DNA of 64,000 nucleotides, taken from contig NZ_KQ031391.1 in assembly GCF_000966285.1 (NCBI RefSeq), positions 3,445,208 through 3,509,207 on the forward strand, in the 5' to 3' direction. The notes under the pieces were generated by a model. The model was not told where the DNA came from. It ran no database searches and worked only from the letters and a program-made list of their open reading frames with translations. A program made the position numbers and the translations under genes. Origin of the DNA: Pseudofrankia sp. DC12 (GTDB lineage: Bacteria; Actinomycetota; Actinomycetes; Frankiales; Frankiaceae). Position 1 is the first letter of the stretch. Every line of letters begins with the position of its first letter. This document shows positions 1 to 64,000 of this stretch, piece by piece.

Positions 1-279
1 TTGGCCTATCCGGTCGCGGGGACCGCCGCGGCCGCCGTGGTGGTCGTCATCGTGGTCGCGCTGGTCGACCCGTCGCCGGGGCGGCACGTGCGCGGGCTGC
101 TGATCCTGCTGGCCCTGGTCGGGCTGCTGGCGGCGGCGTGTGGCTGGGTGCGCACGGTCTGGCACGGGCCGACGGACGGTCCGGGCGCCGACGCCCCGAC
201 GGACGGGCCCTCGTCCCCGGCGCACTCCGCCGCGCGGCCCCGAGACGGCGAGCGTCAGGTCGTCCGACACGTCGAGTAA
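1..279 (+). CDS. Small membrane protein, probably 5'-truncated by window edge
   Basis: Reading frame open from the first base, ending in TAA at 277-279. The visible 92 residues contain two hydrophobic segments (about residues 5-21 and 33-50), the second followed by a Gly/Asp/Pro-rich hydrophilic tail. The TTG at base 1 could be a real start, but no upstream sequence is available to show a ribosome binding site, so this may be the C-terminus of a longer membrane protein. I do not recognise the family. It ends about 250 bases before rpsF on the same strand. Confidence 0.45.
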   Translation: MAYPVAGTAAAAVVVVIVVALVDPSPGRHVRGLLILLALVGLLAAACGWVRTVWHGPTDGPGADAPTDGPSSPAHSAARPRDGERQVVRHVE

Positions 280-344
280 GCTCGACGCGACGTGACGCCC
301 GCTCCTATACCGGGTGTCGTCGACACATCTTCGCGGCTCCAGCT

Positions 345-371
345 GTAGGACGTCAGCGGTAGGACGTCAGC
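345..371 (+). repeat. Direct repeat GTAGGACGTCAGC in rpsF leader
   Basis: Two identical 13-base copies at 345-357 and 359-371, one base apart, in the 250-base gap before rpsF. The gap should also hold the promoter and 5' leader of the ribosomal operon. Whether the repeat is an operator or the leader carries an S6:S18 autoregulatory structure cannot be decided by eye. Confidence 0.5.
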
Positions 372-532
372 TTCAGAGCCTCAGCCTCACGGCTGGGCCG
401 CCAACGATGTGCCGAGCGTCTGCTCTGCCGGCGGAGCCGCTCGTTCGAGTGGCGTCGTCCGTCGGTACAGCACTGTCCTCCTGCCACGGGCACGTCCCGC
501 GGCCGCCGAGTCCACAGGAGGTGGGTTCAGCC

Positions 533-862
533 TTGGCACGTCATTACGAGCTCATGGTCATCCTCGACCCCGATCTCGAAGAGCGCACCGTCTCCCCGTC
601 CCTCGACCAGTTCCTCAGCGTCGTCCGCAACGGCGGCGGCGCGGTCGAGAAGGTCGACGTCTGGGGCCGGCGCCGGCTCGCCTACGAGATCCGCAAGAGC
701 CACGAGGGCATCTACGCCGTCATCGATCTGCACGCCGAGCCGGACGTGGTCGCCGAGCTCGACCGGCAGCTCACGCTCAACGAGTCGGTCATCCGCACCA
801 AGGTCATCCGACTGCCGGAAGCGAAGAAGCCGCGCGCCGCCCGTCGGCCGGTCGCCGCTTAA
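533..862 (+). CDS. rpsF: 30S ribosomal protein S6
   Basis: Component of the small ribosomal subunit that binds 16S rRNA as a complex with S18. The 109-residue product opens with [13 protein letters not shown], matches S6 throughout (core ending near [12 protein letters not shown]) and has a short basic Ala/Pro/Arg tail. The start is TTG at 533, chosen because AGGAGG lies at 516-521; an in-frame GTG at 521 would overlap that site and add four residues not expected in S6. First gene of the rpsF-ssb-rpsR-rplI cluster, transcribed in one direction with dnaB further downstream. Confidence 0.95.
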
Positions 863-915
863 CACCGTGTCAATCGAGGCCAACCACAGGCCTTGCGGGA
901 CTGGGGGCACAAGCC

Positions 916-1524
916 ATGGCCGGTGAGACCGTCATCACGGTTGTCGGCAACCTGACCAGCGATCCGGAGCTGCGGTTCACCCCGAACGGGGCGGCTGTCG
1001 CGAGCTTCACCGTCGCGTCGACCCCGCGCACGCTCGACCGCGCCACCAACGAGTGGAAGGACGGCGAAGCGCTGTTCCTTCGCTGCTCGATCTGGCGGCA
1101 GGCGGCCGAGCACGTCGCGGAGTCGCTGCAGAAGGGCGCCCGGGTGATCGTCCAGGGCCGCCTCAAGCAGCGCACCTTCGAGACTCGCGAGGGCGAGAAG
1201 CGCACCGTCATCGAGCTCGACGTCGATGAGATCGGCCCGTCGCTGCGGTACGCGACCGCCAAGGTCGTTCGCGCCGCGCGCGGCGGCGGCCCGGGCGGTG
1301 GCGGCGGCTTCGACGGTGGCGGCTACTCCGGTGGCGGCCCCAGCGGTGGTGCCAGCGGCGCCAGCGCCGGTGGTGCCGGTGGTGCCGGTGGTGCCGGCGG
1401 CGGTGGCGGCTACCGGGGTGGAGGCCAGGGCGGCTCCTCGTCCGGTGGCGGCTACTCCGGTGGAGCCGTCGACGATCCCTGGTCGCAGTCGGCCGGCGGC
1501 TACTCGGACGAGCCCCCGTTCTAG
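916..1524 (+). CDS. ssb: Single-stranded DNA-binding protein
   Basis: Coats and protects single-stranded DNA during replication and repair. The 202-residue protein has an N-terminal OB fold (about 1-115; the start reads [18 protein letters not shown]), a long Gly/Ser-rich low-complexity linker (about 118-190) and the acidic C-terminal tip DEPPF that in bacterial SSBs docks partner proteins. ATG at 916 is the only start consistent with the fold; the frame is open further upstream but that part is out of frame with rpsF. It lies 53 bases after rpsF and 89 before rpsR, the usual actinobacterial order. Confidence 0.95.
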
Positions 1525-1613
1525 GCACCACCCACGGTGCCCACGGGTGCGCGGCGCCCGTTGCGCGCTCTTGCGCGCCCTCATGACGTTTGTCTGAACC
1601 TAGGAGTGCACAC

Positions 1614-1850
1614 ATGGCCAAGGCGGCTGTGCGCAAGCCCAAGAAGAAGGTTTGCGTTTTCTGCAAGGACAAGACCGATTACATCGACTACAAGGACACG
1701 TCGCTGCTGCGGAAGTTCATCTCCGACCGCGGCAAGATCCGTGCCCGCCGTGTGACCGGCAACTGCAGCCAGCACCAGCGCGACGTCGCGATCGCGGTGA
1801 AGAACAGCCGCGAGATGGCGCTGCTGCCCTACACCTCGACCGCTCGCTGA
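1614..1850 (+). CDS. rpsR: 30S ribosomal protein S18
   Basis: Partner of S6 on the small-subunit platform. The 78-residue basic protein begins [12 protein letters not shown] and contains CVFC near residues 14-17 plus a further Cys in the TGNCSQH segment, so it is the cysteine-containing (zinc-binding, C+) form of S18. Start ATG at 1614 is preceded by TAGGAGTG at 1601-1608. It is followed after 16 bases by rplI, so the two are almost certainly cotranscribed. Confidence 0.95.
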
Positions 1851-1866
1851 GGAGGGTGACGCCGAC

Positions 1867-2313
1867 ATGAAGCTCGTTCTCACCCACGAGGTGCCTGGTC
1901 TCGGCAGCCCCGGCGACATCGTCGAGGTCGCCGACGGTTACGGCCGCAACTACCTCGTCCCGAAGCAGTTCGCGATCGTGGCGACTCGCGGTGTCGAGCG
2001 CCAGGTCGACCAGATCAAGCGGGCCCGCTCGGCCCGTGAGGTCCGCGACCTCGGCCACGCGCAGGAGATCGCCGAGCAGCTCAAGGCACTGACGGTCACG
2101 CTGACGAGCCGCGCGGGCAAGGAGGGCCGGCTCTTCGGCTCGATCACGGCCGGCGACGTCACGGACGCCGTCACGCGGGCTGGCGGCCCGGCGCTGGACA
2201 AGCGCAAGGTGCAGCTCACCGCGCCGATCAAATCGCTCGGCCAGCACACCGTCGCGGTGCATCTGCACCCGGAGGTGACCGCCCAGGTCACGGTCCGCGT
2301 CTCCGCGGCCTGA
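1867..2313 (+). CDS. rplI: 50S ribosomal protein L9
   Basis: Large-subunit protein binding 23S rRNA near the L1 stalk. The 148-residue product has the canonical N-terminal domain (MKLVLTHEVPGLGSPGDIVE, then GYGRNYLVPKQFA) joined by the long central helix to the C-terminal domain, the full L9 length. GAGGAGGG just upstream (about 1850-1857) is a strong ribosome binding site. Last gene of the ribosomal cluster; a perfect hairpin follows ten bases after the stop. Confidence 0.96.
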   Translation: MKLVLTHEVPGLGSPGDIVEVADGYGRNYLVPKQFAIVATRGVERQVDQIKRARSAREVRDLGHAQEIAEQLKALTVTLTSRAGKEGRLFGSITAGDVTDAVTRAGGPALDKRKVQLTAPIKSLGQHTVAVHLHPEVTAQVTVRVSAA

Positions 2314-2322
2314 TCCACGGCT

Positions 2323-2354
2323 GCGGGTCCCGGGCGAGCTGGCCCGGGACCCGC
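2323..2354 (+). terminator. GC-rich hairpin after rplI
   Basis: Perfect 13-base arms at 2323-2335 and 2342-2354 with a six-base loop, starting ten bases after the rplI stop. There is no T-run, as is common for actinobacterial terminators. Position and strength fit termination of the rpsF-rplI transcript. Confidence 0.75.
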
Positions 2355-2372
2355 GCGACGTACTTGCTCTAC

Positions 2373-2427
2373 CACTGCCCGGTGTCCCGACAACCGTCTC
2401 GCGCGGTTGTCGGGACACCGGGCAGTG
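2373..2427. repeat. Very long perfect inverted repeat (24-bp stem)
   Basis: Arms at 2373-2396 and 2404-2427 are exact reverse complements around a seven-base centre. It follows the first hairpin by 18 bases. It is longer than needed for a terminator and has no T-run; it could be a second terminator, a protein-binding cruciform or a small mobile inverted repeat. Confidence 0.8.
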
Positions 2428-2541
2428 CCGTTCTCGGACCTTCCGCCCGCCCCCCGCCGGCTCATCGTGGCGGACGGTGCCCATGCATGGCCTGTGTTCA
2501 TCGTCCGGACGATTCATTCTCGGGTTTCGGCCGACTTTTCT

Positions 2542-2695
2542 CTGTCCACAGGCTGCGAGGGCAGATGCCCAGCACAGCGGGGAAATTTGAACGAAACGTG
2601 ACTTGGCTGTCCACAGTCCACCGACGGTCGTCCCGAGGCTTTCCCCAGGTACTACCGGCGTTGCCCACAGGTTATCCACACAGGACTGTGGATAA
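2542..2695. promoter_or_regulatory. Cluster of DnaA boxes upstream of dnaB
   Basis: Two perfect TTATCCACA boxes, one on each strand (2672-2680 plus; 2687-2695 minus), face each other across six bases. Three near-matches lie upstream: CTGTCCACA at 2542-2550 and 2607-2615, and TTGCCCACA at 2661-2669. The flanking DNA (about 2500-2700) is less GC-rich than its surroundings. The adjacent genes are not dnaA/dnaN, so this is more likely a DnaA-responsive control region or titration site than the origin itself. Confidence 0.75.
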
Positions 2696-2793
2696 CTGTT
2701 TGCTGGTCGCGCCTGCCAGCCCCTAAAGTCGGCCTCCGGTCGTACGTACGTTCTCTGTCGCGGGCGGCCCGCGGTCCCATCGCGGGTGCCTCC

Positions 2794-2831
2794 TTGACAA
2801 CGGGCTACCGTTCCTCGAACATTTGTTCGAG
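2794..2831 (+). promoter_or_regulatory. dnaB promoter with overlapping LexA (SOS) box
   Basis: A consensus -35 TTGACA at 2794-2799 is followed, 17 bases on, by a weak -10 (GAACAT, 2817-2822). Overlapping this -10 is the palindrome CTCGAACATTTGTTCGAG (2814-2831), an exact match to the actinobacterial LexA consensus TCGAAC-N4-GTTCGA. A repressor bound here would block RNA polymerase. dnaB starts at 2971, leaving a leader of about 140 bases in which I see nothing else. Confidence 0.75.
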
Positions 2832-2970
2832 AGTTGGGTTCGGGTGGTCGGCGATCCGAGTCGACGGCGATCCGAACGGGACGCCCGAGTGACGCGGCGG
2901 GTCGCGCCTTCGAGCCTGCGGCTCGGGGCGGTGCGTCAGAGTGGGCCGGCGCGGATGATCGAGGACAGGG

Positions 2971-4338
2971 GTGAGGCGGGTGACGGTCACCGACATCTCG
3001 CGCGGTGGCGGCCAGCCGCTGGAGCTCGACCGGACGCCCCCACACGACATCCCGGCTGAGCAGAGCGTGCTGGGCGGCATGCTGCTGTCGAAGGACGCGA
3101 TCGCCGACGTCGTCGAGGTTCTGCGGGCGACCGACTTCTACCGTCCGGCACACGCGACCGTGTTCGAGGTCGTCGGCGATCTCTACGGCCGCGGCGAGCC
3201 CGCCGACACAGTGAGCGTCGCCGCCGAGCTGGGCCGTCGCGAACTGCTGGAACGGGTCGGTGGCGCCGGCTACCTGCACACCCTGATCTCCAGCGTGCCG
3301 ACCGCGGCGAACGCCGGCTACTACGCCCATATCGTCGCCGAGAAGGCCGTGCTCCGCCGGCTCGCCGAAGCTGGCACCCGGATCGTCCAGCTCGCCTATG
3401 GGCCCGCCCACGATGTCGACGCCCTGGTCGACCGCGCGCAGGCCGCCGTCTACGACGTCACCGAGCGCCGTGGTACCGACGACTACGCGCCCCTCGGCGA
3501 CCTGCTCAACCCGGCGCTCGAGGAGATCGAGGCGATCGCGGGCCACGACGGCGCCCTCACCGGCGTTCCCACCGGCTTCGCCGACCTCGACGAACTGACG
3601 AACGGCCTGCACGGCGGGCAGCTCTGGATCGTCGCCGCTCGGCCCGCGGTCGGTAAGTCGACCCTGGGCCTGGACTTCGCGCGGGCGGCCTCGATCAAGC
3701 ACGGCCTGGCGTCGGTCATCTTCTCGCTGGAGATGAGCCGCATGGAGATCACGATGCGGCTGCTGTCCGCCGAGGCACGTGTCTCCCTGCAGAACATCCG
3801 GACCGGGCGGCTCACCGACGAGGACTGGGCCCGCCTGGCCCGGCGGATGGGTGAGGTGGCCGAGGCGCCGCTGTTCATCGACGACAGCCCGAACCTGACC
3901 ATGATGGAGATCCGCGCGAAGGCCCGCCGGCTGCGGCAGCGCAACGACCTGCGCCTGATCATCCTCGACTACCTCCAGCTGATGTCCTCGCCGAAGCGGG
4001 TGGAGAGCCGTCAGCAGGAGGTCAGCGAGATCTCACGGTCACTCAAGCTGCTCGCCAAGGAGCTGGAGATTCCCGTGGTCGCGATATCCCAGCTGAACCG
4101 CGCCTCCGAGCAGCGCGCGGACAAGCGGCCCCAGGTCTCCGACCTTCGCGAGTCCGGATCGCTGGAACAGGACGCCGACGCCGTCATTCTTCTCTACCGC
4201 GAGGACACCGTCGAAAAGGAGTCGGCCCGGGCCGGCGAGGCGGACCTCATCATCGCGAAGCACAGAAATGGCCCGACGGGCACGGTGACCGTCGCCTTCC
4301 AGGGGCACTACTCCCGCTTCGTCGACATGGCCAACTAG
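2971..4338 (+). CDS. dnaB: Replicative DNA helicase DnaB
   Basis: Hexameric 5'-3' helicase that unwinds the fork and recruits primase. The 455-residue protein has the N-terminal domain (about 25-130, beginning PHDIPAEQSVLGGML), a linker, and the RecA-like motor with Walker A ARPAVGKST (223-231), Walker B LIILDYLQL (329-337), and the arginine-rich SQLNRASEQR and DLRESGSLEQDAD motifs near 373-403. Length is normal and no intein interrupts the P-loop, unlike in some actinobacteria. GTG at 2971 is the first plausible start; GTG at 2980 is possible. A LexA-type site overlaps its promoter and DnaA boxes lie further upstream. Confidence 0.96.
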   Translation: MRRVTVTDISRGGGQPLELDRTPPHDIPAEQSVLGGMLLSKDAIADVVEVLRATDFYRPAHATVFEVVGDLYGRGEPADTVSVAAELGRRELLERVGGAGYLHTLISSVPTAANAGYYAHIVAEKAVLRRLAEAGTRIVQLAYGPAHDVDALVDRAQAAVYDVTERRGTDDYAPLGDLLNPALEEIEAIAGHDGALTGVPTGFADLDELTNGLHGGQLWIVAARPAVGKSTLGLDFARAASIKHGLASVIFSLEMSRMEITMRLLSAEARVSLQNIRTGRLTDEDWARLARRMGEVAEAPLFIDDSPNLTMMEIRAKARRLRQRNDLRLIILDYLQLMSSPKRVESRQQEVSEISRSLKLLAKELEIPVVAISQLNRASEQRADKRPQVSDLRESGSLEQDADAVILLYREDTVEKESARAGEADLIIAKHRNGPTGTVTVAFQGHYSRFVDMAN

Positions 4339-4404
4339 GGTTCCTGCCAGGCGGGCAGGTCGTTCACCCACGCGGCTGATCGCTGGCGCGGGAGGAGGCG
4401 GCGG

Positions 4405-5466
4405 ATGGGCACACGGGTGCCGGTGATCGCGCTCACGGGCTACCTGGGCGCGGGCAAGACCACGGTGCTCAACCACCTGCTCCGGGCGCCAGGAGCGCGT
4501 ATCGGGGTGGTGGTCAACGACTTTGGTGCGATCAACGTCGACGCCGCGCTGATCACGGGTCAGGTGGACGAGCCGGCCGCGATCACGGGCGGCTGCGTGT
4601 GCTGCGTGCCGGACACGGACGGCCTGGACGACGCGCTGGAGAAGCTCACCCAGCCTCGGCTGCGGCTGGACGCGGTTCTCGTGGAGGCGAGCGGCGTCGC
4701 CGACCCACCGGCCCTGGCCCGGCTCATCCAGTTCAGCGGTGTGCGCCGGATGCGTCCGGGCGGCCTGGTCGACGTGATCGACGCTGGCGCGTACTTCGAC
4801 ACCGTCGACACCGGCGGACCGCCGCCGGCCAGGTTCGCGGCGGCCTCGCTCGTCGTGATCAACAAGACCGACCTCATCCCGGCCGCGCTCCGCGCCGACA
4901 CGGTGGCTCGGATCGCCGACCGGGTGCACGAGGCGAACCCCCGCGCCCACCTCGTCGACACGTCGCACGGCCGCGTCGACCCGGCTCTCGTGTTCGACGC
5001 CGCGAGCACGCATGACCCGGTCGACGAGCTCCCGTTCGCCGCCGCGGCCAGGGAGGACCTCGGCGTCCAGGACCTCGTCGCGCGGAGCCCTGGCTCTCGC
5101 GGCCCTGGCGCGCAGCATCATCGGCACGTCCGGGCGGTGACGGTGCCGGCCACCGGCCTGGTGGACCCCGGCCCGCTGGTCGACCTGCTCGAAGACCCAC
5201 CCGCGGGGGCCTACCGTCTCAAGGGCACCGTGACGGTGGATACCGGGCGAGGCCCGCGTGGCTTCGTGGTCAACATCGTCGGGCCGCAGATTCACGTCGC
5301 GGCAAGGCCAGCGGCAGGCGGCCCCGACGGGCTGGTCGCGATCGGCCTGCACCTCGACCAGGTCGCCGCCCGGGCCCGCCTTGAGGCCGCCCTGCGGCCC
5401 TGCGGCGGCCGGCCGGCCGCGGACGGCGTGCGTCGCCTCACCCGCTACCGCCGCCTTAGCGGCTGA
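4405..5466 (+). CDS. CobW/YjiA-family G3E GTPase (putative metal chaperone)
   Basis: Members of this P-loop family deliver metals, often zinc or cobalt, to target enzymes at the cost of GTP. The 353-residue protein has Walker A GYLGAGKTT (12-20), the family metal-binding motif GGCVCC (about 62-67), an EASGVADP switch region, NKTD for guanine recognition (about 153) and a C-terminal CobW_C-like domain (from about 245). A strong site GGAGGAGG at 4391-4398 precedes ATG 4405. Between about 225 and 240 there is a histidine-containing linker (QHHRH). It lies 66 bases after dnaB; no zinc or cobalamin genes adjoin it, though a zur gene lies at the far end of the window. Substrate metal unknown. Confidence 0.88.
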   Translation: MGTRVPVIALTGYLGAGKTTVLNHLLRAPGARIGVVVNDFGAINVDAALITGQVDEPAAITGGCVCCVPDTDGLDDALEKLTQPRLRLDAVLVEASGVADPPALARLIQFSGVRRMRPGGLVDVIDAGAYFDTVDTGGPPPARFAAASLVVINKTDLIPAALRADTVARIADRVHEANPRAHLVDTSHGRVDPALVFDAASTHDPVDELPFAAAAREDLGVQDLVARSPGSRGPGAQHHRHVRAVTVPATGLVDPGPLVDLLEDPPAGAYRLKGTVTVDTGRGPRGFVVNIVGPQIHVAARPAAGGPDGLVAIGLHLDQVAARARLEAALRPCGGRPAADGVRRLTRYRRLSG

Positions 5467-5629
5467 CGACGGGTTTGACCGTGGTTTTCGGCCACCTCTG
5501 AGCCTCGCGGGGGTGACCGCTCGGTGCCGGGACAGGGCGTCATGGCGTGGCGTCGCCGGCGCGGAAGGTGTTGGTTGGTCACGGTCGCCGCCCGGCGCCA
5601 GTAGACGTCCACGGCGAAAGGTCAGCACT

Positions 5630-6130
5630 GTGCTTGAGACGGACCGGCTGTTGCTCCGCCCGCTGCGGCTGGCCGACGTCGACGACTTCGTGGCCCTGCA
5701 CTCCGACGACCGGGTGAACCGTTTCGTCGGCTCCTACACGCGGGACCAGGCGCTGGCCCGGCTGGGGACCGTCGAGCAGCAGTGGGAACAGCGGGGGCAC
5801 GGACTGTTCGCCGTTCTGGACAGGACCACGGGCGAGTTCGTCGGCCGGGTCGGGCCGCAGTTCTGGGACCAGTTCGGCGAGGTCGAGATCGCGTGGACGC
5901 TGCGCGCCGAGAGGTGGGGCCAGGGCCTCGCCACCGAGGCGGCCCGAGCCTGCGTCGACTGGGCGTTCGAGCACCTTGACGAGCATTGTCTGGTTGCCTA
6001 CATCCACCCCGAGAACGCGGCCTCGCACCGCGTCGCGCAGCGGTTGGGCTTCACCGTCCTGCGTGCGGACGTCCTGTTCGACAAGCCGGTAGTCGTCTAT
6101 GCCCTGAACCGGCCGGCTCCTCGCGCCTGA
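5630..6130 (+). CDS. GNAT-family N-acetyltransferase (RimJ/RimL type)
   Basis: Probable acetyl-CoA-dependent acyltransferase acting on an amine or protein N-terminus. The 166-residue product opens LETDRLLLRPLRLADVDDF, typical of the RimJ/RimL-like group, and carries the acetyl-CoA-binding segment around GQGLATEAARACVDWAF (about 104-120) and the late NAASHRVAQRLGF motif (about 134-146). GTG at 5630 is chosen over upstream in-frame codons because AAAGG lies eight bases before it and similarity begins there. Stands alone between the CobW gene and a convergent gene pair. Substrate not predictable. Confidence 0.85.
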   Translation: MLETDRLLLRPLRLADVDDFVALHSDDRVNRFVGSYTRDQALARLGTVEQQWEQRGHGLFAVLDRTTGEFVGRVGPQFWDQFGEVEIAWTLRAERWGQGLATEAARACVDWAFEHLDEHCLVAYIHPENAASHRVAQRLGFTVLRADVLFDKPVVVYALNRPAPRA

Positions 6131-6193
6131 CGGTACGTGCGATCGGGCCGTCAGCCGACTCGCGCCTGCCACCGGCCGTTTGGGTCGTGCCGC

Positions 6194-6209
6194 GCGTTCC
6201 GCGGAACGC
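6194..6209. repeat. 16-bp perfect palindrome
   Basis: GCGTTCCGCGGAACGC reads identically on both strands, in the 263-base gap between two convergent genes (acetyltransferase stop 6130; membrane protein stop 6394). Could contribute to bidirectional termination or be a binding site. Nothing else stands out in this gap. Confidence 0.45.
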
Positions 6210-6393
6210 CAAGGTCGTTGACGGCGTCTGCCGGTGGCTCGCGGGCCGAGGGAGAGGGCGCAGCTGAACTCGCCCGCCGAGGTCCGCGCCGGGCTGATCG
6301 ACTTCAGGTCCGGGGCGCCGTCGTGGGCAGCCGCTGCCCGACAAGGAAGACGATCTCCACGTTCCGCGGGGCGCGGTGATCGTCGTGCGCGAC

Positions 6394-7032
6394 TTACTCG
6401 GCCGGGGTGGTCGGAGGGGCGGGGTCGGCAGGAGGAGGGACGACCCAGGGCACGCCGGGGGTGCGCGGCTGGTTGGGGATGCCCTCGGCCTCGGGGTGGG
6501 CGGCCGGCTGGCTGGGTGGCGCCGGTGGCGGCGGACCATAGCCCGGGTAGCCGGGATGAGGAGGGTAACCAGGTTGCTGGCCGTAGCCCGGCGGGCGGTA
6601 GGCGGGGTGGCCGTAGGCCGGCTGGTTCGCGCCGGGGTAGCCCTGCTGCAGCGCTCCCGGATAGCCCGGCTGCTGGCCGGCCGCGACGCCCGGTCCCGTC
6701 GGCCGGCCCGGACCGCGTCCGGGGAAGCGGCTGCGCAGCAGTCGGTTGAGCCACCAGGCCAGCGCGAGTGACGCGAGCATGCCGACAAACGGTCCAGCCT
6801 GGTGGTGCCGGTCCCCGCTCTTCGTCCGTGCGCCCGCGGCGAGCAGGTAGATCGTCATGATCGCGATGAAGACGTAGCCACTGACGAAGAAATGGAAGAA
6901 GCGCAGCCGCAGCCGGGCGACCACGTCCCGCAGGAACACCGCCGGCAGGATCCAGATGCCGAAGCCGAACACGGCCGCGGTCAACGGTGAGAAGACCAGG
7001 AACCCGAAGAACTGCTTGAAGAAGTCGCCCAT
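6394..7032 (-). CDS. Multi-pass membrane protein with Pro/Gly/Tyr-rich tail
   Basis: Family not recognised. The 212-residue protein has three hydrophobic segments in its first half (about 8-33, 47-66 and 83-97) followed by about 110 residues rich in Gly, Pro, Tyr and Gln with repeated PGY/PGYPG motifs, ending in a proline-rich stretch. Such tails on the cytoplasmic side of small actinobacterial membrane proteins are common, and no function should be read from them. ATG at 7032 is taken as the start because the hydrophobic N-terminus begins there; the frame is open upstream but enters the neighbour. It lies 29 bases downstream of the monooxygenase-like gene on the same strand, probably cotranscribed. 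Confidence 0.7.
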   Translation of the reverse strand: MGDFFKQFFGFLVFSPLTAAVFGFGIWILPAVFLRDVVARLRLRFFHFFVSGYVFIAIMTIYLLAAGARTKSGDRHHQAGPFVGMLASLALAWWLNRLLRSRFPGRGPGRPTGPGVAAGQQPGYPGALQQGYPGANQPAYGHPAYRPPGYGQQPGYPPHPGYPGYGPPPPAPPSQPAAHPEAEGIPNQPRTPGVPWVVPPPADPAPPTTPAE

Positions 7033-7061
7033 GCCGGGCCCCGCCGCCTGAGACCGTGCCG

Positions 7062-7415
7062 TCAGGCCGCGCCGGCCGTGGCGTCCGCCGACGCCTCGAC
7101 GCTGGCGACGTGTTCGACCGACGGCGTTCCGGCGAAGAACGGCCCGATCGCCGCACGCCAGCGCCCGAAGCCAGCGGAGCCGCGGAAGCCCTCGGTGTGC
7201 GCTTCGAGAGTGGCCCACTCGACGATCAGCACGAACGAGCTCGGTGACTCGACTCCACGGCTCATCCGGATCGATCGGCAGCCTGGCGTGTTGGCGATCT
7301 CATGCCGAACCGTGCGGTAGGCGGCCACGAAGTCGCTCTCCGTACCTGGTTTCACGTCAAACCTTGCGATCTCCGTAACGGGGGTGCCGCCCGCCGCCGG
7401 CCCGGTAACGCTCAT
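7062..7415 (-). CDS. Antibiotic biosynthesis monooxygenase (ABM)-fold protein
   Basis: Dimeric ferredoxin-like fold protein; members include cofactor-free monooxygenases and haem-degrading enzymes, but many are uncharacterised. The 117-residue product has a core from about 14 to 98 (EIARFDVKPGTESDFVAAYR, then PGCRSIRMSRGVESPSSFVL and EWATLEAHTEGFRGS), the typical ABM pattern, followed by an Ala-rich tail. ATG at 7415 gives a short non-conserved extension. It is divergent from the WD40 kinase gene (261 bases between the starts, where no clear promoter motif could be picked) and upstream of a membrane protein gene. Substrate unknown. Confidence 0.8.
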   Translation of the reverse strand: MSVTGPAAGGTPVTEIARFDVKPGTESDFVAAYRTVRHEIANTPGCRSIRMSRGVESPSSFVLIVEWATLEAHTEGFRGSAGFGRWRAAIGPFFAGTPSVEHVASVEASADATAGAA

Positions 7416-7676
7416 GCCGCAAGTCTGGCACCCGCACCGCCGCCTCCGCTGCCGGCCCGGGACTCCGCCGGCCCGGGACTCTTGGCCCAGGGGCGCCTCC
7501 GGCCGCGGACTCCTCTGCCCAGAACTGCTTGGGCCGGGGACTTCGCCGGCTCACGCGAGAGTGGTGCCAGTCAGCGACGTGTCCGCATCCGGACGGGATC
7601 GCGAACCCGGGCGAACCGGCGTAGCGGCACGAATATCCTTCGTCCTGACGATCAGGGCGACGAAGGCGTCGGCGCG

Positions 7677-10181
7677 ATGGCCGAGGCCGGCATGGTCGCC
7701 GGCGACGGCGCGGTCGGGAGCCAGCTGGTGGAACCGCTCGACGAGGACGACCCAAGCCGGCTCGGCCCGTACCTCCTGCTTGGCCGCCTGGGCCAGGGCG
7801 GAATGGGCACCGTCTACCTGGGCCGCCGGACGGGGACGGACGGCTTGGGCGTTGACGCTGGAGCGGCAGCCCAGAACCCGGAGAGTGCCGGCGCGGGCGG
7901 CGAGGACGGCGCCAGCCCGCTGGTCGCGGTCAAGATGATCAGGCCCGACCTGGCGCGGGAGCCCGAGTTCCGCGAGCGCTTCGGACGGGAGGCGACGGCG
8001 GCCCGGCGCGTAGCCCGGTTCTGCACGGCCGAGGTGCTGGACGTCGACGTCGAGTCCCGGCGGCCCTACCTGGTCACCGAGTACATCGAGGGCCGCACCC
8101 TGGCCGCGGCCGTTCGCCAGGACGGCCCGCTGCCCAGCGCCGAGGTCGAGCGGCTCGCGGTCGCGGTCGCCTCGGCGCTGACGGCGATCCACGCCGCCGG
8201 GCTGGTGCATCGAGACCTGAAACCGGGCAACATCATGCTTTCGCCGTCCGGAGCCCGGGTGATCGACTTCGGGATCGCCCGCGCGCTGGACGCCACGACG
8301 ACCTTCACCCAGGCCGGCGTTGGAACTCCGGCGTTCATGGCGCCCGAACAAGCCCTGGGGAGCGTCGTCGCGCCGCCGGCCGACGTCTATGCCTGGGGTG
8401 GCGTCGTGCTCTTCGCCGCTACCGGCCGGCTCCCGCACGGCGAAGGACCGAGCCCGGTCATCCTCTACCGGGCCGTCAACGACGAGCCTGACCTCTCCGG
8501 CCTCGAACCAGGCCTGCGCCAGCTCGTCGCCCGCGCGATGGCGAAGGACTCGGACGCCCGTCCCACGGCGCAGGAACTCCTCCTGTACCTCGTCGGCGCG
8601 AGCCCCCTCGACGGCCTGGACGAGCCGTCCACGGCGGACCTCGATTCCGCACCAGCCGACCTCGCCGAGGCGCTGGCGCTCGCCGACGAGATCGCTCGCG
8701 ACTTCGGCGACGATACCCTCGGCACCCGCGAAGCGACTGGCCCCGGCGCAGAGACCGCTCCCGGCGCCGAGACCGCACCGGAAGACGCGACCGGCCCCGG
8801 CCACGTGACTGGCTCTCGTGACGCGGCAGGTTCTCGTCACGTGACCGGCCCCGCTGGCGCGGCTGCTGTCGGCCGCGTCGCCTCGACGCGGGCCGTGACC
8901 ACCGATCCGCCTACCAGGGACGCGACCACCTTTGTCCCCTCCCATCTGCGTCCCGAGGGCGACGAATCGGCCGAAACTTCCCATCGACGTGACCCGGAGA
9001 CGGTCACCGGTGTGACGGCCCGTCGTAGGTCGGGCCGGTTGTTCGCCGGCCGGCGTGGTGCCACCGGTGGTACCGTCAACGCGACCCTGCTCGGCGAGCC
9101 GCTGGCCGGTCACACCGGTCATGTCGAGTCCGTGGCCTTCGCACCCGGCGGTGGCGAGCTAGCCTCGGCGAGCGCGGATGGCACCGTCCGTCGCTGGCGG
9201 CTGGCCGAGGACCCGGTCGGGCCCGGTACAGCGGCCCCGCTGGGCGAACCTTTGCGTGGGCATGAGGGCCGCGTTCTCGCCGTCACCTACGCTCCGGACG
9301 GGACGGCGCTTGCCACGGCGGGCGGCGACCACACGGTCCGCATCTGGCCGCTGCCGCCGGCAGCGGCCACCGGCCCGGCCACGCGCCGGTCCGGCACCGG
9401 CGGCCACGACGCCGACGGTTCCAGCGGTTCCGGCTACGGCGGCTACGGCGGCGGCAACGGCGGCGGCGGCAACGGCGGTTCGGGCCACGACGGCGACGGC
9501 TTGCCCGTGACCGGCTCCGGCCACACGGACCAGGTGACCGCGGTGGCGTTCTCCCCGCTCGGCCGGATCCTGGCGACCGCCAGCCTCGACGGGACGGCCC
9601 GGCTGTGGGAGCTGGACCCGGCGTCGTCCGGGCTGGGCGTCGTCCGCCAGCTCGGGCAGCCGCTGAGCGGTCACCAGGGGAAGGTGCTCGCCGTCGCGTT
9701 CTCACCCGACGGGGGGCTGCTGGCGACGGCTGGGACGGACCACACCGCGCTCCTGTGGGACCTGACCGCGACGGTCCCGCGCCCGGTGGGCCCTCCGCTG
9801 GCCGGTCACCGCTGGCAGGTGCAGGCTCTCGCGTTCTCGCCCGACGGACGGATACTGGTGGCCGGCGCCGGCTTCGGCGCCGTCCACCTCTGGGATGTGG
9901 CCGAGCCGGCCCAGCCGTACCCGCTGGCCCAGGTCACCAGCAGGGGCAACGGGCAGATCCGTTCGGTCGCTCTCAGCGCGGACGGCCGCACGCTGGCCGC
10001 CGCGGGTGGCATCGGCGCCGCCGTCCAGCTGTGGATGATCGAGGGCCTCGGTACCCCGCAACCGCTCGGGCCGCTGGCCACCGGCCACGTTGGCACCGTC
10101 CGCGCGCTGGCCTTCTCCCCGACGACCGAGACCCTCGCCACGGCGGGCGACAACACCGTCCGGCTCTGGCAACCGAGCTGA
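7677..10181 (+). CDS. Soluble Ser/Thr protein kinase with C-terminal WD40 propeller
   Basis: An 834-residue Hanks-type kinase fused to a beta-propeller. Kinase landmarks are the Gly-rich loop GRLGQGGMGTVY (36-47), catalytic Lys in VAVKMIR (about 86), HRDLKPGN (178-185) and DFG (197-199). About 28 Gly/Ala-rich residues are inserted between the Gly-rich loop and the lysine strand. After the kinase comes a low-complexity linker with repeated ATGPG/AETAPG motifs (about 355-390), then seven WD40 repeats (about 475-834), a full propeller; a Gly/Ser/Tyr-rich loop interrupts it after repeat two. No transmembrane helix is apparent, so the kinase should be cytoplasmic with the propeller as scaffold. 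ATG 7677 has GAAGG upstream. Targets unknown. Confidence 0.9.
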   Translation: MAEAGMVAGDGAVGSQLVEPLDEDDPSRLGPYLLLGRLGQGGMGTVYLGRRTGTDGLGVDAGAAAQNPESAGAGGEDGASPLVAVKMIRPDLAREPEFRERFGREATAARRVARFCTAEVLDVDVESRRPYLVTEYIEGRTLAAAVRQDGPLPSAEVERLAVAVASALTAIHAAGLVHRDLKPGNIMLSPSGARVIDFGIARALDATTTFTQAGVGTPAFMAPEQALGSVVAPPADVYAWGGVVLFAATGRLPHGEGPSPVILYRAVNDEPDLSGLEPGLRQLVARAMAKDSDARPTAQELLLYLVGASPLDGLDEPSTADLDSAPADLAEALALADEIARDFGDDTLGTREATGPGAETAPGAETAPEDATGPGHVTGSRDAAGSRHVTGPAGAAAVGRVASTRAVTTDPPTRDATTFVPSHLRPEGDESAETSHRRDPETVTGVTARRRSGRLFAGRRGATGGTVNATLLGEPLAGHTGHVESVAFAPGGGELASASADGTVRRWRLAEDPVGPGTAAPLGEPLRGHEGRVLAVTYAPDGTALATAGGDHTVRIWPLPPAAATGPATRRSGTGGHDADGSSGSGYGGYGGGNGGGGNGGSGHDGDGLPVTGSGHTDQVTAVAFSPLGRILATASLDGTARLWELDPASSGLGVVRQLGQPLSGHQGKVLAVAFSPDGGLLATAGTDHTALLWDLTATVPRPVGPPLAGHRWQVQALAFSPDGRILVAGAGFGAVHLWDVAEPAQPYPLAQVTSRGNGQIRSVALSADGRTLAAAGGIGAAVQLWMIEGLGTPQPLGPLATGHVGTVRALAFSPTTETLATAGDNTVRLWQPS

Positions 10182-10517
10182 TCTCTCCCGCGCGGCCGCC
10201 CCGACGGCTCGCCGTCATACCCGCTGGTCGTGGGTGTCGACGTTGCTACGAGCCGCACGTCCGACTCGTGTCCGGAGGCTGGCCGTCAGGGTGAGGCCGG
10301 CCACAGAGGCCGCCCGGGGCAGCGGATACGCTGGTGGGCAGCGCGCCGCCGGACCGAGGCGAGCGCCCACGCGTACTGGCGGCCTCGCGCCGGTGAACCC
10401 TCCGAGGCAGGTGCGCGTCCGTCCGCGAGTGCGGCGACCTGGCCCGCGCGAACCCGCGCCCGCTGTGGAGCCCGCCCCGCGTTCGTACCGCCGTCGAAGG
10501 TCGGAGAGGTTACGAAG
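10182..10517. other. Intergenic region upstream of ilvD
   Basis: 336 bases without a supported gene. A short hairpin GACGGC/GCCGTC near 10203-10216 may end the kinase transcript. I looked for a leader peptide rich in Leu/Val/Ile codons, as in attenuated branched-chain operons, and saw none. Confidence 0.5.
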
Positions 10518-12371
10518 ATGCCCGCACTGCGTTCCCGTACGACCACCCATGGCCGGAACATGGCCGGTGCCCGCGCGCTCTGGCGGGCGACCGGAATGAC
10601 CGAGGACGACTTCGGCAAGCCGATCGTGGCGATCGCCAACAGCTTCACCCAGTTCGTCCCCGGTCATGTGCACCTGAAGGACCTGGGCCAGCTGGTCGGC
10701 GACTCGATCGCGGCCGCCGGCGGCGTCGGGCGTGAGTTCAACACGATCGCCGTCGACGACGGCATCGCGATGGGCCACGGCGGCATGCTCTACTCGCTGC
10801 CGTCGCGGGAGATCATCGCCGACAGCGTCGAGTACATGGTCAACGCGCACTGCGCGGACGCGCTGGTCTGCATCTCCAACTGCGACAAGATCACGCCGGG
10901 CATGCTGCTGGCCGCGCTGCGCCTGAACATCCCGACCGTGTTCGTCTCCGGCGGGGCTATGGAGTCCGGCAACGCGGTGGTCCAGAACGGCACCGTGCAC
11001 TCCCGGCTCGACCTGATCGACGCGATGTCGGCCGCCGTCAACCCGGCTGTCTCCGACGCCGACCTCGGGATCATCGAGCGGTCCGCCTGCCCGACCTGTG
11101 GGTCCTGCTCCGGCATGTTCACGGCGAACTCGATGAACTGCCTGACCGAGGCGATCGGCCTCTCGCTGCCGGGCAACGGCTCGACGCTGGCGACCGCCGC
11201 GGCCCGCAGGGAGCTGTTCGTCGAGGCCGGGCGGCTCGTCGTCGACCTGGCCCGCCGGTACTACGAGAAGGACGACGAGGGCGTGCTGCCGCGCTCGATC
11301 GCGACCGCCGCCGCGTTCCGCAACGCGTTCGCCGTCGACGTCGCGATGGGCGGCTCGACGAACACGGTGCTGCACCTGCTCGCCGCCGCGGTCGAGTCCG
11401 AGGTGCCGGTCACCCTGCACGACATCGACGAGATCTCCCGCCGGGTGCCGAACCTGTGCAAGGTCGCGCCGAGCTCGACGAAGTACTACATGGAGGACGT
11501 GCACCGCGCTGGTGGCATCCCGGCGATCCTCGGCGAGCTGGACCGGGCCGGGCTGCTTGACCGCGGCGTGCACAGCGTGCACTCGGCCAGCCTGCGGGAG
11601 CACCTGGACCGGTGGGACATCCGCGCCGCGAGCCCGGCGCCGGACGCCGTCGAGCTGTTCCACGCCGCGCCGGGCGGGGTGCGCACCGTCGAGCCGTTCA
11701 GCTCGACCAACCGCTGGGACACCCTCGATACCGACGCCGAGAACGGCTGTATCCGGTCCGTCGAGCACGCCTACTCGGCCGAGGGTGGCCTGGCCGTGCT
11801 GCACGGCAACCTGGCCGACGACGGCGCGGTGGTCAAGACCGCCGGCGTCCCGGAGGACCAGTGGGTGTTCGCCGGTCCGGCGATCGTCGTCGAAAGCCAG
11901 GAGGAGGCCGTCGAGGCGATCCTCGGCAACCGGGTCAAGCCGGGTGACGTGGTCGTCGTCCGCTACGAGGGGCCGCGCGGCGGCCCGGGTATGCAGGAGA
12001 TGCTCTACCCGACCGCCTACCTGAAGGGCCGCGGCCTCGGGCCGAAGTGCGCGCTGATCACCGACGGGCGGTTCTCCGGTGGCAGCTCGGGCCTGTCGAT
12101 CGGGCATGTCTCGCCGGAGGCGGCGCACGGCGGCACGATCGCGCTGGTCCGCGACGGCGACCGGATCGAGATCGACATCCCCGCCCGGCGGATCGAGCTG
12201 ATGGTTCCCGAAGCCGAGCTCGCCGCCCGCCGCGCCGAGCTGGAGGCGGGCCACGGCTATCGCCCCGTGAACCGTGAGCGCACGGTCTCCGCCGCGCTGC
12301 GCGCCTACGCCGCCATGGCGACGTCGGCCGCGACGGGCGCCGCCCGGGACATCAGCCTGCTCGGCGGCTGA
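10518..12371 (+). CDS. ilvD: Dihydroxy-acid dehydratase
   Basis: Iron-sulphur enzyme that dehydrates 2,3-dihydroxy-isovalerate and 2,3-dihydroxy-3-methylvalerate to the 2-oxoacid precursors of valine and isoleucine. The 617-residue product matches the E. coli-length subgroup. It shows [11 protein letters not shown] (about 128-138) and [17 protein letters not shown] (about 193-209), holding the cluster cysteines, and the C-terminal [16 protein letters not shown]. Start ATG 10518 is preceded by GAGAGG at 10504-10509. It stands alone; ilvB, ilvC and ilvE are not in the window. The branched-chain oxoacid dehydrogenase at 51-56 kb degrades the same class of oxoacids. Confidence 0.95.
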
Positions 12372-12419
12372 CGCCCGGCGCCGTCCCGGCGGTTTCGCCG
12401 CAGGGTGGCCTGACGGACG

Positions 12420-12456
12420 AAGCCCGGTCCGTGACCACTGGTCGCGGACCGGGCTT
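12420..12456. terminator. Bidirectional terminator between ilvD and egtD
   Basis: Arms AAGCCCGGTCCG (12420-12431) and its exact complement (12445-12456); the intervening 13 bases form a further five-pair stem (GACCA/TGGTC). It lies between two convergent stops (12371 and 12473). Confidence 0.75.
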
Positions 12457-12472
12457 GGCCGTTCTGACCGGG

Positions 12473-13675
12473 CTAGGCGGCGACGGCGAGTGAGAGGGCG
12501 AAGTCGCCGTCGGGGCCGGTCCACCACTGGGCGAGGCGCCAACCGGCGGCACCGAGCTCGCGCTCGACCGTCGCACGGTCGAACTTGGCGCTGATCTCGG
12601 TGCGGATCTCCTCGCCCTCGGCGAACTCGACGGTCAGGTCGAGGGCCGTCACCTTCACCGTCTGCGCCTTGACCGCGCGCAGCCGCATCTCGACCCACCT
12701 GTTCGCCGCGTCCCAGCGGGCGACGTGGGCGAATCCGCGCAGGTCGAAGTCCGCGCCCAGCTCCCGGTTGAGCACGGTCAGCAGGTTGCGGTTGAAGGCC
12801 GCGGTCACCCCGGCGCTGTCGTCGTAGGCGGCGACCAGGCGGGCCGGCTCCTTGACCAGGTCGGTGCCGAGCAGCAGGGCCTGGGCCCGGCCGCCGTGCC
12901 CCCGGGACCCGTTCGCCTGGTCGCGCCCGGAACGCAGCTCGGTCAGCAGCGCCGCCCGCTCGGGCGGGCGCAGGTTACCGATCGTGCCCCCGAGGAACGC
13001 CACGAGGGTCCCGCCGGCTGGCTGGGCGGGCAGCAGGCCCAGATGCTGGCGGAAGTCGCCGACGACGGCGTGCACCGCGAGCCCCGGGTGGGCGGCGCGG
13101 GCGGCGGCGCCGGCGCGGGAGAGCGCCTCGGCATCGACGTCGAACGGGATGAACCGCCGCAGGCGACCGGCGCCGGCGAGCCCGGCCAGCAGCAGGCGCG
13201 TCTTCTCCGAGGCCCCCGAGCCCAGCTCCACCAGGGTGTCGACGCCGCCCGGGACCGCGGTCTCGAGCTCGGCGGCCAGCTGCGCCGCGTGCGCGGCGAG
13301 GACCGCCCGCTCGGCCCTGGTCTGGTAGTACTCCGGAAGCTCGGTGATCTTGCCGAACAGCATGCTGCCCGTGGCGTCGTAGAACCAGGTGGGTGGGAGT
13401 TCCTTGGGCGTGGCGGCCAGGCCGCGGCGGACGTCCGCCGCGAGTGCCGCCGTCCGCTGCGCATCGGTCAGGTGTCGCTCGATCGTCATACCGCCGCGGG
13501 CCTTCAACAGGGCGGCCACATCGGCCGGAGTAGGAGTGCGCGTGGCCCGCCCCTGGCTGGCGGTGTGCGCGGCCTGCTCCTGGCCAGGGGTGTGCGCGGC
13601 CCGTTCTTGGCCAGAGATGACCGCGTCCGGGGACTGGACCGTGTCCGCCCCCGGTGTCGGTGTCCTCGAAGTCAT
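12473..13675 (-). CDS. egtD: L-histidine N-alpha-methyltransferase EgtD
   Basis: SAM-dependent enzyme that trimethylates the alpha-amino group of histidine to hercynine, the first committed step of ergothioneine synthesis. Family signatures are LPPTWFYDATGSMLFGKITELPEYY (seen from about residue 92), the SAM-site ELGSGASEKTRLLL (about 148-161), FLGGTIGN and AYDDSAGVTAAFNRNLL. At 400 residues it is longer than mycobacterial EgtD because of about 60 N-terminal residues with imperfect (R/Q)AAHT repeats. The GTCATACGGAC region shows a good site (GGAGGG) just before ATG 13675, favouring the long form; an internal ATG at 13489 would give a classical N-terminus. Last gene of egtA-B-C-D, 14 bases after egtC. 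Confidence 0.93.
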   Translation of the reverse strand: MTSRTPTPGADTVQSPDAVISGQERAAHTPGQEQAAHTASQGRATRTPTPADVAALLKARGGMTIERHLTDAQRTAALAADVRRGLAATPKELPPTWFYDATGSMLFGKITELPEYYQTRAERAVLAAHAAQLAAELETAVPGGVDTLVELGSGASEKTRLLLAGLAGAGRLRRFIPFDVDAEALSRAGAAARAAHPGLAVHAVVGDFRQHLGLLPAQPAGGTLVAFLGGTIGNLRPPERAALLTELRSGRDQANGSRGHGGRAQALLLGTDLVKEPARLVAAYDDSAGVTAAFNRNLLTVLNRELGADFDLRGFAHVARWDAANRWVEMRLRAVKAQTVKVTALDLTVEFAEGEEIRTEISAKFDRATVERELGAAGWRLAQWWTGPDGDFALSLAVAA

Positions 13676-13689
13676 ACGGACGCCCTCCG

Positions 13690-14667
13690 TCAGGTAGTGA
13701 ACCCAGAGTAATCGTCCTGCGAGATCAAATTACTTACAGTTACTTTGCGTGTGTCGGCTACGAGCAGGCGGTGGTTCGGGACTTCCACCCAGACGTCCGT
13801 TCCGCTGTCTGAGTGCCCTTCGGTCGCTGAGTGCCCTTCGGTCGCTGAGTGCCCTTCGGTCGCAGGGTGCCCTTCGCTGCCGGATTCGGCGCCGTCTGGG
13901 CCCGGCCACGCGAGTACCGCGTCATCGCGGCTCTGCCGCGGGACGGGGGCTGTGGGGGCGTCGTCGTCCGGCTCGCTGGCGACCAGCACTCCGGCCTGGG
14001 TGACCCGATACCAGAGCGTGTCGTTCCAGGTCGTCGCGACCACCTGCCGCCCGTCGGTGACGAGGAGGTTGAGCCGGCTCGCCGGCTGCTGGCCGGCGTC
14101 CGCCGCCGCCCGGCTCGCCGCCCGGCTCGCCGCCCGCGCGGACGCCTTCTCGCCGACCGTCGTCACCACCTCCGCCACCGCCTCCGCCAGCCCGGCTCCG
14201 GCCAGCGTCCGTTCCCACACCAGCGCGGCCAGCAGCGCCGAGTCGCACCGCGAGTCCGGTGCCGGGGCGTCCGGCCTCCCGGCCAGCAGGCCGAGCAGGA
14301 CGTCGACGCTCACTCGGCCGTTGTGGCTCAGCAGCAGCGGTCCGTGGGTGAAGGGCGCGGTCGAGCTCTCCTCGATCGGCATGCCCACGGTCGCGTCGCG
14401 TACCGCGGCGAGGACGCAGCCCGAGGCGACCACGCCGGCGAACGACGCGAAGGAGGCGTCGGTCCACATCGGCACAGCCCTGCGGTAGCGGGCCGGCGCG
14501 GGCCGGGAGCCCGGCGCGTACCAGCCGACCCCGAACCCGTCGGCGTTGACCCGGCCGTATCGCTGCTGGCGAGGCGCCCAGGACTGTTGCAACAGCCCGG
14601 ACGGCCGGGCGAGGAGCAGCTCGTCGAGGGTGCGGTCAACACCGAGCCAGGCGAGGTGTCTGCACAT
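13690..14667 (-). CDS. egtC: Ergothioneine amidohydrolase EgtC
   Basis: Class II glutamine-amidotransferase-fold hydrolase that removes the glutamate from the gamma-glutamyl hercynyl-cysteine sulfoxide intermediate. The 325-residue product begins MCRHLAWLG, placing the catalytic Cys at position 2 after Met removal, followed by NADGFGVGWY and a LSHNGRVS motif typical of the N-terminal nucleophile fold. Near the C-terminus (about 268-285) is an EGHSAT hexapeptide repeat encoded by an 18-base tandem repeat, absent from the family consensus as I know it. Between egtB (89 bases upstream) and egtD. Confidence 0.9.
   Translation of the reverse strand: MCRHLAWLGVDRTLDELLLARPSGLLQQSWAPRQQRYGRVNADGFGVGWYAPGSRPAPARYRRAVPMWTDASFASFAGVVASGCVLAAVRDATVGMPIEESSTAPFTHGPLLLSHNGRVSVDVLLGLLAGRPDAPAPDSRCDSALLAALVWERTLAGAGLAEAVAEVVTTVGEKASARAASRAASRAAADAGQQPASRLNLLVTDGRQVVATTWNDTLWYRVTQAGVLVASEPDDDAPTAPVPRQSRDDAVLAWPGPDGAESGSEGHPATEGHSATEGHSATEGHSDSGTDVWVEVPNHRLLVADTRKVTVSNLISQDDYSGFTT
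13811..13864. repeat. 18-bp in-frame tandem repeat in egtC (3 copies)
   Basis: Three identical GAGTGCCCTTCGGTCGCT units at 13811-13828, 13829-13846 and 13847-13864 (last bases slightly diverged), followed by a partial unit. Read on the minus strand each unit encodes one EGHSAT hexapeptide, so copy-number change would keep the frame. Confidence 0.85.
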
Positions 14668-14756
14668 GTGGTCGGCCCTTCACTCGGCACGGGTACGAGG
14701 CGCCTCCGGGGCGCGTCCAGACCGGACCACCCGGATCGGCGTGGACAGCTGGTCGG

Positions 14757-16289
14757 TCAGTCCGCGTCCCGGGCCAGTCGGAAGCCGGCGAAGATCTGCC
14801 GGCGGATCGGGTGATCCCAGTTGCGGAACGTGGCCCTGGCCGCGCTCGGGTCGGCGGCCCAGGAGCCCCCTCGCAGCACCCGGTAGCTCTTGAACTGTTG
14901 GTCCGGGTCGGAGTCGGCCCCGCCGGCTTCGCCGGGGCCACGGAAGAAGACCTCGCTGTACTCCCGGTACGGGAAGGAGGCGAAGCCCGGGTACGCGGTG
15001 AAGCCGCTCGCCGTCCACTCCCAGACGTCGCCGATGAGCTGCTCGACTCCGCTCGCGCTCGCGCCGGCCGGGTAGGCGCCGAGGGGCGCCGGCCGGGCGG
15101 CGCGATGGCCCAGGTTCGCGTGCGCCGCCGTCGGCGGTTCGTCGCCCCACGGGAAGCGACGCGACCGGCCGGACGCCGGGTCGTGGGCGCACGCCTTCTC
15201 CCACTCGGCCTCGGTCGGCAGCCGCCGCCCGGCCCAACGGGCGTGCGCCTCGGCCTCGTACCAGCAGACGTGCTGCACCGGCTCGTCGAGCGGGAGCGCC
15301 TCGTCCCGGCCGAACCGGCGGCGCGACCAGCCGCCCGCGCCGTCGCGGCGCCAGAACAGCGGGGCTTCCAGCCGCTCGCGGCATCGCCACGCCCAGCCAG
15401 CCGGTGACCAGAGCCGTTCGTCGTCGTAGCCGCCGTCGTCGAGGAACGCCAGATGCGCCCGGTTCGAGACGGGTAGCCGGTCGATCCGGAAGGCCGGTAC
15501 GACGACCCGGTGGGCCGGGCGCTCGTTGTCGTAGGCCCATGGGTCGGTGCTGGTGCCCATCGTGAACGGCCCGGCGGGTACGAGGACCTCACCGCCGGCC
15601 GGCCGGCCGGCAGGCAGCTCCACGCCCTCGTCGACCAGCGGGCCTGGGTCCGGCTGGGCCAGGGTCGCGGTCGCCAGCTGCAGCGTCGCGAGCAGCGTCT
15701 CGTCGTGCTGGTGCTCGTGCTGGACGACCATGCCGTAGACGAACCCGCCCGTCAGCAGGCGCGTGACCTGATCCTCCCGCTCGCCGGTGGGTGGGCCCGG
15801 GACGGTGACGCCTCCGTCGAGGGCACGGGGGGCCAGGGTGGCCATGGCGTCCAGGACCCGGGCGCGGACGTCGGCGATGTAGCCACGCGCGCGGTCCGGG
15901 GGCAGCAGCGGGAGAGCCGGCCGGTCGGCCCGCGGGTGGCGGAAGGCGTCGTACAGGTCGTCGATGCCCGGCAGGACCGGGTCGGCGCCGGTCAGCGCGC
16001 GAAGCAGCCAGAGCTCCTCGTAGTTGCCGATGTGCGCCAGGTCCCAGACCAGCGGCGACATCAAGGGGGAGTGCTGGCGCACGAGCAGGGCGTCGTCGAG
16101 GTCCGTATACGTCAGCGTCCGGCGCCGGCTGCGATCGAGGGCCTCGGCCCATCCAGCGGGGTCGGCCGGTACGGGCGCCGGGTGGAATCCGCCGGCGGTC
16201 GGTCCGGCGGGGAAGCCCGTTGTCTGAGCAGCGGCCGCTGGTTCGGCCGTCGTTGGTCCACGGCGTGGCGACGCCGCCGATCCCGCCAT
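14757..16289 (-). CDS. egtB: Hercynine oxygenase EgtB
   Basis: Non-haem iron sulfoxide synthase joining gamma-glutamylcysteine to hercynine with oxygen. Domains: N-terminal DinB-like iron-binding region with His in WDLAHIGN and the HEHQH motif (i and i+4 histidines) that together supply the three-histidine iron site, and a C-terminal FGE/sulfatase-modifying-like domain ([56 protein letters not shown]). I place the start at ATG 16289, where GGACGGAG lies six bases upstream; the frame continues to 16382, which would add 31 residues. Downstream of egtA with a 211-base gap, upstream of egtC. Confidence 0.92.
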
Positions 16290-16500
16290 CTGCATCTCCG
16301 TCCGACAGGGACCGGTCCTGCCTGCTGGTCGCCAGGGGGTCTTTTCGTGGCTCTCGACCGGTCGCGGGTCCGCTTCGGGCATCCACCGCCCTACGGACGC
16401 CCGTGATCAGCTAAACACCGCGAACTTCTGCTTCATCCTTGATGTGACCAGATTCTGGAAAGTTGACAGAGACCGATCTCGGCGCCGAGCCGCCGGTTCC

Positions 16501-18105
16501 TCAGCGGAACTGGTCGCGCAGCAGGCCTGCGGGGCCCACCTGGGTGAAGCGGTCGGCCAGGTCGTCGGCCGGGGTGCGGCCGCGAGCCGGGTAGCGGTCC
16601 CGGAACCGGGCCACGGCCGCGCGAGTGCTCTCGTCGGCGCCCAGGCGGACCAGAGCGTCCTGCGCGAGGTCGACACAGCTGAGGGCGGCCCGGCGCAGCG
16701 CGTCGTCGCGCAGGCCGAAGGCGCTGGCCTGCCGCCAGCCTTCGTCGGCCCCGCGGCAGGCGGCCAGCGCCCCGGCGGCGGCGACCGGGTCGTCCAGTAG
16801 CGCAGTGGTCACGGCTACGGGCACCAGCCAGCCGTCGCCCGGCTGCGCGTCCAGGTAGCGGATCTCCAGCCAGCCGCGGGGGCGGACCGGCGGGAAGATC
16901 GTGGTCGAGTGCAGCACCAGGTCCTCGTAGGCCGGCGGACGGTCCGTCGGGCCGGCGCCGCGCAGCCAGTCGCCGAACGTCGTGCCGTCCCGCACGGCGA
17001 CCAGCCGCGGCTGGCGGCTCGGACCGGTGCGGGAGCCAGGCCCATTGCCGGGTCCCCAGCCGGCCGAGGCGCCGGCCTCTCGATCGGCGTCCGGCCCGAC
17101 GTCGATCATCATCAGGCGGGCCGCGAGCAGGTAGTCCGCCCAACGGTCGGCGAGGTCGGCCGCGGCCACCTGCATGGGGCCGACCTGGACCGTCCTGGTC
17201 GGGTCGAGCGACTCCCACATCCGGGTCCGGGCCGAGCCGAAGCCGGTCAGCGTGCCCAGCCGGGCCGGCGACGCGGCGAACATCGCGACCAGCACCGGCC
17301 GCAGCCGGTGGGCGAGCCGCCAGCGGCGGACGATGTCGGTCGGGTCGGCCCCCGCATCCAGGTTGACCTGCACGGACGCGCTGGAGCACATCATGATCCG
17401 GCCGGCGTCATGGCCGCTGGCCGCCCAGTAGCCAGCCATCGAGGCGTAGCGGTCGTCGGTGAGCCATCGGGTCGGCGGGCGAAGCGGGTCGAGCCCGAGC
17501 CCGGCCAGGGCCAGGCCGGCGTCGGCGAGGGCGGCCCGAACCTGGGCCAGATCCGCCCGTACCGCGTCCAGCGCGGCCGACAGTGGCAGTGGCGGGCCCG
17601 ACAGCTCCAGCTGCCCTCCCGGCTCGAACGTGAGCCGGCTGCCGCCGGCCAGCACGGCACCGGTCACGTTCAGCACGGCACCGGTCACGTTCAGCGCGGC
17701 TCCCGGCCCGTCGGGCGCGGTAGAGCTAGGCCCGGCCACGGCGGCGCCACCACACCCGGTGGCGAGGAGGGTGGCCAGCGCCGCCGACGTCCGCTCCGGG
17801 GGCACCGGCGCGTCGCTCGCGGCCCGGTCGACGACCAGCCACTCCGTCTCGACGCCGACGGATCGCGGCCCCGGCCGGGCCGGCAGGCAGCCGGCCGCGA
17901 ACCGCAGCACGTCGTCGACGGTCAGGCCGGCGAGCGAGCGGTGCCGGGGACCGCGTGGCCCGGTCGGGCGCCTGGTCGTGAGCCTGGACGGCCCGGCGGG
18001 CCGGGTCGCCACGCCAGGGGGCGCGGTCGTGGGCCGGCCGGGCGTGGGCATCGGCCGCGTGCTCGCCGGCGCGGCGGAGGGCGCCGAGATCGGACGGGGT
18101 GGCAT
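16501..18105 (-). CDS. egtA: Glutamate-cysteine ligase EgtA
   Basis: ATP-dependent ligase making gamma-glutamylcysteine, a co-substrate of EgtB. The 534-residue protein shows the GCS2-type features GVETEWLVVD, FEPGGQLELSG, RIMMCSSASVQVNLD and ARLMMIDVGPD. Start is ATG 18105, because GGGAGGAATTC sits directly upstream; the frame is open for another 80 residues but lacks such a site. The first 60 residues are Pro/Arg/Thr-rich and not conserved. First gene of the operon egtA-egtB-egtC-egtD, the mycobacterial order, but no egtE-like PLP lyase follows egtD. Confidence 0.9.
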   Translation of the reverse strand: MPPRPISAPSAAPASTRPMPTPGRPTTAPPGVATRPAGPSRLTTRRPTGPRGPRHRSLAGLTVDDVLRFAAGCLPARPGPRSVGVETEWLVVDRAASDAPVPPERTSAALATLLATGCGGAAVAGPSSTAPDGPGAALNVTGAVLNVTGAVLAGGSRLTFEPGGQLELSGPPLPLSAALDAVRADLAQVRAALADAGLALAGLGLDPLRPPTRWLTDDRYASMAGYWAASGHDAGRIMMCSSASVQVNLDAGADPTDIVRRWRLAHRLRPVLVAMFAASPARLGTLTGFGSARTRMWESLDPTRTVQVGPMQVAAADLADRWADYLLAARLMMIDVGPDADREAGASAGWGPGNGPGSRTGPSRQPRLVAVRDGTTFGDWLRGAGPTDRPPAYEDLVLHSTTIFPPVRPRGWLEIRYLDAQPGDGWLVPVAVTTALLDDPVAAAGALAACRGADEGWRQASAFGLRDDALRRAALSCVDLAQDALVRLGADESTRAAVARFRDRYPARGRTPADDLADRFTQVGPAGLLRDQFR

Positions 18106-18503
18106 GAATTCCTCCCGGGACCGGTCCCGCCGCGCTGACACGGGCGGGAGCTGGCGTTCGGGGCACGGTTCGGAACCTTCCACGTCGGACGCGGGAGCGC
18201 GACCGCCCGCCGGTCGCCAGGTACCCGGCGTGGCGGGCGGCCCGCTCACCCCCGGCTCGATACACCCGGACCGGGGCGGATAAACCGGCGGAGCCTGGCT
18301 TTTGGGCCGACCGGACGGGACGTTCGAGCCCGCGAACCAGGTCAAGCGGGACTGCTGGTCAACCAGTGTGCAATACGTGTGCCACCCTTGGCTTACCGTG
18401 AGGATTCGATGGAATGCTGGTCATCGGACCAGGAACTGCCGATAGCACGTGGTGACCGCCTCGCGGCAGAATCGTGGCACGTGGTGCTGGAAGGTGGTGG
18501 CGG
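18106..18503. other. Intergenic region between egtA and the NERD gene
   Basis: 398 bases between divergent genes, so it should hold promoters for both. It includes an open extension of the egtA frame (to 18345) that I consider untranslated, and a short palindrome CTGGT-CA-ACCAG in 18354-18366. No clear -10/-35 pair could be assigned. Confidence 0.4.
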
Positions 18504-19346
18504 TTGAGCGCGGGGCTGGACCGGACGGCTCCTGGCCGGTCGGCCATGGCGGAGTACCGGCGGCGCCGGGCGCTCTACGTGGCCGAACGGGACGACAGGC
18601 GGGTCCGAGCCGCGATCATCGCCGGTTCGGCCGCGCTCGGGGCCGCGCTGGTCGTCGTGCTGATCGGGATCTCGCTGCACGGGGCGGCGGCGGTCCTGGT
18701 GCGCTCGGGCGTCGCCGCCGCACTTCTCGTCCTCGTGGTGGCGGCCACCCGGTTCTTCCGGATCCCGCCGGAGATCGAGGCCTGGCGGCGGGACGCGGGC
18801 GCCGAGCGGCGCACCGCCCGGGTTCTCGACCGGCTGAACCGCGCCGGGTACACCGTCCTGCACGACCGGTCCACCGCGGACTCGGCCGGCAACATCGACC
18901 ACCTGATCATCGGCGCGTCCGGAGTCTGGGTGATCGAGACCGACGCGCACCGCGGGCCGGTGCGTTCCAGCGGCGGCGGCGTGTGGGCCGGCAAGGCGCC
19001 CTTGCGCGCCCGGCTCGGCCTGGTCGCCTGGACGGGTGAGCAGGTCAGTGGCGCGCTGCTCGCCGAACTGCCCGACGGCTGGCAGCTGCAGGCGCAGACG
19101 GTGCTCGCGTTCGCCCGGGCCGACGTGCCCGGCGGGCTCGCCCTCGTCGACGGCGTGCTGCTGCTGCCGGCCGCGGGCGTCGCCGAGTACGTGCTGTCCG
19201 CCGGAGTGGTGCTGCGCCCGCTGGACGTCGCGATGCTGGTCGACGTCGCCCAGCGGGCGCTGCCCGCCTACGAGGTCGCCGGCCCGCCGCCCACCTGGTC
19301 CGCGCTGGCCAAGCTGCGCGGCCTGCGTCGCCGCGAGCAGCTCTGA
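18504..19346 (+). CDS. NERD-domain membrane protein
   Basis: NERD is a nuclease-related (PD-(D/E)XK-like) domain found in many bacterial membrane proteins of unknown role. The 280-residue product has two hydrophobic segments (about 35-52 and 62-82), then the NERD core: GAERRTARVLDRL, HDRSTADSAGNIDHLIIG and GVWVIETDAH. The usual catalytic-type motif is IDH...ExK; here the third position is ETD, so the Lys is missing and activity is doubtful. TTG 18504 has GGAAGG upstream; GTG 18474 and ATG 18546 are alternatives. It converges on the VirB4-like gene 40 bases away. Confidence 0.75.
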   Translation: MSAGLDRTAPGRSAMAEYRRRRALYVAERDDRRVRAAIIAGSAALGAALVVVLIGISLHGAAAVLVRSGVAAALLVLVVAATRFFRIPPEIEAWRRDAGAERRTARVLDRLNRAGYTVLHDRSTADSAGNIDHLIIGASGVWVIETDAHRGPVRSSGGGVWAGKAPLRARLGLVAWTGEQVSGALLAELPDGWQLQAQTVLAFARADVPGGLALVDGVLLLPAAGVAEYVLSAGVVLRPLDVAMLVDVAQRALPAYEVAGPPPTWSALAKLRGLRRREQL

Positions 19347-19386
19347 CAGTCCACCGGCCGCGGTTCGCCGCGGCCGGCTGCCGGCG

Positions 19387-21495
19387 CTAGTAGCTCTGGT
19401 AGCCGGGCGGGACGCGGACTCCGGTGCCGTCGGGCTCCTCGTCGTCGCGGTAGGCCGAGACGTCGAAGCCGTCCTCCAGCTCGGCGTCGGCGGCCTCGTC
19501 GAGGATCGCCGGCTCCCAGTGGCCGGCGAAGTCCTCGGGGCCCATGCCCGGCGGGTCCAGCTCGCGCGGGTCGAGGTCCTCGGGGGTGAGGTTGATGTCG
19601 TCGACCTCGCCGTGCATCTTCGAGCCGTTGAGAACGACCGGGATCTCCATGTCGCCGACGACGTGCTCGACGTAGAAGGCCCGCTGGCCGATCAGCCAGA
19701 GCGCGAAGCCCGGGTCGAGCCGGGGGAGCAGGTCGGCGGCGACGTCGGTCAGCCCGAGCGCCTCCTGGGTCGCGGCCACCTGGTCGGTGGCCTGCTTGTA
19801 GAGGATGCGGGTCGACGTCTCGGCCAGCAGGCCCTTGGCGATCTCCACCGAGTCGGGCGAGGCGGAGAGCAGGTCGGAGATCCGGTGGGCGACGATCGCG
19901 TTCGCGCAGCCCCACTGCCGGGCGAGCTTCTGCTGCGCGGACAGGCGTCGGACCAGGCCGGCGAAGCGCATCAGCCGCCAGCACTCGTCGTAGACCACGT
20001 AGCGCTGGACGCCGTCCTGGCGCATCAGCGCGGCCTCCATCCAGCCCTGCGCGCAGGTCATGATCAGCGCGATCATCTCGTCGGAGCCCTGGACCCGCTC
20101 CAGGTTCAGCACCGCGATCGGCTTGTCGAAGTCCAGCGGCGACGTCGTCGGGCCGTCGAACAGCCCACCCAGGGCGCCGGTCGTCAGCCTGCGCAGGGTG
20201 AGGGTCGCGTCCCGGGAGGCGTCGCGCAGCTCGACGGCGGTCATCGGCAGGCCGGTGCAGTCCGCCTCGGCCGGCTCGGTCATCGCGTCGAGGACCTGCC
20301 CCAGCAGGGGCGTCGCCCAGCGGTCGGTGGTCGCGCCGGTGATCTGCCGGGAGACGACGTCGAGGGCCAGGTCGATCGCGGTGTGCTCGGGCGGGGTGAG
20401 CGGCACGCCCTTGGCCGTCTCGATCAGCGACGCGAGCAGCGACGACCGGGCGCGCTTCACCTCACGGGCCCAGTCATGGTCATGGATGCCACGCGGCCGC
20501 GGTGGCGCGTCCAGCGGGTTCAGCCGGGTCGACATGCCCGGGCCGATGTAGGTCGGCTCGCAGCCGAGCCGGCGGGCCAGCCGGGTGTACTCGCCCTTCG
20601 GGTCGCACGGGACCGCGGCCTGGTACCCGAACGCGGCGCCGCGTGACATCAGCGTCTTCAACAGGGACGACTTGCGCGAACCGACCGCGCCGAACACCGC
20701 GAAGTTCGGGTTCTCGATGACCTGCTGGCGGTAGAGCTCGAAGACGTCGAACACGAACGAGTTGCCGGACCAGACGTGCCTGCCGATGAACATGCCCGGC
20801 GCGTCCAGGCCGGAGTCGACGACGAACGGGTAGATCCCGGCGATCTGCGCCGTCGTCTCCATGTGCGCCGGCAGCCGCAGCTTGTGGAAGGTCTGGCCGC
20901 GGAACGGGCCGTGCGGCTGGGATGGCTGAGCCCCTCGGCGCGCCGTGGACTGGGCCCGCCGGGCCGCCGCGCGCTCGGCCGCCGCGGCCGACTTCTGCGC
21001 CCGGCGACCGGACCGGGCCGAGCCTCGGGCCGGCCCGCCCGCCCGCCGGCCGCGGCCGCCAAGGTCGTCGACGTAGCCGCCGGCGTCCCGGCCCGGGTCG
21101 TAGTCCGGTGGGCGGACCGGCACGCGGGCGGCCGGGGCCGCGACCGGCCGGCCGTCGACCGTCAGGTCGTCCTGGCGCACGACGACGCCATAGCCGCCAG
21201 GCTCGCCCTGGTCGGCGGGGCCGAGCTGGTAGTCGGCGTCGGTGTACTGGTCGTCCGGGTAGTCGTCGTCGACGTCCTGGGCGTCGCCGTAGCCGTTGGG
21301 CGTCAGGTTCTGGTGGCCGGGCTCGTGGACCGCGGGCACGTACGGGTCTGAGTCCCCGGCGGCCAGGTACGGGCCGGCGTCCCCGGCGGCCAGGTACGGG
21401 CCGGCGTCCCCGGCGGCCAGGTACGGGCCGGCGTCCCCGGCGGCCGCATACGGGCCGGTGGTCGTGGCCGGGTCAGGCGGGTCCTGCGCGGTCAC
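19387..21495 (-). CDS. VirB4/TraC-like secretion ATPase
   Basis: Probable motor ATPase of a type IV secretion-like machine. The 702-residue protein has about 200 N-terminal residues of low complexity, including four GPYLAAGDA-type repeats (24-48) and a basic Ala/Arg region, then the ATPase: P-loop GAVGSRKSS (269-277), LNPLDAP (326-332), Walker B RYVVYDECWRLM (498-509) and IVAHRISDL (about 529-537), a pattern typical of VirB4/TraC proteins. The P-loop has Arg where GxxxxGKS requires Gly before the Lys; codon CGC differs from GGC by one base. The start GTG overlaps the upstream stop as GTGA, so translation is coupled to the SCO6880-type gene. Last gene of the minus arm. Confidence 0.85.
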   Translation of the reverse strand: MTAQDPPDPATTTGPYAAAGDAGPYLAAGDAGPYLAAGDAGPYLAAGDSDPYVPAVHEPGHQNLTPNGYGDAQDVDDDYPDDQYTDADYQLGPADQGEPGGYGVVVRQDDLTVDGRPVAAPAARVPVRPPDYDPGRDAGGYVDDLGGRGRRAGGPARGSARSGRRAQKSAAAAERAAARRAQSTARRGAQPSQPHGPFRGQTFHKLRLPAHMETTAQIAGIYPFVVDSGLDAPGMFIGRHVWSGNSFVFDVFELYRQQVIENPNFAVFGAVGSRKSSLLKTLMSRGAAFGYQAAVPCDPKGEYTRLARRLGCEPTYIGPGMSTRLNPLDAPPRPRGIHDHDWAREVKRARSSLLASLIETAKGVPLTPPEHTAIDLALDVVSRQITGATTDRWATPLLGQVLDAMTEPAEADCTGLPMTAVELRDASRDATLTLRRLTTGALGGLFDGPTTSPLDFDKPIAVLNLERVQGSDEMIALIMTCAQGWMEAALMRQDGVQRYVVYDECWRLMRFAGLVRRLSAQQKLARQWGCANAIVAHRISDLLSASPDSVEIAKGLLAETSTRILYKQATDQVAATQEALGLTDVAADLLPRLDPGFALWLIGQRAFYVEHVVGDMEIPVVLNGSKMHGEVDDINLTPEDLDPRELDPPGMGPEDFAGHWEPAILDEAADAELEDGFDVSAYRDDEEPDGTGVRVPPGYQSY
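21361..21458. repeat. 27-bp in-frame tandem repeat in the VirB4-like gene
   Basis: Three identical 27-base units at 21361-21387, 21388-21414 and 21415-21441, then a diverged fourth. On the minus strand each encodes a nine-residue GPYLAAGDA-type unit in the N-terminal linker, so length variation stays in frame. Confidence 0.88.
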
Positions 21496-22994
21496 GAGAC
21501 GCCCACTGCGAGCGGCAGCGCGCCGACGTTGAAGCCCTGGTCCTGCTCGCCCACCAGGCGCACCATCTCCAGCCGGCTGCGCGAGGCCAGCGTCTCCGCC
21601 TCGCCGCAGGCGTCGGCGAGGCTGTCCAGGTCGTCCGCGGACACCGTCACGAAGCCGTGGAAGCGGAACGCGCCGAAGCCGGCGACCAGCTCCTGCTCGC
21701 GGCGCTCCACCTCGTCCGCCTCGGTGGCGTCCCGCTGGGTCGTCACCTTTCCGATCTTGTCTCGCATCTGCTGTTCGCCGAGGTGCGCCATCCGGCGGCG
21801 GTTGACCGCCTTCTCGGCCTTGCGGCCCGGCAGCGGCTCGACCACCAGCGAGACCGTGCGCCGGCAGGTCGTCTCCATCAGCAGCGGGGCGAGGAACGCG
21901 GCCGGCGACGGCACCCGAGGCCAGCCGTTGATCCAGTACGTGGTGTGGAAGCCCGAGTCGGTTCGGTAGTGGTCCCAGGCCGCGACCGCGCGGACCGGGC
22001 CGGCGACGGCCGGGTCGATCCCGGACGGCAGGCCCTTCAGGCCACCGGCCAGGTCGGTGGACGCGCCACCGCGGGCGTCGATCATGTCGACCGAGTACGG
22101 GTCGTAGGTGGTGCGGATGACGGCCGCGAGGGCCCGCGGCGGCAGCCAGCCCACGGTGCTGATGGAAGCCCTGGCGAGGGCGGCCTCCATCGTGCGCAGC
22201 TCGCCGAGCAGCACCGCGCAGGCGGCCCGGTCGCCGCCGCCGGCCCGTTGGATCGCCCTTCGGGCGTCCCTGGCCCGCAGCTGGAACGACAGGAAGGTCT
22301 CGTGCCTCTGTGCCACCGGACCGGCCGCGTCGATCACCTCCTGGTAGGCCTGCGCTGCCCACGAGTCGTCGTGGTGCCCACGGACCCGCCAGTGCCGCTG
22401 CAACTGGTCGCCCGAGTCGGGCAGGGTGCGCTCCAGCCACTGGATCCGGGCCAGCCGCCCGCCGCCGGACGTCAGCCCGGCGAGCAGCTCGCCCCAGGCG
22501 TCCACTCTGGCCTGCTGGTCACCCGACTCCAGCAGCGCGAACTGGCTGCCCTGGACCTGCAGGACCGCCGTGTAGGTCTGCTTGCCGGTGTCCTTGACGA
22601 CGGCCACGTAGCGGCCGTTCCCGACCGGCACCGACAGCATGACGAGGCTCGCCAGGGGTCCGGGCAGCACCGTCCTCGTGATCTGGTCCTCGTCCGGCCT
22701 GAGCCGGAACACGCCGCCACGGAACACTGTCTCGCCCGTCACCTTCTGCATCGTGTAGCCGAACAGAATCGGCACCCACTGGTCGAGACTACGGTCCTCG
22801 ACCCGGACGAACGCCACGAAACCCAGTGCCACCGCGACCAGCAGCCAGGCCGGCGCCAGCAGCACCGGTGAGCGCAGCGCGCCGATGACGCAGACCATCA
22901 CCCCGACCAGCAGGCCGAGCTGTGGCCAGCGCAGGCCGAGCAGGATCCCGCCGCGTTCCAGCGGGCCGAACCGATAACTGCGTTCCGCGACCAT
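21492..22994 (-). CDS. SCO6880-type membrane protein (PrgI/VirB3 plus VirB4-N-like)
   Basis: The 500-residue protein resembles the SCO6880 family of actinobacteria, usually encoded next to a VirB4-like ATPase. Residues about 20-65 hold two close membrane segments like PrgI/VirB3; the remainder (EDRSLDQWVPILFGYTMQ, then PVGNGRYVAVVKD and a long alpha/beta region with CRRTVSLVVEPLPGRKAEKAVNRR) resembles the non-ATPase N-terminal part of VirB4. This suggests that the VirB3/VirB4-N portion and the ATPase portion are split between two coupled genes. ATG 22994 begins MVAERSYRFGPLERGGILLGL. Its stop overlaps the next start by four bases; 174 bases separate it from the VirB6-like gene upstream. Confidence 0.78.
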   Translation of the reverse strand: MVAERSYRFGPLERGGILLGLRWPQLGLLVGVMVCVIGALRSPVLLAPAWLLVAVALGFVAFVRVEDRSLDQWVPILFGYTMQKVTGETVFRGGVFRLRPDEDQITRTVLPGPLASLVMLSVPVGNGRYVAVVKDTGKQTYTAVLQVQGSQFALLESGDQQARVDAWGELLAGLTSGGGRLARIQWLERTLPDSGDQLQRHWRVRGHHDDSWAAQAYQEVIDAAGPVAQRHETFLSFQLRARDARRAIQRAGGGDRAACAVLLGELRTMEAALARASISTVGWLPPRALAAVIRTTYDPYSVDMIDARGGASTDLAGGLKGLPSGIDPAVAGPVRAVAAWDHYRTDSGFHTTYWINGWPRVPSPAAFLAPLLMETTCRRTVSLVVEPLPGRKAEKAVNRRRMAHLGEQQMRDKIGKVTTQRDATEADEVERREQELVAGFGAFRFHGFVTVSADDLDSLADACGEAETLASRSRLEMVRLVGEQDQGFNVGALPLAVGVS

Positions 22995-23168
22995 GACCCC
23001 TATTCCAACGCAGTCCTAGTAGAGCAACGCTGCCAGCCCAACGCTGCGGGCGACCGGCCGGTCGCCGAGCGGCCCGGACGCGTCGCCGCGGGTCCGCCCC
23101 GGGCCGGTGGGACCGGCCGGGCGCGCCCTGGAACGCTCGTCGGCCGGCGCCCGGCGGTGGCGCGGCGG

Positions 23169-24542
23169 TCAGCCGCCGCCATGGCTGGTTCCGCCGGGCA
23201 CCCGCGGCCTGGTCGGGGGCGCCACCGGTAGGCGCGCGGCCGGGGTCGCGCGGGCCGCCGGGGCCGCGGTGTGGGACGTGACGGCCGCCTGGGTGGTTGC
23301 GCGAGGTGCACTGACGCGGGCGGGCATCCGGGCCGCCGGGGCCCGCGCGGGAAGGGCCGTGCGGCCGCGCACGGCGCTGGTTCCCGCGCCGACCCCGCCC
23401 GTGCTGGCCGCGATGGCTGGACGTCCGACGCGAGGACGGCCGCCGACCCCCGGGCGTACGGTGCCGGGCCGAGCCGCTCCAGGGCGTCCGGCGCGGACGG
23501 CCGGACGAGCCGAGCCACCGCCGCCACCGGCGGACACGCCGGCCGGGATGGCGTCGCCGAGGACGCCTCGGTTGCGGGTCTGCAGCCGGGCGCCGATGCC
23601 GCGGAAGGTGTCCCGGGAGGTGGAGCCGAGCAGGGCGCCAGCGCCCTGGCCGAACGAGGCGGCGCCGCGCCGGCCCGCGCTGCCGACCGCGCGCATCAGA
23701 TGGACGTCGGCGAAGCCGAACAGCTGTACGAGAAGGAACGGCGAGAAGACGGCGGCGATCATCACGACCACGCCGCCGAGAATCGTCAGCGTCTGGTCGG
23801 CGGCCGAGCCGGTGTTGTCGCTGGCCATTCCCGCGCCCAGCGTGAAGATCGCATAGATCACCGGCTTGGCGAAGATCAACGCGATCAGGAACTCGGTGGC
23901 CCGCTTCATCCACGCGCTGGTCGACATCGACGGCTGGCCCGCCAGGTAGAGCGGGATGAACACGGCCATCGCGATGATCGCGACCTTACGGATATAAAGA
24001 ACGACGAACAGGGCGAACGAGAACAACGCCACCAGTAGGGACAGCACCATGTCCAGTGCGAAGTTTCCCTGTTCTGGCAGGGATCTGAGCTGCCCGACCA
24101 GGCTCGCGCCGAGCGGCTGTCCGTCTCCGAAGGCGTCCGCCATGCCGTCGGACGCGGTAAGCACCATCTGTAGGAGCGTCAGCGCGATGAACGAGCCCAG
24201 AATCGCGGTTCCGGTCGCCGCGGCCGCCCGGGCGAAGATGTGGGGGTCGCCGCGTACCGCGCCCATGATGCACGCGCACAGGAAAAGGCCGGTGACGACC
24301 AGCACCGAGACGCCGAACACGATGTTGTAGTTCTTCACCACGTAGTCGGCCCGCAGGTCAACGGCCGTCTTCTGCGCCGCGAAACTGAACACCGACGACG
24401 AAAGATCCGCCGCCATGTTACAGAACGCTGTACCAATAGAACTCAGAAAAGAATCCGCAGTCCCGGTAATTGCGTCTTTCAATGGTGCGACCGGATCGAA
24501 TCCAATAGCGAGGGGCTGTGATTGCGACGGGATCATGGTCAT
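23169..24542 (-). CDS. VirB6/TrbL-like polytopic membrane protein
   Basis: Likely channel component of the type IV-like machine. The 457-residue product has about six hydrophobic segments between residues 65 and 290 (for example VFGVSVLVVTGLFLCACIMG, MVLSLLVALFSFALFVVLYI, IIAMAVFIPLYLAGQ, ILGGVVVMIAAVFSPFLLVQLF), then about 160 residues of Gly/Ala/Pro/Arg-rich tail. This TM core plus disordered C-terminus is the VirB6/TrbL pattern in Gram-positive systems. The start ATG overlaps the preceding gene's stop as ATGA (translational coupling). Its first 45 codons are unusually GC-poor, continuing a patch in the neighbour. Confidence 0.8.
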   Translation of the reverse strand: MTMIPSQSQPLAIGFDPVAPLKDAITGTADSFLSSIGTAFCNMAADLSSSVFSFAAQKTAVDLRADYVVKNYNIVFGVSVLVVTGLFLCACIMGAVRGDPHIFARAAAATGTAILGSFIALTLLQMVLTASDGMADAFGDGQPLGASLVGQLRSLPEQGNFALDMVLSLLVALFSFALFVVLYIRKVAIIAMAVFIPLYLAGQPSMSTSAWMKRATEFLIALIFAKPVIYAIFTLGAGMASDNTGSAADQTLTILGGVVVMIAAVFSPFLLVQLFGFADVHLMRAVGSAGRRGAASFGQGAGALLGSTSRDTFRGIGARLQTRNRGVLGDAIPAGVSAGGGGGSARPAVRAGRPGAARPGTVRPGVGGRPRVGRPAIAASTGGVGAGTSAVRGRTALPARAPAARMPARVSAPRATTQAAVTSHTAAPAARATPAARLPVAPPTRPRVPGGTSHGGG

Positions 24543-25339
24543 GCGGAGGGACCCCCGATGTAAAAGAAACGACGAAAATCTTCCCCCGGCCGTTGGGTGA
24601 TCGATGGTCCATCAGGGCCGTCGGTTGCGGCGGAAAGCTTCCAATCCCCGGTCGTCCACGTTACAGTACAGTCATCGGATCCCCACACCTCGCGTGGAGC
24701 GGTCGTCGCGTCGTTGCTTGCGTACATTCCAATTCCACCGACCGACCAGATCGATATGGTCGCCGAATTAGCTGTTGATGATTTTGCGCTGAACCCGACA
24801 ACTCTGAGATTAAAATTCAATCTCGGATCGGAAATTGAATTTGCACCCGCAGTCTTGGTATTAGTGTCGTCGGCCTTAATTATCTGATCGCTAATCGACT
24901 TGCTGGCGCTGTCGGTTGCGATCGAACCAAGAACAGCCTTGATGCGGGTTGGTTCGCGGTTGCGGACGTCGCTGTAGGCCGAGACGTAGTTGCCGCAGGC
25001 GCTGATGGCGCCGGGCTCGGTGTGGGGATAGCCGACGGGGATGCCGAACTCGTTGACCCGGCTCGGCGCGCCTGGCAGGGCGCCGACGGGTCCGGCGGTA
25101 TTGTCGGCGCCGTCAGAAGTCGCCGACGGCACCACGGTCACGACGGTCGCCGGTGGCGACGGCTGGGAGGTGGCACCTGGCAGGGCGCTGTTCCCTCGGC
25201 TCTGATTCTGGGATGAACGGCCGAGGGTGTAGTAACCGATGGCGATGCCAACGGGAACGCCGACCACGAGTGTCGCGAGACACGTCCCCGCGGCTACCAG
25301 GGCCAGTCGCCTGGCGGCCCACCCCGTGACGCTAACCAC
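24539..25339 (-). CDS. Membrane-anchored, VirB8-like extracytoplasmic protein
   Basis: A 266-residue protein with one N-terminal membrane helix (about 12-36, after a short basic start), a Ser/Pro/Thr-rich linker (45-90) and a soluble domain (about 100-266) containing GNYVSAYSDVRNREPTRIKAVLGS and, near the end, DDCTVTWTTGDWKLSAATDG. This layout is that of VirB8/TcpC-like (NTF2-fold) components, but sequence likeness is weak, so the assignment is positional. The part encoded by 24560-24900 uses codons rare in this genome (AGA, ATA, AAA, TCA, AAT) and is GC-poor. Start (complement of 25337-25339) gives VSVTGWAARRLALVAAG. Overlaps the next gene by four bases. Confidence 0.65.
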   Translation of the reverse strand: MVSVTGWAARRLALVAAGTCLATLVVGVPVGIAIGYYTLGRSSQNQSRGNSALPGATSQPSPPATVVTVVPSATSDGADNTAGPVGALPGAPSRVNEFGIPVGYPHTEPGAISACGNYVSAYSDVRNREPTRIKAVLGSIATDSASKSISDQIIKADDTNTKTAGANSISDPRLNFNLRVVGFSAKSSTANSATISIWSVGGIGMYASNDATTAPREVWGSDDCTVTWTTGDWKLSAATDGPDGPSITQRPGEDFRRFFYIGGPSA

Positions 25340-25405
25340 GTACTTCCCCTCCCTGACGGCAGGGACATCATCCCAATACCGGCCCGCCGGTACCCGGAGA
25401 ACGTC

Positions 25406-25828
25406 TCAGGAGGATGCGGAAGGTTCGTCATGGACCACGGCGGGGTCGTCCACGGTTCGGACGATGGCGGGTGGTCGCATGCCGTTCGTGGGGCCAGCCT
25501 TCGGTGTCCCGGAGGACGCGGTGCTGCCGGTCGCGAGGAAGAAGTTGACGAGCGCTGCGGCCGCGCCGACCAGGAATGCCAGGCCGAACCCGGCGAGCAC
25601 CCCGCTCTTGCCCATGGACGACGCCCGGTCCAGGCCCATCCGTTCGCCGAGTGCCCAGGCGATGCCGCCGAGCAGCACAGCCGCGACCGCGGCGATGATG
25701 GCATAGGCCGCCAGGCCGTTGACCAGGTCTTTCAGCGCGTTGATTCCTGGTGCCTTCGTCTCATCTGGCTTGACCTGAACCGACGCGAGCAGCACTGTCG
25801 CCCGCGCGGACGCGGCGTCGACGATCAT
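25406..25828 (-). CDS. Small two-helix membrane protein (VirB2/pilin-like position)
   Basis: A 140-residue protein with two hydrophobic segments (about 38-57 and 78-97) separated by a short polar loop, and a Pro/Thr/Asp-rich tail. Size, two-helix topology and location between a MinD-like gene and VirB6/VirB8-like genes resemble the VirB2/TrbC pilin slot of type IV systems, and similar small proteins accompany SCO6880-type genes. There is no obvious long signal peptide. ATG 25828 has GGGAAGGG just upstream, deciding the start over more upstream codons of the frame. 66 bases before the VirB8-like gene, so likely cotranscribed. Confidence 0.65.
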   Translation of the reverse strand: MIVDAASARATVLLASVQVKPDETKAPGINALKDLVNGLAAYAIIAAVAAVLLGGIAWALGERMGLDRASSMGKSGVLAGFGLAFLVGAAAALVNFFLATGSTASSGTPKAGPTNGMRPPAIVRTVDDPAVVHDEPSASS

Positions 25829-25889
25829 CGTAGTCCCTTCCCATGGGCACTTCGCCCTACTACGGCCCGGAGACCGCAGGTCTGGCGAA

Positions 25890-28007
25890 TCATACGACGG
25901 GTGTCCGGAGCGTTTCCGGAGTGCTCCCGCGAGTCGCGTCGGCTGCCGTTGCGTGTGTCTTGACCGTTTCTTCGGCGGCAAGCCGAAGCAGGGACTCCAC
26001 CACTGCCACACCGAGCCGCAGATACGACCGGCGAGTACTCGCGCGCAGCCTCGGGATGCGAATTGGCGCACGCTTGCTCGGGTCCAGCCGGCTTTCGTAC
26101 GGAATCCTCACGACGCTGTCGACTTGCCGCGCCAGCCGGCCGGCGGCCGCCCGGGTACGCGGTGACCAGCGGCCCCGCCGCGGTGAGACGACGGCGACGA
26201 TCACCGGCGGTCGGCGGCCGTCCTTGTCGACGGGCAGGAGCGGGGCGGCCGGATCACGCAGCGCGGCGGCGGTGCGGTCCAGGTCGGCCGGAGCGGCGAG
26301 GCTGACGACGACGATGAGGTCGGCGGCCCGCAGCGCGGTCGGCGACAGCGGTGCGGCGACGGGCGCGTCCACCAACACCAATGGGTAGGCGCGGGTCAGC
26401 TGGCCGAGTGCGGTTCGCAGCATCCCGGGTGTCACGGTGTCATCCGCCGGGACCACCGCCGCGCCGCCCCCGGGCGCCTGGCTCCGGCTCAACGGCACCA
26501 CCTCCAGCGCCGGTGTGCCATCACCGGAGGAGCGCAGCAGCGCACGCAGGCCGGCGGCCGCGCCGTCCCGCCGGCGGGCGACGTCGGCGACCGTGACGTC
26601 GCCGGCCAGTCCGACCCGCGGGCACAGCGGATCCCCGCGGGGTTCCTCAGGCTCCTCGTCTGGCCACACGGACGGGCACAGATCGAGGGCGAGCACCGAC
26701 TCGCCGCGGGCACCGGCCAGTACGAGCCCGAGGATGCCGACGAGGGTCGTCGTCCCCGAGTACGGGAACGCGGAGGTGATCCCGATCCGCCACGAGCCGG
26801 GCAGGTCGACCGCGGCCCGGTCGGGCAGCGACTCCCGCAGCGGGATCTCGTCCCAGTCCGCGAGGCCGTCCTCGTCGTCCCAGTCCCAGTCGTCGTCCGT
26901 GACCGCGGGCAGCGCGAACCGCCGGGCGACGGCGGAGCCGGGGACGGCCGGGAGCGTCGAGTGTCCGGGCTCCGCCACCGGGTGATCCGGCTCGGCCGAG
27001 GCCGCGGGCGGTGGAGTCCAGGCGCCGGGCTGGCTGGGTGCACCCGGTCCGGCAGGCCGGGACCGCCCGTCAGCCGGCGCCGGCTTGGCGAGCCGGGGGG
27101 GCTCTGTGAACCTCGGTGGTTCGGTCGGTCGGGCCGGTTCGGTCGGCGCGGTCGGGCGCGACCGGGCGGGCGGCGGGATGGTCCACGGCCCAGGAGCGGG
27201 CTGCGCCGAGGGCTCGGCCGTGCGGGTGGCCTGGCCGCGCGCCGCCGGTCTCGGCGGCTCGGGTGCCAGCGGCGGATGGGCCGGTGCCGCGGCACCCGGC
27301 GCCGCGCGGTCGCCGGGCCGGCTGGGCGGTGCCAGCACTGGCGGTGGCGTCGCCGGGGGCCGGGGTGGCATCCGGCGCCCGATCGGCGGCGTGGCGGGCT
27401 CGTCGTCCGGGTCGGCCGGATCGCCCGGCGCGGCGGCGTGTGGTGTTGCCGGCAGCCAGCCGGTCCGCGGCTGACGGGCTGGGGGCGGGCCGGGCGCCGG
27501 GCGCGACGAAGCGGGCCGGGCGGGCCCGGGCGGCTGGGCCGCCGGCGGCGACGCAGAGTGAGGCGACGGAGCGTAGGTGGACGGCGGGAGTGGCTGGGTG
27601 GGCCCCTCGATCCGGATCGACGGCTCGGGTGCGGCCGTCGTCTCCGCGCCGGCCGGCTCGGGCCCGTCCGCCGGCCGGTCGGTGCGGCGGGCTGGACGGT
27701 CGCTGACCGTGTCCGTTGGCCGGCCGGCGACGACGTGCGGCCGTGGGTCGCGGGCCGGTGGCAGCGGGACGGTCGGCCGGTCGTCCAGGTGAAACGCCTC
27801 GTCGCCCTCGGGGGCGGCGCCGTCGTCGGAGCGCCGGCGGTGGCGGCGCCGGCTGCGGCTGCCGCGTGAGTCGCCATCCCGGTCGAGGCGCGGGTCAGCG
27901 TCGTCCTCACCGGCCATGGGCCCGGTCGCGGAGATCTGCGCGCCGATGAGAGATACCGGTCGCGCGTCGCCCTCCTCGCCGTACGGTGTCGGTGGCACAT
28001 TGCTCAC
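25890..28007 (-). CDS. MinD/ParA-like protein with long Pro-rich N-terminus
   Basis: A 705-residue protein. Residues 1-430 are low complexity, rich in Pro, Ala, Arg and Thr, with an Asp/Glu/Trp-rich patch (DDDWDWDDEDGLADWDE) before the C-terminal domain. Residues about 440-690 look like a MinD/ParA-type fold: RIGITSAFPYSGTTTLVGI, SVLALDLCPS, LVLVDAPVA and ADLIVVVSLAAP. The deviant Walker A of this family (KGGxGKT) is replaced by FPYSGTTT, with both lysines missing, so ATP hydrolysis is questionable. Architecture recalls EspI of mycobacterial ESX loci (Pro-rich plus MinD-like), a resemblance only. GTG 28007 has AGGAGG ten bases upstream. First gene of the minus arm. Confidence 0.75.
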   Translation of the reverse strand: MSNVPPTPYGEEGDARPVSLIGAQISATGPMAGEDDADPRLDRDGDSRGSRSRRRHRRRSDDGAAPEGDEAFHLDDRPTVPLPPARDPRPHVVAGRPTDTVSDRPARRTDRPADGPEPAGAETTAAPEPSIRIEGPTQPLPPSTYAPSPHSASPPAAQPPGPARPASSRPAPGPPPARQPRTGWLPATPHAAAPGDPADPDDEPATPPIGRRMPPRPPATPPPVLAPPSRPGDRAAPGAAAPAHPPLAPEPPRPAARGQATRTAEPSAQPAPGPWTIPPPARSRPTAPTEPARPTEPPRFTEPPRLAKPAPADGRSRPAGPGAPSQPGAWTPPPAASAEPDHPVAEPGHSTLPAVPGSAVARRFALPAVTDDDWDWDDEDGLADWDEIPLRESLPDRAAVDLPGSWRIGITSAFPYSGTTTLVGILGLVLAGARGESVLALDLCPSVWPDEEPEEPRGDPLCPRVGLAGDVTVADVARRRDGAAAGLRALLRSSGDGTPALEVVPLSRSQAPGGGAAVVPADDTVTPGMLRTALGQLTRAYPLVLVDAPVAAPLSPTALRAADLIVVVSLAAPADLDRTAAALRDPAAPLLPVDKDGRRPPVIVAVVSPRRGRWSPRTRAAAGRLARQVDSVVRIPYESRLDPSKRAPIRIPRLRASTRRSYLRLGVAVVESLLRLAAEETVKTHATAADATRGSTPETLRTPVV

Positions 28008-28137
28008 GTGCCGTCGCCCTCCTGGCTGGTTCAGGCCGGTTGGCCCCAGTTGGGATTTCTTACCGTCACTTGCGGCGGGCCGCCACCAGATTCGGATAAC
28101 CCGGGACGTAGAAGTATGACAAGCTCCCACAGAGCCT

Positions 28138-28149
28138 AACCATGGTTAC
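28138..28149. promoter_or_regulatory. Palindrome TAACCATGGTTA in the divergent control region
   Basis: A 12-base perfect palindrome inside the 292-base gap (28008-28299) between the divergent MinD-like and helix-turn-helix genes. It is well placed as an operator for both arms of the secretion locus, possibly bound by the adjacent HTH protein. Nothing else in the gap could be assigned. Confidence 0.45.
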
Positions 28150-28299
28150 CTGGGGTGGTACACCGTCCGTCACCATCAATGGGCGTCGACCACGTCGTTG
28201 CCGCCCTGATGCAGGGGGTGCTGCCGGGCTCCTGAGGGGACGCGCGACCATGCAAGCGGAATCCGCGACCGCCTGACCCGCGCGAAAGGGGCAGCCGCT

Positions 28300-28584
28300 A
28301 TGCAGGAGGGTGTCCCGACGGCGCATGAGGGCGTATCGGCCGTCCCGTCTCCCCAGCGCCTGGAGCCCAAACGGCGGCTCGACCCGTCCGCTCGCCATGA
28401 GCCGCCTCAGCGCCAGGACGACGACGACGTTCTGACCGTGGACGAGCTGGTCGTCTGGCTGCGGCTGTCCGAGAGCACCGTGTTGCGGCTCCTGTCCGAG
28501 CGGGCCATTCCGGCTCGCAAGGTGGGGCATCAGTGGCGGGTCCGGCGCGGCCGGGTCCGGGACTGGTTGGACGGCCGCGAGTGA
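28300..28584 (+). CDS. Excisionase/MerR-type helix-turn-helix protein
   Basis: A 94-residue DNA-binding protein. The disordered first 40 residues are followed by LTVDELVVWLRLSESTVLRLLSERAIPARKVGHQWRVRRGRVRDWL (from about 45), the HTH_17/excisionase pattern in which a MerR-like helix-turn-helix precedes a beta-wing. Such proteins are either excision factors or local regulators; no integrase or attachment site is visible, so a regulator of this locus is the better guess. The stop overlaps the next start (GTGA). First gene of the plus arm, divergent from the MinD-like gene. Confidence 0.82.
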   Translation: MQEGVPTAHEGVSAVPSPQRLEPKRRLDPSARHEPPQRQDDDDVLTVDELVVWLRLSESTVLRLLSERAIPARKVGHQWRVRRGRVRDWLDGRE

Positions 28585-29330
28585 TCCCGGGCGCCGTCGA
28601 GGTCAGGCCGACGCTGCCGACGGGCCCGGCCCCCCGCGTTGCCTGGACCGGGCGCCTGGCCTGCCTGCGGAGGCGGGGACCCGCGCTGGCCCCGAAGATC
28701 GGGGTCACGGTTGTCACCGTGGCCCTGATGATGGCCGGATGCTCGTTGCCGGGTGGCTCGGGGCAGCGGGCGACACCCTCGGCCCGGCCGGCCACGACGG
28801 GGCCACCGCCCGGCGCGAGCCAGGCCCCCGGCCCCCCGCTCGCGACCGCTTCGGCCGCCCCGAACGCGACCACACCGCCGGCCGGCTCGGACCCGGCCGC
28901 CGTCGCCACCTACTGCTTCGCTCGCTGGCAGACCTTCGACGCGCGCACCGACGCGAGCCTCGGCGCCGGCGTCCAACGTGCCGCCGCCGACCAGTGCTTC
29001 ACTCCCGACTTCCTCGGCCAGCTGGCCAGCGGCACCGGAACCGGAGCGTCGACCCCCGACGCGGGCGCCGGGCCGGCCTGGGAGGACCTTCGCGCCCACG
29101 GCGCCCACTCGACCGTGACGGTGCTCGCCGCGACCCCGCTCGGCGACACCGCCGCGACCGGCCGGGTCGTGTACCTGCTCAATGCTCGCAGCGACTACGC
29201 GTCCGACAACGCCACGGCGACCCAAACCGTCTCCACTCCGACGGTGACGCTGCTGCGCGATACCGCCGGCCGCTGGCGGATCGCCGGCGCCGACCTGTCC
29301 GCCAGCGCGGGCGACGCGCCCGGGCGCTAG
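28581..29330 (+). CDS. Secreted lipoprotein of the type IV-like locus
   Basis: A 249-residue protein with a signal segment ending in the lipobox MMAGC (Cys at about 54), a Pro/Ala/Thr-rich linker to about 105 and a folded domain (YCFARWQTFDARTDASLGAG, DQCFTPDFLGQL, STVTVLAATPL, VTLLRDTAGRWRIAGADL) whose end resembles the strand pattern of VirB8/NTF2-like domains. It may pair with the VirB8-like protein at 24.5-25.3 kb. Start GTG 28581 overlaps the HTH stop by four bases; an internal start nearer the signal sequence is possible because the first 35 residues are not typical of a signal peptide. 15 bases precede the next gene. Confidence 0.68.
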   Translation: MIPGAVEVRPTLPTGPAPRVAWTGRLACLRRRGPALAPKIGVTVVTVALMMAGCSLPGGSGQRATPSARPATTGPPPGASQAPGPPLATASAAPNATTPPAGSDPAAVATYCFARWQTFDARTDASLGAGVQRAAADQCFTPDFLGQLASGTGTGASTPDAGAGPAWEDLRAHGAHSTVTVLAATPLGDTAATGRVVYLLNARSDYASDNATATQTVSTPTVTLLRDTAGRWRIAGADLSASAGDAPGR

Positions 29331-29345
29331 AGGAGGCGGACGTAG

Positions 29346-30341
29346 ATGGCACGGGGGCGGCTCGGCCGGCGTCGCTGGATGCTGTGGCTCGGCGGCGGCG
29401 GGCTGGTGGCGGTCGGCGGGATGATCCTCTTCATCTGCCTCGTCGTGCTGCTGATCGCCGGGCCGTTCCTGGGTAGCAGCGACAACAACGGGCCGCACAC
29501 GATCGTCAACTCGAAGGGCATCCCGGCCGAGTACCTGGATCTGATCGTCTCGGCGGCGAACGACGCGGGCTGCCCCGAGGTGACCCCGGCGCTTTTGGCC
29601 GCGCAGCTCTACCAGGAGTCCGGCTTCAACCCGCGGGCCTCGTCGCCGGTCGGGGCCATGGGCATCGCCCAGTTCATGCCGGCCACCTGGGCCGCCCATG
29701 GCGGCGGTGGCGACGTGTGGAACCCGGCCGACGCGATCCCGGCCGCGGCGCGGTACGACTGCGCGGTCGCGGCCTCGGTGGCGGCGGTGCCCGGCGCCGG
29801 CCAGGAGAAGATGCTCGCCGCCTACAACGCGGGCCCGGGGGCCGTACTGGCCTTCTCCGGCCTGCCCCCGTTCCCGGAGACCCGCAACTATGTCCGCACG
29901 ATCCTGGCGAAGGCGCGCGAGTACGGCGACGACCTCGTGGCGGGGGCGATCGTCTCGGCCGAGGCGGTCGGGCCGGTGGTCGCGTTCATGCGCTCGCAGG
30001 TGGGCAAAGCGTACGTCTGGGGTTCGGTCGGCCCGGACACCTGGGACTGTTCGTCGCTGGTCCAGGCGGCCTACCGGGCGATCGGCCTGCAGCTGCCACG
30101 GGTGACCACCGAACAGCTGGCCGCCGGGCCACAGGTCTCCGGCGCGGACATCCAGCCGGGGGACCTGCTGTTCATTCCGGGCAGCGACGGCACGGTTGCC
30201 GCGCCGGGGCACGTGGGTATGTACGTCGGCGACGGCCAGGTGATCGACGCGAAGGGCGCCCGCTGGGGCGTCGTCGTCTCGGACATCTCAGCCTGGACCA
30301 ACGTCGTCGCCGTAACCAGACCCCTAGCAGGCAAAGCCTAG
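29346..30341 (+). CDS. VirB1-like cell-wall hydrolase: SLT transglycosylase plus NlpC/P60
   Basis: Bifunctional peptidoglycan hydrolase of the kind that opens the wall for secretion machines. The 331-residue protein has an N-terminal membrane anchor (about 14-42), a lytic transglycosylase domain (about 60-190; catalytic Glu in AAQLYQESGFNPRASS, then GAMGIAQFMPATW and AAYNAGPGAV) and an NlpC/P60 endopeptidase domain (about 215-331; Cys in DTWDCSSLVQAAYR, His in APGHVGMYVG). Both catalytic sets look intact. AGGAGG at 29331-29336 precedes ATG 29346. The same two-domain design occurs in Gram-positive conjugation systems (for example TcpG/VirB1-type proteins). Last gene of the plus arm. Confidence 0.9.
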   Translation: MARGRLGRRRWMLWLGGGGLVAVGGMILFICLVVLLIAGPFLGSSDNNGPHTIVNSKGIPAEYLDLIVSAANDAGCPEVTPALLAAQLYQESGFNPRASSPVGAMGIAQFMPATWAAHGGGGDVWNPADAIPAAARYDCAVAASVAAVPGAGQEKMLAAYNAGPGAVLAFSGLPPFPETRNYVRTILAKAREYGDDLVAGAIVSAEAVGPVVAFMRSQVGKAYVWGSVGPDTWDCSSLVQAAYRAIGLQLPRVTTEQLAAGPQVSGADIQPGDLLFIPGSDGTVAAPGHVGMYVGDGQVIDAKGARWGVVVSDISAWTNVVAVTRPLAGKA

Positions 30342-30360
30342 AGCAGACGGACTGCTCGAG

Positions 30361-30430
30361 CCATGACGAGCCATGACGAGCCATGACGAGCCATGACGAG
30401 CCATGACGAGCCATGACGAGCCATGACGAG
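30361..30430. repeat. Seven exact 10-bp tandem repeats CCATGACGAG
   Basis: Seven identical units occupy 30361-30430, starting 19 bases after the stop of the transglycosylase/NlpC gene; an eighth, broken unit (CCGTC...) follows. A 10-base period places each unit on the same helical face. Non-coding and not a multiple of three. Confidence 0.95.
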
Positions 30431-30517
30431 CCGTCTCTTGCTCAAGCGAAGATCAGCCAAGGTACCGGCCCTGGAGCAGCGTCTACCTCGGTCGTCTCCA
30501 CCAACCCAGATTCACGT

Positions 30518-30590
30518 TAGGGAGGGCGCTCAGCGCCCGAGCTGGCGTAGCGGTCGGCGGGCGCTCCGCGCCCGTTCCGACCGCTACGCC
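30518..30590 (-). repeat. Two-hairpin dispersed element, copy A
   Basis: Hairpin one: arms 30544-30563 and 30569-30590, twenty pairs with a two-base bulge (30575-30576) and loop CTCCG. Hairpin two: GGGCGCT-C-AGCGCCC at 30524-30538. Read on the minus strand, hairpin one is followed by TCGGGCGCTGAGCGCCCTCCC, which recurs exactly at 38348-38368, also preceded by a hairpin with the same CGCTCCGCG core. Looks like a REP/BIME-style element; it overlaps the end of the small gene that follows by seven bases. Confidence 0.7.
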
Positions 30591-30742
30591 GTTGCGTCGC
30601 TGACGAAGCTGGAGAAACCGTCGGCCATGGAACCGAGCCAGCCGAACGCGGTGTGGACGAAGTTGGCCGCGTCACTGGGCGCGGTCACCACATAGAAGGT
30701 CACGAAGATCCAGAAACCCCATGGCCACAGAACCTTCTTCAC
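30584..30742 (-). CDS. 52-residue membrane protein
   Basis: GTG 30742, with GAGAGG seven bases upstream, starts a 52-residue product beginning KKVLWPWGFWIFVTFYVVTAP and ending GWLGSMADGFSSFVSDA. One membrane helix (about 4-20) and an amphipathic C-terminal segment. Small proteins with this layout (short helix, then a SAADAV/GxxSFV-like segment) are common in actinobacteria and sometimes sit near wall or secretion genes; I cannot name a function. Minus strand, convergent with the transglycosylase/NlpC gene. Confidence 0.6.
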   Translation of the reverse strand: MKKVLWPWGFWIFVTFYVVTAPSDAANFVHTAFGWLGSMADGFSSFVSDATA

Positions 30743-31183
30743 GCCCGACCTCTCAATGACCCGGCGACCGGCGAGCGGTCGGCTGACGACGAGGAGCCGG
30801 CGACGCCCCCCGGGCCGGACGGAGCGGACGGTCGGGGCCGCCACCGCGCCGCCCGGGGAAGGCCCCGGGCGGCGCGGTGGCGGCCATCCGCCGCCTCGAC
30901 CGGCCTTGCTGCATCACCAGCATCGAGTTTGTACTTACGGTGGGTGCATACCGCAAGCTGACTCGCCGCTTTGAGTGATCGCTCAAACGCATATGGTGTG
31001 AGTCGCGTCGGCGTGTCGCGCGCTGACCGGCCGCGGGGAATCGCGTCGCGGGCAACCCGTGGGCACACCCGGGCCAGCTGCCGACGGTAGCGATCTGAGG
31101 CCGTTCCGCGCTGTACTGAGGTCAGGCGCCTCGAGCCGGTTGACGTCGACTCCCTGCTCGAGGCGCTTCCCGCCCTCCGGAGC
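30743..31183. other. Intergenic region with hairpin and operator-like palindrome
   Basis: 441 bases without a supported gene. Contains the 23-pair hairpin at 30836-30885 and TTTGAGTGATCGCTCAAA at 30970-30987, an 18-base palindrome with one mismatch, of the type bound by TetR/GntR-like regulators. No regulator gene is adjacent. Several open frames here lack coding character. Confidence 0.5.
30836..30885 (-). terminator. 23-bp perfect hairpin, possible terminator of the FAD oxidase transcript
   Basis: Arms 30836-30858 and 30863-30885 are exact complements around a four-base loop (AAGG). It lies about 300 bases beyond the stop of the minus-strand FAD oxidase gene, far for a terminator, and upstream of the 52-residue gene on the same strand, so it may insulate the two. 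Confidence 0.55.
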
Positions 31184-32782
31184 TCAGATGGGGATGCTCT
31201 GAGCGAAGCGGAGGAGATTGCCCGGGTCGTAGTGGCGCTTCACGGCCGTCAGCCGCGGCAGGTTGGCGCCGTAGTAGGCCTGGGCCCAGTCGGCCAGCTC
31301 GGGGTCGATGTAGTTCTGGTACGCCTGGTTGGAGACGTAGGGCGCGGCGGCGGCTGCGATGTCGCGCGCCCAGTTGTGCGCCGCCTGGACGTTCTCGGCC
31401 CGCTCGCCCGCCGGGTAGCCGGCGAAGTACTGGACGCTGGCGATCGCGTTCCGGTGCACGAACGCGGTGTCCGCCGCCCCGGCCCGGCCGATCGCGCCAC
31501 CCCACGAGTCCAGGATGACCCCGCCGCTGGCGGTGGCCAGCGGGTCGCGCTGGCGCTCCTCGATCATCCGCGTGAGGACGTCGATGCCGGCCGGGGCGAT
31601 CGGCGCGACCAGGATCGCCGACGCCGCCTTCTGTCCCGGCCGGCGGGTGCCCGCGCTGATGCCCGTGGTGCTGCCACAGGTGCCGCCACTCGCCGAGCAG
31701 CCGCCTTCGATCCGCATCGCGGTCAGCTGGTCATGCTCGGCGATCGCGGTGCTGACGGGCGTGGCCGAGCGGAGCGCCGCGCGCAGGTCGGCCAGCGGGG
31801 CGGTAAGGCCGGCCCGGGGGCCGGCGAACACCCCGCTGACGCGCAGCGTCGGCGCCGAGCCGCCGGGTACCGAACCGGCGACGACCGTCGACCACAGCGT
31901 GTCCGGCATGGTGCCCAGCTTTCCGGTGATCCACTGCTGCCAGCCGGTGATGACGTCGGCCGCCGCGGACCACGGCCACCGCACCGAGAACAGCGTCAGC
32001 GGCCGGGTGGGGTGCGTCGCGAACCGGAACGCCGTGACGATCCCGACGTTGCCCCCGCCCCCGCCGCGCAGCGCCCAGAACAGGTCCGCGTCGTGGTTCT
32101 CGTCGACGCTGAGCCGCTCACCCGAGGCGAGCACGACGTCGGCGCCGGTCAGCTGGTCGCTGGTCAGGCCGTAGAGCCGGCCGAGCACGCCGATCCCACC
32201 GCCGAGCGTGAGCCCCGCGATGCCCACCGTCGGGCAGGAGCCTCCCGCGATGGCCCGGCCGGCGCCGGCGAGGTCCGTATAGACCTTGATCAGCCGGGCG
32301 CCGCCACCTATGGTCGCGATGCCGTTGGCGGCGACGTTCACCTGGTTCATCCGGGTGACGTCGATGACCAACCCATCGGACGTCGAGTAGCCGGCGTAGC
32401 TGTGGCCACCGCAGCGGGCGGCCAGCGGCACCCCGGTGGCCTGCGCGAACCGGACGGCCTCGGCCACGTCCGCGGGATCGGCCGCGTAGAGGATGCCCTG
32501 CGGGCGAACCGTGTCGAAGGCCGGGTCGAACAGCGCCCTGGCCCGGTCGTAGTCGGTATCCGTGGGGCGGACCAACTGGCCGGTCAGCCGCCGGGCGAAG
32601 GCGTCCCAGCTCTGGGCTGGGCCGAGCGCCGGCGTCCCACCGGCGGCCGTGGCCGAGCTGGAGGCGGCGGGGGCCGTCGGCTGGTGGGACCGGCCCGGCG
32701 AGCAACCGGCCGCGATGCCGCCGCCGAGCACGGCGAGCCCCGCCGCCCGTAACACTGCCCGACGGTCCGTCACGACGCCCAT
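31184..32782 (-). CDS. BBE-type FAD-linked oxidase, exported lipoprotein
   Basis: Flavoenzyme of the berberine bridge/oligosaccharide oxidase group (PCMH-type FAD domain plus BBE C-terminus). The 532-residue precursor has a twin-Arg-like start (TDRRAVLRAAG), a hydrophobic stretch and a lipobox GGIAAGC (Cys about 27), so it is probably exported folded and lipid-anchored. CGGHSYAGYS (His about 125) and GGSCPTVGIAGLTLGGG (Cys about 182) provide both attachment residues of a bicovalent FAD, and the C-terminus has NYIDPELADWAQAYYG ... YDPGNLLRFAQSI, typical of the family. It could oxidise a sugar, alcohol or secondary metabolite; no pathway context. Monocistronic. Confidence 0.88.
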   Translation of the reverse strand: MGVVTDRRAVLRAAGLAVLGGGIAAGCSPGRSHQPTAPAASSSATAAGGTPALGPAQSWDAFARRLTGQLVRPTDTDYDRARALFDPAFDTVRPQGILYAADPADVAEAVRFAQATGVPLAARCGGHSYAGYSTSDGLVIDVTRMNQVNVAANGIATIGGGARLIKVYTDLAGAGRAIAGGSCPTVGIAGLTLGGGIGVLGRLYGLTSDQLTGADVVLASGERLSVDENHDADLFWALRGGGGGNVGIVTAFRFATHPTRPLTLFSVRWPWSAAADVITGWQQWITGKLGTMPDTLWSTVVAGSVPGGSAPTLRVSGVFAGPRAGLTAPLADLRAALRSATPVSTAIAEHDQLTAMRIEGGCSASGGTCGSTTGISAGTRRPGQKAASAILVAPIAPAGIDVLTRMIEERQRDPLATASGGVILDSWGGAIGRAGAADTAFVHRNAIASVQYFAGYPAGERAENVQAAHNWARDIAAAAAPYVSNQAYQNYIDPELADWAQAYYGANLPRLTAVKRHYDPGNLLRFAQSIPI

Positions 32783-32880
32783 GTCCGGACCCTACGCGGG
32801 TGAAGCCCCAGGTCAGGGCCGCTCTGGGCGGCTGCCCGGCCGCCGGGCTGTCGGCCGGCGGACGCCCGGGCCGTGCGCAG

Positions 32881-35526
32881 CTACTTCTCCGGTGGCGCGA
32901 GCAGCGTGCGCACGATGTGGTTCGCCGGGTCGACCCGTACCAGGGTGCGGCCCACGCTCAGGGTGGCGTAGACCGCGCCGGACGGATCAACGGCCACCCC
33001 GTACAGGTCGGCCAGGTCGGCCTCGTCGGCGGTGGCGCCGTCCAGGCCGGTCGACTGGCTGGAGCTGGTCCCGGCGAAGGTCGCGATCACGCCCTTCGGG
33101 TCGATGCGCCGGATCTTCTCGTTGTGCGTGTCGGTGATGTAGAGCGAGCCATCCGGGCCGAGAGCCAGGCCGGTCGGCCCGCTCAGCAGCGCGTTCGCCG
33201 CCGGTCCGCCGTCGCCGGTCTCGCCGTCCTGGCTGGCGGTGCCCGCGACGGTCCGGATGATCCCGTCCGGGGTGATCTCGCGGACGGTGTTCAGATAGTC
33301 GTCGGCGACGTAGACCGAGCCGTTCGCGGTGACCGCCAGGCCGGACGGCGAGGGCAGCGATGCTTTCGTGGCCGGCCCGCCGTCGCCGAGGCTCGTGGAG
33401 CTGCTGCTGCCGTACGCGCCGGCGACCGTGGAGATCAGGCCGTCCTTGGTGATCTTACGAATCCGGGTGCCCTCGGCGACGTAGACCGAGCCGTCCGGAC
33501 CGAGCGCCAGCGCGGCCGGGCCGTCCAGCGCCGCCCTGGTGGCGAGCCCCGAGCCGGCGGTGAAGCCCCCGTCGCCGCGGGTCGTCCCGGCGAAGACGAA
33601 GGCCGTGCCGTCCGGGGCGATCCGGTAGACCTGGTTCTCGTCGTGGTCGGCGGCGTAGACCGTGCCGTCCGGGGCCACCGCCAGCGCCTGCACGTCGTTC
33701 AGCACGAGCTGGGCTGCTGGCATGCCGGCCGCGGGCACCGGCGCGGGACTGGCCGTCGCGGGACTGGCCGTCGCGGTCGCCGGCGGCGTCGTCGCGCCCG
33801 CTGGAGCCGGTCCGACGCCGGCGACGGCCCGCACCGTTCCGCTGGCCGTGACCTTGTAGACGGCGCCGGTGCCCGCGCCGCTGTCGGAGACGGCCATGTA
33901 GACCGTGCCGTCCCGGCGAATCGCCACCGCGTCGAGGTACGTGCCCCGGTCGAGAGTGAGCTGCTGGCCGGCGTAGCCGGGCTTGGCGCCGCCCCCGCCA
34001 CCGGCCGTCAGGCCCACCACCAGGCCGATCGCGAGCAGGACCACCACCAGCGTGACGCCCGCGCCGATCAGAAGGCCCGGCCGTCGCGGCCGGCGGCGCC
34101 GGCCGCGGGGCGGCGAGGCGACCCTGGTCGGGGCGAGCGGCGGCCCCGGCCGAGATGGCGGGCCGGAGGGCGACACGCCGCCCGGCCTCGGCGTGTGCAT
34201 CGGGTACGGCGGCTGCGCGCCCCACCCGGCCTGCGCCGGGCCTGTGGGTGGCGTGGGCCGGCCGGGAACGGGGGTTGTCGGGGAAACCGCCGCGGCGCTC
34301 TCCGGCAGGAACTGGGTCGGCCTGGCCGGGTCGTCCGCGGCCCACCCGTCGTGGCTGCCGCCGGGAGGGGTCGTCGTCGGCCCGACGAGCGTCGGGGACA
34401 CTCCGGGCGGTGCCCAGCCGGGGGCCATTCCCGGCAGGAGGTCCCCGAGCCGGTGTCCGGCGGCGGTGAGCACGTCGTCCGGCAGCCGAACCGGGACTCC
34501 AGTGGCGACGAGCCAGCCGGGCCCGAAGACGGCCGTCGCCGCGGCGGCCAGCATGAGGGCAAGATCGTGGGCACTCGCGGGCCGGTTGGCCGGGTTCTTG
34601 GCCAGCGCGGCCAGCACCACGGCGGCCAGTGGCGCTGGAACCTCGGGCATCGGGTCCGGTGGGACGGACAGGTGATGGTGCAGCAACGCCGGGACCGTCA
34701 GCCCGCGGCGGAACACGGGCCGGCCGCAGAGCAGCTCGTAGAGCACGACCCCAAGGGCGTACAGGTCGGTACCCGGGCCGAGCCGGGTGCCCTCGATCTG
34801 TTCGGGCGCCATGTACCGTGGCGTACCGATCAGACCGGTGGTGGTCACCGTGGCCGACTCGACGATCTTGGCGATGCCGAAGTCGGCGACCCGGGGCATC
34901 CCGTCGGCGCCGAACAGCAGGTTGTCGGGCTTGATGTCGCGGTGTAGCACACCGATCCGGTGCGCCGCCGCCAGCGCGGCCGCGGCCGTCAGGCCGATCG
35001 CGCAGACGGCCCGCGGGTCGAGGTTCGTGGGCTGGATCGGCTGGTTGGCCGGCGGCCACTCCGCCTGGCCGCGTGACGGCGGCGTGGTCGCGATCCGGGT
35101 TCGCAGACTGCCGCCGGTGAGCTGCTCCATGACGAGCAGACAAAGCCCCGCGTGTTCGACGTAGTCGTAGACGCGCACGATGTGCGGGTGGTCGAGCTCG
35201 GCCAGCACGCGCGCCTCCGCGAGGAAGCGGGTCCGTAGGTCGCCGCTCGGGGTCCCTGCCGGATCGGCGACAGGGTTCCTGCCGGATGGGCGGAACCCAT
35301 CTGGGAGGTCGGCGATCTGGGAGGTCTGACCGGCCGATCCGTCGAAGGGGTCGCTGCCAGCCGCGGCCCCAGGGTCGACCAGCACCTTGACCGCGACGGC
35401 CCGGCCCATCAGCCGGTGCCGCGCGGCGTAGACGGCCCCGAAGCCGCCGCGGCCCAGCTCGGCGCCGATCTCGTACCCGGGAAGCGCGCCGGCGATCAGG
35501 TCGGGCGCGGGTGTCGGCGTGGTCAG
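32881..35526 (-). CDS. PknD-like Ser/Thr kinase with NHL propeller; apparent CTG start
   Basis: Transmembrane receptor kinase of 881 residues. The kinase domain needs the Gly-rich loop ELGRGGFGAVY (23-33) and Lys in VAVKVL (about 47); HRDIKPDN (195-202) and DFG (215-217) follow. About 48 residues are inserted between the Lys strand and helix C. A Pro-rich juxtamembrane region leads to one helix (about 485-507), then an extracellular NHL-type propeller (repeats with DGxVYVAD and IRTVAGT). The first ATG (35409) lies after the Gly-rich loop. Between it and the in-frame TAG of the upstream kinase there is no ATG, GTG or TTG; CTG at 35526 has AGGAGAGG at 35531-35538, so CTG initiation is proposed. 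36 bases after kinase two. Confidence 0.85.
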   Translation of the reverse strand: MTTPTPAPDLIAGALPGYEIGAELGRGGFGAVYAARHRLMGRAVAVKVLVDPGAAAGSDPFDGSAGQTSQIADLPDGFRPSGRNPVADPAGTPSGDLRTRFLAEARVLAELDHPHIVRVYDYVEHAGLCLLVMEQLTGGSLRTRIATTPPSRGQAEWPPANQPIQPTNLDPRAVCAIGLTAAAALAAAHRIGVLHRDIKPDNLLFGADGMPRVADFGIAKIVESATVTTTGLIGTPRYMAPEQIEGTRLGPGTDLYALGVVLYELLCGRPVFRRGLTVPALLHHHLSVPPDPMPEVPAPLAAVVLAALAKNPANRPASAHDLALMLAAAATAVFGPGWLVATGVPVRLPDDVLTAAGHRLGDLLPGMAPGWAPPGVSPTLVGPTTTPPGGSHDGWAADDPARPTQFLPESAAAVSPTTPVPGRPTPPTGPAQAGWGAQPPYPMHTPRPGGVSPSGPPSRPGPPLAPTRVASPPRGRRRRPRRPGLLIGAGVTLVVVLLAIGLVVGLTAGGGGGAKPGYAGQQLTLDRGTYLDAVAIRRDGTVYMAVSDSGAGTGAVYKVTASGTVRAVAGVGPAPAGATTPPATATASPATASPAPVPAAGMPAAQLVLNDVQALAVAPDGTVYAADHDENQVYRIAPDGTAFVFAGTTRGDGGFTAGSGLATRAALDGPAALALGPDGSVYVAEGTRIRKITKDGLISTVAGAYGSSSSTSLGDGGPATKASLPSPSGLAVTANGSVYVADDYLNTVREITPDGIIRTVAGTASQDGETGDGGPAANALLSGPTGLALGPDGSLYITDTHNEKIRRIDPKGVIATFAGTSSSQSTGLDGATADEADLADLYGVAVDPSGAVYATLSVGRTLVRVDPANHIVRTLLAPPEK

Positions 35527-35562
35527 GGCGCCTCTCCTAGCGCTCGCGGGACGGAGGTGGGC

Positions 35563-38124
35563 CTAGCTTGCCTGGCGGGCGATCACGTTGATCGTGCCGT
35601 TCGGGTCGATCCGACGGATCTCCTTGTTGCCGTTGTCGGCGATGTAGACGGCGCCGCTGGCGTCGACGACCACTGAGCTGGGGCTCTTCAGCTGCGCGGC
35701 CGTCGCCGGTCCGCCGTCGCCGGAGCTGCCCTCGGCGCCGGTCCCGGCGATCGTGGAGATGACGCCGTCGGGGGTGACCTTGCGAACGGTGTTGCTGCCG
35801 TAGTTGGAGATGTAGACCGTGCCGTCCGGGCCAAGGGTCAGGTCGGGAATCGACAGGGTGGCGTCGGCGGCGTCCCCACCGTCGCCGGTACGGCCGGTCT
35901 TGCCGTTGCCCGCGAACGGGCTCAGGATGCCGTTCTTGTCGATCTTCTGTACCGAGTCGCTGCCGAGGTTGCCGATGTAGATCGTGCCGTCGTCGGCGAT
36001 CACGATGCTGTTCGGGTCGCTGATCTGGGCCGATATCGCGGGGGTCGGCGTACCGGTGTAGCCCTTCGTGCCGGTGCCCGCGATCGTCGTGATGATGCCG
36101 TCCGGCGTCACCTTGCGGATGCGCTCGTTCGTGTAGTCGGCGAGGTAGAGCGAACCGTCCGGGCCGACAGCCATGCCCTCGACGCTGTTGATCTCGGCCT
36201 GGGTCGCCGGGCCGCCGTCACCGGCGAAACCGGCGGTGCCGTTGCCCACCACCGTGGTGATCACTCCATTGGGGGTGATCTTGCGGACCCGGTTGTTCGC
36301 GGTGTCGGGGATGTAGATGTTCCCGTTCTTGTCGACGACGGCGGTGCCGGGGCCGTTCAGCTCGGCCGAGGTCGCCGGCCCACCGTCGCCGCTGAACCCT
36401 GCGGTGCCGTTGCCGGCGATCGGCGTGACGGTGCCGTCCTTGCTGATCCGGTGGACGATGTCGGTGTCCAGGCTGGAGACGTACACCGAGCCGTCAGTCC
36501 CCATGAACAGGTGCAGCGGCGCGAGGTTCGGGACCCGCAGCACTGGGCCCGAGTACGCGACCGCGGTCGCCGGCAGCCCGCGGGTCCGGTCCGGGTACGG
36601 CTCCTGGGTGCTCTCCACGGTGCCGCCGCCCCCGCTGCGGCCTCCACCACTGGCGGCCAGGCCGATCGCGGCGATCAGGCCGGCGACGAGCACGAACAGC
36701 AGCGTCGCGGCGATCACGGTGGCCCGCAGCGAGAGCCCGAACATGCCGTCTTTGGGCTGGTTGCGGTTCGGGGCGGGAAGCGGTGCCCGGACCGGCTGCG
36801 GTGTCATCGGCGGCCGCGGCTGGATGGGCTGCGGTGGCCGTGGCTGGACCGGCGGTGCGCCGCCGGGCGGCCAGCCGCCGGTGGCCGGAGGGCGGTACCC
36901 CGGGGTCGGCAGCGGGGCGGCGGGCGGCGTCGGGCCCGGCTGCGGCGTGGCCGGCGGCGCCGACCAGCCGGCGGGGCCGGACACCGGCGAGGTGCCGGCG
37001 AACGGCCGGCCTGTCGTCGGCACGGGCTGGCCGGGCACGTGCGGCCGGCCGGGCCCCGGCTGGTAGCCGGGGCCGGTGGGCATGCCGGGCCGGAACTGCT
37101 GGTTCGGGCGCGGCGGCCCGCCCGGGCCGTAGCCGGGAAAGCCCGGCGTGCCCGGCGGCGGCGTCTGCGGACCAACCGGGCGGGGCGGCCCGACGGGCGG
37201 CCCGGAGAAGCGCGAGCTGGGCGTCGAGGCCGTGCCGAGCGCGGCCTCGCGGATCTCGTCGTCCACCCGGATCTTGACGTCCGAGCGGGTCAGCCAGGCC
37301 GGGCCGAACGAGGCGACGCTCGCCCTGGCGAGCTCCAGGGCGAACTCGGTGGCCTCGCCGAGCCGGGTCGCCGGGTCCTTGGCGAGGGTGCGCATGATGA
37401 CCGCGGCGACCTGTGGAGGCGCCATCGTCAGCGGCTCCGGCATGACGTTGAGATGGTGATGGGTGAGCGGCTGCACTCCCATCGGGCGGCCGAACAGTGG
37501 CCGCTCGGCGAGCATCTCGTAGAGGACGCCGGCCAGCGCGTACAGGTCGGTCGAGGGGAACAGCCGGCCGCCGAGGATCTGCTCTGGCGCCATGTAACGC
37601 GGTGTACCGAGGATCGCGCTGGCGGTCGTCTCGGCGCCGTCGAAGATCTTGGCGATGCCGAAGTCGGTCACCTTGAGCAGTCCGGCGCCGTCGAACATGA
37701 TGTTGTCCGGCTTGACGTCCCGGTGCAGGACGCCGGCCGCGTGCGCTGTGGTCAGCGCCGCCGCGGCCGCGATCCCGACCGCGCAGACGGTCTCCTGGTT
37801 GATCTTTCCGGCCTGGATGCGCTGCTTGAGGGTGCCGCCGGGCAGCAGCTCCATCACCAGCAGGCAGGTGCCCTCGTGCTCGACGTAGTCGTGGACCCGC
37901 ACGATGTGTGGGTGGTCGAGCTCGGCGAGCACCCGGGCCTCCGCGAGGAAGCGGGCGCGCAGTTCCGGGTCGTCCGAGGTGTCCAGGAGGATCTTGATGG
38001 CGACCTTGCGGCCGATGAGCCGGTGCTGGCCGGCGAGCACGAGGCCGTAACCACCCTTACCGAGGTCACCTTCGACCTGGTAGCCGGGGAGGGCCGCCTC
38101 CACCAGAGAACGATCGATTAGCAA
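35563..38124 (-). CDS. PknD-like Ser/Thr kinase with NHL propeller
   Basis: Receptor kinase of 853 residues, paralogue of the downstream gene. Gly-rich loop LGKGGYG (21-27), Lys in VAIKILL (44), HRDVKPDN (134-141), DFG (154-156), then a long Pro/Gly-rich juxtamembrane region, one membrane helix (about 468-492) and six to seven NHL-like blocks (each with TPDGxIxTVxGxGxxG and an AGDGGPAT segment). In M. tuberculosis PknD the same layout places the propeller outside the cell as a sensor. No ATG is available; TTG 38124 is used, with GTG 38103 as alternative. The frame also runs far upstream across pgi but that part is antisense. A -10-like TAGATT lies at 38169-38174 (minus strand). First gene of the kinase pair. 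Confidence 0.88.
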   Translation of the reverse strand: MLIDRSLVEAALPGYQVEGDLGKGGYGLVLAGQHRLIGRKVAIKILLDTSDDPELRARFLAEARVLAELDHPHIVRVHDYVEHEGTCLLVMELLPGGTLKQRIQAGKINQETVCAVGIAAAAALTTAHAAGVLHRDVKPDNIMFDGAGLLKVTDFGIAKIFDGAETTASAILGTPRYMAPEQILGGRLFPSTDLYALAGVLYEMLAERPLFGRPMGVQPLTHHHLNVMPEPLTMAPPQVAAVIMRTLAKDPATRLGEATEFALELARASVASFGPAWLTRSDVKIRVDDEIREAALGTASTPSSRFSGPPVGPPRPVGPQTPPPGTPGFPGYGPGGPPRPNQQFRPGMPTGPGYQPGPGRPHVPGQPVPTTGRPFAGTSPVSGPAGWSAPPATPQPGPTPPAAPLPTPGYRPPATGGWPPGGAPPVQPRPPQPIQPRPPMTPQPVRAPLPAPNRNQPKDGMFGLSLRATVIAATLLFVLVAGLIAAIGLAASGGGRSGGGGTVESTQEPYPDRTRGLPATAVAYSGPVLRVPNLAPLHLFMGTDGSVYVSSLDTDIVHRISKDGTVTPIAGNGTAGFSGDGGPATSAELNGPGTAVVDKNGNIYIPDTANNRVRKITPNGVITTVVGNGTAGFAGDGGPATQAEINSVEGMAVGPDGSLYLADYTNERIRKVTPDGIITTIAGTGTKGYTGTPTPAISAQISDPNSIVIADDGTIYIGNLGSDSVQKIDKNGILSPFAGNGKTGRTGDGGDAADATLSIPDLTLGPDGTVYISNYGSNTVRKVTPDGVISTIAGTGAEGSSGDGGPATAAQLKSPSSVVVDASGAVYIADNGNKEIRRIDPNGTINVIARQAS

Positions 38125-38598
38125 GGTCTGGTCCCGTTCGCCGCCGGCCCCCGGGGATGAACGCGGGGAATCTAAAACGCGAAGGCCACGCCCGGGCTGC
38201 AAACGCGCCCTTCGTCGTGTACCCGGCGATACTACGGCCTGGTACCCCCCAGTTCCCCCCTGGTAGGGCCTAGTTGGTGTCCGTCGGATGTCCGACATGG
38301 GGCGGTCGGCCGGAGACGGCGCTCCGCGCCTCCGGCCGCCCCGCCTGTCGGGCGCTGAGCGCCCTCCCAACGCCTGATGTCCTGGGGTGTGGAGGTCGGG
38401 AGGCGGGGGTGTATCTGGGTCGGGTTCTTGGCTGGGTTGGGTTGTGCGGGTTGGGGCGGAGTACCTGCCGCTTGACGGCTCAGGGCATGGGATGTCTGTC
38501 GGACGCCGGGCGGTCGGGGCGCCCTGACTTCGACTGCCGGGCTGGCCGTAGACACTGACGGTGGCAGATCTCAGGCAAGAGGTTCGAAGGGCGGTCGC
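38125..38598. other. Intergenic region between kinase pair and pgi
   Basis: 474 bases between divergent genes. It carries a candidate -10 for the kinases (TAGATT, minus strand, 38169-38174), copy B of the two-hairpin element (38307-38368), and presumably the pgi promoter, for which no clear motif was picked out. Confidence 0.5.
38307..38368 (+). repeat. Two-hairpin dispersed element, copy B
   Basis: Hairpin one: CGGCCGGAG (38307-38315) pairs with CTCCGGCCG (38330-38338), enclosing a GGCGCTCCGCGCC core. Hairpin two lies in TCGGGCGCTGAGCGCCCTCCC (38348-38368), identical over 21 bases to copy A at 30518-30538 on the other strand, in the same order relative to hairpin one. Confidence 0.7.
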
Positions 38599-38601
38599 GT
38601 G

Positions 38602-40341
38602 ATGTCGAGTTCGGTGCCGAGCTCTGAGTCGTCCCCGCTGGGGGGCGAGCCGGTGGTGATCACACAGACGCCCGAGCCGGTTGTGCTCACTCGGACAGCG
38701 GAGTGGGCCGCGCTGCGTGCACACCATGCCGAGCTCGCCGGAACCGGTCTGCGGGCCCTGTTCGCGGCCGAGCCCGGCCGGGCCGATAAGTTGTCCGTGC
38801 AAGCAGATGAGCTCTTCCTGGACTATTCGAAGAACCTGGTCACCGCCGAGACAATGCGGCTGCTGGTGGCCCTTGCCGAACGGGCCGGGCTCGCGGGCCG
38901 GGTCGAGGCGATGTTCACCGGTGAGAAAATCAACACCACCGAGCGCAGGGCCGTTCTGCACACCGCCCTGCGCGCTCCCGCGGGCGAGACCATCCTGGTC
39001 GACGGCGAGAACGTCGTGCCCGCGGTGCACGCCGTGCTCGCCAAGATGTACGCGTTCGCCGACCGGGTCCGTTCCGGGGTCTGGACGGGCGCCACCGGCA
39101 AGCACATCCGGACCGTCGTGAACATCGGCATCGGCGGGTCCGACCTCGGCCCGGCAATGGCCGCCGAGGCGCTGCGCACCTTCGCCGACCGATCCATCCA
39201 GACCCGTTTCGTCTCCAACGTCGACGGCTCGGACATCTGGGAGGCGACGCACGACCTGGACCCGGCCGAGACGCTGTTCATCATCTCGTCCAAGACGTTC
39301 ACGACGCTCGAGACGATCGCGAACGCGAAGACGGCCCGCGCCTGGCTGGTCGCCGAGCTCGGCGAGGATGCCGTGCCGCACCACTTCGTGGCCGTCTCGA
39401 CGAATGCCGAGAAGGTCGCCGAGTTCGGCATCGACACGGCGAACATGTTCGAGTTCTGGGACTGGGTCGGCGGCCGGTACTCGATGGACTCGGCCATCGG
39501 CCTGTCTCTGGTAGTGGCAATCGGGCCGGAGAACTTCGCCGAGCTGCTCGCCGGTTTCCACGCGATGGATGTGCATTTCCGCACGACGCCACTCGACCGT
39601 AACCTGCCGGTCCTCCTGGGACTGATCGGTTTGTGGTACCGGGACTTCTTCGGCCTGCAGACGCATGCGGTGCTGCCGTACAGCCACTACCTCAGCCGGT
39701 TCGCGGCCTATCTGCAGCAGCTCGACATGGAAAGCAACGGCAAGTCGGTCGACCGGGCCGGCCGCCCGGTCACCGCCGCCACCGGCCCGGTCGTCTGGGG
39801 CACTCCGGGCACGAACGGGCAGCACGCCTACTACCAGCTGCTCCACCAGGGCACGACGGTCATCCCGGCGGACTTCATCGGGTTCGTCGCCCCGACGCAC
39901 GCGCAGGTCGGGGGCAGCGGTGCCGCGGACCAGCACCTGCTGCTGATGGCGAACTTCTTCGCCCAGACGGAGGCGTTGGCCTTCGGTAAGACCGCCGCCG
40001 AGGTCGCCGCCGAGGGGGTCGCGCCGGAGCTCGTCCCGCACAAGGTCTTCACCGGTGACCGGCCGACCAACACGCTGCTCGCGCCCCGGCTGACCCCGTT
40101 CACCCTCGGTCAGCTGATCGCGCTGTACGAGCACAAGGTGTTCACCCAGGGCGCGATCTGGGGGATCAACAGCTTCGACCAGTGGGGCGTCGAGCTCGGC
40201 AAGGTGCTCGCCGGCCGGATCATCCCCGAGCTGGCCGGGGCGGCCGAGCCCGACCTCGCGCACGACGGTTCCACCAACGCCCTCATCCACCGCTTCCGCG
40301 CCGGCTTCGCCGAGACGCTCCCGGCGCCCGTCGCCACCTGA
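38602..40341 (+). CDS. pgi: Glucose-6-phosphate isomerase
   Basis: Interconverts glucose 6-phosphate and fructose 6-phosphate in glycolysis/gluconeogenesis. The 579-residue product has the SIS-fold motifs [18 protein letters not shown] (about 174-191), the signature [12 protein letters not shown], catalytic-region [18 protein letters not shown] and the C-terminal [19 protein letters not shown] signature with the active-site Lys. The residues before about 30 are a non-conserved Ser-rich extension. ATG 38602 is used; GTG 38599, one codon earlier, is equally close to GAAGGG at 38586-38591. No other glycolytic gene adjoins it. Confidence 0.96.
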
Positions 40342-40453
40342 GGCCCCAGGCTCCGGCGTCGGCCGGTCTCCCTCACCCGCTCGCGTCCGACTGAATCGAC
40401 GGAGCCGCTGTTACTCTCCGTAACCATTCTGTGGACAGGGGATCGGGGATGAG

Positions 40454-41059
40454 ATGCGGGTCGACGCGGGGGCGCTGCGGATGTCCGTGCACCGCGACGC
40501 GCGGGGCGGGGAGGACGTGCTCATTGAGCTCGCCGGCGAGCTGGACGCGGCCGGGCGGCGCTGCCTGCGTGACCAGATCGCCGAGCTGCTCGGCCGCGGG
40601 GGCAGCACGGTGACCGTCGACGTCGGCGGGCTGCGCCGGGTCGACATACCGGGGCTCGCCGCGCTGCTGCGGGCAGACCTGCTGCTGCGGCGGGTCCGCG
40701 GCTCGCTGGAGATCCGGTCGGCGACGCCGGCCTTCCTGGAGCTCGTGACGGCCACCGGGCTGACCGGCCGGCTCCAGCTTGTCCCGGCCCCGCCCACCTC
40801 ACGGGCGCCGGGCGACCTCCCAGCGCGGTCGGCCACCGAGGCACCGACGCCGCCGTCAGGAGGTGCGGCTCGGACGTCTGGAGCAGGTGCGGCTCTGACG
40901 TCTGGAGCAGGTGCGGCTCTGACGTCTGGAGCAGGTGCGGCTCGGATCCCTGGGGCGGGACCCGCTGGGACGTCGCGAGTGGGAACAGCGCCGTCGGGTG
41001 GGGTCGGGGCGGTGGTCGGTCTGCCCGACCCCGGCTCGGCTTCAGGCGTCGGCGGCTGA
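40454..41059 (+). CDS. STAS-domain protein (anti-sigma factor antagonist-like)
   Basis: The first 115 residues form a STAS domain (VHRDARGGEDVLIELAGELDAAG, then VTVDVGGLRRVDIPGLAALL and a C-terminal helix). In SpoIIAA-type antagonists the phosphorylated Ser sits in a D-S-S-G motif; here it is D-I-P-G, so control by phosphorylation of that residue is impossible. The remaining 85 residues are low complexity (Ala/Gly/Ser/Thr) with a SGAGAALT repeat coded by a 24-base tandem repeat. ATG 40454, 112 bases after pgi. No anti-sigma factor or sigma factor gene is adjacent. Overlaps the convergent gene at 41042 by 18 bases. Confidence 0.8.
   Translation: MRVDAGALRMSVHRDARGGEDVLIELAGELDAAGRRCLRDQIAELLGRGGSTVTVDVGGLRRVDIPGLAALLRADLLLRRVRGSLEIRSATPAFLELVTATGLTGRLQLVPAPPTSRAPGDLPARSATEAPTPPSGGAARTSGAGAALTSGAGAALTSGAGAARIPGAGPAGTSRVGTAPSGGVGAVVGLPDPGSASGVGG
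40862..40945. repeat. 24-bp in-frame tandem repeat in the STAS gene
   Basis: Three 24-base units (40862-40885 with one or two differences, 40886-40909, 40910-40933) and half of a fourth. Each encodes an eight-residue GAALTSGA-type unit in the C-terminal tail, so copy number can change without a frameshift. Confidence 0.88.
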
Positions 41060-41383
41060 CACGCGGCCGGCCGAGCGCGTGGCCTTGACCAGCTGGAGGG
41101 CGGGGTGGAGCTCGGCTGTGCGGCTCCCGCCGTCGCTCGTCCCGAGCGCGGCGATCAGCGGGACCTCGGCCGCTGCCGGCACGTCGACGGCGCTCGCGGT
41201 GGACTCGGTGAGCTCACCTTCGCCGCCGGCGGCATCCGGTGGGGCGCCGCCAGGCACCAGGCGCAACTGCGCTCGTCCAGGGCTGGTCAACCACCTCTCG
41301 ACCGTGTTCATCAACAGCATGACCAGCATCATCACGAGCGGAAATCCGATCACCAGCGCGGCGGTTGGCGCGGTTAGTTCCAC
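41042..41383 (-). CDS. Small single-pass membrane protein
   Basis: A 113-residue protein with one N-terminal membrane helix (about 5-26: APTAALVIGFPLVMMLVMLLM) followed by ERWLTSPGRAQLRLVPGG and an Ala/Glu/Ser-rich tail. GTG 41383 is preceded by AGGGGGT, a good site. The family is not recognised; the tail carries no motif. It converges on the STAS gene, overlapping it by 18 bases. Confidence 0.6.
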   Translation of the reverse strand: MELTAPTAALVIGFPLVMMLVMLLMNTVERWLTSPGRAQLRLVPGGAPPDAAGGEGELTESTASAVDVPAAAEVPLIAALGTSDGGSRTAELHPALQLVKATRSAGRVSAADA

Positions 41384-42065
41384 CTGAACACCCCCTGTGC
41401 CAAAGGTCCGACAAGTCCGAGAAAGGCGCTCAATCGGCGCGGCGGGCCCGGACCGCGACCAGGTGCCTCATTCGTTTGGTTACCCGTAGTGGTTACTATG
41501 TCACCGGGCGCGGTTGTTCTCACCCATGCGGGGTGAGCCCGTCGAGAGTTGTCCTGGTGCGGGCCCCTCGGACACCGGAGGACCCGCAGGTTCGCGACCA
41601 GTCCCCGCCGACAGGCCGAGCCCGGTGGATCAGGCTTCGACGGCATTGGCGGGAGAGCCGGTTTCACGCTCTCACCGACGCGTCGTCCCGGCAGCCCAGT
41701 AGGCGGGCTCGCCGGGAAACGCCCTGAGTGCCGGGATGGGCCGGACTGGAGCCGATCGGCTGCGCCCTCTCGCCGAGCGGGAGCGGCTCGGACACCTTGG
41801 ATCGGACACCTTGGACAGGAGCGGCTCGCCCCCGCCGTGGGGGCCGGCCCGCGCCGCGAGCGAGACCGGCATCCGGGCCGAGCAGGGCGCGGCCAGGTGA
41901 CGGATGCCGTAGGTCATACCGTTCTGCCTGCGCAGCGGCCGGTGGCTGGAACCTCCGAACCCGACCGGGCCGGCCGTCACAATGCGGACCAACCGGCGCA
42001 CGCGGTGGCCGGGCGCGAAGCGTCGTACGACGGGCTCGAAGCGCCCGTCGTACCCTGCCCTCACC
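41384..42065. other. 682-bp region without a recognisable gene
   Basis: Divergent spacer between two hypothetical genes. It contains a seven-pair hairpin CTCACCC/GGGTGAG (41519-41537) and two GGTTAC(T/C)-type stretches near 41478-41496. Open frames here have no recognisable product. Upstream extension of the following gene to 41982 is possible. Confidence 0.5.
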
Positions 42066-43538
42066 ATGTCTGTGTCGTCGTTCGGCTCGTACGAGGGCCA
42101 CGCCCCCTACGAGTACGGGGGCGATTCCGGCTACCCGCCGGTCGACCAGGCCGAGATGCCGGTGCCGTCCCTGCCGTGGGCGACGGAAGCAGGGCCGGGC
42201 TCCGCCGGGCAGGGCGGAGTTCCGGGCGGCTTGGCGGTCAGCCACGTGACCGACTGGCGGATGGCCGCCGACGAGTTCGGCCGCCCGATCCCGCCTCCAC
42301 CCGGCTACGCGGCGCAGGCCGCGCCGGACGGTCCGCAGCCGCCGACGACGCTGCTTCCGACGGCGCCCTTCCCGCCGCAGGGCCTGCCAGTGGGCCTGTT
42401 CCCAGTGCCGGCGGCCTGGTCGCCGAGCGGCTCGCCCGGCTACCAGGCCGCCCAGCCGCCACCCGTCTCGATGCATGCCGAGCGGGCGCCGTTCGAGGTC
42501 ACGACGACCGCCGGAGTTGACGCCGAGCGGCTCGCCCCCGCACTGCCTGGCGACCACCGTCCCGAGCCGGTCGTGGCCCCGTACGGATCACTTCCGGGGG
42601 TTTCGCTGCCCTCGGGCGCCTTCGTGCCGGCGTCGGTGCCGGTCTCGGTGGCGGGCATCGGGGTGGGCCTGACCGCGCTGGACGACGGCGGGATCGGCGT
42701 CGACCTGCCGCTGCCACACCCGTCCCGCGAGATGGACCGGCCGCCCGGGACGGACCGGCCGTTCGTCCCGGACCAGCCCTACGGCCCCGGCCAACGCTAT
42801 GAGCCTGACCAGTACTACGGCCCCGATCACCGCCACGGGCCGGACCAGCGCCACGGGCCGGACCGGTCCCGCGCGCCCGAGCTGTCGTACGGCCTGGACC
42901 CGTTCCATGGGCCGGACCAGTCGAGCCGACCCCGGCCGGAGGCACCGTCGGAGCCCCAGCGGCTCGGCTATGGGCCGTCGGCGCGCTCCCCTCAGGGCCC
43001 GGCGCCGGTGGCGGCCTCGGACTGGGAGGTCGTCGACGGGGCGGAACTGGCGGCGGCGGGACCCCCGGACGAGCGTTCGCCGACGCTGGCTGAGCCGGCA
43101 GCTGTGACGTCGCCCCCTGTGCTGGCCGGCCTCGCGGCGGCGGCCGCGGCGGTCCAGGCGGTGGCCGCCCTCGGACAGCCGGCGGCCGCCGACGGAGGCG
43201 ACGGGCTCGCGGCCGGCACGGCGACCGGCCCGGTGCCGCTGGAGCCGTATCGCGGCCGGCGCCAGGTCAGCCCGCAGGACCTCGCGGCCAGGCACGCGGT
43301 GGTCCGTGAGCAGGTCGACTACGCGCTGGCGGAGATCGCCCTGGCCAAGGCCGCGTTCCGCCGGGCCTGCGAGGACACCGGCCGGCCCGGCTGGCCGTTC
43401 CGGGACACCGAGGTGGACCTGATGCGCCGGCCGGCGGTGGCGCACGCGCTGTTCTGCGAGCTGGCCGGTGTCGAGCGGCTCCGGGTCTGGGCACAGGAGC
43501 TCTACTGGCTTCAGGAGCAGACCCGCGGCTTCGCTTAG
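42066..43538 (+). CDS. Proline-rich hypothetical protein with conserved-looking C-terminus
   Basis: Family not recognised. The 490-residue product is mostly disordered: Tyr/Gly/Pro-rich start, then Pro/Ala-rich segments and, near 245-280, repeats of the form (Y/H)GPD(Q/H). Only the last 95 residues look folded: YRGRRQVSPQDLAARHAVVREQVDYALAEIALAKAAFRRACE followed by WPFRDTEVDLMRRPAVAHALFCELAGVERL, probably helical. No signal peptide or membrane helix. ATG 42066 is preferred by the Met-Ser start; the ribosome binding site is weak and the frame is open to 41982. Confidence 0.55.
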   Translation: MSVSSFGSYEGHAPYEYGGDSGYPPVDQAEMPVPSLPWATEAGPGSAGQGGVPGGLAVSHVTDWRMAADEFGRPIPPPPGYAAQAAPDGPQPPTTLLPTAPFPPQGLPVGLFPVPAAWSPSGSPGYQAAQPPPVSMHAERAPFEVTTTAGVDAERLAPALPGDHRPEPVVAPYGSLPGVSLPSGAFVPASVPVSVAGIGVGLTALDDGGIGVDLPLPHPSREMDRPPGTDRPFVPDQPYGPGQRYEPDQYYGPDHRHGPDQRHGPDRSRAPELSYGLDPFHGPDQSSRPRPEAPSEPQRLGYGPSARSPQGPAPVAASDWEVVDGAELAAAGPPDERSPTLAEPAAVTSPPVLAGLAAAAAAVQAVAALGQPAAADGGDGLAAGTATGPVPLEPYRGRRQVSPQDLAARHAVVREQVDYALAEIALAKAAFRRACEDTGRPGWPFRDTEVDLMRRPAVAHALFCELAGVERLRVWAQELYWLQEQTRGFA

Positions 43539-43642
43539 GTGCCGGTCTGTCGTCCAGCTACTGACTTCCTGGCCTCACCCGGGCTGACCAGCGGTAGATT
43601 GCCGCCAGGCATCTTGGGGGAGGGCTGTGATCAATCGTCGGA

Positions 43643-43870
43643 GTGCTGGCGGACCCATGGCCGCTCGCTTGCGGCTGCGGTCATCAGCGGGTCGAGCATC
43701 ACCACGACCGGCCGGGAACTGACTACTGCCGCTACGACTGCGGGCATTACGGCCGAGTCACCCGGCCTGAGCCAGGCCGGGTCGCCACGGTGAAGTCGAG
43801 AGCGGGACGGCCGAGGCTGCCGGTCCTGGCCGCGTTGCGGCGGACGATCAGCGCGGCGGGCTCAGCATGA
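43643..43870 (+). CDS. Cys/His-rich mini-protein (possible zinc finger)
   Basis: A 75-residue frame whose first half reads PLACGCGHQRVEHHHDRPG and then DYCRYDCGHYGRV: four Cys and several His in a CxCGH-x5-HHH-x8-CxxxCGH pattern typical of small zinc-binding proteins, unlikely by chance in a shadow frame. The basic tail overlaps the convergent cyclase gene by 23 bases. GTG 43643 has only a weak site (GTCGGA); a stronger GGGGGAGGG at 43616-43624 is rather far. Role unknown. Confidence 0.45.
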   Translation: MLADPWPLACGCGHQRVEHHHDRPGTDYCRYDCGHYGRVTRPEPGRVATVKSRAGRPRLPVLAALRRTISAAGSA

Positions 43871-46800
43871 CGACCGTGGTGTCCGGGCCTTCGAGGTTCT
43901 CGAAGGCCCGGTTGGCCAGCGCGGCGGCGGTGACGTTTCCCCTGCGGTGGTAGCGCTCGATCGCGCCCGCCAGGCTCACAGCCGCCTCGTCCTTGCGGTC
44001 GGCCCGGTGCAGTACCTCGGCGTGGGCCAGCAGCGCGACCGCCTGGCCGTCCAGATCGTCGGTCTGGCCGGACAGGTCGACGGCGGTCTCGGCGAACCGC
44101 AGCGCCTCGGCGTCGCGGCCCCGGATCGCCAGTAGCCGCGCGTGCACTCCGCACCAGCCGGCCTGCGCGGGCAGCTGGTCGGAGGCGGCCGCGTCCCGGC
44201 AGCGGGTGACGTACTTGCCGGCGTCGTCGAGCCGGCCCAGCGCGAGCATGACCTCCGCCAGCGCGGCTGCCCGGGTCGCGAGGTACGCCCGCTCGCCCAT
44301 CTGCGACAGGTGCCGGCAGCTGCGGCGCAGCTCGCGCTCGGCGGTCGTCAGGTCGTCGGCGAGCACGGCCACCCTCGCGACGACAAACCCGCTGTGCAGC
44401 GGGTCGAACCGCGGTCCGCGCAGGTCCCAGACGATCTCCTCGGCGTCCTTGAGGTGGGTTCTCGCCGCCTCCATGTCCCCGGACATCGCGGTCAGCACGG
44501 CGAGCTGGGCGAGCAGCGCCCGGCGCTGGCCACGGTCGTCGCCGGCGGCGTCCAGGGCTGACGTCGCGATCCCAATCGCGTCGCCGACGGTCCGCGGTGT
44601 CCAGCTCAGCAGGCCGATCAGCTCGCGGCGCAGCGACTGGGCAGCCCTCGGCACGCCCGAGTCCTCGGCGTGCCCGACCGCCATCTCCATCGCCTTCTCT
44701 GCCGCGCCGAACTGGCCCGCGGCCGTGTAGGCAGCGGCCTGGCTGCGGCAGGCGAGCGCCGCGCCGACCTCGTCGCCGTCGCGGACGAAGTCGGTGAGCG
44801 CCTCGCCCGCCTCTTCAAGCGTCGTCGCGACGAGGCCGTCGGGTTCGGTGGAGAACAGCACTCGCAGGTGGGCGAGGCGGGCGTGCGCCCGTAGCCCGTC
44901 CTCGCCGGCGCGGCGCGCCCGGTCGGTGACCTGGCGCAGGATGCGGTCGGCGTCGGAGAGCCGGCCGAACGAGTACAGTGCCCAGCCCAGGTCGATCTCG
45001 GCCCGCAGCCGCAGCGGCTCCAGCTCCGGTAGCAGCACGATCGCGCGCTTGAGCAGCTGGGCGGCGCCCATCTCGTCGCCCTGGCGGACCCGGTCGGCGG
45101 CCTCGATCAGGCAGCTGGCGGCCTGCCGGCCGAGCTCGACGGTCGCCGCGTCCCGTTGGCCGAGCTCGACCCGGTAGCGGTAGGCCTGTTCCAGGTGGTA
45201 GCCGACGAGCTCGTCGTGCTCGCCCGGCCCGCCGACCATTCTGGCCTGCAGCCAGCGGGCGAACCGCTCGTGCAGGTCGGCGCGCTGCCGCTTCGAGGTT
45301 GCCTGGTAGGCGCAGTCACGCAGCAGCACGTGCAGGAAGCGGTACGCCTCGACGCCGGGCAGGTCGGAGCGGTCCGGGTGCACGAGCTCCTTGCGGACCA
45401 GGGCCAGGCAGTGCGCCGCGACCTGCGGGCGTTCCTCCGGCTCGGAGAGGTCGACGACGGCGTCCAGGTAGAACCGGCCACCGACGACGGCCGCCCGCTC
45501 CAGCACCTGCCGCTCGGCGGTGACCAGCCGGTCGAGCCGGGCCGCGAGCAGCGCGGAGATCGTCGGCGGGACCTTGACGTTGCGCAGGCTGCCGGTGGCC
45601 GTCCAGCGGTTGCCGTCCCGGCGCAGCAGGCCGTCGTCGACCAGCGCGGCCACCATCTGCTCGACGAACAGCGGGTTGCCCGACGCCGACGAGGTGATCC
45701 GCGCGACGAGCGCCGGGTCGAGGTCGTCGGAGCCCATCAGGCTGCGGATCAGCCGTTGGCAGCGGGCCTCGGTGAGTGGTTGCAGCAGCATCGAGGTGGC
45801 GTTCAGCTTGCCGCCGCCCCACTGCCGGCGCTCCTCCAACAGCTCGGGCCTGGTCAGGCACAGCAGCAGGATCGGCGCGTCGCGGGACCAGTCGGTGATG
45901 TGCTCGATCAGGTCGAGCAGGGTCGGCTCGGCCCAGTGCACGTCGTCGAAGCAGAGCACCAGCGGGCGGCGTTCGGCCAGCGCGTGGAAGAAGGTGCGTA
46001 CCGCCCAGAAGCTTTCCTGGGTGCCGACCTCGGCGCCGCCGAGGCCGACCAGCGGTGCGAGCGCGGCGACGACCTCGGGCGCGCCGACGACGCCCAGCTC
46101 GTCGAGCAGCTCGCGCAGCCGGCGCTTGCCCTCCGGGGCCGGCGAGTCCGCCGACATCCCGGTGGCCTGGCGGACCATCTCCATCAGCGGCCAGTAGGCG
46201 ATGCCCTCGCCGTAGGACAGGCAGCGCCCGGACAGCACGGTCGCCCGGCTCGCGACGCCTTCGCAGAACTCCTTGACCATCCGTGACTTTCCGATGCCGG
46301 CGGGGCCGAGCACGGTGAACAGATGACAGATCCGTTCCTCGACGACCGCCTCGAAGGCGTCCTGGATGCGTCGGCGCTCCCGGTTGCGCCCGATCACCGG
46401 GGCGGCCAGGCTCAGCGACGGCGTCCGGCTGCCCGGTCCCGCGGTGGGGTCGACCAGGCCGAGCAGGCGGTGTGCCCGCACGGGGTCGCGTTTCCCCTGT
46501 ACGACCATCGGCGGCACGCTGTCGACAGTGACGCTGTGCCGGGTCAGCCGGTAGGTGGCGTCGCCGATCAGGATCTCGTCGGGGGCGGCGGCGACCTCCA
46601 GCCGGGAGGCGACGTTGACCGCGTCGCCGGTGACACCGCCGCCGGCGACGGTGACCTCGCCGGTGTTGACCCCGATCCGGACCCGCAGGCCGATGCCCCA
46701 GCCGCGGTGCAGGTCGAGGTTGAGCTCCCGCAGCCGGGCCCGGATCTCCAGTGCGGTGCGCACGGCCCGCAGTGAGTCGTCCTCGTGCAGGACCGGGATG

Positions 46801-47078
46801 CCGAAGACGGCGAAGACGGCGTCACCGATGAACTTCTCGACGGTGCCACCGTGTGCGTAGATCGCCTCTCTGGCGAGGTCGAAGAACCGCGACATCACCT
46901 GCTGCAGCGGCTCGGAGTCGATGTTCTCGGCCAGCCGCGTCGAGTCGGTGATGTCGACGAACAGCACCGTGACCGTCTTACGGGTCCCGCTGACCGCGGT
47001 GGGGAGAGCGTTCCCGCAGGCGGAGCAGAACCGGGAATCATCCTGGTTCTGCCGCGCACATACCGGGCACCGCACCAT
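43848..47078 (-). CDS. Class III nucleotidyl cyclase fused to AAA/NTPase and TPR-like region
   Basis: A 1076-residue signalling protein. Order: zinc ribbon CPVC...CSAC (4-21); class III cyclase domain (about 35-220) with both metal Asp residues (FVDITDST and IGDAVFAVFG), the purine-selecting Lys in TVEKFIGD, and GDAVNVASRLE supplying the transition-state Asn and Arg, so it looks competent; then an ATPase with Walker A GPAGIGKS (about 258) and Walker B LVLCFDDVHW; then about 550 residues of helical repeats. This layout is common in actinobacteria, where the ATPase/TPR part resembles MalT/AfsR-type switches. There is no DNA-binding domain. ATG 47078 is chosen because the zinc ribbon begins there. 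Confidence 0.88.
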   Translation of the reverse strand: MVRCPVCARQNQDDSRFCSACGNALPTAVSGTRKTVTVLFVDITDSTRLAENIDSEPLQQVMSRFFDLAREAIYAHGGTVEKFIGDAVFAVFGIPVLHEDDSLRAVRTALEIRARLRELNLDLHRGWGIGLRVRIGVNTGEVTVAGGGVTGDAVNVASRLEVAAAPDEILIGDATYRLTRHSVTVDSVPPMVVQGKRDPVRAHRLLGLVDPTAGPGSRTPSLSLAAPVIGRNRERRRIQDAFEAVVEERICHLFTVLGPAGIGKSRMVKEFCEGVASRATVLSGRCLSYGEGIAYWPLMEMVRQATGMSADSPAPEGKRRLRELLDELGVVGAPEVVAALAPLVGLGGAEVGTQESFWAVRTFFHALAERRPLVLCFDDVHWAEPTLLDLIEHITDWSRDAPILLLCLTRPELLEERRQWGGGKLNATSMLLQPLTEARCQRLIRSLMGSDDLDPALVARITSSASGNPLFVEQMVAALVDDGLLRRDGNRWTATGSLRNVKVPPTISALLAARLDRLVTAERQVLERAAVVGGRFYLDAVVDLSEPEERPQVAAHCLALVRKELVHPDRSDLPGVEAYRFLHVLLRDCAYQATSKRQRADLHERFARWLQARMVGGPGEHDELVGYHLEQAYRYRVELGQRDAATVELGRQAASCLIEAADRVRQGDEMGAAQLLKRAIVLLPELEPLRLRAEIDLGWALYSFGRLSDADRILRQVTDRARRAGEDGLRAHARLAHLRVLFSTEPDGLVATTLEEAGEALTDFVRDGDEVGAALACRSQAAAYTAAGQFGAAEKAMEMAVGHAEDSGVPRAAQSLRRELIGLLSWTPRTVGDAIGIATSALDAAGDDRGQRRALLAQLAVLTAMSGDMEAARTHLKDAEEIVWDLRGPRFDPLHSGFVVARVAVLADDLTTAERELRRSCRHLSQMGERAYLATRAAALAEVMLALGRLDDAGKYVTRCRDAAASDQLPAQAGWCGVHARLLAIRGRDAEALRFAETAVDLSGQTDDLDGQAVALLAHAEVLHRADRKDEAAVSLAGAIERYHRRGNVTAAALANRAFENLEGPDTTVVMLSPPR

Positions 47079-47337
47079 GTGCCGGATGGTAGGCCGAACG
47101 GGTGGCCCGGCGGCGGGGGATCTCGGCATCGGTCGGCTGCGCGGTGATCCGTCCCACATCGGCGCGTCGTGGGGCTTTTCCCTGGCCCAGGGGTGGGGGT
47201 TGCCTGAATCGCCCGATTGGTCGTTCATCCGCGCGAGCCCCGGCGCGGCGCGGCCCATGCCCAAGCCAAGCCGTGCCTCCCGCGGGTGCGGCATTCGGTC
47301 GGTACCACCATAGTCAGCGGCGCGCCGACGACCCTCG

Positions 47338-47976
47338 TCAGGAGATGTCGGCCCAGCGCAGGTCGCCGTTCGGTTCACGCAGGCAGGCGATCGGACGCCC
47401 CGACGGGTCCCGCTGGACCTGCCCCAGGTCCGAGCTGGCGCATTCCGAGCCGGGCGCCGGCCCGCTCGGCTGCGGCTTGGGCGGCGAGTCCGACCAGGCG
47501 CCCAGACCGGCAGAGCCCGCTGCGCCGGCGACCGGAACGCAGAAGAGCGTCAGCCCGTTGATCGCCGCCTGCGGGGTCGAGTCCTGGCTCGGCTGGCATG
47601 GCTCGCCGACGAAGACCGGCGAGGCGGCCACGTTGGGACTGGCGGCCGGCTCGGAGGCATCGGAACCGCCGGGGCCGCCGCTGGCCGTGCCGGCCGCGGC
47701 GCCCCCGGCCGCGCCCGAGGCCGCGCTGGACGCACCGGGTGACGGCTCGGTCTCGGTGCTCGGCGCGGGGGCTGAGGCGGTCGTCGTGGCCGGACCTGGC
47801 CCCGCGTCACTCGCCCCGGCGGCGGGACCGCCAGGTGCGGTGTTCGCGGCGGACGTGGCGGTGCTCTGGCTTCTCTCGTGCCCGCATCCGGCGAGGGCGC
47901 CGAACAGTGCCGCGGCAAGCATCGCCGGCAGCACGCCCGCCACAACCGCCTGGTGAACCCGCGTCCACCCGGCCAC
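47338..47976 (-). CDS. Secreted lipoprotein, hypothetical
   Basis: A 212-residue precursor with a hydrophobic signal ending in the lipobox GALAGC (Cys about 31), a long Ala/Gly/Ser/Pro linker, and a C-terminal part with four Cys (GEPCQPSQDS, LTLFCVPVAG, GSECASSDLG, PIACLREPNGDLRW) that probably forms two disulphides. GTG 47976 has GGAGGAGGG six bases before it, preferred over GTG 47994. Family not recognised. The 259 bases between it and the cyclase start contain no gene. Confidence 0.68.
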   Translation of the reverse strand: MAGWTRVHQAVVAGVLPAMLAAALFGALAGCGHERSQSTATSAANTAPGGPAAGASDAGPGPATTTASAPAPSTETEPSPGASSAASGAAGGAAAGTASGGPGGSDASEPAASPNVAASPVFVGEPCQPSQDSTPQAAINGLTLFCVPVAGAAGSAGLGAWSDSPPKPQPSGPAPGSECASSDLGQVQRDPSGRPIACLREPNGDLRWADIS

Positions 47977-48313
47977 GGCGCACCCTCCTCCCACCCGGCG
48001 GACCGGGCCGGCACGCCAACGGGGCGGGCGCCACCCGGTGGCGATGCGCTTACAAGCTATCGCGTTGTGTAGCGGGGCGTGTTCCGCTCGGCCGCCTCCG
48101 TCGGGGTCTCACCACCCAGCTTAGGCATGCCATTGATCGTTGGTTGCTGCTTCGTCTTTCGTCCCGCGACACCCACCCCCTCCGTGGTGTCTGTGTGTTG
48201 CATCACAGGGAGTGGCCGTTGGCGGGTCGGTTGACCTGCCATCCCTTGTCTCCCCGGCTGGCTCGCATGTCGATCGCGACCGGTGGAGGCCGCGAAGACG
48301 GGTTTGCTCCTGG

Positions 48314-48355
48314 GTTACTCGCTAGTAGCATGGGTACGACGTACTCACCAGTAAC
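48314..48355. promoter_or_regulatory. Paired TACT-N4-AGTA operators upstream of fadE5
   Basis: Two sites of the form TACT-N4-AGTA (48316-48327 and 48342-48353), centres 26 bases apart; together, GTTACTCGCTAGTA and TACTCACCAGTAAC also form a larger imperfect inverted repeat. They lie about 115 bases before the acyl-CoA dehydrogenase in a 492-base gap (47977-48468) that is otherwise empty. Pattern fits a TetR-family fatty-acid regulator, which is inference. Confidence 0.6.
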
Positions 48356-48468
48356 AACGCCGACGGGCCCTGTGCTCGAACGTCGGCAAGGGCCTGGGGC
48401 AGGGCGGCGCGCGGCTACGGCCGAGCGGGTGGCCGATACCCGGGCCCGCATACGACATGGGGGCGGCC

Positions 48469-50337
48469 ATGGGGCACTACCGGAGCAACCTTCGGGACAT
48501 CGAGTTCAACCTCTTCGAAGTGTTCAAGGTCGACCAGATCCTGGGCACCGGCCCGTTCGAGGAAATGGATCGGGAGACGGCGCACGAGGTCCTCGTCGAG
48601 CTCGAGCGGCTGGCGACCGGACCGCTGGGCGAGTCGTTCGCGGACGCGGACCGCCATCCCCCTCAGTTCGACGCGGCCACCGGGACCGTCCGGCTGCCCG
48701 AGTCGTTCAAGAAGTCCTACCGCTCCCTTGAGGAGGGCGAGTGGTGGCGTCTGTTCGTGCCCGCGCACCTTGGCGGCCTCGGCGCCCCCCCGACCGTCGC
48801 CTGGGCCGCCTCCGAGCTGATCCTCGGGTCGAACCCGGCCGTGTTCATGTACATGGCCGGCCCGACCTTCGCGGGGATCCTCGACCGGCTCGGCACCGAG
48901 TCGCAGAAGAAGCTCGCCGCTCAGGCGATCGAGCGGCAGTGGGGCGCGACGATGGTGCTGACCGAGCCTGACGCTGGTTCGGACGTGGGCGCCGGGCGGA
49001 CCAGGGCCGTCCAACAGCCCGACGGCACCTGGCACATCGAGGGCGTCAAGCGGTTCATCACCAGCGGTGACTGGGATATCCCCGAGAACATCTTCCACAT
49101 GGTGCTTGCCCGGCCGGAAGGCCACGGCCCGGGCACCAAGGGCCTTTCGATGTTCATCGTGCCGAAGTTCATGCCCGACCCGGAGACGGGTGCGCCGGGG
49201 GCCCGTAACGGCGTCTACGTCACCAACGTCGAGCACAAAATGGGCCTGAAGGTCTCGGCGACCACCGAGCTGCGCTTCGGCGAGAAGGCGCCCGCCGTCG
49301 GCTGGCTGGTCGGCGACATCCACGACGGCATCGCCCAGATGTTCCAGGTGATCGAGCACGCCCGGATGATGGTCGGCACGAAGGCCATCGCCACGCTGTC
49401 CACCGGGTACCTCAACGCGCTGGAGTTCGCCAGGACCCGGGTCCAGGGCGCCGACCTCGCCGCCACCGACAAGGGCGCGCCGCGAGTGACGATCATCCAT
49501 CACCCGGACGTCCGCAGGATGCTCATGGCGCAGAAGGCCTACGCCGAGGGCATGCGGGCGCTGGTGCTCTACACCGCGTCCTTCCAGGACACCGTCGCCG
49601 CCGCCGAGGCCGAGGGCGGCGTCCCCGGGACGCGGGCAGCGCTGTCCGGCGCGGACGGCTCGGCCGCCGAGCGGGCCGCCCGGATGAACGACCTGCTGCT
49701 GCCGATCGTCAAGGGCGTCGGTTCGGAGCGGTCGTACGAGCTGCTCGCCAGCTCGCTGCAGATCTTCGGCGGCTCCGGGTACCTGCAGGACTACCCGGTC
49801 GAGCAGTACATCCGGGATGCCAAGATCGACACCCTGTACGAGGGGACGACGTCGATCCAGGGGCAGGATCTGTTCTTCCGCAAGATCGTAAGGGATCAGG
49901 GCCAGGCGCTGACCGCGTTGCTCATCGACATCCAGGCGTTCGCCAAGGGCGACGCCGGTAACGGCACCCTCGCCAAGGAGCGCGACCAGCTCGCCACCGC
50001 GCTGGAGGACGTCCAGTCGATGGTCGGGGCCCTCGTCGGCTTCCTCACCGCCGCCGCCGAGACCCGCGACGAGGTCTACAAGGTGGGTCTCAACACCACC
50101 CGGCTGCTGATGAGCCTCGGCGACCTCGTGATCGGCTGGCTGCTCCTGCGCGGGGCCGAGGTCGCGATCACGGCGGTCGCGGACGGCCCGTCCGCCCGGG
50201 ACGCCGCGTTCTACCAGGGCAAGATCGCCGCGGCCAAGTGGTTCGCCGCGAACATCCTTCCCGAGCTGCACACCCGCCGGGCCATGCTGGAGGCCGCCGA
50301 CCTCGACCTCATGGCGCTGCCCGAGGAAGCGTTCTAG
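48469..50337 (+). CDS. fadE5: Acyl-CoA dehydrogenase, FadE5-like
   Basis: FAD enzyme introducing the first double bond in fatty acyl-CoA beta-oxidation. The 622-residue protein is of the long FadE5 type with an extra C-terminal domain. Its start [17 protein letters not shown] and [20 protein letters not shown] match what I recall of mycobacterial FadE5. FAD-binding landmarks [12 protein letters not shown] and [10 protein letters not shown], and [13 protein letters not shown] (about 458-470) with the catalytic-region Glu, are present. ATG 48469 is favoured over 48457 because of that N-terminus and GGGGGCGG upstream. Two operator-like palindromes precede it and a hairpin follows; monocistronic. 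Confidence 0.9.
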
Positions 50338-50367
50338 CCCTTCCCGCCGGTCCGCCCGACCGGTACC

Positions 50368-50404
50368 CGCCGGCCGCCTGGTGCTCCCGCACCGGTGGCC
50401 GGCG
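50368..50404 (+). terminator. Hairpin after fadE5
   Basis: Outer arms CGCCGGCC (50368-50375) and GGCCGGCG (50397-50404), inner stem GGTGC/GCACC with loop TCCC, 30 bases after the stop. No T-run. Confidence 0.65.
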
Positions 50405-50492
50405 GCGTCTCGGCGGGTGTCCGAGGTGTGACGCGCTGGATTGCCAATAGGCGCGGCGGTTCTTGTGGCAGATCCTGGGTACACGCCGAGCC

Positions 50493-50792
50493 ATGGGAAT
50501 CATGGTGAGCCTGGTGTTCTTCGCGATCGGAGCGATCTTTACCTTCGCTATCCGAGCCGAGCCCTCCGGCATCAGCCTCGTCGCGGTAGGCGTGATCATC
50601 ATGCTGGTCAGCGTCGCGGGCTTCGCGGCAGCTGTCTATCGCGACCTCTGGCGGCGGCGCATCTTCGAGGAGTCCATCGAGCAGGGGACGACGCCGCCAC
50701 TGTCCCCCGACGACGACATCATCATGGTCGAGCCGACGACCCCGATCACCGCGCCGGCCCACGAGTACCCGAACCTGACCGAGCCCCTGTGA
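50493..50792 (+). CDS. DUF6458-like two-helix membrane protein
   Basis: A 99-residue protein with two hydrophobic segments (GIMVSLVFFAIGAIFTFAI, about 2-20, and ISLVAVGVIIMLVSVAGFAAAVY, about 27-49), then RDLWRRRIFEE and an acidic, Thr/Pro-rich tail. The first 50 residues resemble the DUF6458 pattern (MGIG-x-hydrophobic-GAI-hydrophobic) of actinobacteria. ATG 50493 matches that pattern; TTG 50463 would add ten residues. Function unknown; no operon partner. Confidence 0.65.
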   Translation: MGIMVSLVFFAIGAIFTFAIRAEPSGISLVAVGVIIMLVSVAGFAAAVYRDLWRRRIFEESIEQGTTPPLSPDDDIIMVEPTTPITAPAHEYPNLTEPL

Positions 50793-50900
50793 CCACGGCC
50801 GCCCGGGCCGCGCGCGGGGGAGGGAACCCTTCTCCCTCCTGCCCGGAGCGCGCTTCGCCTTCGGCGCCGCGCGGGGACGCCTCGGATGGGGCGGACCTGG

Positions 50901-51149
50901 TCAGGAGGTCCGGAGGGGCGGGAAAGCCTGATCTAGCTCGTTGCGCATGTCGCGCTTGAGGATGTCGTCGGCCTCCGAGGATGGCTGGCCCTCGAGGAGG
51001 AAACGGGCGACGCGCAGCGTCAGGTCGACCCGCTCGGCCAGGTTGAGGGCGCCGGTGAAACGACCGCTCGTCTGACCCGCGGACGACGCGGAGGTGAGGA
51101 CCTTGGCGACAAACTCGTCCGCGGCCATCAGAGCTTCCACGCGCGTCAT
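50901..51149 (-). CDS. Small helical hypothetical protein
   Basis: An 82-residue protein beginning TRVEALMAADEFVAKVLTSA and containing ALNLAERVDLTLRVARFLLEGQ, predicted mostly helical and without membrane segments or cysteines. ATG 51149 is preceded by AGAGGTG six bases upstream. Family not recognised; it resembles small soluble proteins of actinobacteria in size only. Convergent with the DUF6458-like gene; 269 empty bases separate it from the E2 gene stop on its other side. Confidence 0.5.
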   Translation of the reverse strand: MTRVEALMAADEFVAKVLTSASSAGQTSGRFTGALNLAERVDLTLRVARFLLEGQPSSEADDILKRDMRNELDQAFPPLRTS

Positions 51150-51418
51150 ATGGGTCACCTCTATTTGTCCCGTGAAGCCGGAGCCGTACTGATACCTGGC
51201 TGCGGTCCGCACGTTACCAGGCAGCATCCTGCCGCTGTTGTTCGCCCCACCTGCCCCCTTTGCGCCGGCCCGGGGAGTCTTGGCCGTCATCGCGGCATCT
51301 GTTGGGCGGATGCTGCCTGTTCGCGTGCGGACCACCCGTCGCCGTGATCTCCAGGGTCCGCGCGGCGCCGGCCCGCCGCGGTCAGGCGCGGCCACGCCAT
51401 CAGCTACAGCGGGCCTGG

Positions 51419-53176
51419 TCAGCCCCAGGCGAGCAGGAGGGCGGGGTCGGTCAGCATGGCGGCGACGTCGGCGAGGACGGCGGAACCGAGCTCGCCGTCG
51501 ACCAGGCGGTGGTCGAAGGAGAGCGCGAGCTGGCCGACGGTGCGGACCGCGAGCTGGCCCTCGTGGACCCACGGGGCCGGGCGGATCGCGCCGACGGCGA
51601 GGATCGCGGCCTCGCCCGGGTTCAGGATCGGCGTGCCGATGTCGACGCCGAAGACCCCGATGTTGGTGATGGTGATCGTGCCGCCGCTGAGATCCGCGGG
51701 CGTCGCCCCGCCGGACCTGGTCCGGGTGGTCAGGTCGTGCAGGGCCTGGGCGAGCCCGGCGAGGCCGAGCCGGTCAGCCTCGGGGACATTCGGCACGAGC
51801 AGGCCTCGCGGCGAGGCGACCGCGATGCCGAGGTTGACGGCGGCGGAGACGACGATCTCCGGGTCACCGACGCCGCTCTCGGCCCAGGTCGCGTTGATCA
51901 TCGGGTGGCGCCGGACCGCGGCCAGCAGTGCACGGGCGACGAACAGCAACGGCGTCACCTTCAGGCCGGCGAACTCGGGCAGCGCGGCGATCCGGTCGCG
52001 GACCGCCAGCGTCGCCGTGAGGTCGACGGAGACGAACTCGGTGACGTGCGGCGCGGTGAAGGCGCTGCTCACCATGGCCCGCGCGGTCGCCCGGCGCACG
52101 CCGGCCACGCGGATCCGCCACGTCCGGCTGGCCTCGTCGAACGTGGCCCCGGCCGGGACCCAGCCGATGGGCTCGGCCGGCTGGCCGGCTGGCCGCCGCG
52201 GCGCCGGCCCGGTGCTCGACGCGGCGCCGTCAGGTCGTGCGGTGATGTCAGGTCGTGCGGTGATGTCAGGTCGTGCGGTGATGTCAGGTCGTGCGGTGCC
52301 GTCAGGACGTGCGGTGATGTCAGGTCGTGCGGTGATGTCAGGTCGTGCGGTGATGTCGGGCGGCACGGTCCGTGGCCCCCAGCCGGGCGCGGCAGGCGCT
52401 CCGGGCGAGGTGGCGAAGGATCCGGCGGGCCTGGGCGGCGCCGGAGACGTGAGCCGAGTGGCTGCCGACGGCGGTTCCGGATGACCGAGGACGCCGGCAG
52501 CCGCCTCGACGTCGTGCCGGCTGATGGTGCCCGCGGGGCCGGTGCCGACCAGCCCGCTGAGGTCGACACCCAGGTCGCGGGCCAGGCGGCGCACGGGTGG
52601 CTTCGCCAGCGCGGGTCCGCCGTCGTGCGGGTGGTCTGACGGCGTGGCGGTGGCGGCCCGGCCTCCGGCGGGCCGCCTGATCGCGGCCTGGGCGCCGGTG
52701 GCGGCCGCCGCGGGGTGATGGCGGCGGCGGGCTCGGCCGGGGCCGCCTGGCCCGCCGGCGGCAGCGGCGCGCGGGCCGTAGCCGACGAGCATCGGCTCCC
52801 GGCTGCCACCAGCCGCGCCGGCCGGCGCCGGAACGGTCGCCCCTCCCGGCGGGTTCGGGGTGCGGGCGGCGGTGCCGCCCGGCCGGGCGGCACCGGTCCT
52901 TGGCGAACCGTCGGTCGGGGCCATCTCGGCGGTCTCGTCGTCCTCAATGGTGACCAGGACGGTTCCCACCGAGATCGTGTCGCCCGCCGCGCCATGGGTC
53001 GCGACCAGCCGGCCGGCGAACGGGCTTGGCAGCTCGACCACGGCCTTCGCCGTCTCCACCTCGACCAGCGGCTGGTTGACGGTCACCTGGTCGCCGGCCG
53101 TGATCAGCCAGTGGACGATCTCTGCCTCCGCGAGCCCCTCGCCCAGGTCGGGGAGCCGGAACTCTCGTCGCGCCAC
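51419..53176 (-). CDS. bkdC: Branched-chain 2-oxoacid dehydrogenase E2 (lipoyl acyltransferase)
   Basis: Core acyltransferase passing the acyl group from lipoate to CoA. The 585-residue protein has an N-terminal lipoyl domain (1-80; lipoyl Lys in EVETAKAVVELPSP), a Pro/Ala linker, the E1/E3-binding domain (PPVRRLARDLGVDLSGLVGTGPAGTISRHDV, seen from about 193), a second linker of ARPDIT hexapeptide repeats, and the catalytic domain ending LSFDHRLVDGELGS with the active His and Asp. Start GTG 53176 has GGAG six bases upstream. Third gene of E1alpha-E1beta-E2; no E3 gene here. Branched-chain rather than pyruvate specificity is inferred from the split E1 with this E2. Confidence 0.9.
   Translation of the reverse strand: MARREFRLPDLGEGLAEAEIVHWLITAGDQVTVNQPLVEVETAKAVVELPSPFAGRLVATHGAAGDTISVGTVLVTIEDDETAEMAPTDGSPRTGAARPGGTAARTPNPPGGATVPAPAGAAGGSREPMLVGYGPRAAAAGGPGGPGRARRRHHPAAAATGAQAAIRRPAGGRAATATPSDHPHDGGPALAKPPVRRLARDLGVDLSGLVGTGPAGTISRHDVEAAAGVLGHPEPPSAATRLTSPAPPRPAGSFATSPGAPAAPGWGPRTVPPDITARPDITARPDITARPDGTARPDITARPDITARPDITARPDGAASSTGPAPRRPAGQPAEPIGWVPAGATFDEASRTWRIRVAGVRRATARAMVSSAFTAPHVTEFVSVDLTATLAVRDRIAALPEFAGLKVTPLLFVARALLAAVRRHPMINATWAESGVGDPEIVVSAAVNLGIAVASPRGLLVPNVPEADRLGLAGLAQALHDLTTRTRSGGATPADLSGGTITITNIGVFGVDIGTPILNPGEAAILAVGAIRPAPWVHEGQLAVRTVGQLALSFDHRLVDGELGSAVLADVAAMLTDPALLLAWG
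52229..52354. repeat. 18-bp in-frame tandem repeat in the E2 linker (7 copies)
   Basis: Seven contiguous copies of an 18-base unit (GTCAGGTCGTGCGGTGAT, a few variants) encode seven ARPDIT-type hexapeptides on the minus strand between the binding and catalytic domains. Copy number sets linker length. Confidence 0.92.
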
Positions 53177-53279
53177 CGTGTCTCCATCCAGGGCTCAGCA
53201 GGTGAGGGGGCTCAGTCAGCGGGGGCGCTCAGCTGCTGAGGGGTGCCCAGGACCTGAGCGTCGTCCGTCGGGCCGGGGC

Positions 53280-54314
53280 TCAGTAGGTGAAGGTCCGGTC
53301 CACGGCGTCGAGGATGCGGTCGACGTCGGGGAGGTAGCTCTCCTCCAGCCGGGACGGCGGGTACGGGGTGTCGAAGCCGGTGACCCGCAGGACCGGCGCC
53401 TCCAGCGAGTAGAAGGCCTGCTCGGTGACCCGGGCGGCTACCTCGGCGGAGAGTGAGACGTTCGACGGCGCCTCGTGCACCACCACCAGCCGCCCGGTCC
53501 GCCGGACCGACTCGACCACCGGTTCGAGGTCGAGCGGCGACAGCGTGCGCAGGTCGATGACCTCCAGGGACCGCCCGTCCTCGGCATCGGCGATGAGCGC
53601 CGCGTCCAGGCAGGTGCGCACCATCGGCCCGTAGCCGACGAGGGTGGCGTCCGAGCCTGGCCGGACCACCCGGCTGCTGAACAGCGGCGCCGGCACCCGG
53701 GCCGCGGGAACCGTCGTCGACCCGGCCCGCGCGTCCGCCTCGGCGATCCCCAGAACGACGGGGTCGACCTCGTCCTTCTCCCAGTAGCGCCGTTTCGGTT
53801 CCAGGAACACCACCGGGTCGTCGGCCGCGACGGCCTGCTGGATCATCACCTGGGCGTCGGCCGGGTTGGAGCAGGTCACCACCTTCAGCCCGGCGGTATG
53901 GCAGAAATACGCCTCCGGCGACTCGCTGTGGTGCTCGACCGCGCCGATCCCGCCGCCGACCGGAATCCGGATCGTCACCGGCATCCGCATCCGTCCGGCC
54001 GAGCGGTAGTGCAGCTTGGCCAGGTTGCTGACGATCTGGTCGAACGCCGGGTAGACGAAGCCGTCGAACTGGATCTCGCAGACCGGCCGGAAGCCGCGCA
54101 TCGCCAGCCCGATCGCCGTGCCGATGATCGCGGACTCGGCCAGCGGGGTGTCGATCACCCGGTCCTCGCCGAACCGGGCGCGCAGCCCGTCCGTCACCCG
54201 GAAGACGCCGCCGAGCCGCCCGACGTCCTCTCCCATCACGACGACCTTGGGGTCGGACTCCATCGCCGCGCGCAGCCCGTTGTTGAGCGCGCCGGCCAGC
54301 GTCAGTGTGGGCAC
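53280..54314 (-). CDS. bkdB: Branched-chain 2-oxoacid dehydrogenase E1 beta
   Basis: Beta subunit of the thiamine-diphosphate decarboxylase. The 344-residue product has the transketolase pyrimidine-binding domain (VVVMGEDVGRLGGVFRVT, TPLAESAIIGTAIGLAMRG, IQFDGFVYPAFDQI, PVGGGIGAVEHHSESPE) and a C-terminal domain (DATLVGYGPMV, EVIDLRTLSPLD). GTG 54314 follows GGAGG and lies inside the 3' end of E1alpha (13-base overlap), so translation is coupled. The longer open frame upstream is antisense or overlaps E1alpha and is rejected. 103 bases precede E2. Confidence 0.92.
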   Translation of the reverse strand: MPTLTLAGALNNGLRAAMESDPKVVVMGEDVGRLGGVFRVTDGLRARFGEDRVIDTPLAESAIIGTAIGLAMRGFRPVCEIQFDGFVYPAFDQIVSNLAKLHYRSAGRMRMPVTIRIPVGGGIGAVEHHSESPEAYFCHTAGLKVVTCSNPADAQVMIQQAVAADDPVVFLEPKRRYWEKDEVDPVVLGIAEADARAGSTTVPAARVPAPLFSSRVVRPGSDATLVGYGPMVRTCLDAALIADAEDGRSLEVIDLRTLSPLDLEPVVESVRRTGRLVVVHEAPSNVSLSAEVAARVTEQAFYSLEAPVLRVTGFDTPYPPSRLEESYLPDVDRILDAVDRTFTY

Positions 54315-55735
54315 GATGCCTCCGGACCTGGGACCTGCGGCGGAGCGACTGGCCGCCCGCCGTTGCGCCGTGCTGCCTCGCTCGGTGCCACCGCCTGGGC
54401 GGCTGGCACAGGCGCGACGGAAGTCTCGGCCCCGGCGGCGGGCGGGGCACCGTCCTCCCGCGACGAGGCCGCGGGTGGCCGGGGCGACGAAGCGGACGCG
54501 GACGGGCCAGTCGGGCCGGGAGCCGTGGAACCGCCCTGGTGCGGGTGATCGTCCGGGTAGGGGTCGCGCAAGCGTCCGGGTCCCGGGGACGGGTCGTCTG
54601 GGTACGGATTGTGCGGGTACGCCTCGGCGGCATCCAGATCCGCGTTCGTGAGGCCGGCGCCGTCCGTGCCGGCGGCGAGCAGGTCGGCGAGATCGGCCCG
54701 TTCGGCCGCCAGGAGCTGGCTCTCCTCGACGGTCACATGGTCGAACAGCGTGAGCGGCGCCGGGTCCGGCAGGGCCAGGCACCGGCGGCGCAGGTCGGCG
54801 GCGAGCTCGTCGGCCCGGGCGGCGATCGCGGTCTCACCCGCCGGGTTCAGCGCGTCCTGGGCGACGAGGTGGGCCCGTACCCGGGCGATCGGGTCGCGCC
54901 GGGCCCAGTCCGCGACCTCGGCGGCGTCCCGGTAGCGGGTCGGGTCGTCGGCGGTGGTGTGCGCACCCATCCGGTAGGTGACCGCCTCAATGAGTGTCGG
55001 CCCGTCACCTGCCCTGGCCCTTTCCAACGCCCAGCGGGTCGCGGCCAGGGTGGCGAGGACGTCGTTGCCGTCGACGCGCACGCCGGGGAAGCCGTAGCCG
55101 ACGGCCCGTTGGGAGATCGGCACCCGTGACTGGTAAGAGGTCGGTTCAGAGATCGCGTACTGGTTGTTCTGGCAGAAGAAGACGACCGGTGCGCCGAACA
55201 CGGCCGCCCAGCCGAACGCCTCGTTGACGTCGCCCTGGCTGGAGGCGCCGTCGCCGAAGTACGTGATCGTGGCGCATTGGCCGCCGTCCCGGGTGATGCC
55301 CATCGCGTAGCCGGTCGCGTGCAGCGTCTGCGCGCCGACGACGATCGCGTAGAGCGCGAAGCCGTGGTCAGCGGGGTCCCAGCCGCCGTGCGAGACGCCG
55401 CGGAAGAGCCCGAGGATCGCGACCGGGTCGACGCCCCGGCAGTAGGCGACGCCGTGTTCGCGGTACGACGGGAAGGCCATGTCATCCGGCGCGAGGGCCC
55501 GGGCGGAGCCGACCTGGGCCGCCTCCTGGCCGCGCAGCGGAGCCCAGAGCCCGAGCTCACCTTGGCGCTGCAGCGCGGTGGCCTCCTCGTCCAGCCGGCG
55601 GACGACCACCATGTCGGTGTACAGGTCCAGCAGGCCCGCGACGCCCACGTCCGCGACGTGCGCCTCGATCTCACGCCCGGACGCCGCCGCCACCCGCTGC
55701 CCGCTGGGCGTGAGCAGCTGCATCAGCTCCGTCAC
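54302..55735 (-). CDS. bkdA: Branched-chain 2-oxoacid dehydrogenase E1 alpha
   Basis: Alpha subunit that binds thiamine diphosphate. Motifs: PSYREHGVAYCRGVD, GVSHGGWDP, GDGASSQGDVNEAFGWAAVF (the ThDP motif) and AHTTADDPTRYR with the regulatory-loop region. The 477-residue form is longer than usual because the last 85 residues are a Pro/Ser/Asp-rich, apparently disordered tail not expected in the family. I take GTG 55735 as start: a promoter-like TTGCCG-16-TATCGT ends eight bases before it, the spacing of leaderless actinobacterial messages, and no ribosome site is visible. TTG 55771 and ATG 55723 are alternatives. Confidence 0.88.
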   Translation of the reverse strand: MTELMQLLTPSGQRVAAASGREIEAHVADVGVAGLLDLYTDMVVVRRLDEEATALQRQGELGLWAPLRGQEAAQVGSARALAPDDMAFPSYREHGVAYCRGVDPVAILGLFRGVSHGGWDPADHGFALYAIVVGAQTLHATGYAMGITRDGGQCATITYFGDGASSQGDVNEAFGWAAVFGAPVVFFCQNNQYAISEPTSYQSRVPISQRAVGYGFPGVRVDGNDVLATLAATRWALERARAGDGPTLIEAVTYRMGAHTTADDPTRYRDAAEVADWARRDPIARVRAHLVAQDALNPAGETAIAARADELAADLRRRCLALPDPAPLTLFDHVTVEESQLLAAERADLADLLAAGTDGAGLTNADLDAAEAYPHNPYPDDPSPGPGRLRDPYPDDHPHQGGSTAPGPTGPSASASSPRPPAASSREDGAPPAAGAETSVAPVPAAQAVAPSEAARRNGGRPVAPPQVPGPEASCPH

Positions 55736-55743
55736 GTTGGCTA

Positions 55744-55771
55744 ACGATAGGACGGTCTCCTGTAACGGCAA
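55744..55771 (-). promoter_or_regulatory. Promoter for the bkd operon, possibly leaderless
   Basis: Minus strand: -35 TTGCCG (55766-55771), 16-base spacer, -10 TATCGT (55744-55749), then eight bases to GTG 55735. If transcription begins at the GTG, the message has no leader. The remaining gap to the divergent oxidoreductase start (55913) holds nothing else I can assign. Confidence 0.5.
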
Positions 55772-55912
55772 GCCAGAAACGCCTTACTGATCAACGAGCG
55801 GTGGGGTGACGCCGCCGATCCCTGCGGGCCGAGGCCGAGGCTTCGGACGCGATCCGCGCCGGCGACAGGGCGCCGTCCGGTAGAGGCCGGGTGAGGTCGG
55901 TACGGTGACGGC

Positions 55913-56869
55913 GTGAGCGGATCCGAGGAACCAACCGTGCCCACCGCGAGCCCGGCCGCCCGGCCGTTGGTCGACGGTGCTGTCCTTGGCCGGGTCGGCG
56001 TCTGGAGCGGGCAGTTCGACTTCTCGCCGGCCACCGTGGTGCGGGAGGCCGTCGCCGAGCTCGACGAGCTGGGCTACCCGACGGTCTGGACCGGCGAGGT
56101 CAAGGGCCGGGAGGTGCTGGTGACGGCCGGGCTGATGCTCGCCGCCACGGCCCGGATCACCGTCGCGACCGGCATCGCGCAGATCCTGGCCCGCAACCCG
56201 CTCACGATGGCCGCCGGCCAGCTCGCCCTGGCCGAGGCGTTCCCGGGGCGGTTCGTGCTCGGCCTCGGGGTCTCGCACGCCGAGCTGATGCAGATCCGCG
56301 GCGCGCCGTACACGAAGCCGCTCGGCCAGATGTCGGCCTATCTGGCTGAGATGGACCGGATGGCCTCCGAACAGTACAGGGCGGTACCTCCGCTGACCGA
56401 GCCGCCGCGGGTGCTGGCCGCGCTCGGGCCGAAGATGCTGGAGCTCGCCCGCGACCGGGCCGACGGGGCACACACCTACTTCGTGCCGCCCGAGCACACC
56501 GCGGCCGCTCGCAAGGCGCTCGGCTCCGGCAAGCTGCTCGTCCCCGAGCAGGCGTTCGTGCTCGACACGGACACCGAGCGGGCCCGGGAGCTGGCCCGCC
56601 GGCATACCGGCTCCTACCTGCGGCTGCCGAACTACACCAACAACCTGCGCCGTTACGGCTACACCGACGACGACTTCGCGAACGCGGGCTCCGACCGGCT
56701 GGTCGACATGATCGTCCCGCATGGTGGTCCCGAGATGCTGGCGGCGCGGATCGCCGAGCATCTGGACGCGGGCGCCGACCAGGTCGCCATCCAGGTACTC
56801 GACTACGACCGGCGCGGCCTGCCCCGCCGCCAGTGGCGCGAGCTCGCGCCGGCCCTGCTCGCCCTGTAG
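55913..56869 (+). CDS. LLM-class F420-dependent oxidoreductase
   Basis: Luciferase-like TIM-barrel flavin/deazaflavin oxidoreductase of the TIGR03620-like group. The 318-residue product shows LGRVGVWSGQFDFSPATVVREAVAELDELGYPTVWTGE at its start, ATGIAQILARNPLTMAAGQLALAEAFPGRFVLGLGVSH (from about 87) and RVLAALGPKMLELARDRADGAHTYFVPPEHT, typical of actinobacterial F420-binding members. GTG 55913 is the likely start; the first 18 residues are non-conserved. Divergent from the bkd operon. Substrate unknown; F420 use is inferred from the subgroup. Confidence 0.88.
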   Translation: MSGSEEPTVPTASPAARPLVDGAVLGRVGVWSGQFDFSPATVVREAVAELDELGYPTVWTGEVKGREVLVTAGLMLAATARITVATGIAQILARNPLTMAAGQLALAEAFPGRFVLGLGVSHAELMQIRGAPYTKPLGQMSAYLAEMDRMASEQYRAVPPLTEPPRVLAALGPKMLELARDRADGAHTYFVPPEHTAAARKALGSGKLLVPEQAFVLDTDTERARELARRHTGSYLRLPNYTNNLRRYGYTDDDFANAGSDRLVDMIVPHGGPEMLAARIAEHLDAGADQVAIQVLDYDRRGLPRRQWRELAPALLAL

Positions 56870-56902
56870 GCGACGGGCGACGCGTGCTGCGGCCTCGCCT
56901 TC

Positions 56903-56956
56903 CATGATCTGGTGGATTTCCGGTAGCCCCGACGACCGGGAATCCACCAGATCATG
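56903..56956. repeat. 22-bp inverted repeat
   Basis: Arms CATGATCTGGTGGATTTCC... (56903-56924) and 56935-56956 pair with a single mismatch around a ten-base loop, 34 bases after the oxidoreductase stop. Could be a terminator, but it is long and its arms are less GC-rich than the surrounding DNA. Confidence 0.8.
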
Positions 56957-57184
56957 ATTCGGTCCGCCGACCGCCGCGAGCCGGCCGGCGGGTCGATGGC
57001 AAGTGGTCTGTCGGTGTCTGCGTACCGTGTCCTCTGGCTGGGGAGCCGGAACGGGCAGGGTGGAGCTGCGGTGCCGTCGCGCGGGGATCAGGGCAGGCCG
57101 GACGCCTCCGGTGTGGGCGTTCGCGCCCCGGAACGCCGCGAAGGTCCCAGGTTCGGCAGGTCATCGGGCGCCGGCCAGCGCCGG

Positions 57185-58393
57185 ATGGATGGCCGCCGCG
57201 GTCCGGGTGGCCGGCCTGGTCCGGGTGGCCGGCTCAGCGGGCCGGCGCGGGCCGCGGCCGCGCTGACGGCCGTCGGGTTGGCCCTGGCGGGCTGTGGGCT
57301 GCTCGGCGGGTCGTCGTCCTACGCCCCGTCCGGTGGCGTCGATGCCGGGGCTTCGACGGGCGTGGCGGACCAGGCGTCCGCGTCGACGACGGCGAACGTG
57401 CCGCCGGGCGGGACGCAGCGGGCGCCGACCGGTCAGCCGGTGACGCTGCAGTTCGGTGGCGACGTGCACTTCGCCGGTTCGGCGGCCGCGGCCCTGAACG
57501 GCTTCGGCCCGATCGTGCCTGAACTGTCGGCCGCCGACCTCACCATGGTGAACCTGGAGACCGCGATCACCGATGGTGGCGAGCCGGCGGACAAGGAATT
57601 CACCTTCCGAGCCCCGTCCCGGGCGTTCACCGCACTGCGCGGCGCCGGCGTCGACGTCGTCACGATGGCGAACAACCACGCGATGGACTACGGCGTGACC
57701 GGCCTGCGGGACACGTTGAGCGCCGCCCAGGCGGCCAACTTCCCGGTCGTCGGGATCGGCGCGGACGACACCGCCGCGTTCCGGCCGTACAAGGTCACCA
57801 TCAAGGGCCAGCGGATCGCGATCATCGCGGCGACCCGGGTGCTGGACGACAACCTGGCCGCCGCCTGGACGGCCGGGCCGGGCAAGCCGGGCCTGGCGTC
57901 GGCCAAGGACATGACGGAGCTGCTGGCCGCGGTGCGAGCGGCGCGCGCCGAGGCGGACACCGTCGTGGTGGACCTGCACTGGGGCGTCGAGACCCACAGC
58001 TGCCCGGGCACCGACCAGACCGGGATCGTCCCGCAGCTGGTCAACGCCGGGGCTGACATCGTCGTCGGCTCGCACGCCCACGTGCTCGAGGGCGGCGGCT
58101 GGCACCCGTCCGGCGCGTTCGTCGACTACGGCCTGGGCAACTTCGTCTTCTACTCCTCGGGCATGGGCGCGAGCACGCAGAGCGGAATCCTGCGCCTCAC
58201 CGTCCAGGGCCGGGCGGTGACCCAGGCCCAGTGGCTGCCGGCCCGGATCTCCGGCGGCCTGCCCAGGCCCGCGACCGGGGTCGACGCGCAGCAGATCGTG
58301 GGCACCGTCGGCTCGCTGCAGCAGTGCGCCGGCCTCAACCCGAACCCACCCGCCTGGGGCGCCATCCCCGCGTCATCCGCCATCCCCGCGTAA
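57185..58393 (+). CDS. CapA-family metallophosphatase-fold lipoprotein
   Basis: Proteins of this fold include the capsule protein CapA of poly-gamma-glutamate systems, but most actinobacterial members are uncharacterised. The 402-residue precursor has a signal segment with lipobox LALAGC (Cys about 37), a Ser/Ala linker and the domain: QFGGDVHFAG, TMVNLETAIT, MANNHAMDYG, VVDLHWGVETHSCPG, VGSHAHVLEG, VDYGLGNFVFYS. The Asp/His/Asn residues of the metal site are present. ATG 57185 gives a normal signal peptide; the frame is open to 56954, inside the inverted repeat. Pgs synthetase genes are absent. Confidence 0.82.
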   Translation: MDGRRGPGGRPGPGGRLSGPARAAAALTAVGLALAGCGLLGGSSSYAPSGGVDAGASTGVADQASASTTANVPPGGTQRAPTGQPVTLQFGGDVHFAGSAAAALNGFGPIVPELSAADLTMVNLETAITDGGEPADKEFTFRAPSRAFTALRGAGVDVVTMANNHAMDYGVTGLRDTLSAAQAANFPVVGIGADDTAAFRPYKVTIKGQRIAIIAATRVLDDNLAAAWTAGPGKPGLASAKDMTELLAAVRAARAEADTVVVDLHWGVETHSCPGTDQTGIVPQLVNAGADIVVGSHAHVLEGGGWHPSGAFVDYGLGNFVFYSSGMGASTQSGILRLTVQGRAVTQAQWLPARISGGLPRPATGVDAQQIVGTVGSLQQCAGLNPNPPAWGAIPASSAIPA

Positions 58394-58443
58394 TCCGTCC
58401 CGCCCGTGGCGGCCCCGACCCACGGCTGACCGGCCCGGTGGGG

Positions 58444-60435
58444 CTATGAGCAGCGGGCGAGGACGCGCAGGGTGCCAGTGCCGGGGTAGTCAAAGGTCTG
58501 CGTCGCGCACCAGCCCGCGGCGCGCAGGCTCGCGAGCTCGCCGGCCGTGCCGGCCCGGTCGTAGACGAGGACGAAGAGCAGCAGCCGGTCCGGCGTCGGG
58601 CCCCGGCGCGCGGCGAGTGCGGCACGCGCCTCGCCCTTGCCCACCGCGGTGAGGAACACCGTCGCACCGGTGGGCACGCGCGGCCCGACCGGCCCAGGCT
58701 GCTTCGCCGACGACGCGAGGAAAGGCCCGTCCGCGCTGACGTCCATGGCATACAGCCAGCCGGACCGGGCGAGCCGGCCGCCGGCCACGACGACATCGCC
58801 CGGGCGGTAGAGCCGCCGGGTCTGGGTCGTCGCGTCGACCATGAGCGCCACCGGGCGGATCTCGCCGCGTTCCCGCCACAGCGGCCGCAGCGCGCTCGCC
58901 GACGCGGCCGGCGTCGCCGCGAGCACGACCAGGATGGCGACCAGCGCGGCTCGCGCGACCTCCCGGCCCGGCCGGCCGAGCCGGTGCCAGCCGGACGCGG
59001 CCAGCCGGCAGTACCGGACCAGGGCGCCCAGGCCGAGCCTGCGGGCGGTCGAGGCCCGTCGCCGGACGTGGTCCAGCTGGGCCAGGGGGTCGCGGGTGCT
59101 GGCGCGGCGGGCGAGGCGGTCGCCACCGGTGCCGACGACCGTGACCAGCAGTGGGACGAGGAAGAGGTTCGTGCGGTTGGCGCCGAAGGGCCAGTAGCGG
59201 CCGGCGCTGGCGGCAAGGGCGAGCACGAGCGCGCCTAGCACGGCCGCGACCACGTACCCACCGTCGTCCGCCGTCGCCGGCCGGTCGGACGGGCGGTGCG
59301 CGCCGCCGATGCCCCAGACCGTCCGGCTGATCGTGCTCCCGCGGGCCAGCGCGGCCGCGCCGACGAGGAACGCCACGGCGGCGGCGGGGGCGAGCAGCCA
59401 GGCCGCCGCGAAGGTCGGGTCGGTGGCCGGGTGCACCAGGTTCGGGTCGTACCGGTCGACGCCGGTCGGGGCGCCGCCGAAGATCCGGACCAGCTCACGG
59501 GCGACGAAACGCAGGCCGCCCAGCGGACCGCGGCCGGCCAGGAACTGGGTGTTCCAGAACTGGCTGGCCCGCTGGCTCGACTGATGGCCGATGAACAGCC
59601 ACGTGTGCAGCCCACAGATCACGACCGCCGGCGCCGCGGTGGCCGCGGCCCACAGCCGGTGGCGCCAGCCGACTCGCCAGCTCCCGTAGCGGTAGCCGTA
59701 ACCGGCGGTCACCACGTCGACGGCGGCCAGCGGGATGACCAGGAGCGCCGCCGGAACGGAGAACAGTGCGACCAGGCCCGCGGCGGTGCGCCAGCCGAGC
59801 CGCCGGTGCCACGGGGCCGTGCTCGGCGCCCTGACCCACAGCCAGACGATCACGAGCGAGGCGAGCGCCTCGACGCTGTACGGCTTGAGCTGGGTGCCGA
59901 GGTCGACCACGACCCCGGACAGGCCGAGGCTGGCCGCCGCCAGGCCGGCCGCCACCGGACCGGCGAAGCGGCGGATGAACGCGTACGTGACGACCGGCAG
60001 CGCCACCAGCGCCACCAGTTCGGGAACCCGCAGAGCCCAGGCGTGCCAGCCGGCGACGTCGCCGACGAGGCGGATGAGCACCGCCCAGCCGAGGGCCGAC
60101 GGCGTGTTCGCCTGCGCGAGCTGGGACCAGTACGTCGACGGCGGCGCGGACAGGAAGTGCGGCCGCCAGATCTCGTCGTACCAGAGCGGCCTGGCCAGCA
60201 TCGTGTGCAGCACGGCCAGCACGGCGACGACCGCGCCGGCCAGGGCGGCGGGCACGGCGATATCCACAGCCGCCCGGGGATGCCGACGGGCCGGCGGGCG
60301 CGGGGCCGGCGGGGTGACGGTCCCGGCGTCGGGGCCGCGCGAGGCCTCTTCCGGGCCTCCCGGCTCGGCTACGCCGGGTAGCGGCTCCTTGGTCGACTCG
60401 ACGCTGGCATCCACAGTTGAGAGAGGCTTATCCAC
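58444..60435 (-). CDS. Multi-pass glycosyltransferase-like membrane protein (GT-C type)
   Basis: A 663-residue protein with about 10-12 hydrophobic segments from residue 58 to 500 and a soluble C-terminal region (about 510-663). The first extracytoplasmic loop contains RPLWYDEIWRPHFL, with the Asp-Glu pair typical of GT-C (lipid-sugar dependent) glycosyltransferases such as ArnT/PMT-like enzymes. The acceptor is unknown. The first 55 residues are Pro/Glu-rich and cytoplasmic. GTG 60435 is used as start; it overlaps a perfect DnaA box (60428-60436). No sugar-lipid genes adjoin it. Confidence 0.75.
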   Translation of the reverse strand: MDKPLSTVDASVESTKEPLPGVAEPGGPEEASRGPDAGTVTPPAPRPPARRHPRAAVDIAVPAALAGAVVAVLAVLHTMLARPLWYDEIWRPHFLSAPPSTYWSQLAQANTPSALGWAVLIRLVGDVAGWHAWALRVPELVALVALPVVTYAFIRRFAGPVAAGLAAASLGLSGVVVDLGTQLKPYSVEALASLVIVWLWVRAPSTAPWHRRLGWRTAAGLVALFSVPAALLVIPLAAVDVVTAGYGYRYGSWRVGWRHRLWAAATAAPAVVICGLHTWLFIGHQSSQRASQFWNTQFLAGRGPLGGLRFVARELVRIFGGAPTGVDRYDPNLVHPATDPTFAAAWLLAPAAAVAFLVGAAALARGSTISRTVWGIGGAHRPSDRPATADDGGYVVAAVLGALVLALAASAGRYWPFGANRTNLFLVPLLVTVVGTGGDRLARRASTRDPLAQLDHVRRRASTARRLGLGALVRYCRLAASGWHRLGRPGREVARAALVAILVVLAATPAASASALRPLWRERGEIRPVALMVDATTQTRRLYRPGDVVVAGGRLARSGWLYAMDVSADGPFLASSAKQPGPVGPRVPTGATVFLTAVGKGEARAALAARRGPTPDRLLLFVLVYDRAGTAGELASLRAAGWCATQTFDYPGTGTLRVLARCS

Positions 60436-60492
60436 AGACCTTGTCCACAGAGTGCGTTGGGCTGTGGAAATCCTCCCGCAGAGTGTGGATGA
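60407..60492. promoter_or_regulatory. DnaA-box cluster at the start of the GT-C gene
   Basis: TTATCCACA (60428-60436, perfect), TTGTCCACA (60441-60449), GCATCCACA (60407-60415) and, on the other strand, TGTGGATGA (60484-60492). The perfect box includes the GTG start of the minus-strand gene (GTG GAT AAG), so DnaA bound here would cover its translation start and probably its promoter. The cluster spans the 91-base gap to the aminotransferase gene. Confidence 0.65.
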
Positions 60493-60526
60493 CGAGGTGC
60501 CCGGGGCCTCTGGCGACCGCAGCCTG

Positions 60527-61741
60527 TTAGCGCTGCGTGTACGTCGACAGGAAGTGGCCGATCCGGCCGATCGCGGCGGTCAGGTCGTCGACGTTCGGGA
60601 GGGTGACGATCCGGACGTGGTCGGGGCTCGGCCAGTTGAAGCCGGTGCCCTGCACCAGGAGGATCTTCTCGGCCCGCAGCAGGTCCAGAACGAACCGCTC
60701 GTCGTCCGTGATCGGGTAGACGTCCGGGTCCAGCCGCGGGAACGCGTACAGCGCGCCGCGCGGCGGCACGCAGGTGACCCCGGGGATGTCGGCCAGCAGC
60801 TTCACCACGGTGTCGCGCTGCTCGCGCAGCCGGCCGCCGGGCAGCACCAGGCTGCCGGCGCCCTCGTCGTTCCCCAGTGCCGCGACCACCGCGTACTGGC
60901 CGGGCACGTTCGCGCACAGCCGCATGTTCGCCAGGATGTTGAGACCCTCGATGTAGCTGCTGGCATGCTGGCGCGGGCCGGAGACGACCATCCAGCCGGC
61001 GCGGAAGCCGGCGAGCAGGTACGACTTCGACAGCCCGTTGAAGGTCACGCAGACCACGTCCGGCGCGAGCGCCGCGGTGGACACGTGCTCGGCGTCGTCG
61101 AAGAGCACCCGGTCGTAGATCTCGTCCGAGAAGAGCATCAGGTTGTGCTGGCGGGCCAGCTCCACGAGCGCCTCGACGGTGGCCCGGTCGTAGACCGCGC
61201 CGGTCGGGTTGTTCGGGTTGATCAGCACCAGTGCCCGGGTGCGGGGGGTGATCCTGGCGGCGACGTCCTCGATGTCGGGGGCCCAGTCCGCGGACTCGTC
61301 GCACAGGTAGTGCACCGGCCGGCCGCCGCAGAGGCTGACGACCGCCGTCCACAGCGGGTAGTCGGGCGCCGGCAGCAGCACCTCGTCACCGTTGTTGAGC
61401 AGCGCCTGAAGGGACATCATGATCAGTTCGGAGACGCCGTTTCCGAGGTAGACGTCGTCCGGCCCGATGCCGGCGATGCCCTTGCGGCGGTGGTAGTCGA
61501 CGACCGCGGCGCGGGCGGCGGGAAGTCCCTTGGAGTCGCTGTAGCCCTGTGCGCTCGCGAGGTTCTCCATGACGGAGGCGAGGACCTCGGGCGGCGTGGA
61601 GAAGCCGAACGGAGCGGGGTTCCCGATGTTCAGCTTCAGGATCCGCTGGCCTGCGGTCTCCATCCGGGTCGCCTCGTCGAGGATTGGACCTCGGACGTCA
61701 TAACAGACGCCGGCGAGCTTGTCGGACTGGGTGAACTCCAT
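60527..61741 (-). CDS. AlaA-like pyridoxal-phosphate aminotransferase
   Basis: Class I/II aminotransferase, closest in style to alanine transaminase AlaA (glutamate + pyruvate to alanine + 2-oxoglutarate). The 404-residue product matches AlaA length. Motifs: KLAGVCYDVRGPILDEATRM at the start, LKLNIGNPAPFGF, LINPNNPTGAVY, DEIYDRVLFD and FNGLSKSYLLAGFRAGW with the PLP-binding Lys. ATG 61741 is selected over 61780 because it gives the canonical N-terminus. Same strand as, and 91 bases upstream of, the GT-C gene. Confidence 0.88.
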   Translation of the reverse strand: MEFTQSDKLAGVCYDVRGPILDEATRMETAGQRILKLNIGNPAPFGFSTPPEVLASVMENLASAQGYSDSKGLPAARAAVVDYHRRKGIAGIGPDDVYLGNGVSELIMMSLQALLNNGDEVLLPAPDYPLWTAVVSLCGGRPVHYLCDESADWAPDIEDVAARITPRTRALVLINPNNPTGAVYDRATVEALVELARQHNLMLFSDEIYDRVLFDDAEHVSTAALAPDVVCVTFNGLSKSYLLAGFRAGWMVVSGPRQHASSYIEGLNILANMRLCANVPGQYAVVAALGNDEGAGSLVLPGGRLREQRDTVVKLLADIPGVTCVPPRGALYAFPRLDPDVYPITDDERFVLDLLRAEKILLVQGTGFNWPSPDHVRIVTLPNVDDLTAAIGRIGHFLSTYTQR

Positions 61742-61946
61742 GCCATCCAGGGTAGGCCGGCTGTCCACGGGTTTATGCACGCCCAGTGGCCGCGGGAGGC
61801 CGCGTCACCCGCGCCGAGGGGAGCCTCGGGACCCGTATCGGCCCATTCTAGGCTCCTATTTTCACCCGCAGTGACCGTGCCTGCGTCCAGCGACACCACG
61901 GTGTGTGCAGAGACGACGGTCACCCGCCAACGGGCGGGCCTTCGGT

Positions 61947-62756
61947 TCAGGCGCCGAGGATCCCCGCCTTGGTCGCGGTCGGAGTCGGTGTGGGCGGCGC
62001 CTCGCTGGTGGGGACCGCGGTGGGAGACGGAGGCGGGGTGGTCGCGGGTGGCGGCGGCGAGGTGGTCTGCCTGGCCGGGGTGGTCGGCGCCGCGGTCTGG
62101 CGGGCGGCCGCACTGGACGTCGGCCGAGCCGAGGCGGAGGGCGTCCCCGTCGCGGGCGGTGCGGCGGGCGTGACGCCGGCCGAGGGGGCCGGCGCCGAGA
62201 AGGTGGCCATGGGCTGCCCGACCCGGGTGGCGAGCGCGGACCACTGCGCGTCGCCCTTGGTCAGCCCGGCCTTCACACGCTGCTGGATGGTGGAGACGGG
62301 CGCCGCCGTGCCGTCGAACAGGTTCCCGCAGGCCGCGACGCCGTCGCCGTAACCGTCGAGTCCACCGTCGAACAGGTCCTGGGCCGCGCTGTCCGGGCCC
62401 GGGGGGAGCGCGCGGGCCTCCGTGACGGCGTCGGCGAGGGCGCTGCACACCGGCTGCAGGGCCGTTCCGTTCTGCCCGGCCAGGTCGGTGCGGATGGCCG
62501 CGACGTCGAGCGCGACGAGTTGCCGGATGGCCTGCGTGCCGATGTACCACCGGGTCAGTGCGTCGCTGCTGACGGTTGATGCCGCGAATGCGCTGCCGCC
62601 GCTGTTCGCCGTCGAGTCCGCGGGCTTAGGGCCGGCGCAGGTGGTCAGCACCCCAGCGACCGCGATGAGGATGGCTCCGGCGAGGGCGAACGGCTTCCAT
62701 AGTTCGCTGGGCTCCCCGTCGGCCTTTGCACGCAGGCTCAGCCGAGGGACCGCCAT
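61947..62756 (-). CDS. Secreted or membrane-anchored hypothetical protein
   Basis: A 269-residue protein with one N-terminal hydrophobic segment (about 22-40, ending TTCAG, possibly a non-canonical lipobox), a helical domain (about 60-180; DALTRWYIGTQAIRQLVALD, CSALADAVTEARALP, VAACGNLFDGTAAPVSTIQQRVKAGL) and a C-terminal Pro/Thr/Ala-rich tail. Two or three Cys could form a disulphide. ATG 62756 starts MAVPRLSLRAK. Family not recognised. The 205 bases to the aminotransferase start contain only a short hairpin (CCGAGG/CCTCGG, 61814-61829). Confidence 0.6.
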   Translation of the reverse strand: MAVPRLSLRAKADGEPSELWKPFALAGAILIAVAGVLTTCAGPKPADSTANSGGSAFAASTVSSDALTRWYIGTQAIRQLVALDVAAIRTDLAGQNGTALQPVCSALADAVTEARALPPGPDSAAQDLFDGGLDGYGDGVAACGNLFDGTAAPVSTIQQRVKAGLTKGDAQWSALATRVGQPMATFSAPAPSAGVTPAAPPATGTPSASARPTSSAAARQTAAPTTPARQTTSPPPPATTPPPSPTAVPTSEAPPTPTPTATKAGILGA

Positions 62757-63066
62757 CCGACCGTTCTCCTTCGAGTCACCGGCGTCAGCCAGTAGCGCGT
62801 ACGAGTCGGCACGATATCGCCAGTTACGTCAGCTGCCGACGGGGAGGGTCGTTAGGTGCACCTCGCGCTCTTTCTACCCTCCTTGTCGGCCGGGTCGGAG
62901 TCGGCCGCCCTGCAGGTGTTTTGACCTGGAAGGAATCCCTTGCCGAGGGCCGTCAGACCCGGTGCTGATCTGGCGGTGGATCAATCGGCTTCGCTTCCGC
63001 GAGGCCGATCGCCGGGTATACAGGGTGCCGGTCGTCCTGGGACCCCGTAGCGGCTGAGGTGAGAAA
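62757..63066. other. Intergenic region upstream of zur
   Basis: 310 bases between divergent genes. A hairpin-like ATCGGCTTCG...CGAGGCCGAT lies at about 62987-63010. I looked for a Zur box (AT-rich palindrome with TGAAAAT/ATTTTCA character) and saw none. Confidence 0.45.
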
Positions 63067-63561
63067 GTGGATGGTGTGTCGACCGTGAACCGCAGCCGAG
63101 CGAACGACGAAGCGTCCGGGCCTGGCCCGACGGCTCCCGTCGGCAGGGCCGCGGCGGGCCGAGGCACCGCGACGCGCTCGACCCGGCAGGGTGATGCCGT
63201 CTCCGCGGCGCTTGCCGCGACCAACGCGTTCACCAGCGCCCAGGAGCTGCACGCCCAGCTGCGCGCCGACGGCCAGCCGGTCGGGCTGACCACCGTCTAC
63301 CGGCATCTGCAGGTGCTCGCCGACCGCGGCGAGGTCGACGTGCTGCGCCTCGACGACGGCGAGACGGTCTACCGCCGGTGCACCACCGACACCCACCACC
63401 ACCATCTGGTCTGCCGGGTCTGCGGGCACACGGTCGAGGTCTCCGGCCGCGAGATCGAGCACTGGACCGAGCAGGTCGCCGCGGCCGAGGGCTTCACGGA
63501 CGTCGCCCACACCGTCGAGATCTACGGCCGCTGCGCCAGCTGCGCCGCCGCCGGCGCCTGA
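63067..63561 (+). CDS. zur: Fur-family regulator, probably Zur
   Basis: Zinc-responsive repressor of zinc uptake genes. The 164-residue protein has a non-conserved first 40 residues, a winged-helix domain ([37 protein letters not shown]) and the metal/dimerisation domain with [24 protein letters not shown] and YGRCASC, giving the two CxxC pairs of the structural zinc site. Assignment to Zur rather than Fur rests on [11 protein letters not shown] and on the adjacent znu-like fragments. GTG 63067 is preceded by GAGGTGAGA; GTG 63076 and 63085 are possible. Its 3' end overlaps the convergent permease fragment by 40 bases. Confidence 0.85.
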
Positions 63562-64000
63562 GCCGGGCAAGCCTCGGCCCGCAGCCACGGAGCCACCAGC
63601 AGCGAGCCGGCGAACAGCGCCGTGACCGTCAGCACGATCGCGCCACCGGCCGCGATGTTCCACTGGGCGCTCATGGCCAGGCAGGCGACGCCGGCGACCA
63701 TCCCCAGCGCCATCGCGAGCGCCGTCATCGAGCCGGTGCGGACGCACCACCGCCGGGCGGTCGCCGCCGGGCCGACGACCAGCGTCGACGCCGTTGAACG
63801 GCTCGTCCAGCAGCAGCAGCCGGGGCGCGCCCGCGATCGCCCTGGCCAGCAGGACCCGCTGGCGCTGGCCGCCGGACAGCGTGCCGAAACGGTCCTTCGC
63901 CCGGTGCGCGAGCCCGACCGCGTCCAGCGCGGTGTCGGCGGCGCTCACCGGAGTGCCCGCACGATCACGTCGGTGTTGTGCTGCTCGGCCTTCAGGTAGG
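63522..64000 (-). pseudogene. Damaged znuC-znuB region: ABC ATPase fragment joined to permease fragment
   Basis: From the window edge on the minus strand runs the middle of an ABC ATPase ([11 protein letters not shown], signature [16 protein letters not shown], Walker [13 protein letters not shown], at 63784-63950). Right after FNGVD, in another frame, the sequence becomes the C-terminus of a ZnuB-type permease ([12 protein letters not shown], then two membrane helices, ending at TAG 63522). The D-loop/H-loop part of the ATPase and the first two thirds of the permease are missing, so a deletion with junction near 63780-63790 fused the genes. Location beside zur implies a former zinc uptake operon. 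The N-terminal half of the ATPase would lie outside the window. An assembly error could give the same picture. Confidence 0.72.

What the first reader, a model, noticed from the sequence alone, without database searches (positions are those of the whole stretch)
19387..30341. Divergent chromosomal type IV secretion-like locus without relaxase or coupling protein
Seen: nine genes in two divergent arms encode a VirB4-like ATPase, an SCO6880-type VirB3/VirB4-N-like protein, a VirB6/TrbL-like membrane protein, a VirB8-like anchor, a small two-helix protein, a MinD-like protein, a HTH regulator, a lipoprotein and a VirB1-like transglycosylase/NlpC hydrolase, with start-stop overlaps at several junctions. 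Known: these are the membrane-core parts of Gram-positive conjugation machines. Not seen: relaxase, VirD4/TcpA-type coupling protein, integrase or att repeats, although the locus is complete between flanking unrelated genes. Inference: a resident secretion or surface apparatus of unknown substrate rather than a conjugative element. The MinD-like protein with a Pro-rich arm could take a targeting role. Individual families are known in actinobacteria; the function as a system is, as far as I know, not described.
Basis: partly seen in the sequence, partly recalled or inferred. Interest (0 to 1): 0.82.

Follow-up and report, generated by a model that had tools for sequence, protein, structure and literature searches.

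The report
Resident conjugation-like machine in Frankia relatives
A Frankia-like bacterium keeps, at one fixed place in its chromosome, the membrane half of a DNA-transfer machine without the parts that select and pump DNA, and a similar machine in Streptomyces is needed for normal spore formation, so this is probably a recycled conjugation apparatus now used for the cell's own development.

Summary
The nine genes are real and collinear in 19 of 22 family loci fetched; the other three are cut by contig ends. The SCO6880-type (VirB3/VirB4-N) protein is found at 84-100% identity in 31 of 35 family genomes and is under strong purifying selection. VirB4 matches a solved VirB4 by sequence; the VirB8 model matches T4SS VirB8 structures best. 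No relaxase, VirD4 coupling protein or integrase was found near it; 5 of 19 genomes have the locus and no VirD4 hit at all.

New here: Streptomyces CmdA is a VirD4 homologue without a P-loop; Frankiaceae VirB4 has an invariant Gly-to-Arg change in Walker A (23 of 23); its MinD-like protein lacks a canonical P-loop. Trees do not settle whether the two resident systems share an origin. Best reading: a domesticated conjugation apparatus, probably developmental; a new variant of a known kind.

The parts
19387..21495 (-). VirB4-type motor domain (C-terminal half of VirB4), Walker A GAVGSRKS with Arg in place of the Gly before Lys; Frankiaceae counterpart of CmdB
   Evidence: NCBIfam CD1110 VirB4 E 8e-20, below cut-off; solved VirB4 4ag5 E 2.5e-9; CmdB profile E 1.3e-36; Walker A alignment
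21492..22994 (-). SCO6880-family protein: VirB3-like N-terminus plus VirB4 N-terminal part; counterpart of CmdC
   Evidence: NF042935 E 2.2e-112; CmdC profile E 1.2e-22; 31 of 35 family genomes; dN/dS 0.02-0.09
23169..24542 (-). VirB6/TrbL-like membrane protein (SCO6881 family); counterpart of CmdD
   Evidence: NF047967 E 1.8e-11, below its cut-off; CmdD profile E 4.5e-10
24539..25339 (-). VirB8-like membrane anchor with NTF2-like domain; counterpart of CmdE
   Evidence: CmdE profile E 3.3e-18; model residues about 90-244, first 25 rows by Z all from T4SS entries, best Z 13.3
25406..25828 (-). small protein with two hydrophobic stretches (by eye), in the position of CmdF
   Evidence: read from sequence; conserved in family loci; no significant profile match to CmdF
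25890..28007 (-). MinD/ParA-like protein with about 400-residue Pro-rich N-terminal arm and degenerate P-loop (FPYSGTTT)
   Evidence: only weak family matches
28070..28125 (-). conserved intergenic element holding AGTATGACAAG (28113-28123, + strand), read on the - strand as a promoter-like TTGTCA for the leftward operon
   Evidence: 10-base core in 18 of 19 family loci; one match in the window against 0.08 expected with one mismatch; promoter role inferred, consensus scan found none
28300..28584 (+). HTH_17 DNA-binding protein
   Evidence: PF12728 E 7e-10; core 91-100% identical in 19 family loci including the window
28533..29330 (+). lipoprotein (lipobox LMMAGC by eye); true start may lie further in
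   Evidence: highest dN/dS of the ten genes measured
29346..30341 (+). membrane-anchored SLT lytic transglycosylase + NlpC/P60 hydrolase; counterpart of Streptomyces TgdA (SCO4132)
   Evidence: PF00877 1.1e-20, PF01464 1.3e-14; TgdA alignment E 1.4e-61, 42% over 269 columns

Best explanation
The locus is a chromosomally resident, non-conjugative derivative of an actinobacterial conjugation machine. It keeps the membrane core (VirB3/B4/B6/B8) and a peptidoglycan hydrolase and has lost the relaxase and the VirD4 coupling protein. It most likely works like the Streptomyces Cmd-TgdA system: an envelope complex that, with local peptidoglycan opening, supports hyphal differentiation, septation and chromosome partition, not DNA export. 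Shown: gene set, collinearity, component homology, no relaxase/VirD4 near the locus, purifying selection, the Cmd phenotype in Streptomyces (published). Inferred: that the Frankiaceae version serves development, and that the degenerate MinD-like protein stands in for the coupling protein as the cytoplasmic docking part.
For: 31 of 35 family genomes hold the SCO6880 gene at 84-100% identity; nine genes collinear in 19 of 22 loci; dN/dS 0.02-0.09 for that gene against three congeners. Five of 19 family genomes (G001, G009, G011, G012, G022) have no PF02534 or PF12696 match; G009 and G022 also have no TrwC, and all five no PF03432. By contrast eight related loci (in G008, G046, G052, G136, G148, G152, G160, G168) have VirD4 and TrwC within about 41 kb. 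One-to-one profile matches to CmdB, C, D, E and TgdA, the other 58 of 63 pairs at E 0.028 or worse. Streptomyces order F-E-D-C-B-A in 59 of 60 loci that hold all six, and tgdA divergent upstream in all 30 of 75 cmdF loci in which it was found. cmd deletions impair sporulation, septation and segregation but not transfer of an SLP2-derived plasmid. The cmdA deletion looked like wild type and CmdA is a VirD4 homologue without Walker A, which fits a machine that works without a coupling protein.
Against: Orthology with Cmd is not shown: a reduced VirB4 tree joins them weakly (82/76), the fuller VirB4 and SCO6880 trees do not, the SCO6880 test gives AU p 0.209 and the concatenated tree separates them, AU p 0.085. 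By identity the closest loci outside the family (36-42%) are not Cmd (27-30%). Streptomyces needs an intact CmdB lysine (K90; authors allow that the mutants were unstable), while the Frankiaceae VirB4 has an altered Walker A, so the two may not work alike. MinD-like, HTH and lipoprotein have no Cmd counterpart; small protein versus CmdF is not significant. SCO6878 and SCO6881 mutants, of a second related Streptomyces cluster, had no phenotype. No expression or phenotype data for the Frankiaceae genes were seen. FtsK/TcpA-like coupling proteins elsewhere were not searched.
Confidence: 0.5

Rival explanations
1. A resident protein-secretion system: the core exports one or more Frankiaceae proteins (perhaps symbiosis-related), with the MinD-like protein or lipoprotein taking the substrate-recruiting role of VirD4.
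For: Membrane core plus hydrolase, no DNA-processing genes found beside it; a 2024 exoproteome paper on Parafrankia reports 'Type II/IV secretion' proteins up with root exudate (PMC11093716, passages), but its accessions were not matched to this locus.
Against: No candidate substrate gene recognised at the locus; VirB4 Walker A is altered in 23 of 23 family sequences; the comparable Cmd system shows a developmental phenotype.
Confidence: 0.22
2. A fixed remnant of a conjugative element (a defective ICE) with no present function.
For: Several related loci carry TrwC and VirD4; motor motifs are altered. A survey of a Streptomyces population lists a defective ICE near mid-chromosome in all strains (PMC9513070, passages), perhaps cmd (not tested).
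Against: Present in 31 of 35 genomes with dN/dS 0.02-0.09 for the SCO6880 gene; no integrase among scanned ORFs and no bracketing repeats; SCO6880 frame intact in 29 of 31 genomes, split in G015 and G024.
Confidence: 0.1
3. Still a DNA-transfer machine, using a relaxase and coupling protein encoded on mobile elements elsewhere in the genome.
For: TrwC occurs in 14 of 20 family genomes tested and PF02534 in 14 of 19; the own genome has several of each.
Against: Five of 19 genomes have the locus without any VirD4 hit, two of them also without TrwC; some of the mobile elements carry their own T4SS genes (L069, L077); cmd deletion did not change transfer of an SLP2-derived plasmid.
Confidence: 0.12

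Closest known systems
cmdABCDEF (SCO4126-4131) plus tgdA (SCO4132), Streptomyces coelicolor
   Same: Counterpart genes in the order small protein-VirB8-VirB6-VirB3/4N-VirB4; SLT/NlpC gene divergent and upstream where found (30 of 75 loci, 0.4-5.8 kb away); no TrwC in five of seven Streptomyces genomes tested, and in the other two it lies on another contig
   Different: Streptomyces keeps CmdA, a VirD4 homologue without P-loop, has no recognised MinD-like, HTH or lipoprotein counterpart and has GK in VirB4 Walker A; common origin not resolved
Conjugative T4SS loci of actinobacteria with SCO6880-type proteins, e.g. L077 in a Frankiaceae genome
   Same: SLT/NlpC divergent from VirB8, SCO6880-family and VirB4 genes in L077; a MinD-like and a small protein there by eye
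   Different: L077 carries VirD4 (PF12696 1.9e-25) and TrwC relaxase (7e-84); AU tests reject joining the resident locus with L073/L077
Type VII secretion EccE / Pro-rich MinD-like (EspI) proteins
   Same: SCO6880 protein matches the EccE model (TIGR03923, E 7e-10; 9.2e-12 in L043); a Pro-rich MinD-like protein as recalled for EspI
   Different: EccE score is far below its cut-off (38 versus 108 bits), while SCO6880 is at 2.2e-112; Cmd (L075) and L077 proteins gave no EccE match at E 0.01; no other ESX core gene among scanned ORFs; EspI likeness is recalled, not tested

Membership tests
Conjugative (DNA-transfer) T4SS / ICE | Relaxase linked to the apparatus | tested here: not met
   TrwC hits in family genomes lie on other contigs or at least about 250 kb from the locus; no PF03432 in 10 genomes
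Conjugative (DNA-transfer) T4SS / ICE | VirD4-type coupling protein linked to the apparatus | tested here: not met
   PF02534 and PF12696: nearest hit in the own genome about 540 kb away; none in five of 19 family genomes
Conjugative (DNA-transfer) T4SS / ICE | TcpA/FtsK-like coupling protein | not tested
   FtsK-type proteins elsewhere in the genome were not searched
Conjugative (DNA-transfer) T4SS / ICE | Integrase and att repeats | tested here: not met
   No integrase family among 30 scanned window ORFs; no bracketing direct repeats
T4SS superfamily (membrane core) | VirB4 ATPase homology | tested here: met
   CD1110 VirB4 E 8e-20, below cut-off; 4ag5 E 2.5e-9
T4SS superfamily (membrane core) | VirB8 fold | tested here: met
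   First 25 rows by Z are from T4SS entries, nearly all named VirB8-type, Z 13.3 to 10.3; the best unrelated NTF2-like row has Z 10.3; Foldseek by E-value ranks other NTF2-like folds first
T4SS superfamily (membrane core) | VirB3 and VirB6 components | tested here: inconclusive
   SCO6880 family strong, PrgI weak 0.044; SCO6881 E 1.8e-11 below cut-off; structure model of the SCO6880 protein was poor, pLDDT 42
T4SS superfamily (membrane core) | Canonical Walker A in VirB4 | tested here: not met
   G-to-R before the lysine in 23 of 23 family rows; GK in 30 of 30 other rows with letters there, one row gapped
Cmd-TgdA system | Counterparts of CmdB, C, D, E and TgdA in the same order | tested here: met
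Cmd-TgdA system | CmdF and CmdA counterparts | tested here: not met
   Small protein versus CmdF not significant; no VirD4-like gene at the locus
Cmd-TgdA system | Common descent apart from conjugative loci | tested here: inconclusive
Cmd-TgdA system | Developmental phenotype | not testable with these tools
   Needs a deletion strain

The most novel reading that the evidence does not exclude
Two mycelial actinobacterial lineages separately recruited the same kind of conjugation apparatus into a developmental envelope machine and in both disabled the DNA pump: Streptomyces kept a coupling protein without a P-loop, while Frankiaceae lost it, changed the VirB4 Walker A and use a MinD-like protein with a dead P-loop as the docking part. 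A T4SS-derived complex would then work without a canonical DNA-translocating motor.
Probability: 0.27. Interest if true: 0.82.

Novelty: new variant of a known kind. Interest (0 to 1): 0.6.

Why it matters
T4SSs are known to have become effector injectors and DNA uptake or release systems (recalled); a core-genome version serving hyphal development would be another use. The comparison gives concrete predictions for the unexplained cmd phenotype: CmdA should not use ATP and should be dispensable, as its deletion suggests, while the VirB4, VirB8 and hydrolase parts should not be. In Frankiaceae it marks one conserved, testable candidate for development or host interaction.

Tried and rejected
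Conjugative element as the present role: rejected because relaxase, VirD4, integrase and att repeats were not found at the locus and it is kept in 31 of 35 family genomes.

Origin from the Frankiaceae mobile copy (L073/L077): rejected by AU tests (SCO6880 p 2.2e-64, VirB4 p 6.9e-10).

Type VII system: considered because of the EccE match; far below cut-off. A profile of the SCO6880 alignment against solved structures gave only matches at E 0.045 or worse, and its model (pLDDT 42) was not used for a fold search. In the VIA list for the VirB8 model only listed rows are used; absence of a family there means nothing. The MinD-like domain found no significant PDB match (best 0.13). The promoter scan of 27900-28700 found no sigma-70 site, although a conserved element was found by k-mers.

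S. coelicolor itself was not among the 80 named loci, so identity of the Streptomyces locus with cmd rests on gene content and order, the tgdA neighbour and pst genes read by eye in L080 (SCO4142 = pstS and SCO4132 = tgdA from PMC6585502). In 45 of 75 cmdF loci tgdA was not found in the flank held.

Rows dropped: L060 was left out of all trees. The reduced trees used 11 of 23 family rows and left out L063, L068, L069, L098, L099; one search also left out L067 and L097.
Full report
What is there. The nine genes read by the first stage are present at 19387-30341 in two divergent arms. The leftward arm encodes a MinD-like protein, a small protein, a VirB8-like anchor, a VirB6-like protein, an SCO6880-family protein and a VirB4-type motor; the rightward arm an HTH_17 protein, a lipoprotein and an SLT+NlpC hydrolase. 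The SCO6880 and VirB4 genes match successive parts of the CD1110-type VirB4 model (207-362, weak, E 0.044; 373-728, E 8e-20; both below cut-off), so VirB4 appears split. The VirB4 gene's one PDB sequence match is a solved VirB4 (4ag5, E 2.5e-9). The VirB8-like model is confident only over about residues 90-244 (mean pLDDT 62 overall); the 25 best rows by Z are from T4SS entries (DotI 13.3, Rickettsia VirB8 12.1, pIP501 TraM 10.7, PrgL 10.3), the best unrelated row also 10.3, while Foldseek by E-value ranks other NTF2-like folds first and PrgL 20th. 'MinD-like' rests on weak matches.

It is a core feature of the family. The SCO6880 protein was found at 84-100% identity in 31 of 35 genomes of family f1, own genome included; G010, G013, G028 and G034 lack it and also lack a close VirB4. 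G010 is 63% complete and G028 and G034 have over 1000 contigs, but G013 is 94% complete, so a real absence there is likely. G015 and G024 have the gene split in two frames. All nine genes are collinear and divergent in 19 of 22 fetched loci; L042, L045 and L079 are cut by contig ends. In L049 only 3% of the MinD-like protein aligned. dN/dS between the window and three congeners is 0.02-0.09 for SCO6880, 0.04-0.15 for VirB6, 0.25-0.31 for VirB4, 0.09-0.28 for the hydrolase, 0.23-0.35 for VirB8 and 0.43-0.47 for the lipoprotein.

It has no DNA-processing partners nearby. PF02534 and PF12696 were both negative in 5 of 19 family genomes (G001, G009, G011, G012, G022); G001 and G012 are single contigs. 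TrwC was absent from 6 of 20 family genomes, among them G009 and G022; where present it lies on another contig or about 250 kb or more away. PF03432 was absent from all 10 genomes tested, with one of 14 controls positive. In the own genome VirD4-type hits lie at 1.38, 2.52, 4.02, 4.81 and 6.45 Mb, the locus at 3.47 Mb. Eight related loci (in G046, G052, G136, G148, G152, G160, G168, and the second Frankiaceae locus G008:C47; 35-40% identity) have VirD4 and TrwC within about 41 kb. Not all relatives do: the Streptomyces SCO6880-type loci of G051 and G119 have VirD4 24-27 kb away and no TrwC in the genome. FtsK/TcpA-type coupling proteins were not searched.

A Streptomyces counterpart has a known phenotype. 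A search for SCO6880 in the paper library gave one paper, PMC2782261, of which I read the abstract, the Results and passages. It describes cmdABCDEF (SCO4126-4131) of S. coelicolor. Deletion of cmdB or of all six delays and reduces sporulation and gives aberrant branches, irregular septa and 6-8% anucleate spores; the cmdA deletion looked like wild type; transfer of an SLP2-derived plasmid was unchanged; cmdB genes mutated at K90 or K404 failed to complement, though the authors allow that the proteins were unstable. K90 falls on the Walker A lysine in my alignment (inference). CmdB matches a Frankia VirB4-like protein; mutants of SCO6878 or SCO6881, from a second related cluster, had no phenotype. 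PMC6585502 (passages) lists cmdBCDEF and tgdA (SCO4132) as actinorhodin 'downmodulators' and cites a 2013 paper on SCO4132 in morphological differentiation, of which I saw only the title. In Streptomyces genomes I found the same arrangement. Of these 80, 60 had all six genes and 59 of the 60 were in order F-E-D-C-B-A. tgdA was found in 30 of 75 loci with cmdF, always divergent and upstream, 0.4-5.8 kb away; in the other 45 it was not found in the flank held. Comparing nine Frankiaceae with seven Streptomyces profiles (TgdA from two sequences) gave five significant pairs: VirB4-CmdB 1.3e-36, SCO6880-CmdC 1.2e-22, VirB6-CmdD 4.5e-10, VirB8-CmdE 3.3e-18, hydrolase-TgdA 1.4e-61; the other 58 were at 0.028 or worse, small protein-CmdF among them.

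Altered pumps. CmdA aligns over 459 columns with a profile of eight VirD4 proteins of relatives (E 1.5e-49), but where VirD4 of L077 reads GPARSGKT, CmdA reads APPAARYA, and its C-terminus is short (single-protein Pfam match TraG-D_C 6.6e-4, below cut-off). In the Frankiaceae VirB4 the glycine before the Walker A lysine is arginine in 23 of 23 rows; 30 of 30 other rows with letters there have glycine. The MinD-like protein reads FPYSG(T/A)TT in 16 and (G/R)GSGRTT in 4 (genus g3) of 21 rows; for L047 the motif was not displayed. What these changes do to ATP binding is inference.

Origin. The family rows form one clade (100/100) in VirB4, SCO6880 and concatenated trees. With Streptomyces Cmd they group weakly in a reduced VirB4 tree (82/76), not in the fuller VirB4 and SCO6880 trees; the SCO6880 test gives AU p 0.209, and the concatenated tree separates them (AU p 0.085). 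One or two domestications are both open, with long branches in play. Joining with the mobile Frankiaceae copy is rejected.

Regulation. An element with AGTATGACAA lies between the arms in 18 of 19 family loci and its 11-base form once in the window; read leftwards it gives TTGTCA, a possible -35. The consensus promoter scan found none.

Literature. Searches for SCO6880, Frankia with type IV secretion (25 of 35 listed), SCO4132, cmdABCDEF, SCO4127, Streptomyces with VirB4 and sporulation (12 of 23 listed) and EccE with VirB3/VirB4 (10 of 199 listed) showed no paper that, in listing or passages seen, links the Frankiaceae locus to Cmd beyond the CmdB-Frankia VirB4 match, or calls CmdA a coupling protein. 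Most subscription papers are not held. A 2025 T4SS review (PMC12857230, passages) has no occurrence of 'Frankia'.

Verdict. A resident, non-conjugative T4SS-derived apparatus is well supported (about 0.85); that it serves development is a reasoned extension from Cmd (about 0.5).

Noticed in passing
window 30347-30442: Head-to-tail copies of a 10-base unit (CGAGCCATGA) directly behind the SLT/NlpC gene.
   Followed up: no
window 21332-21466: 27-base repeats in the 5' part of the VirB4 gene give a 9-residue repeat (GPYLAAGDA).
   Followed up: no
window 24001-25000: GC falls to 58.6% against about 73% in most of the window, over the VirB8 gene and the start of VirB6; VirB8 also has the highest synonymous divergence of the ten genes measured in all three comparisons. 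Allele exchange is possible.
   Followed up: partly
window 12473-18345: Ergothioneine-type cluster (name recalled) next to the locus: Methyltransf_33, GATase_6, DinB/FGE-sulfatase and GCS2 genes.
   Followed up: no
L059 and L078, SCO6880 gene: In two genomes of genus g3 (G024, G015) the SCO6880 gene is split in two frames; real loss or assembly error.
   Followed up: no
L068, L070, L071 (own genome): Mobile-looking regions with several related proteins that share a PAG-W-L motif near the start, by eye; L070 and L071 hold VirD4-like genes.
   Followed up: no
window 21492-22994: The SCO6880-family protein matches the EccE model of type VII secretion at E 7e-10 over most of its length, below cut-off; a possible deep link between EccE and VirB3/VirB4-N.
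   Followed up: partly
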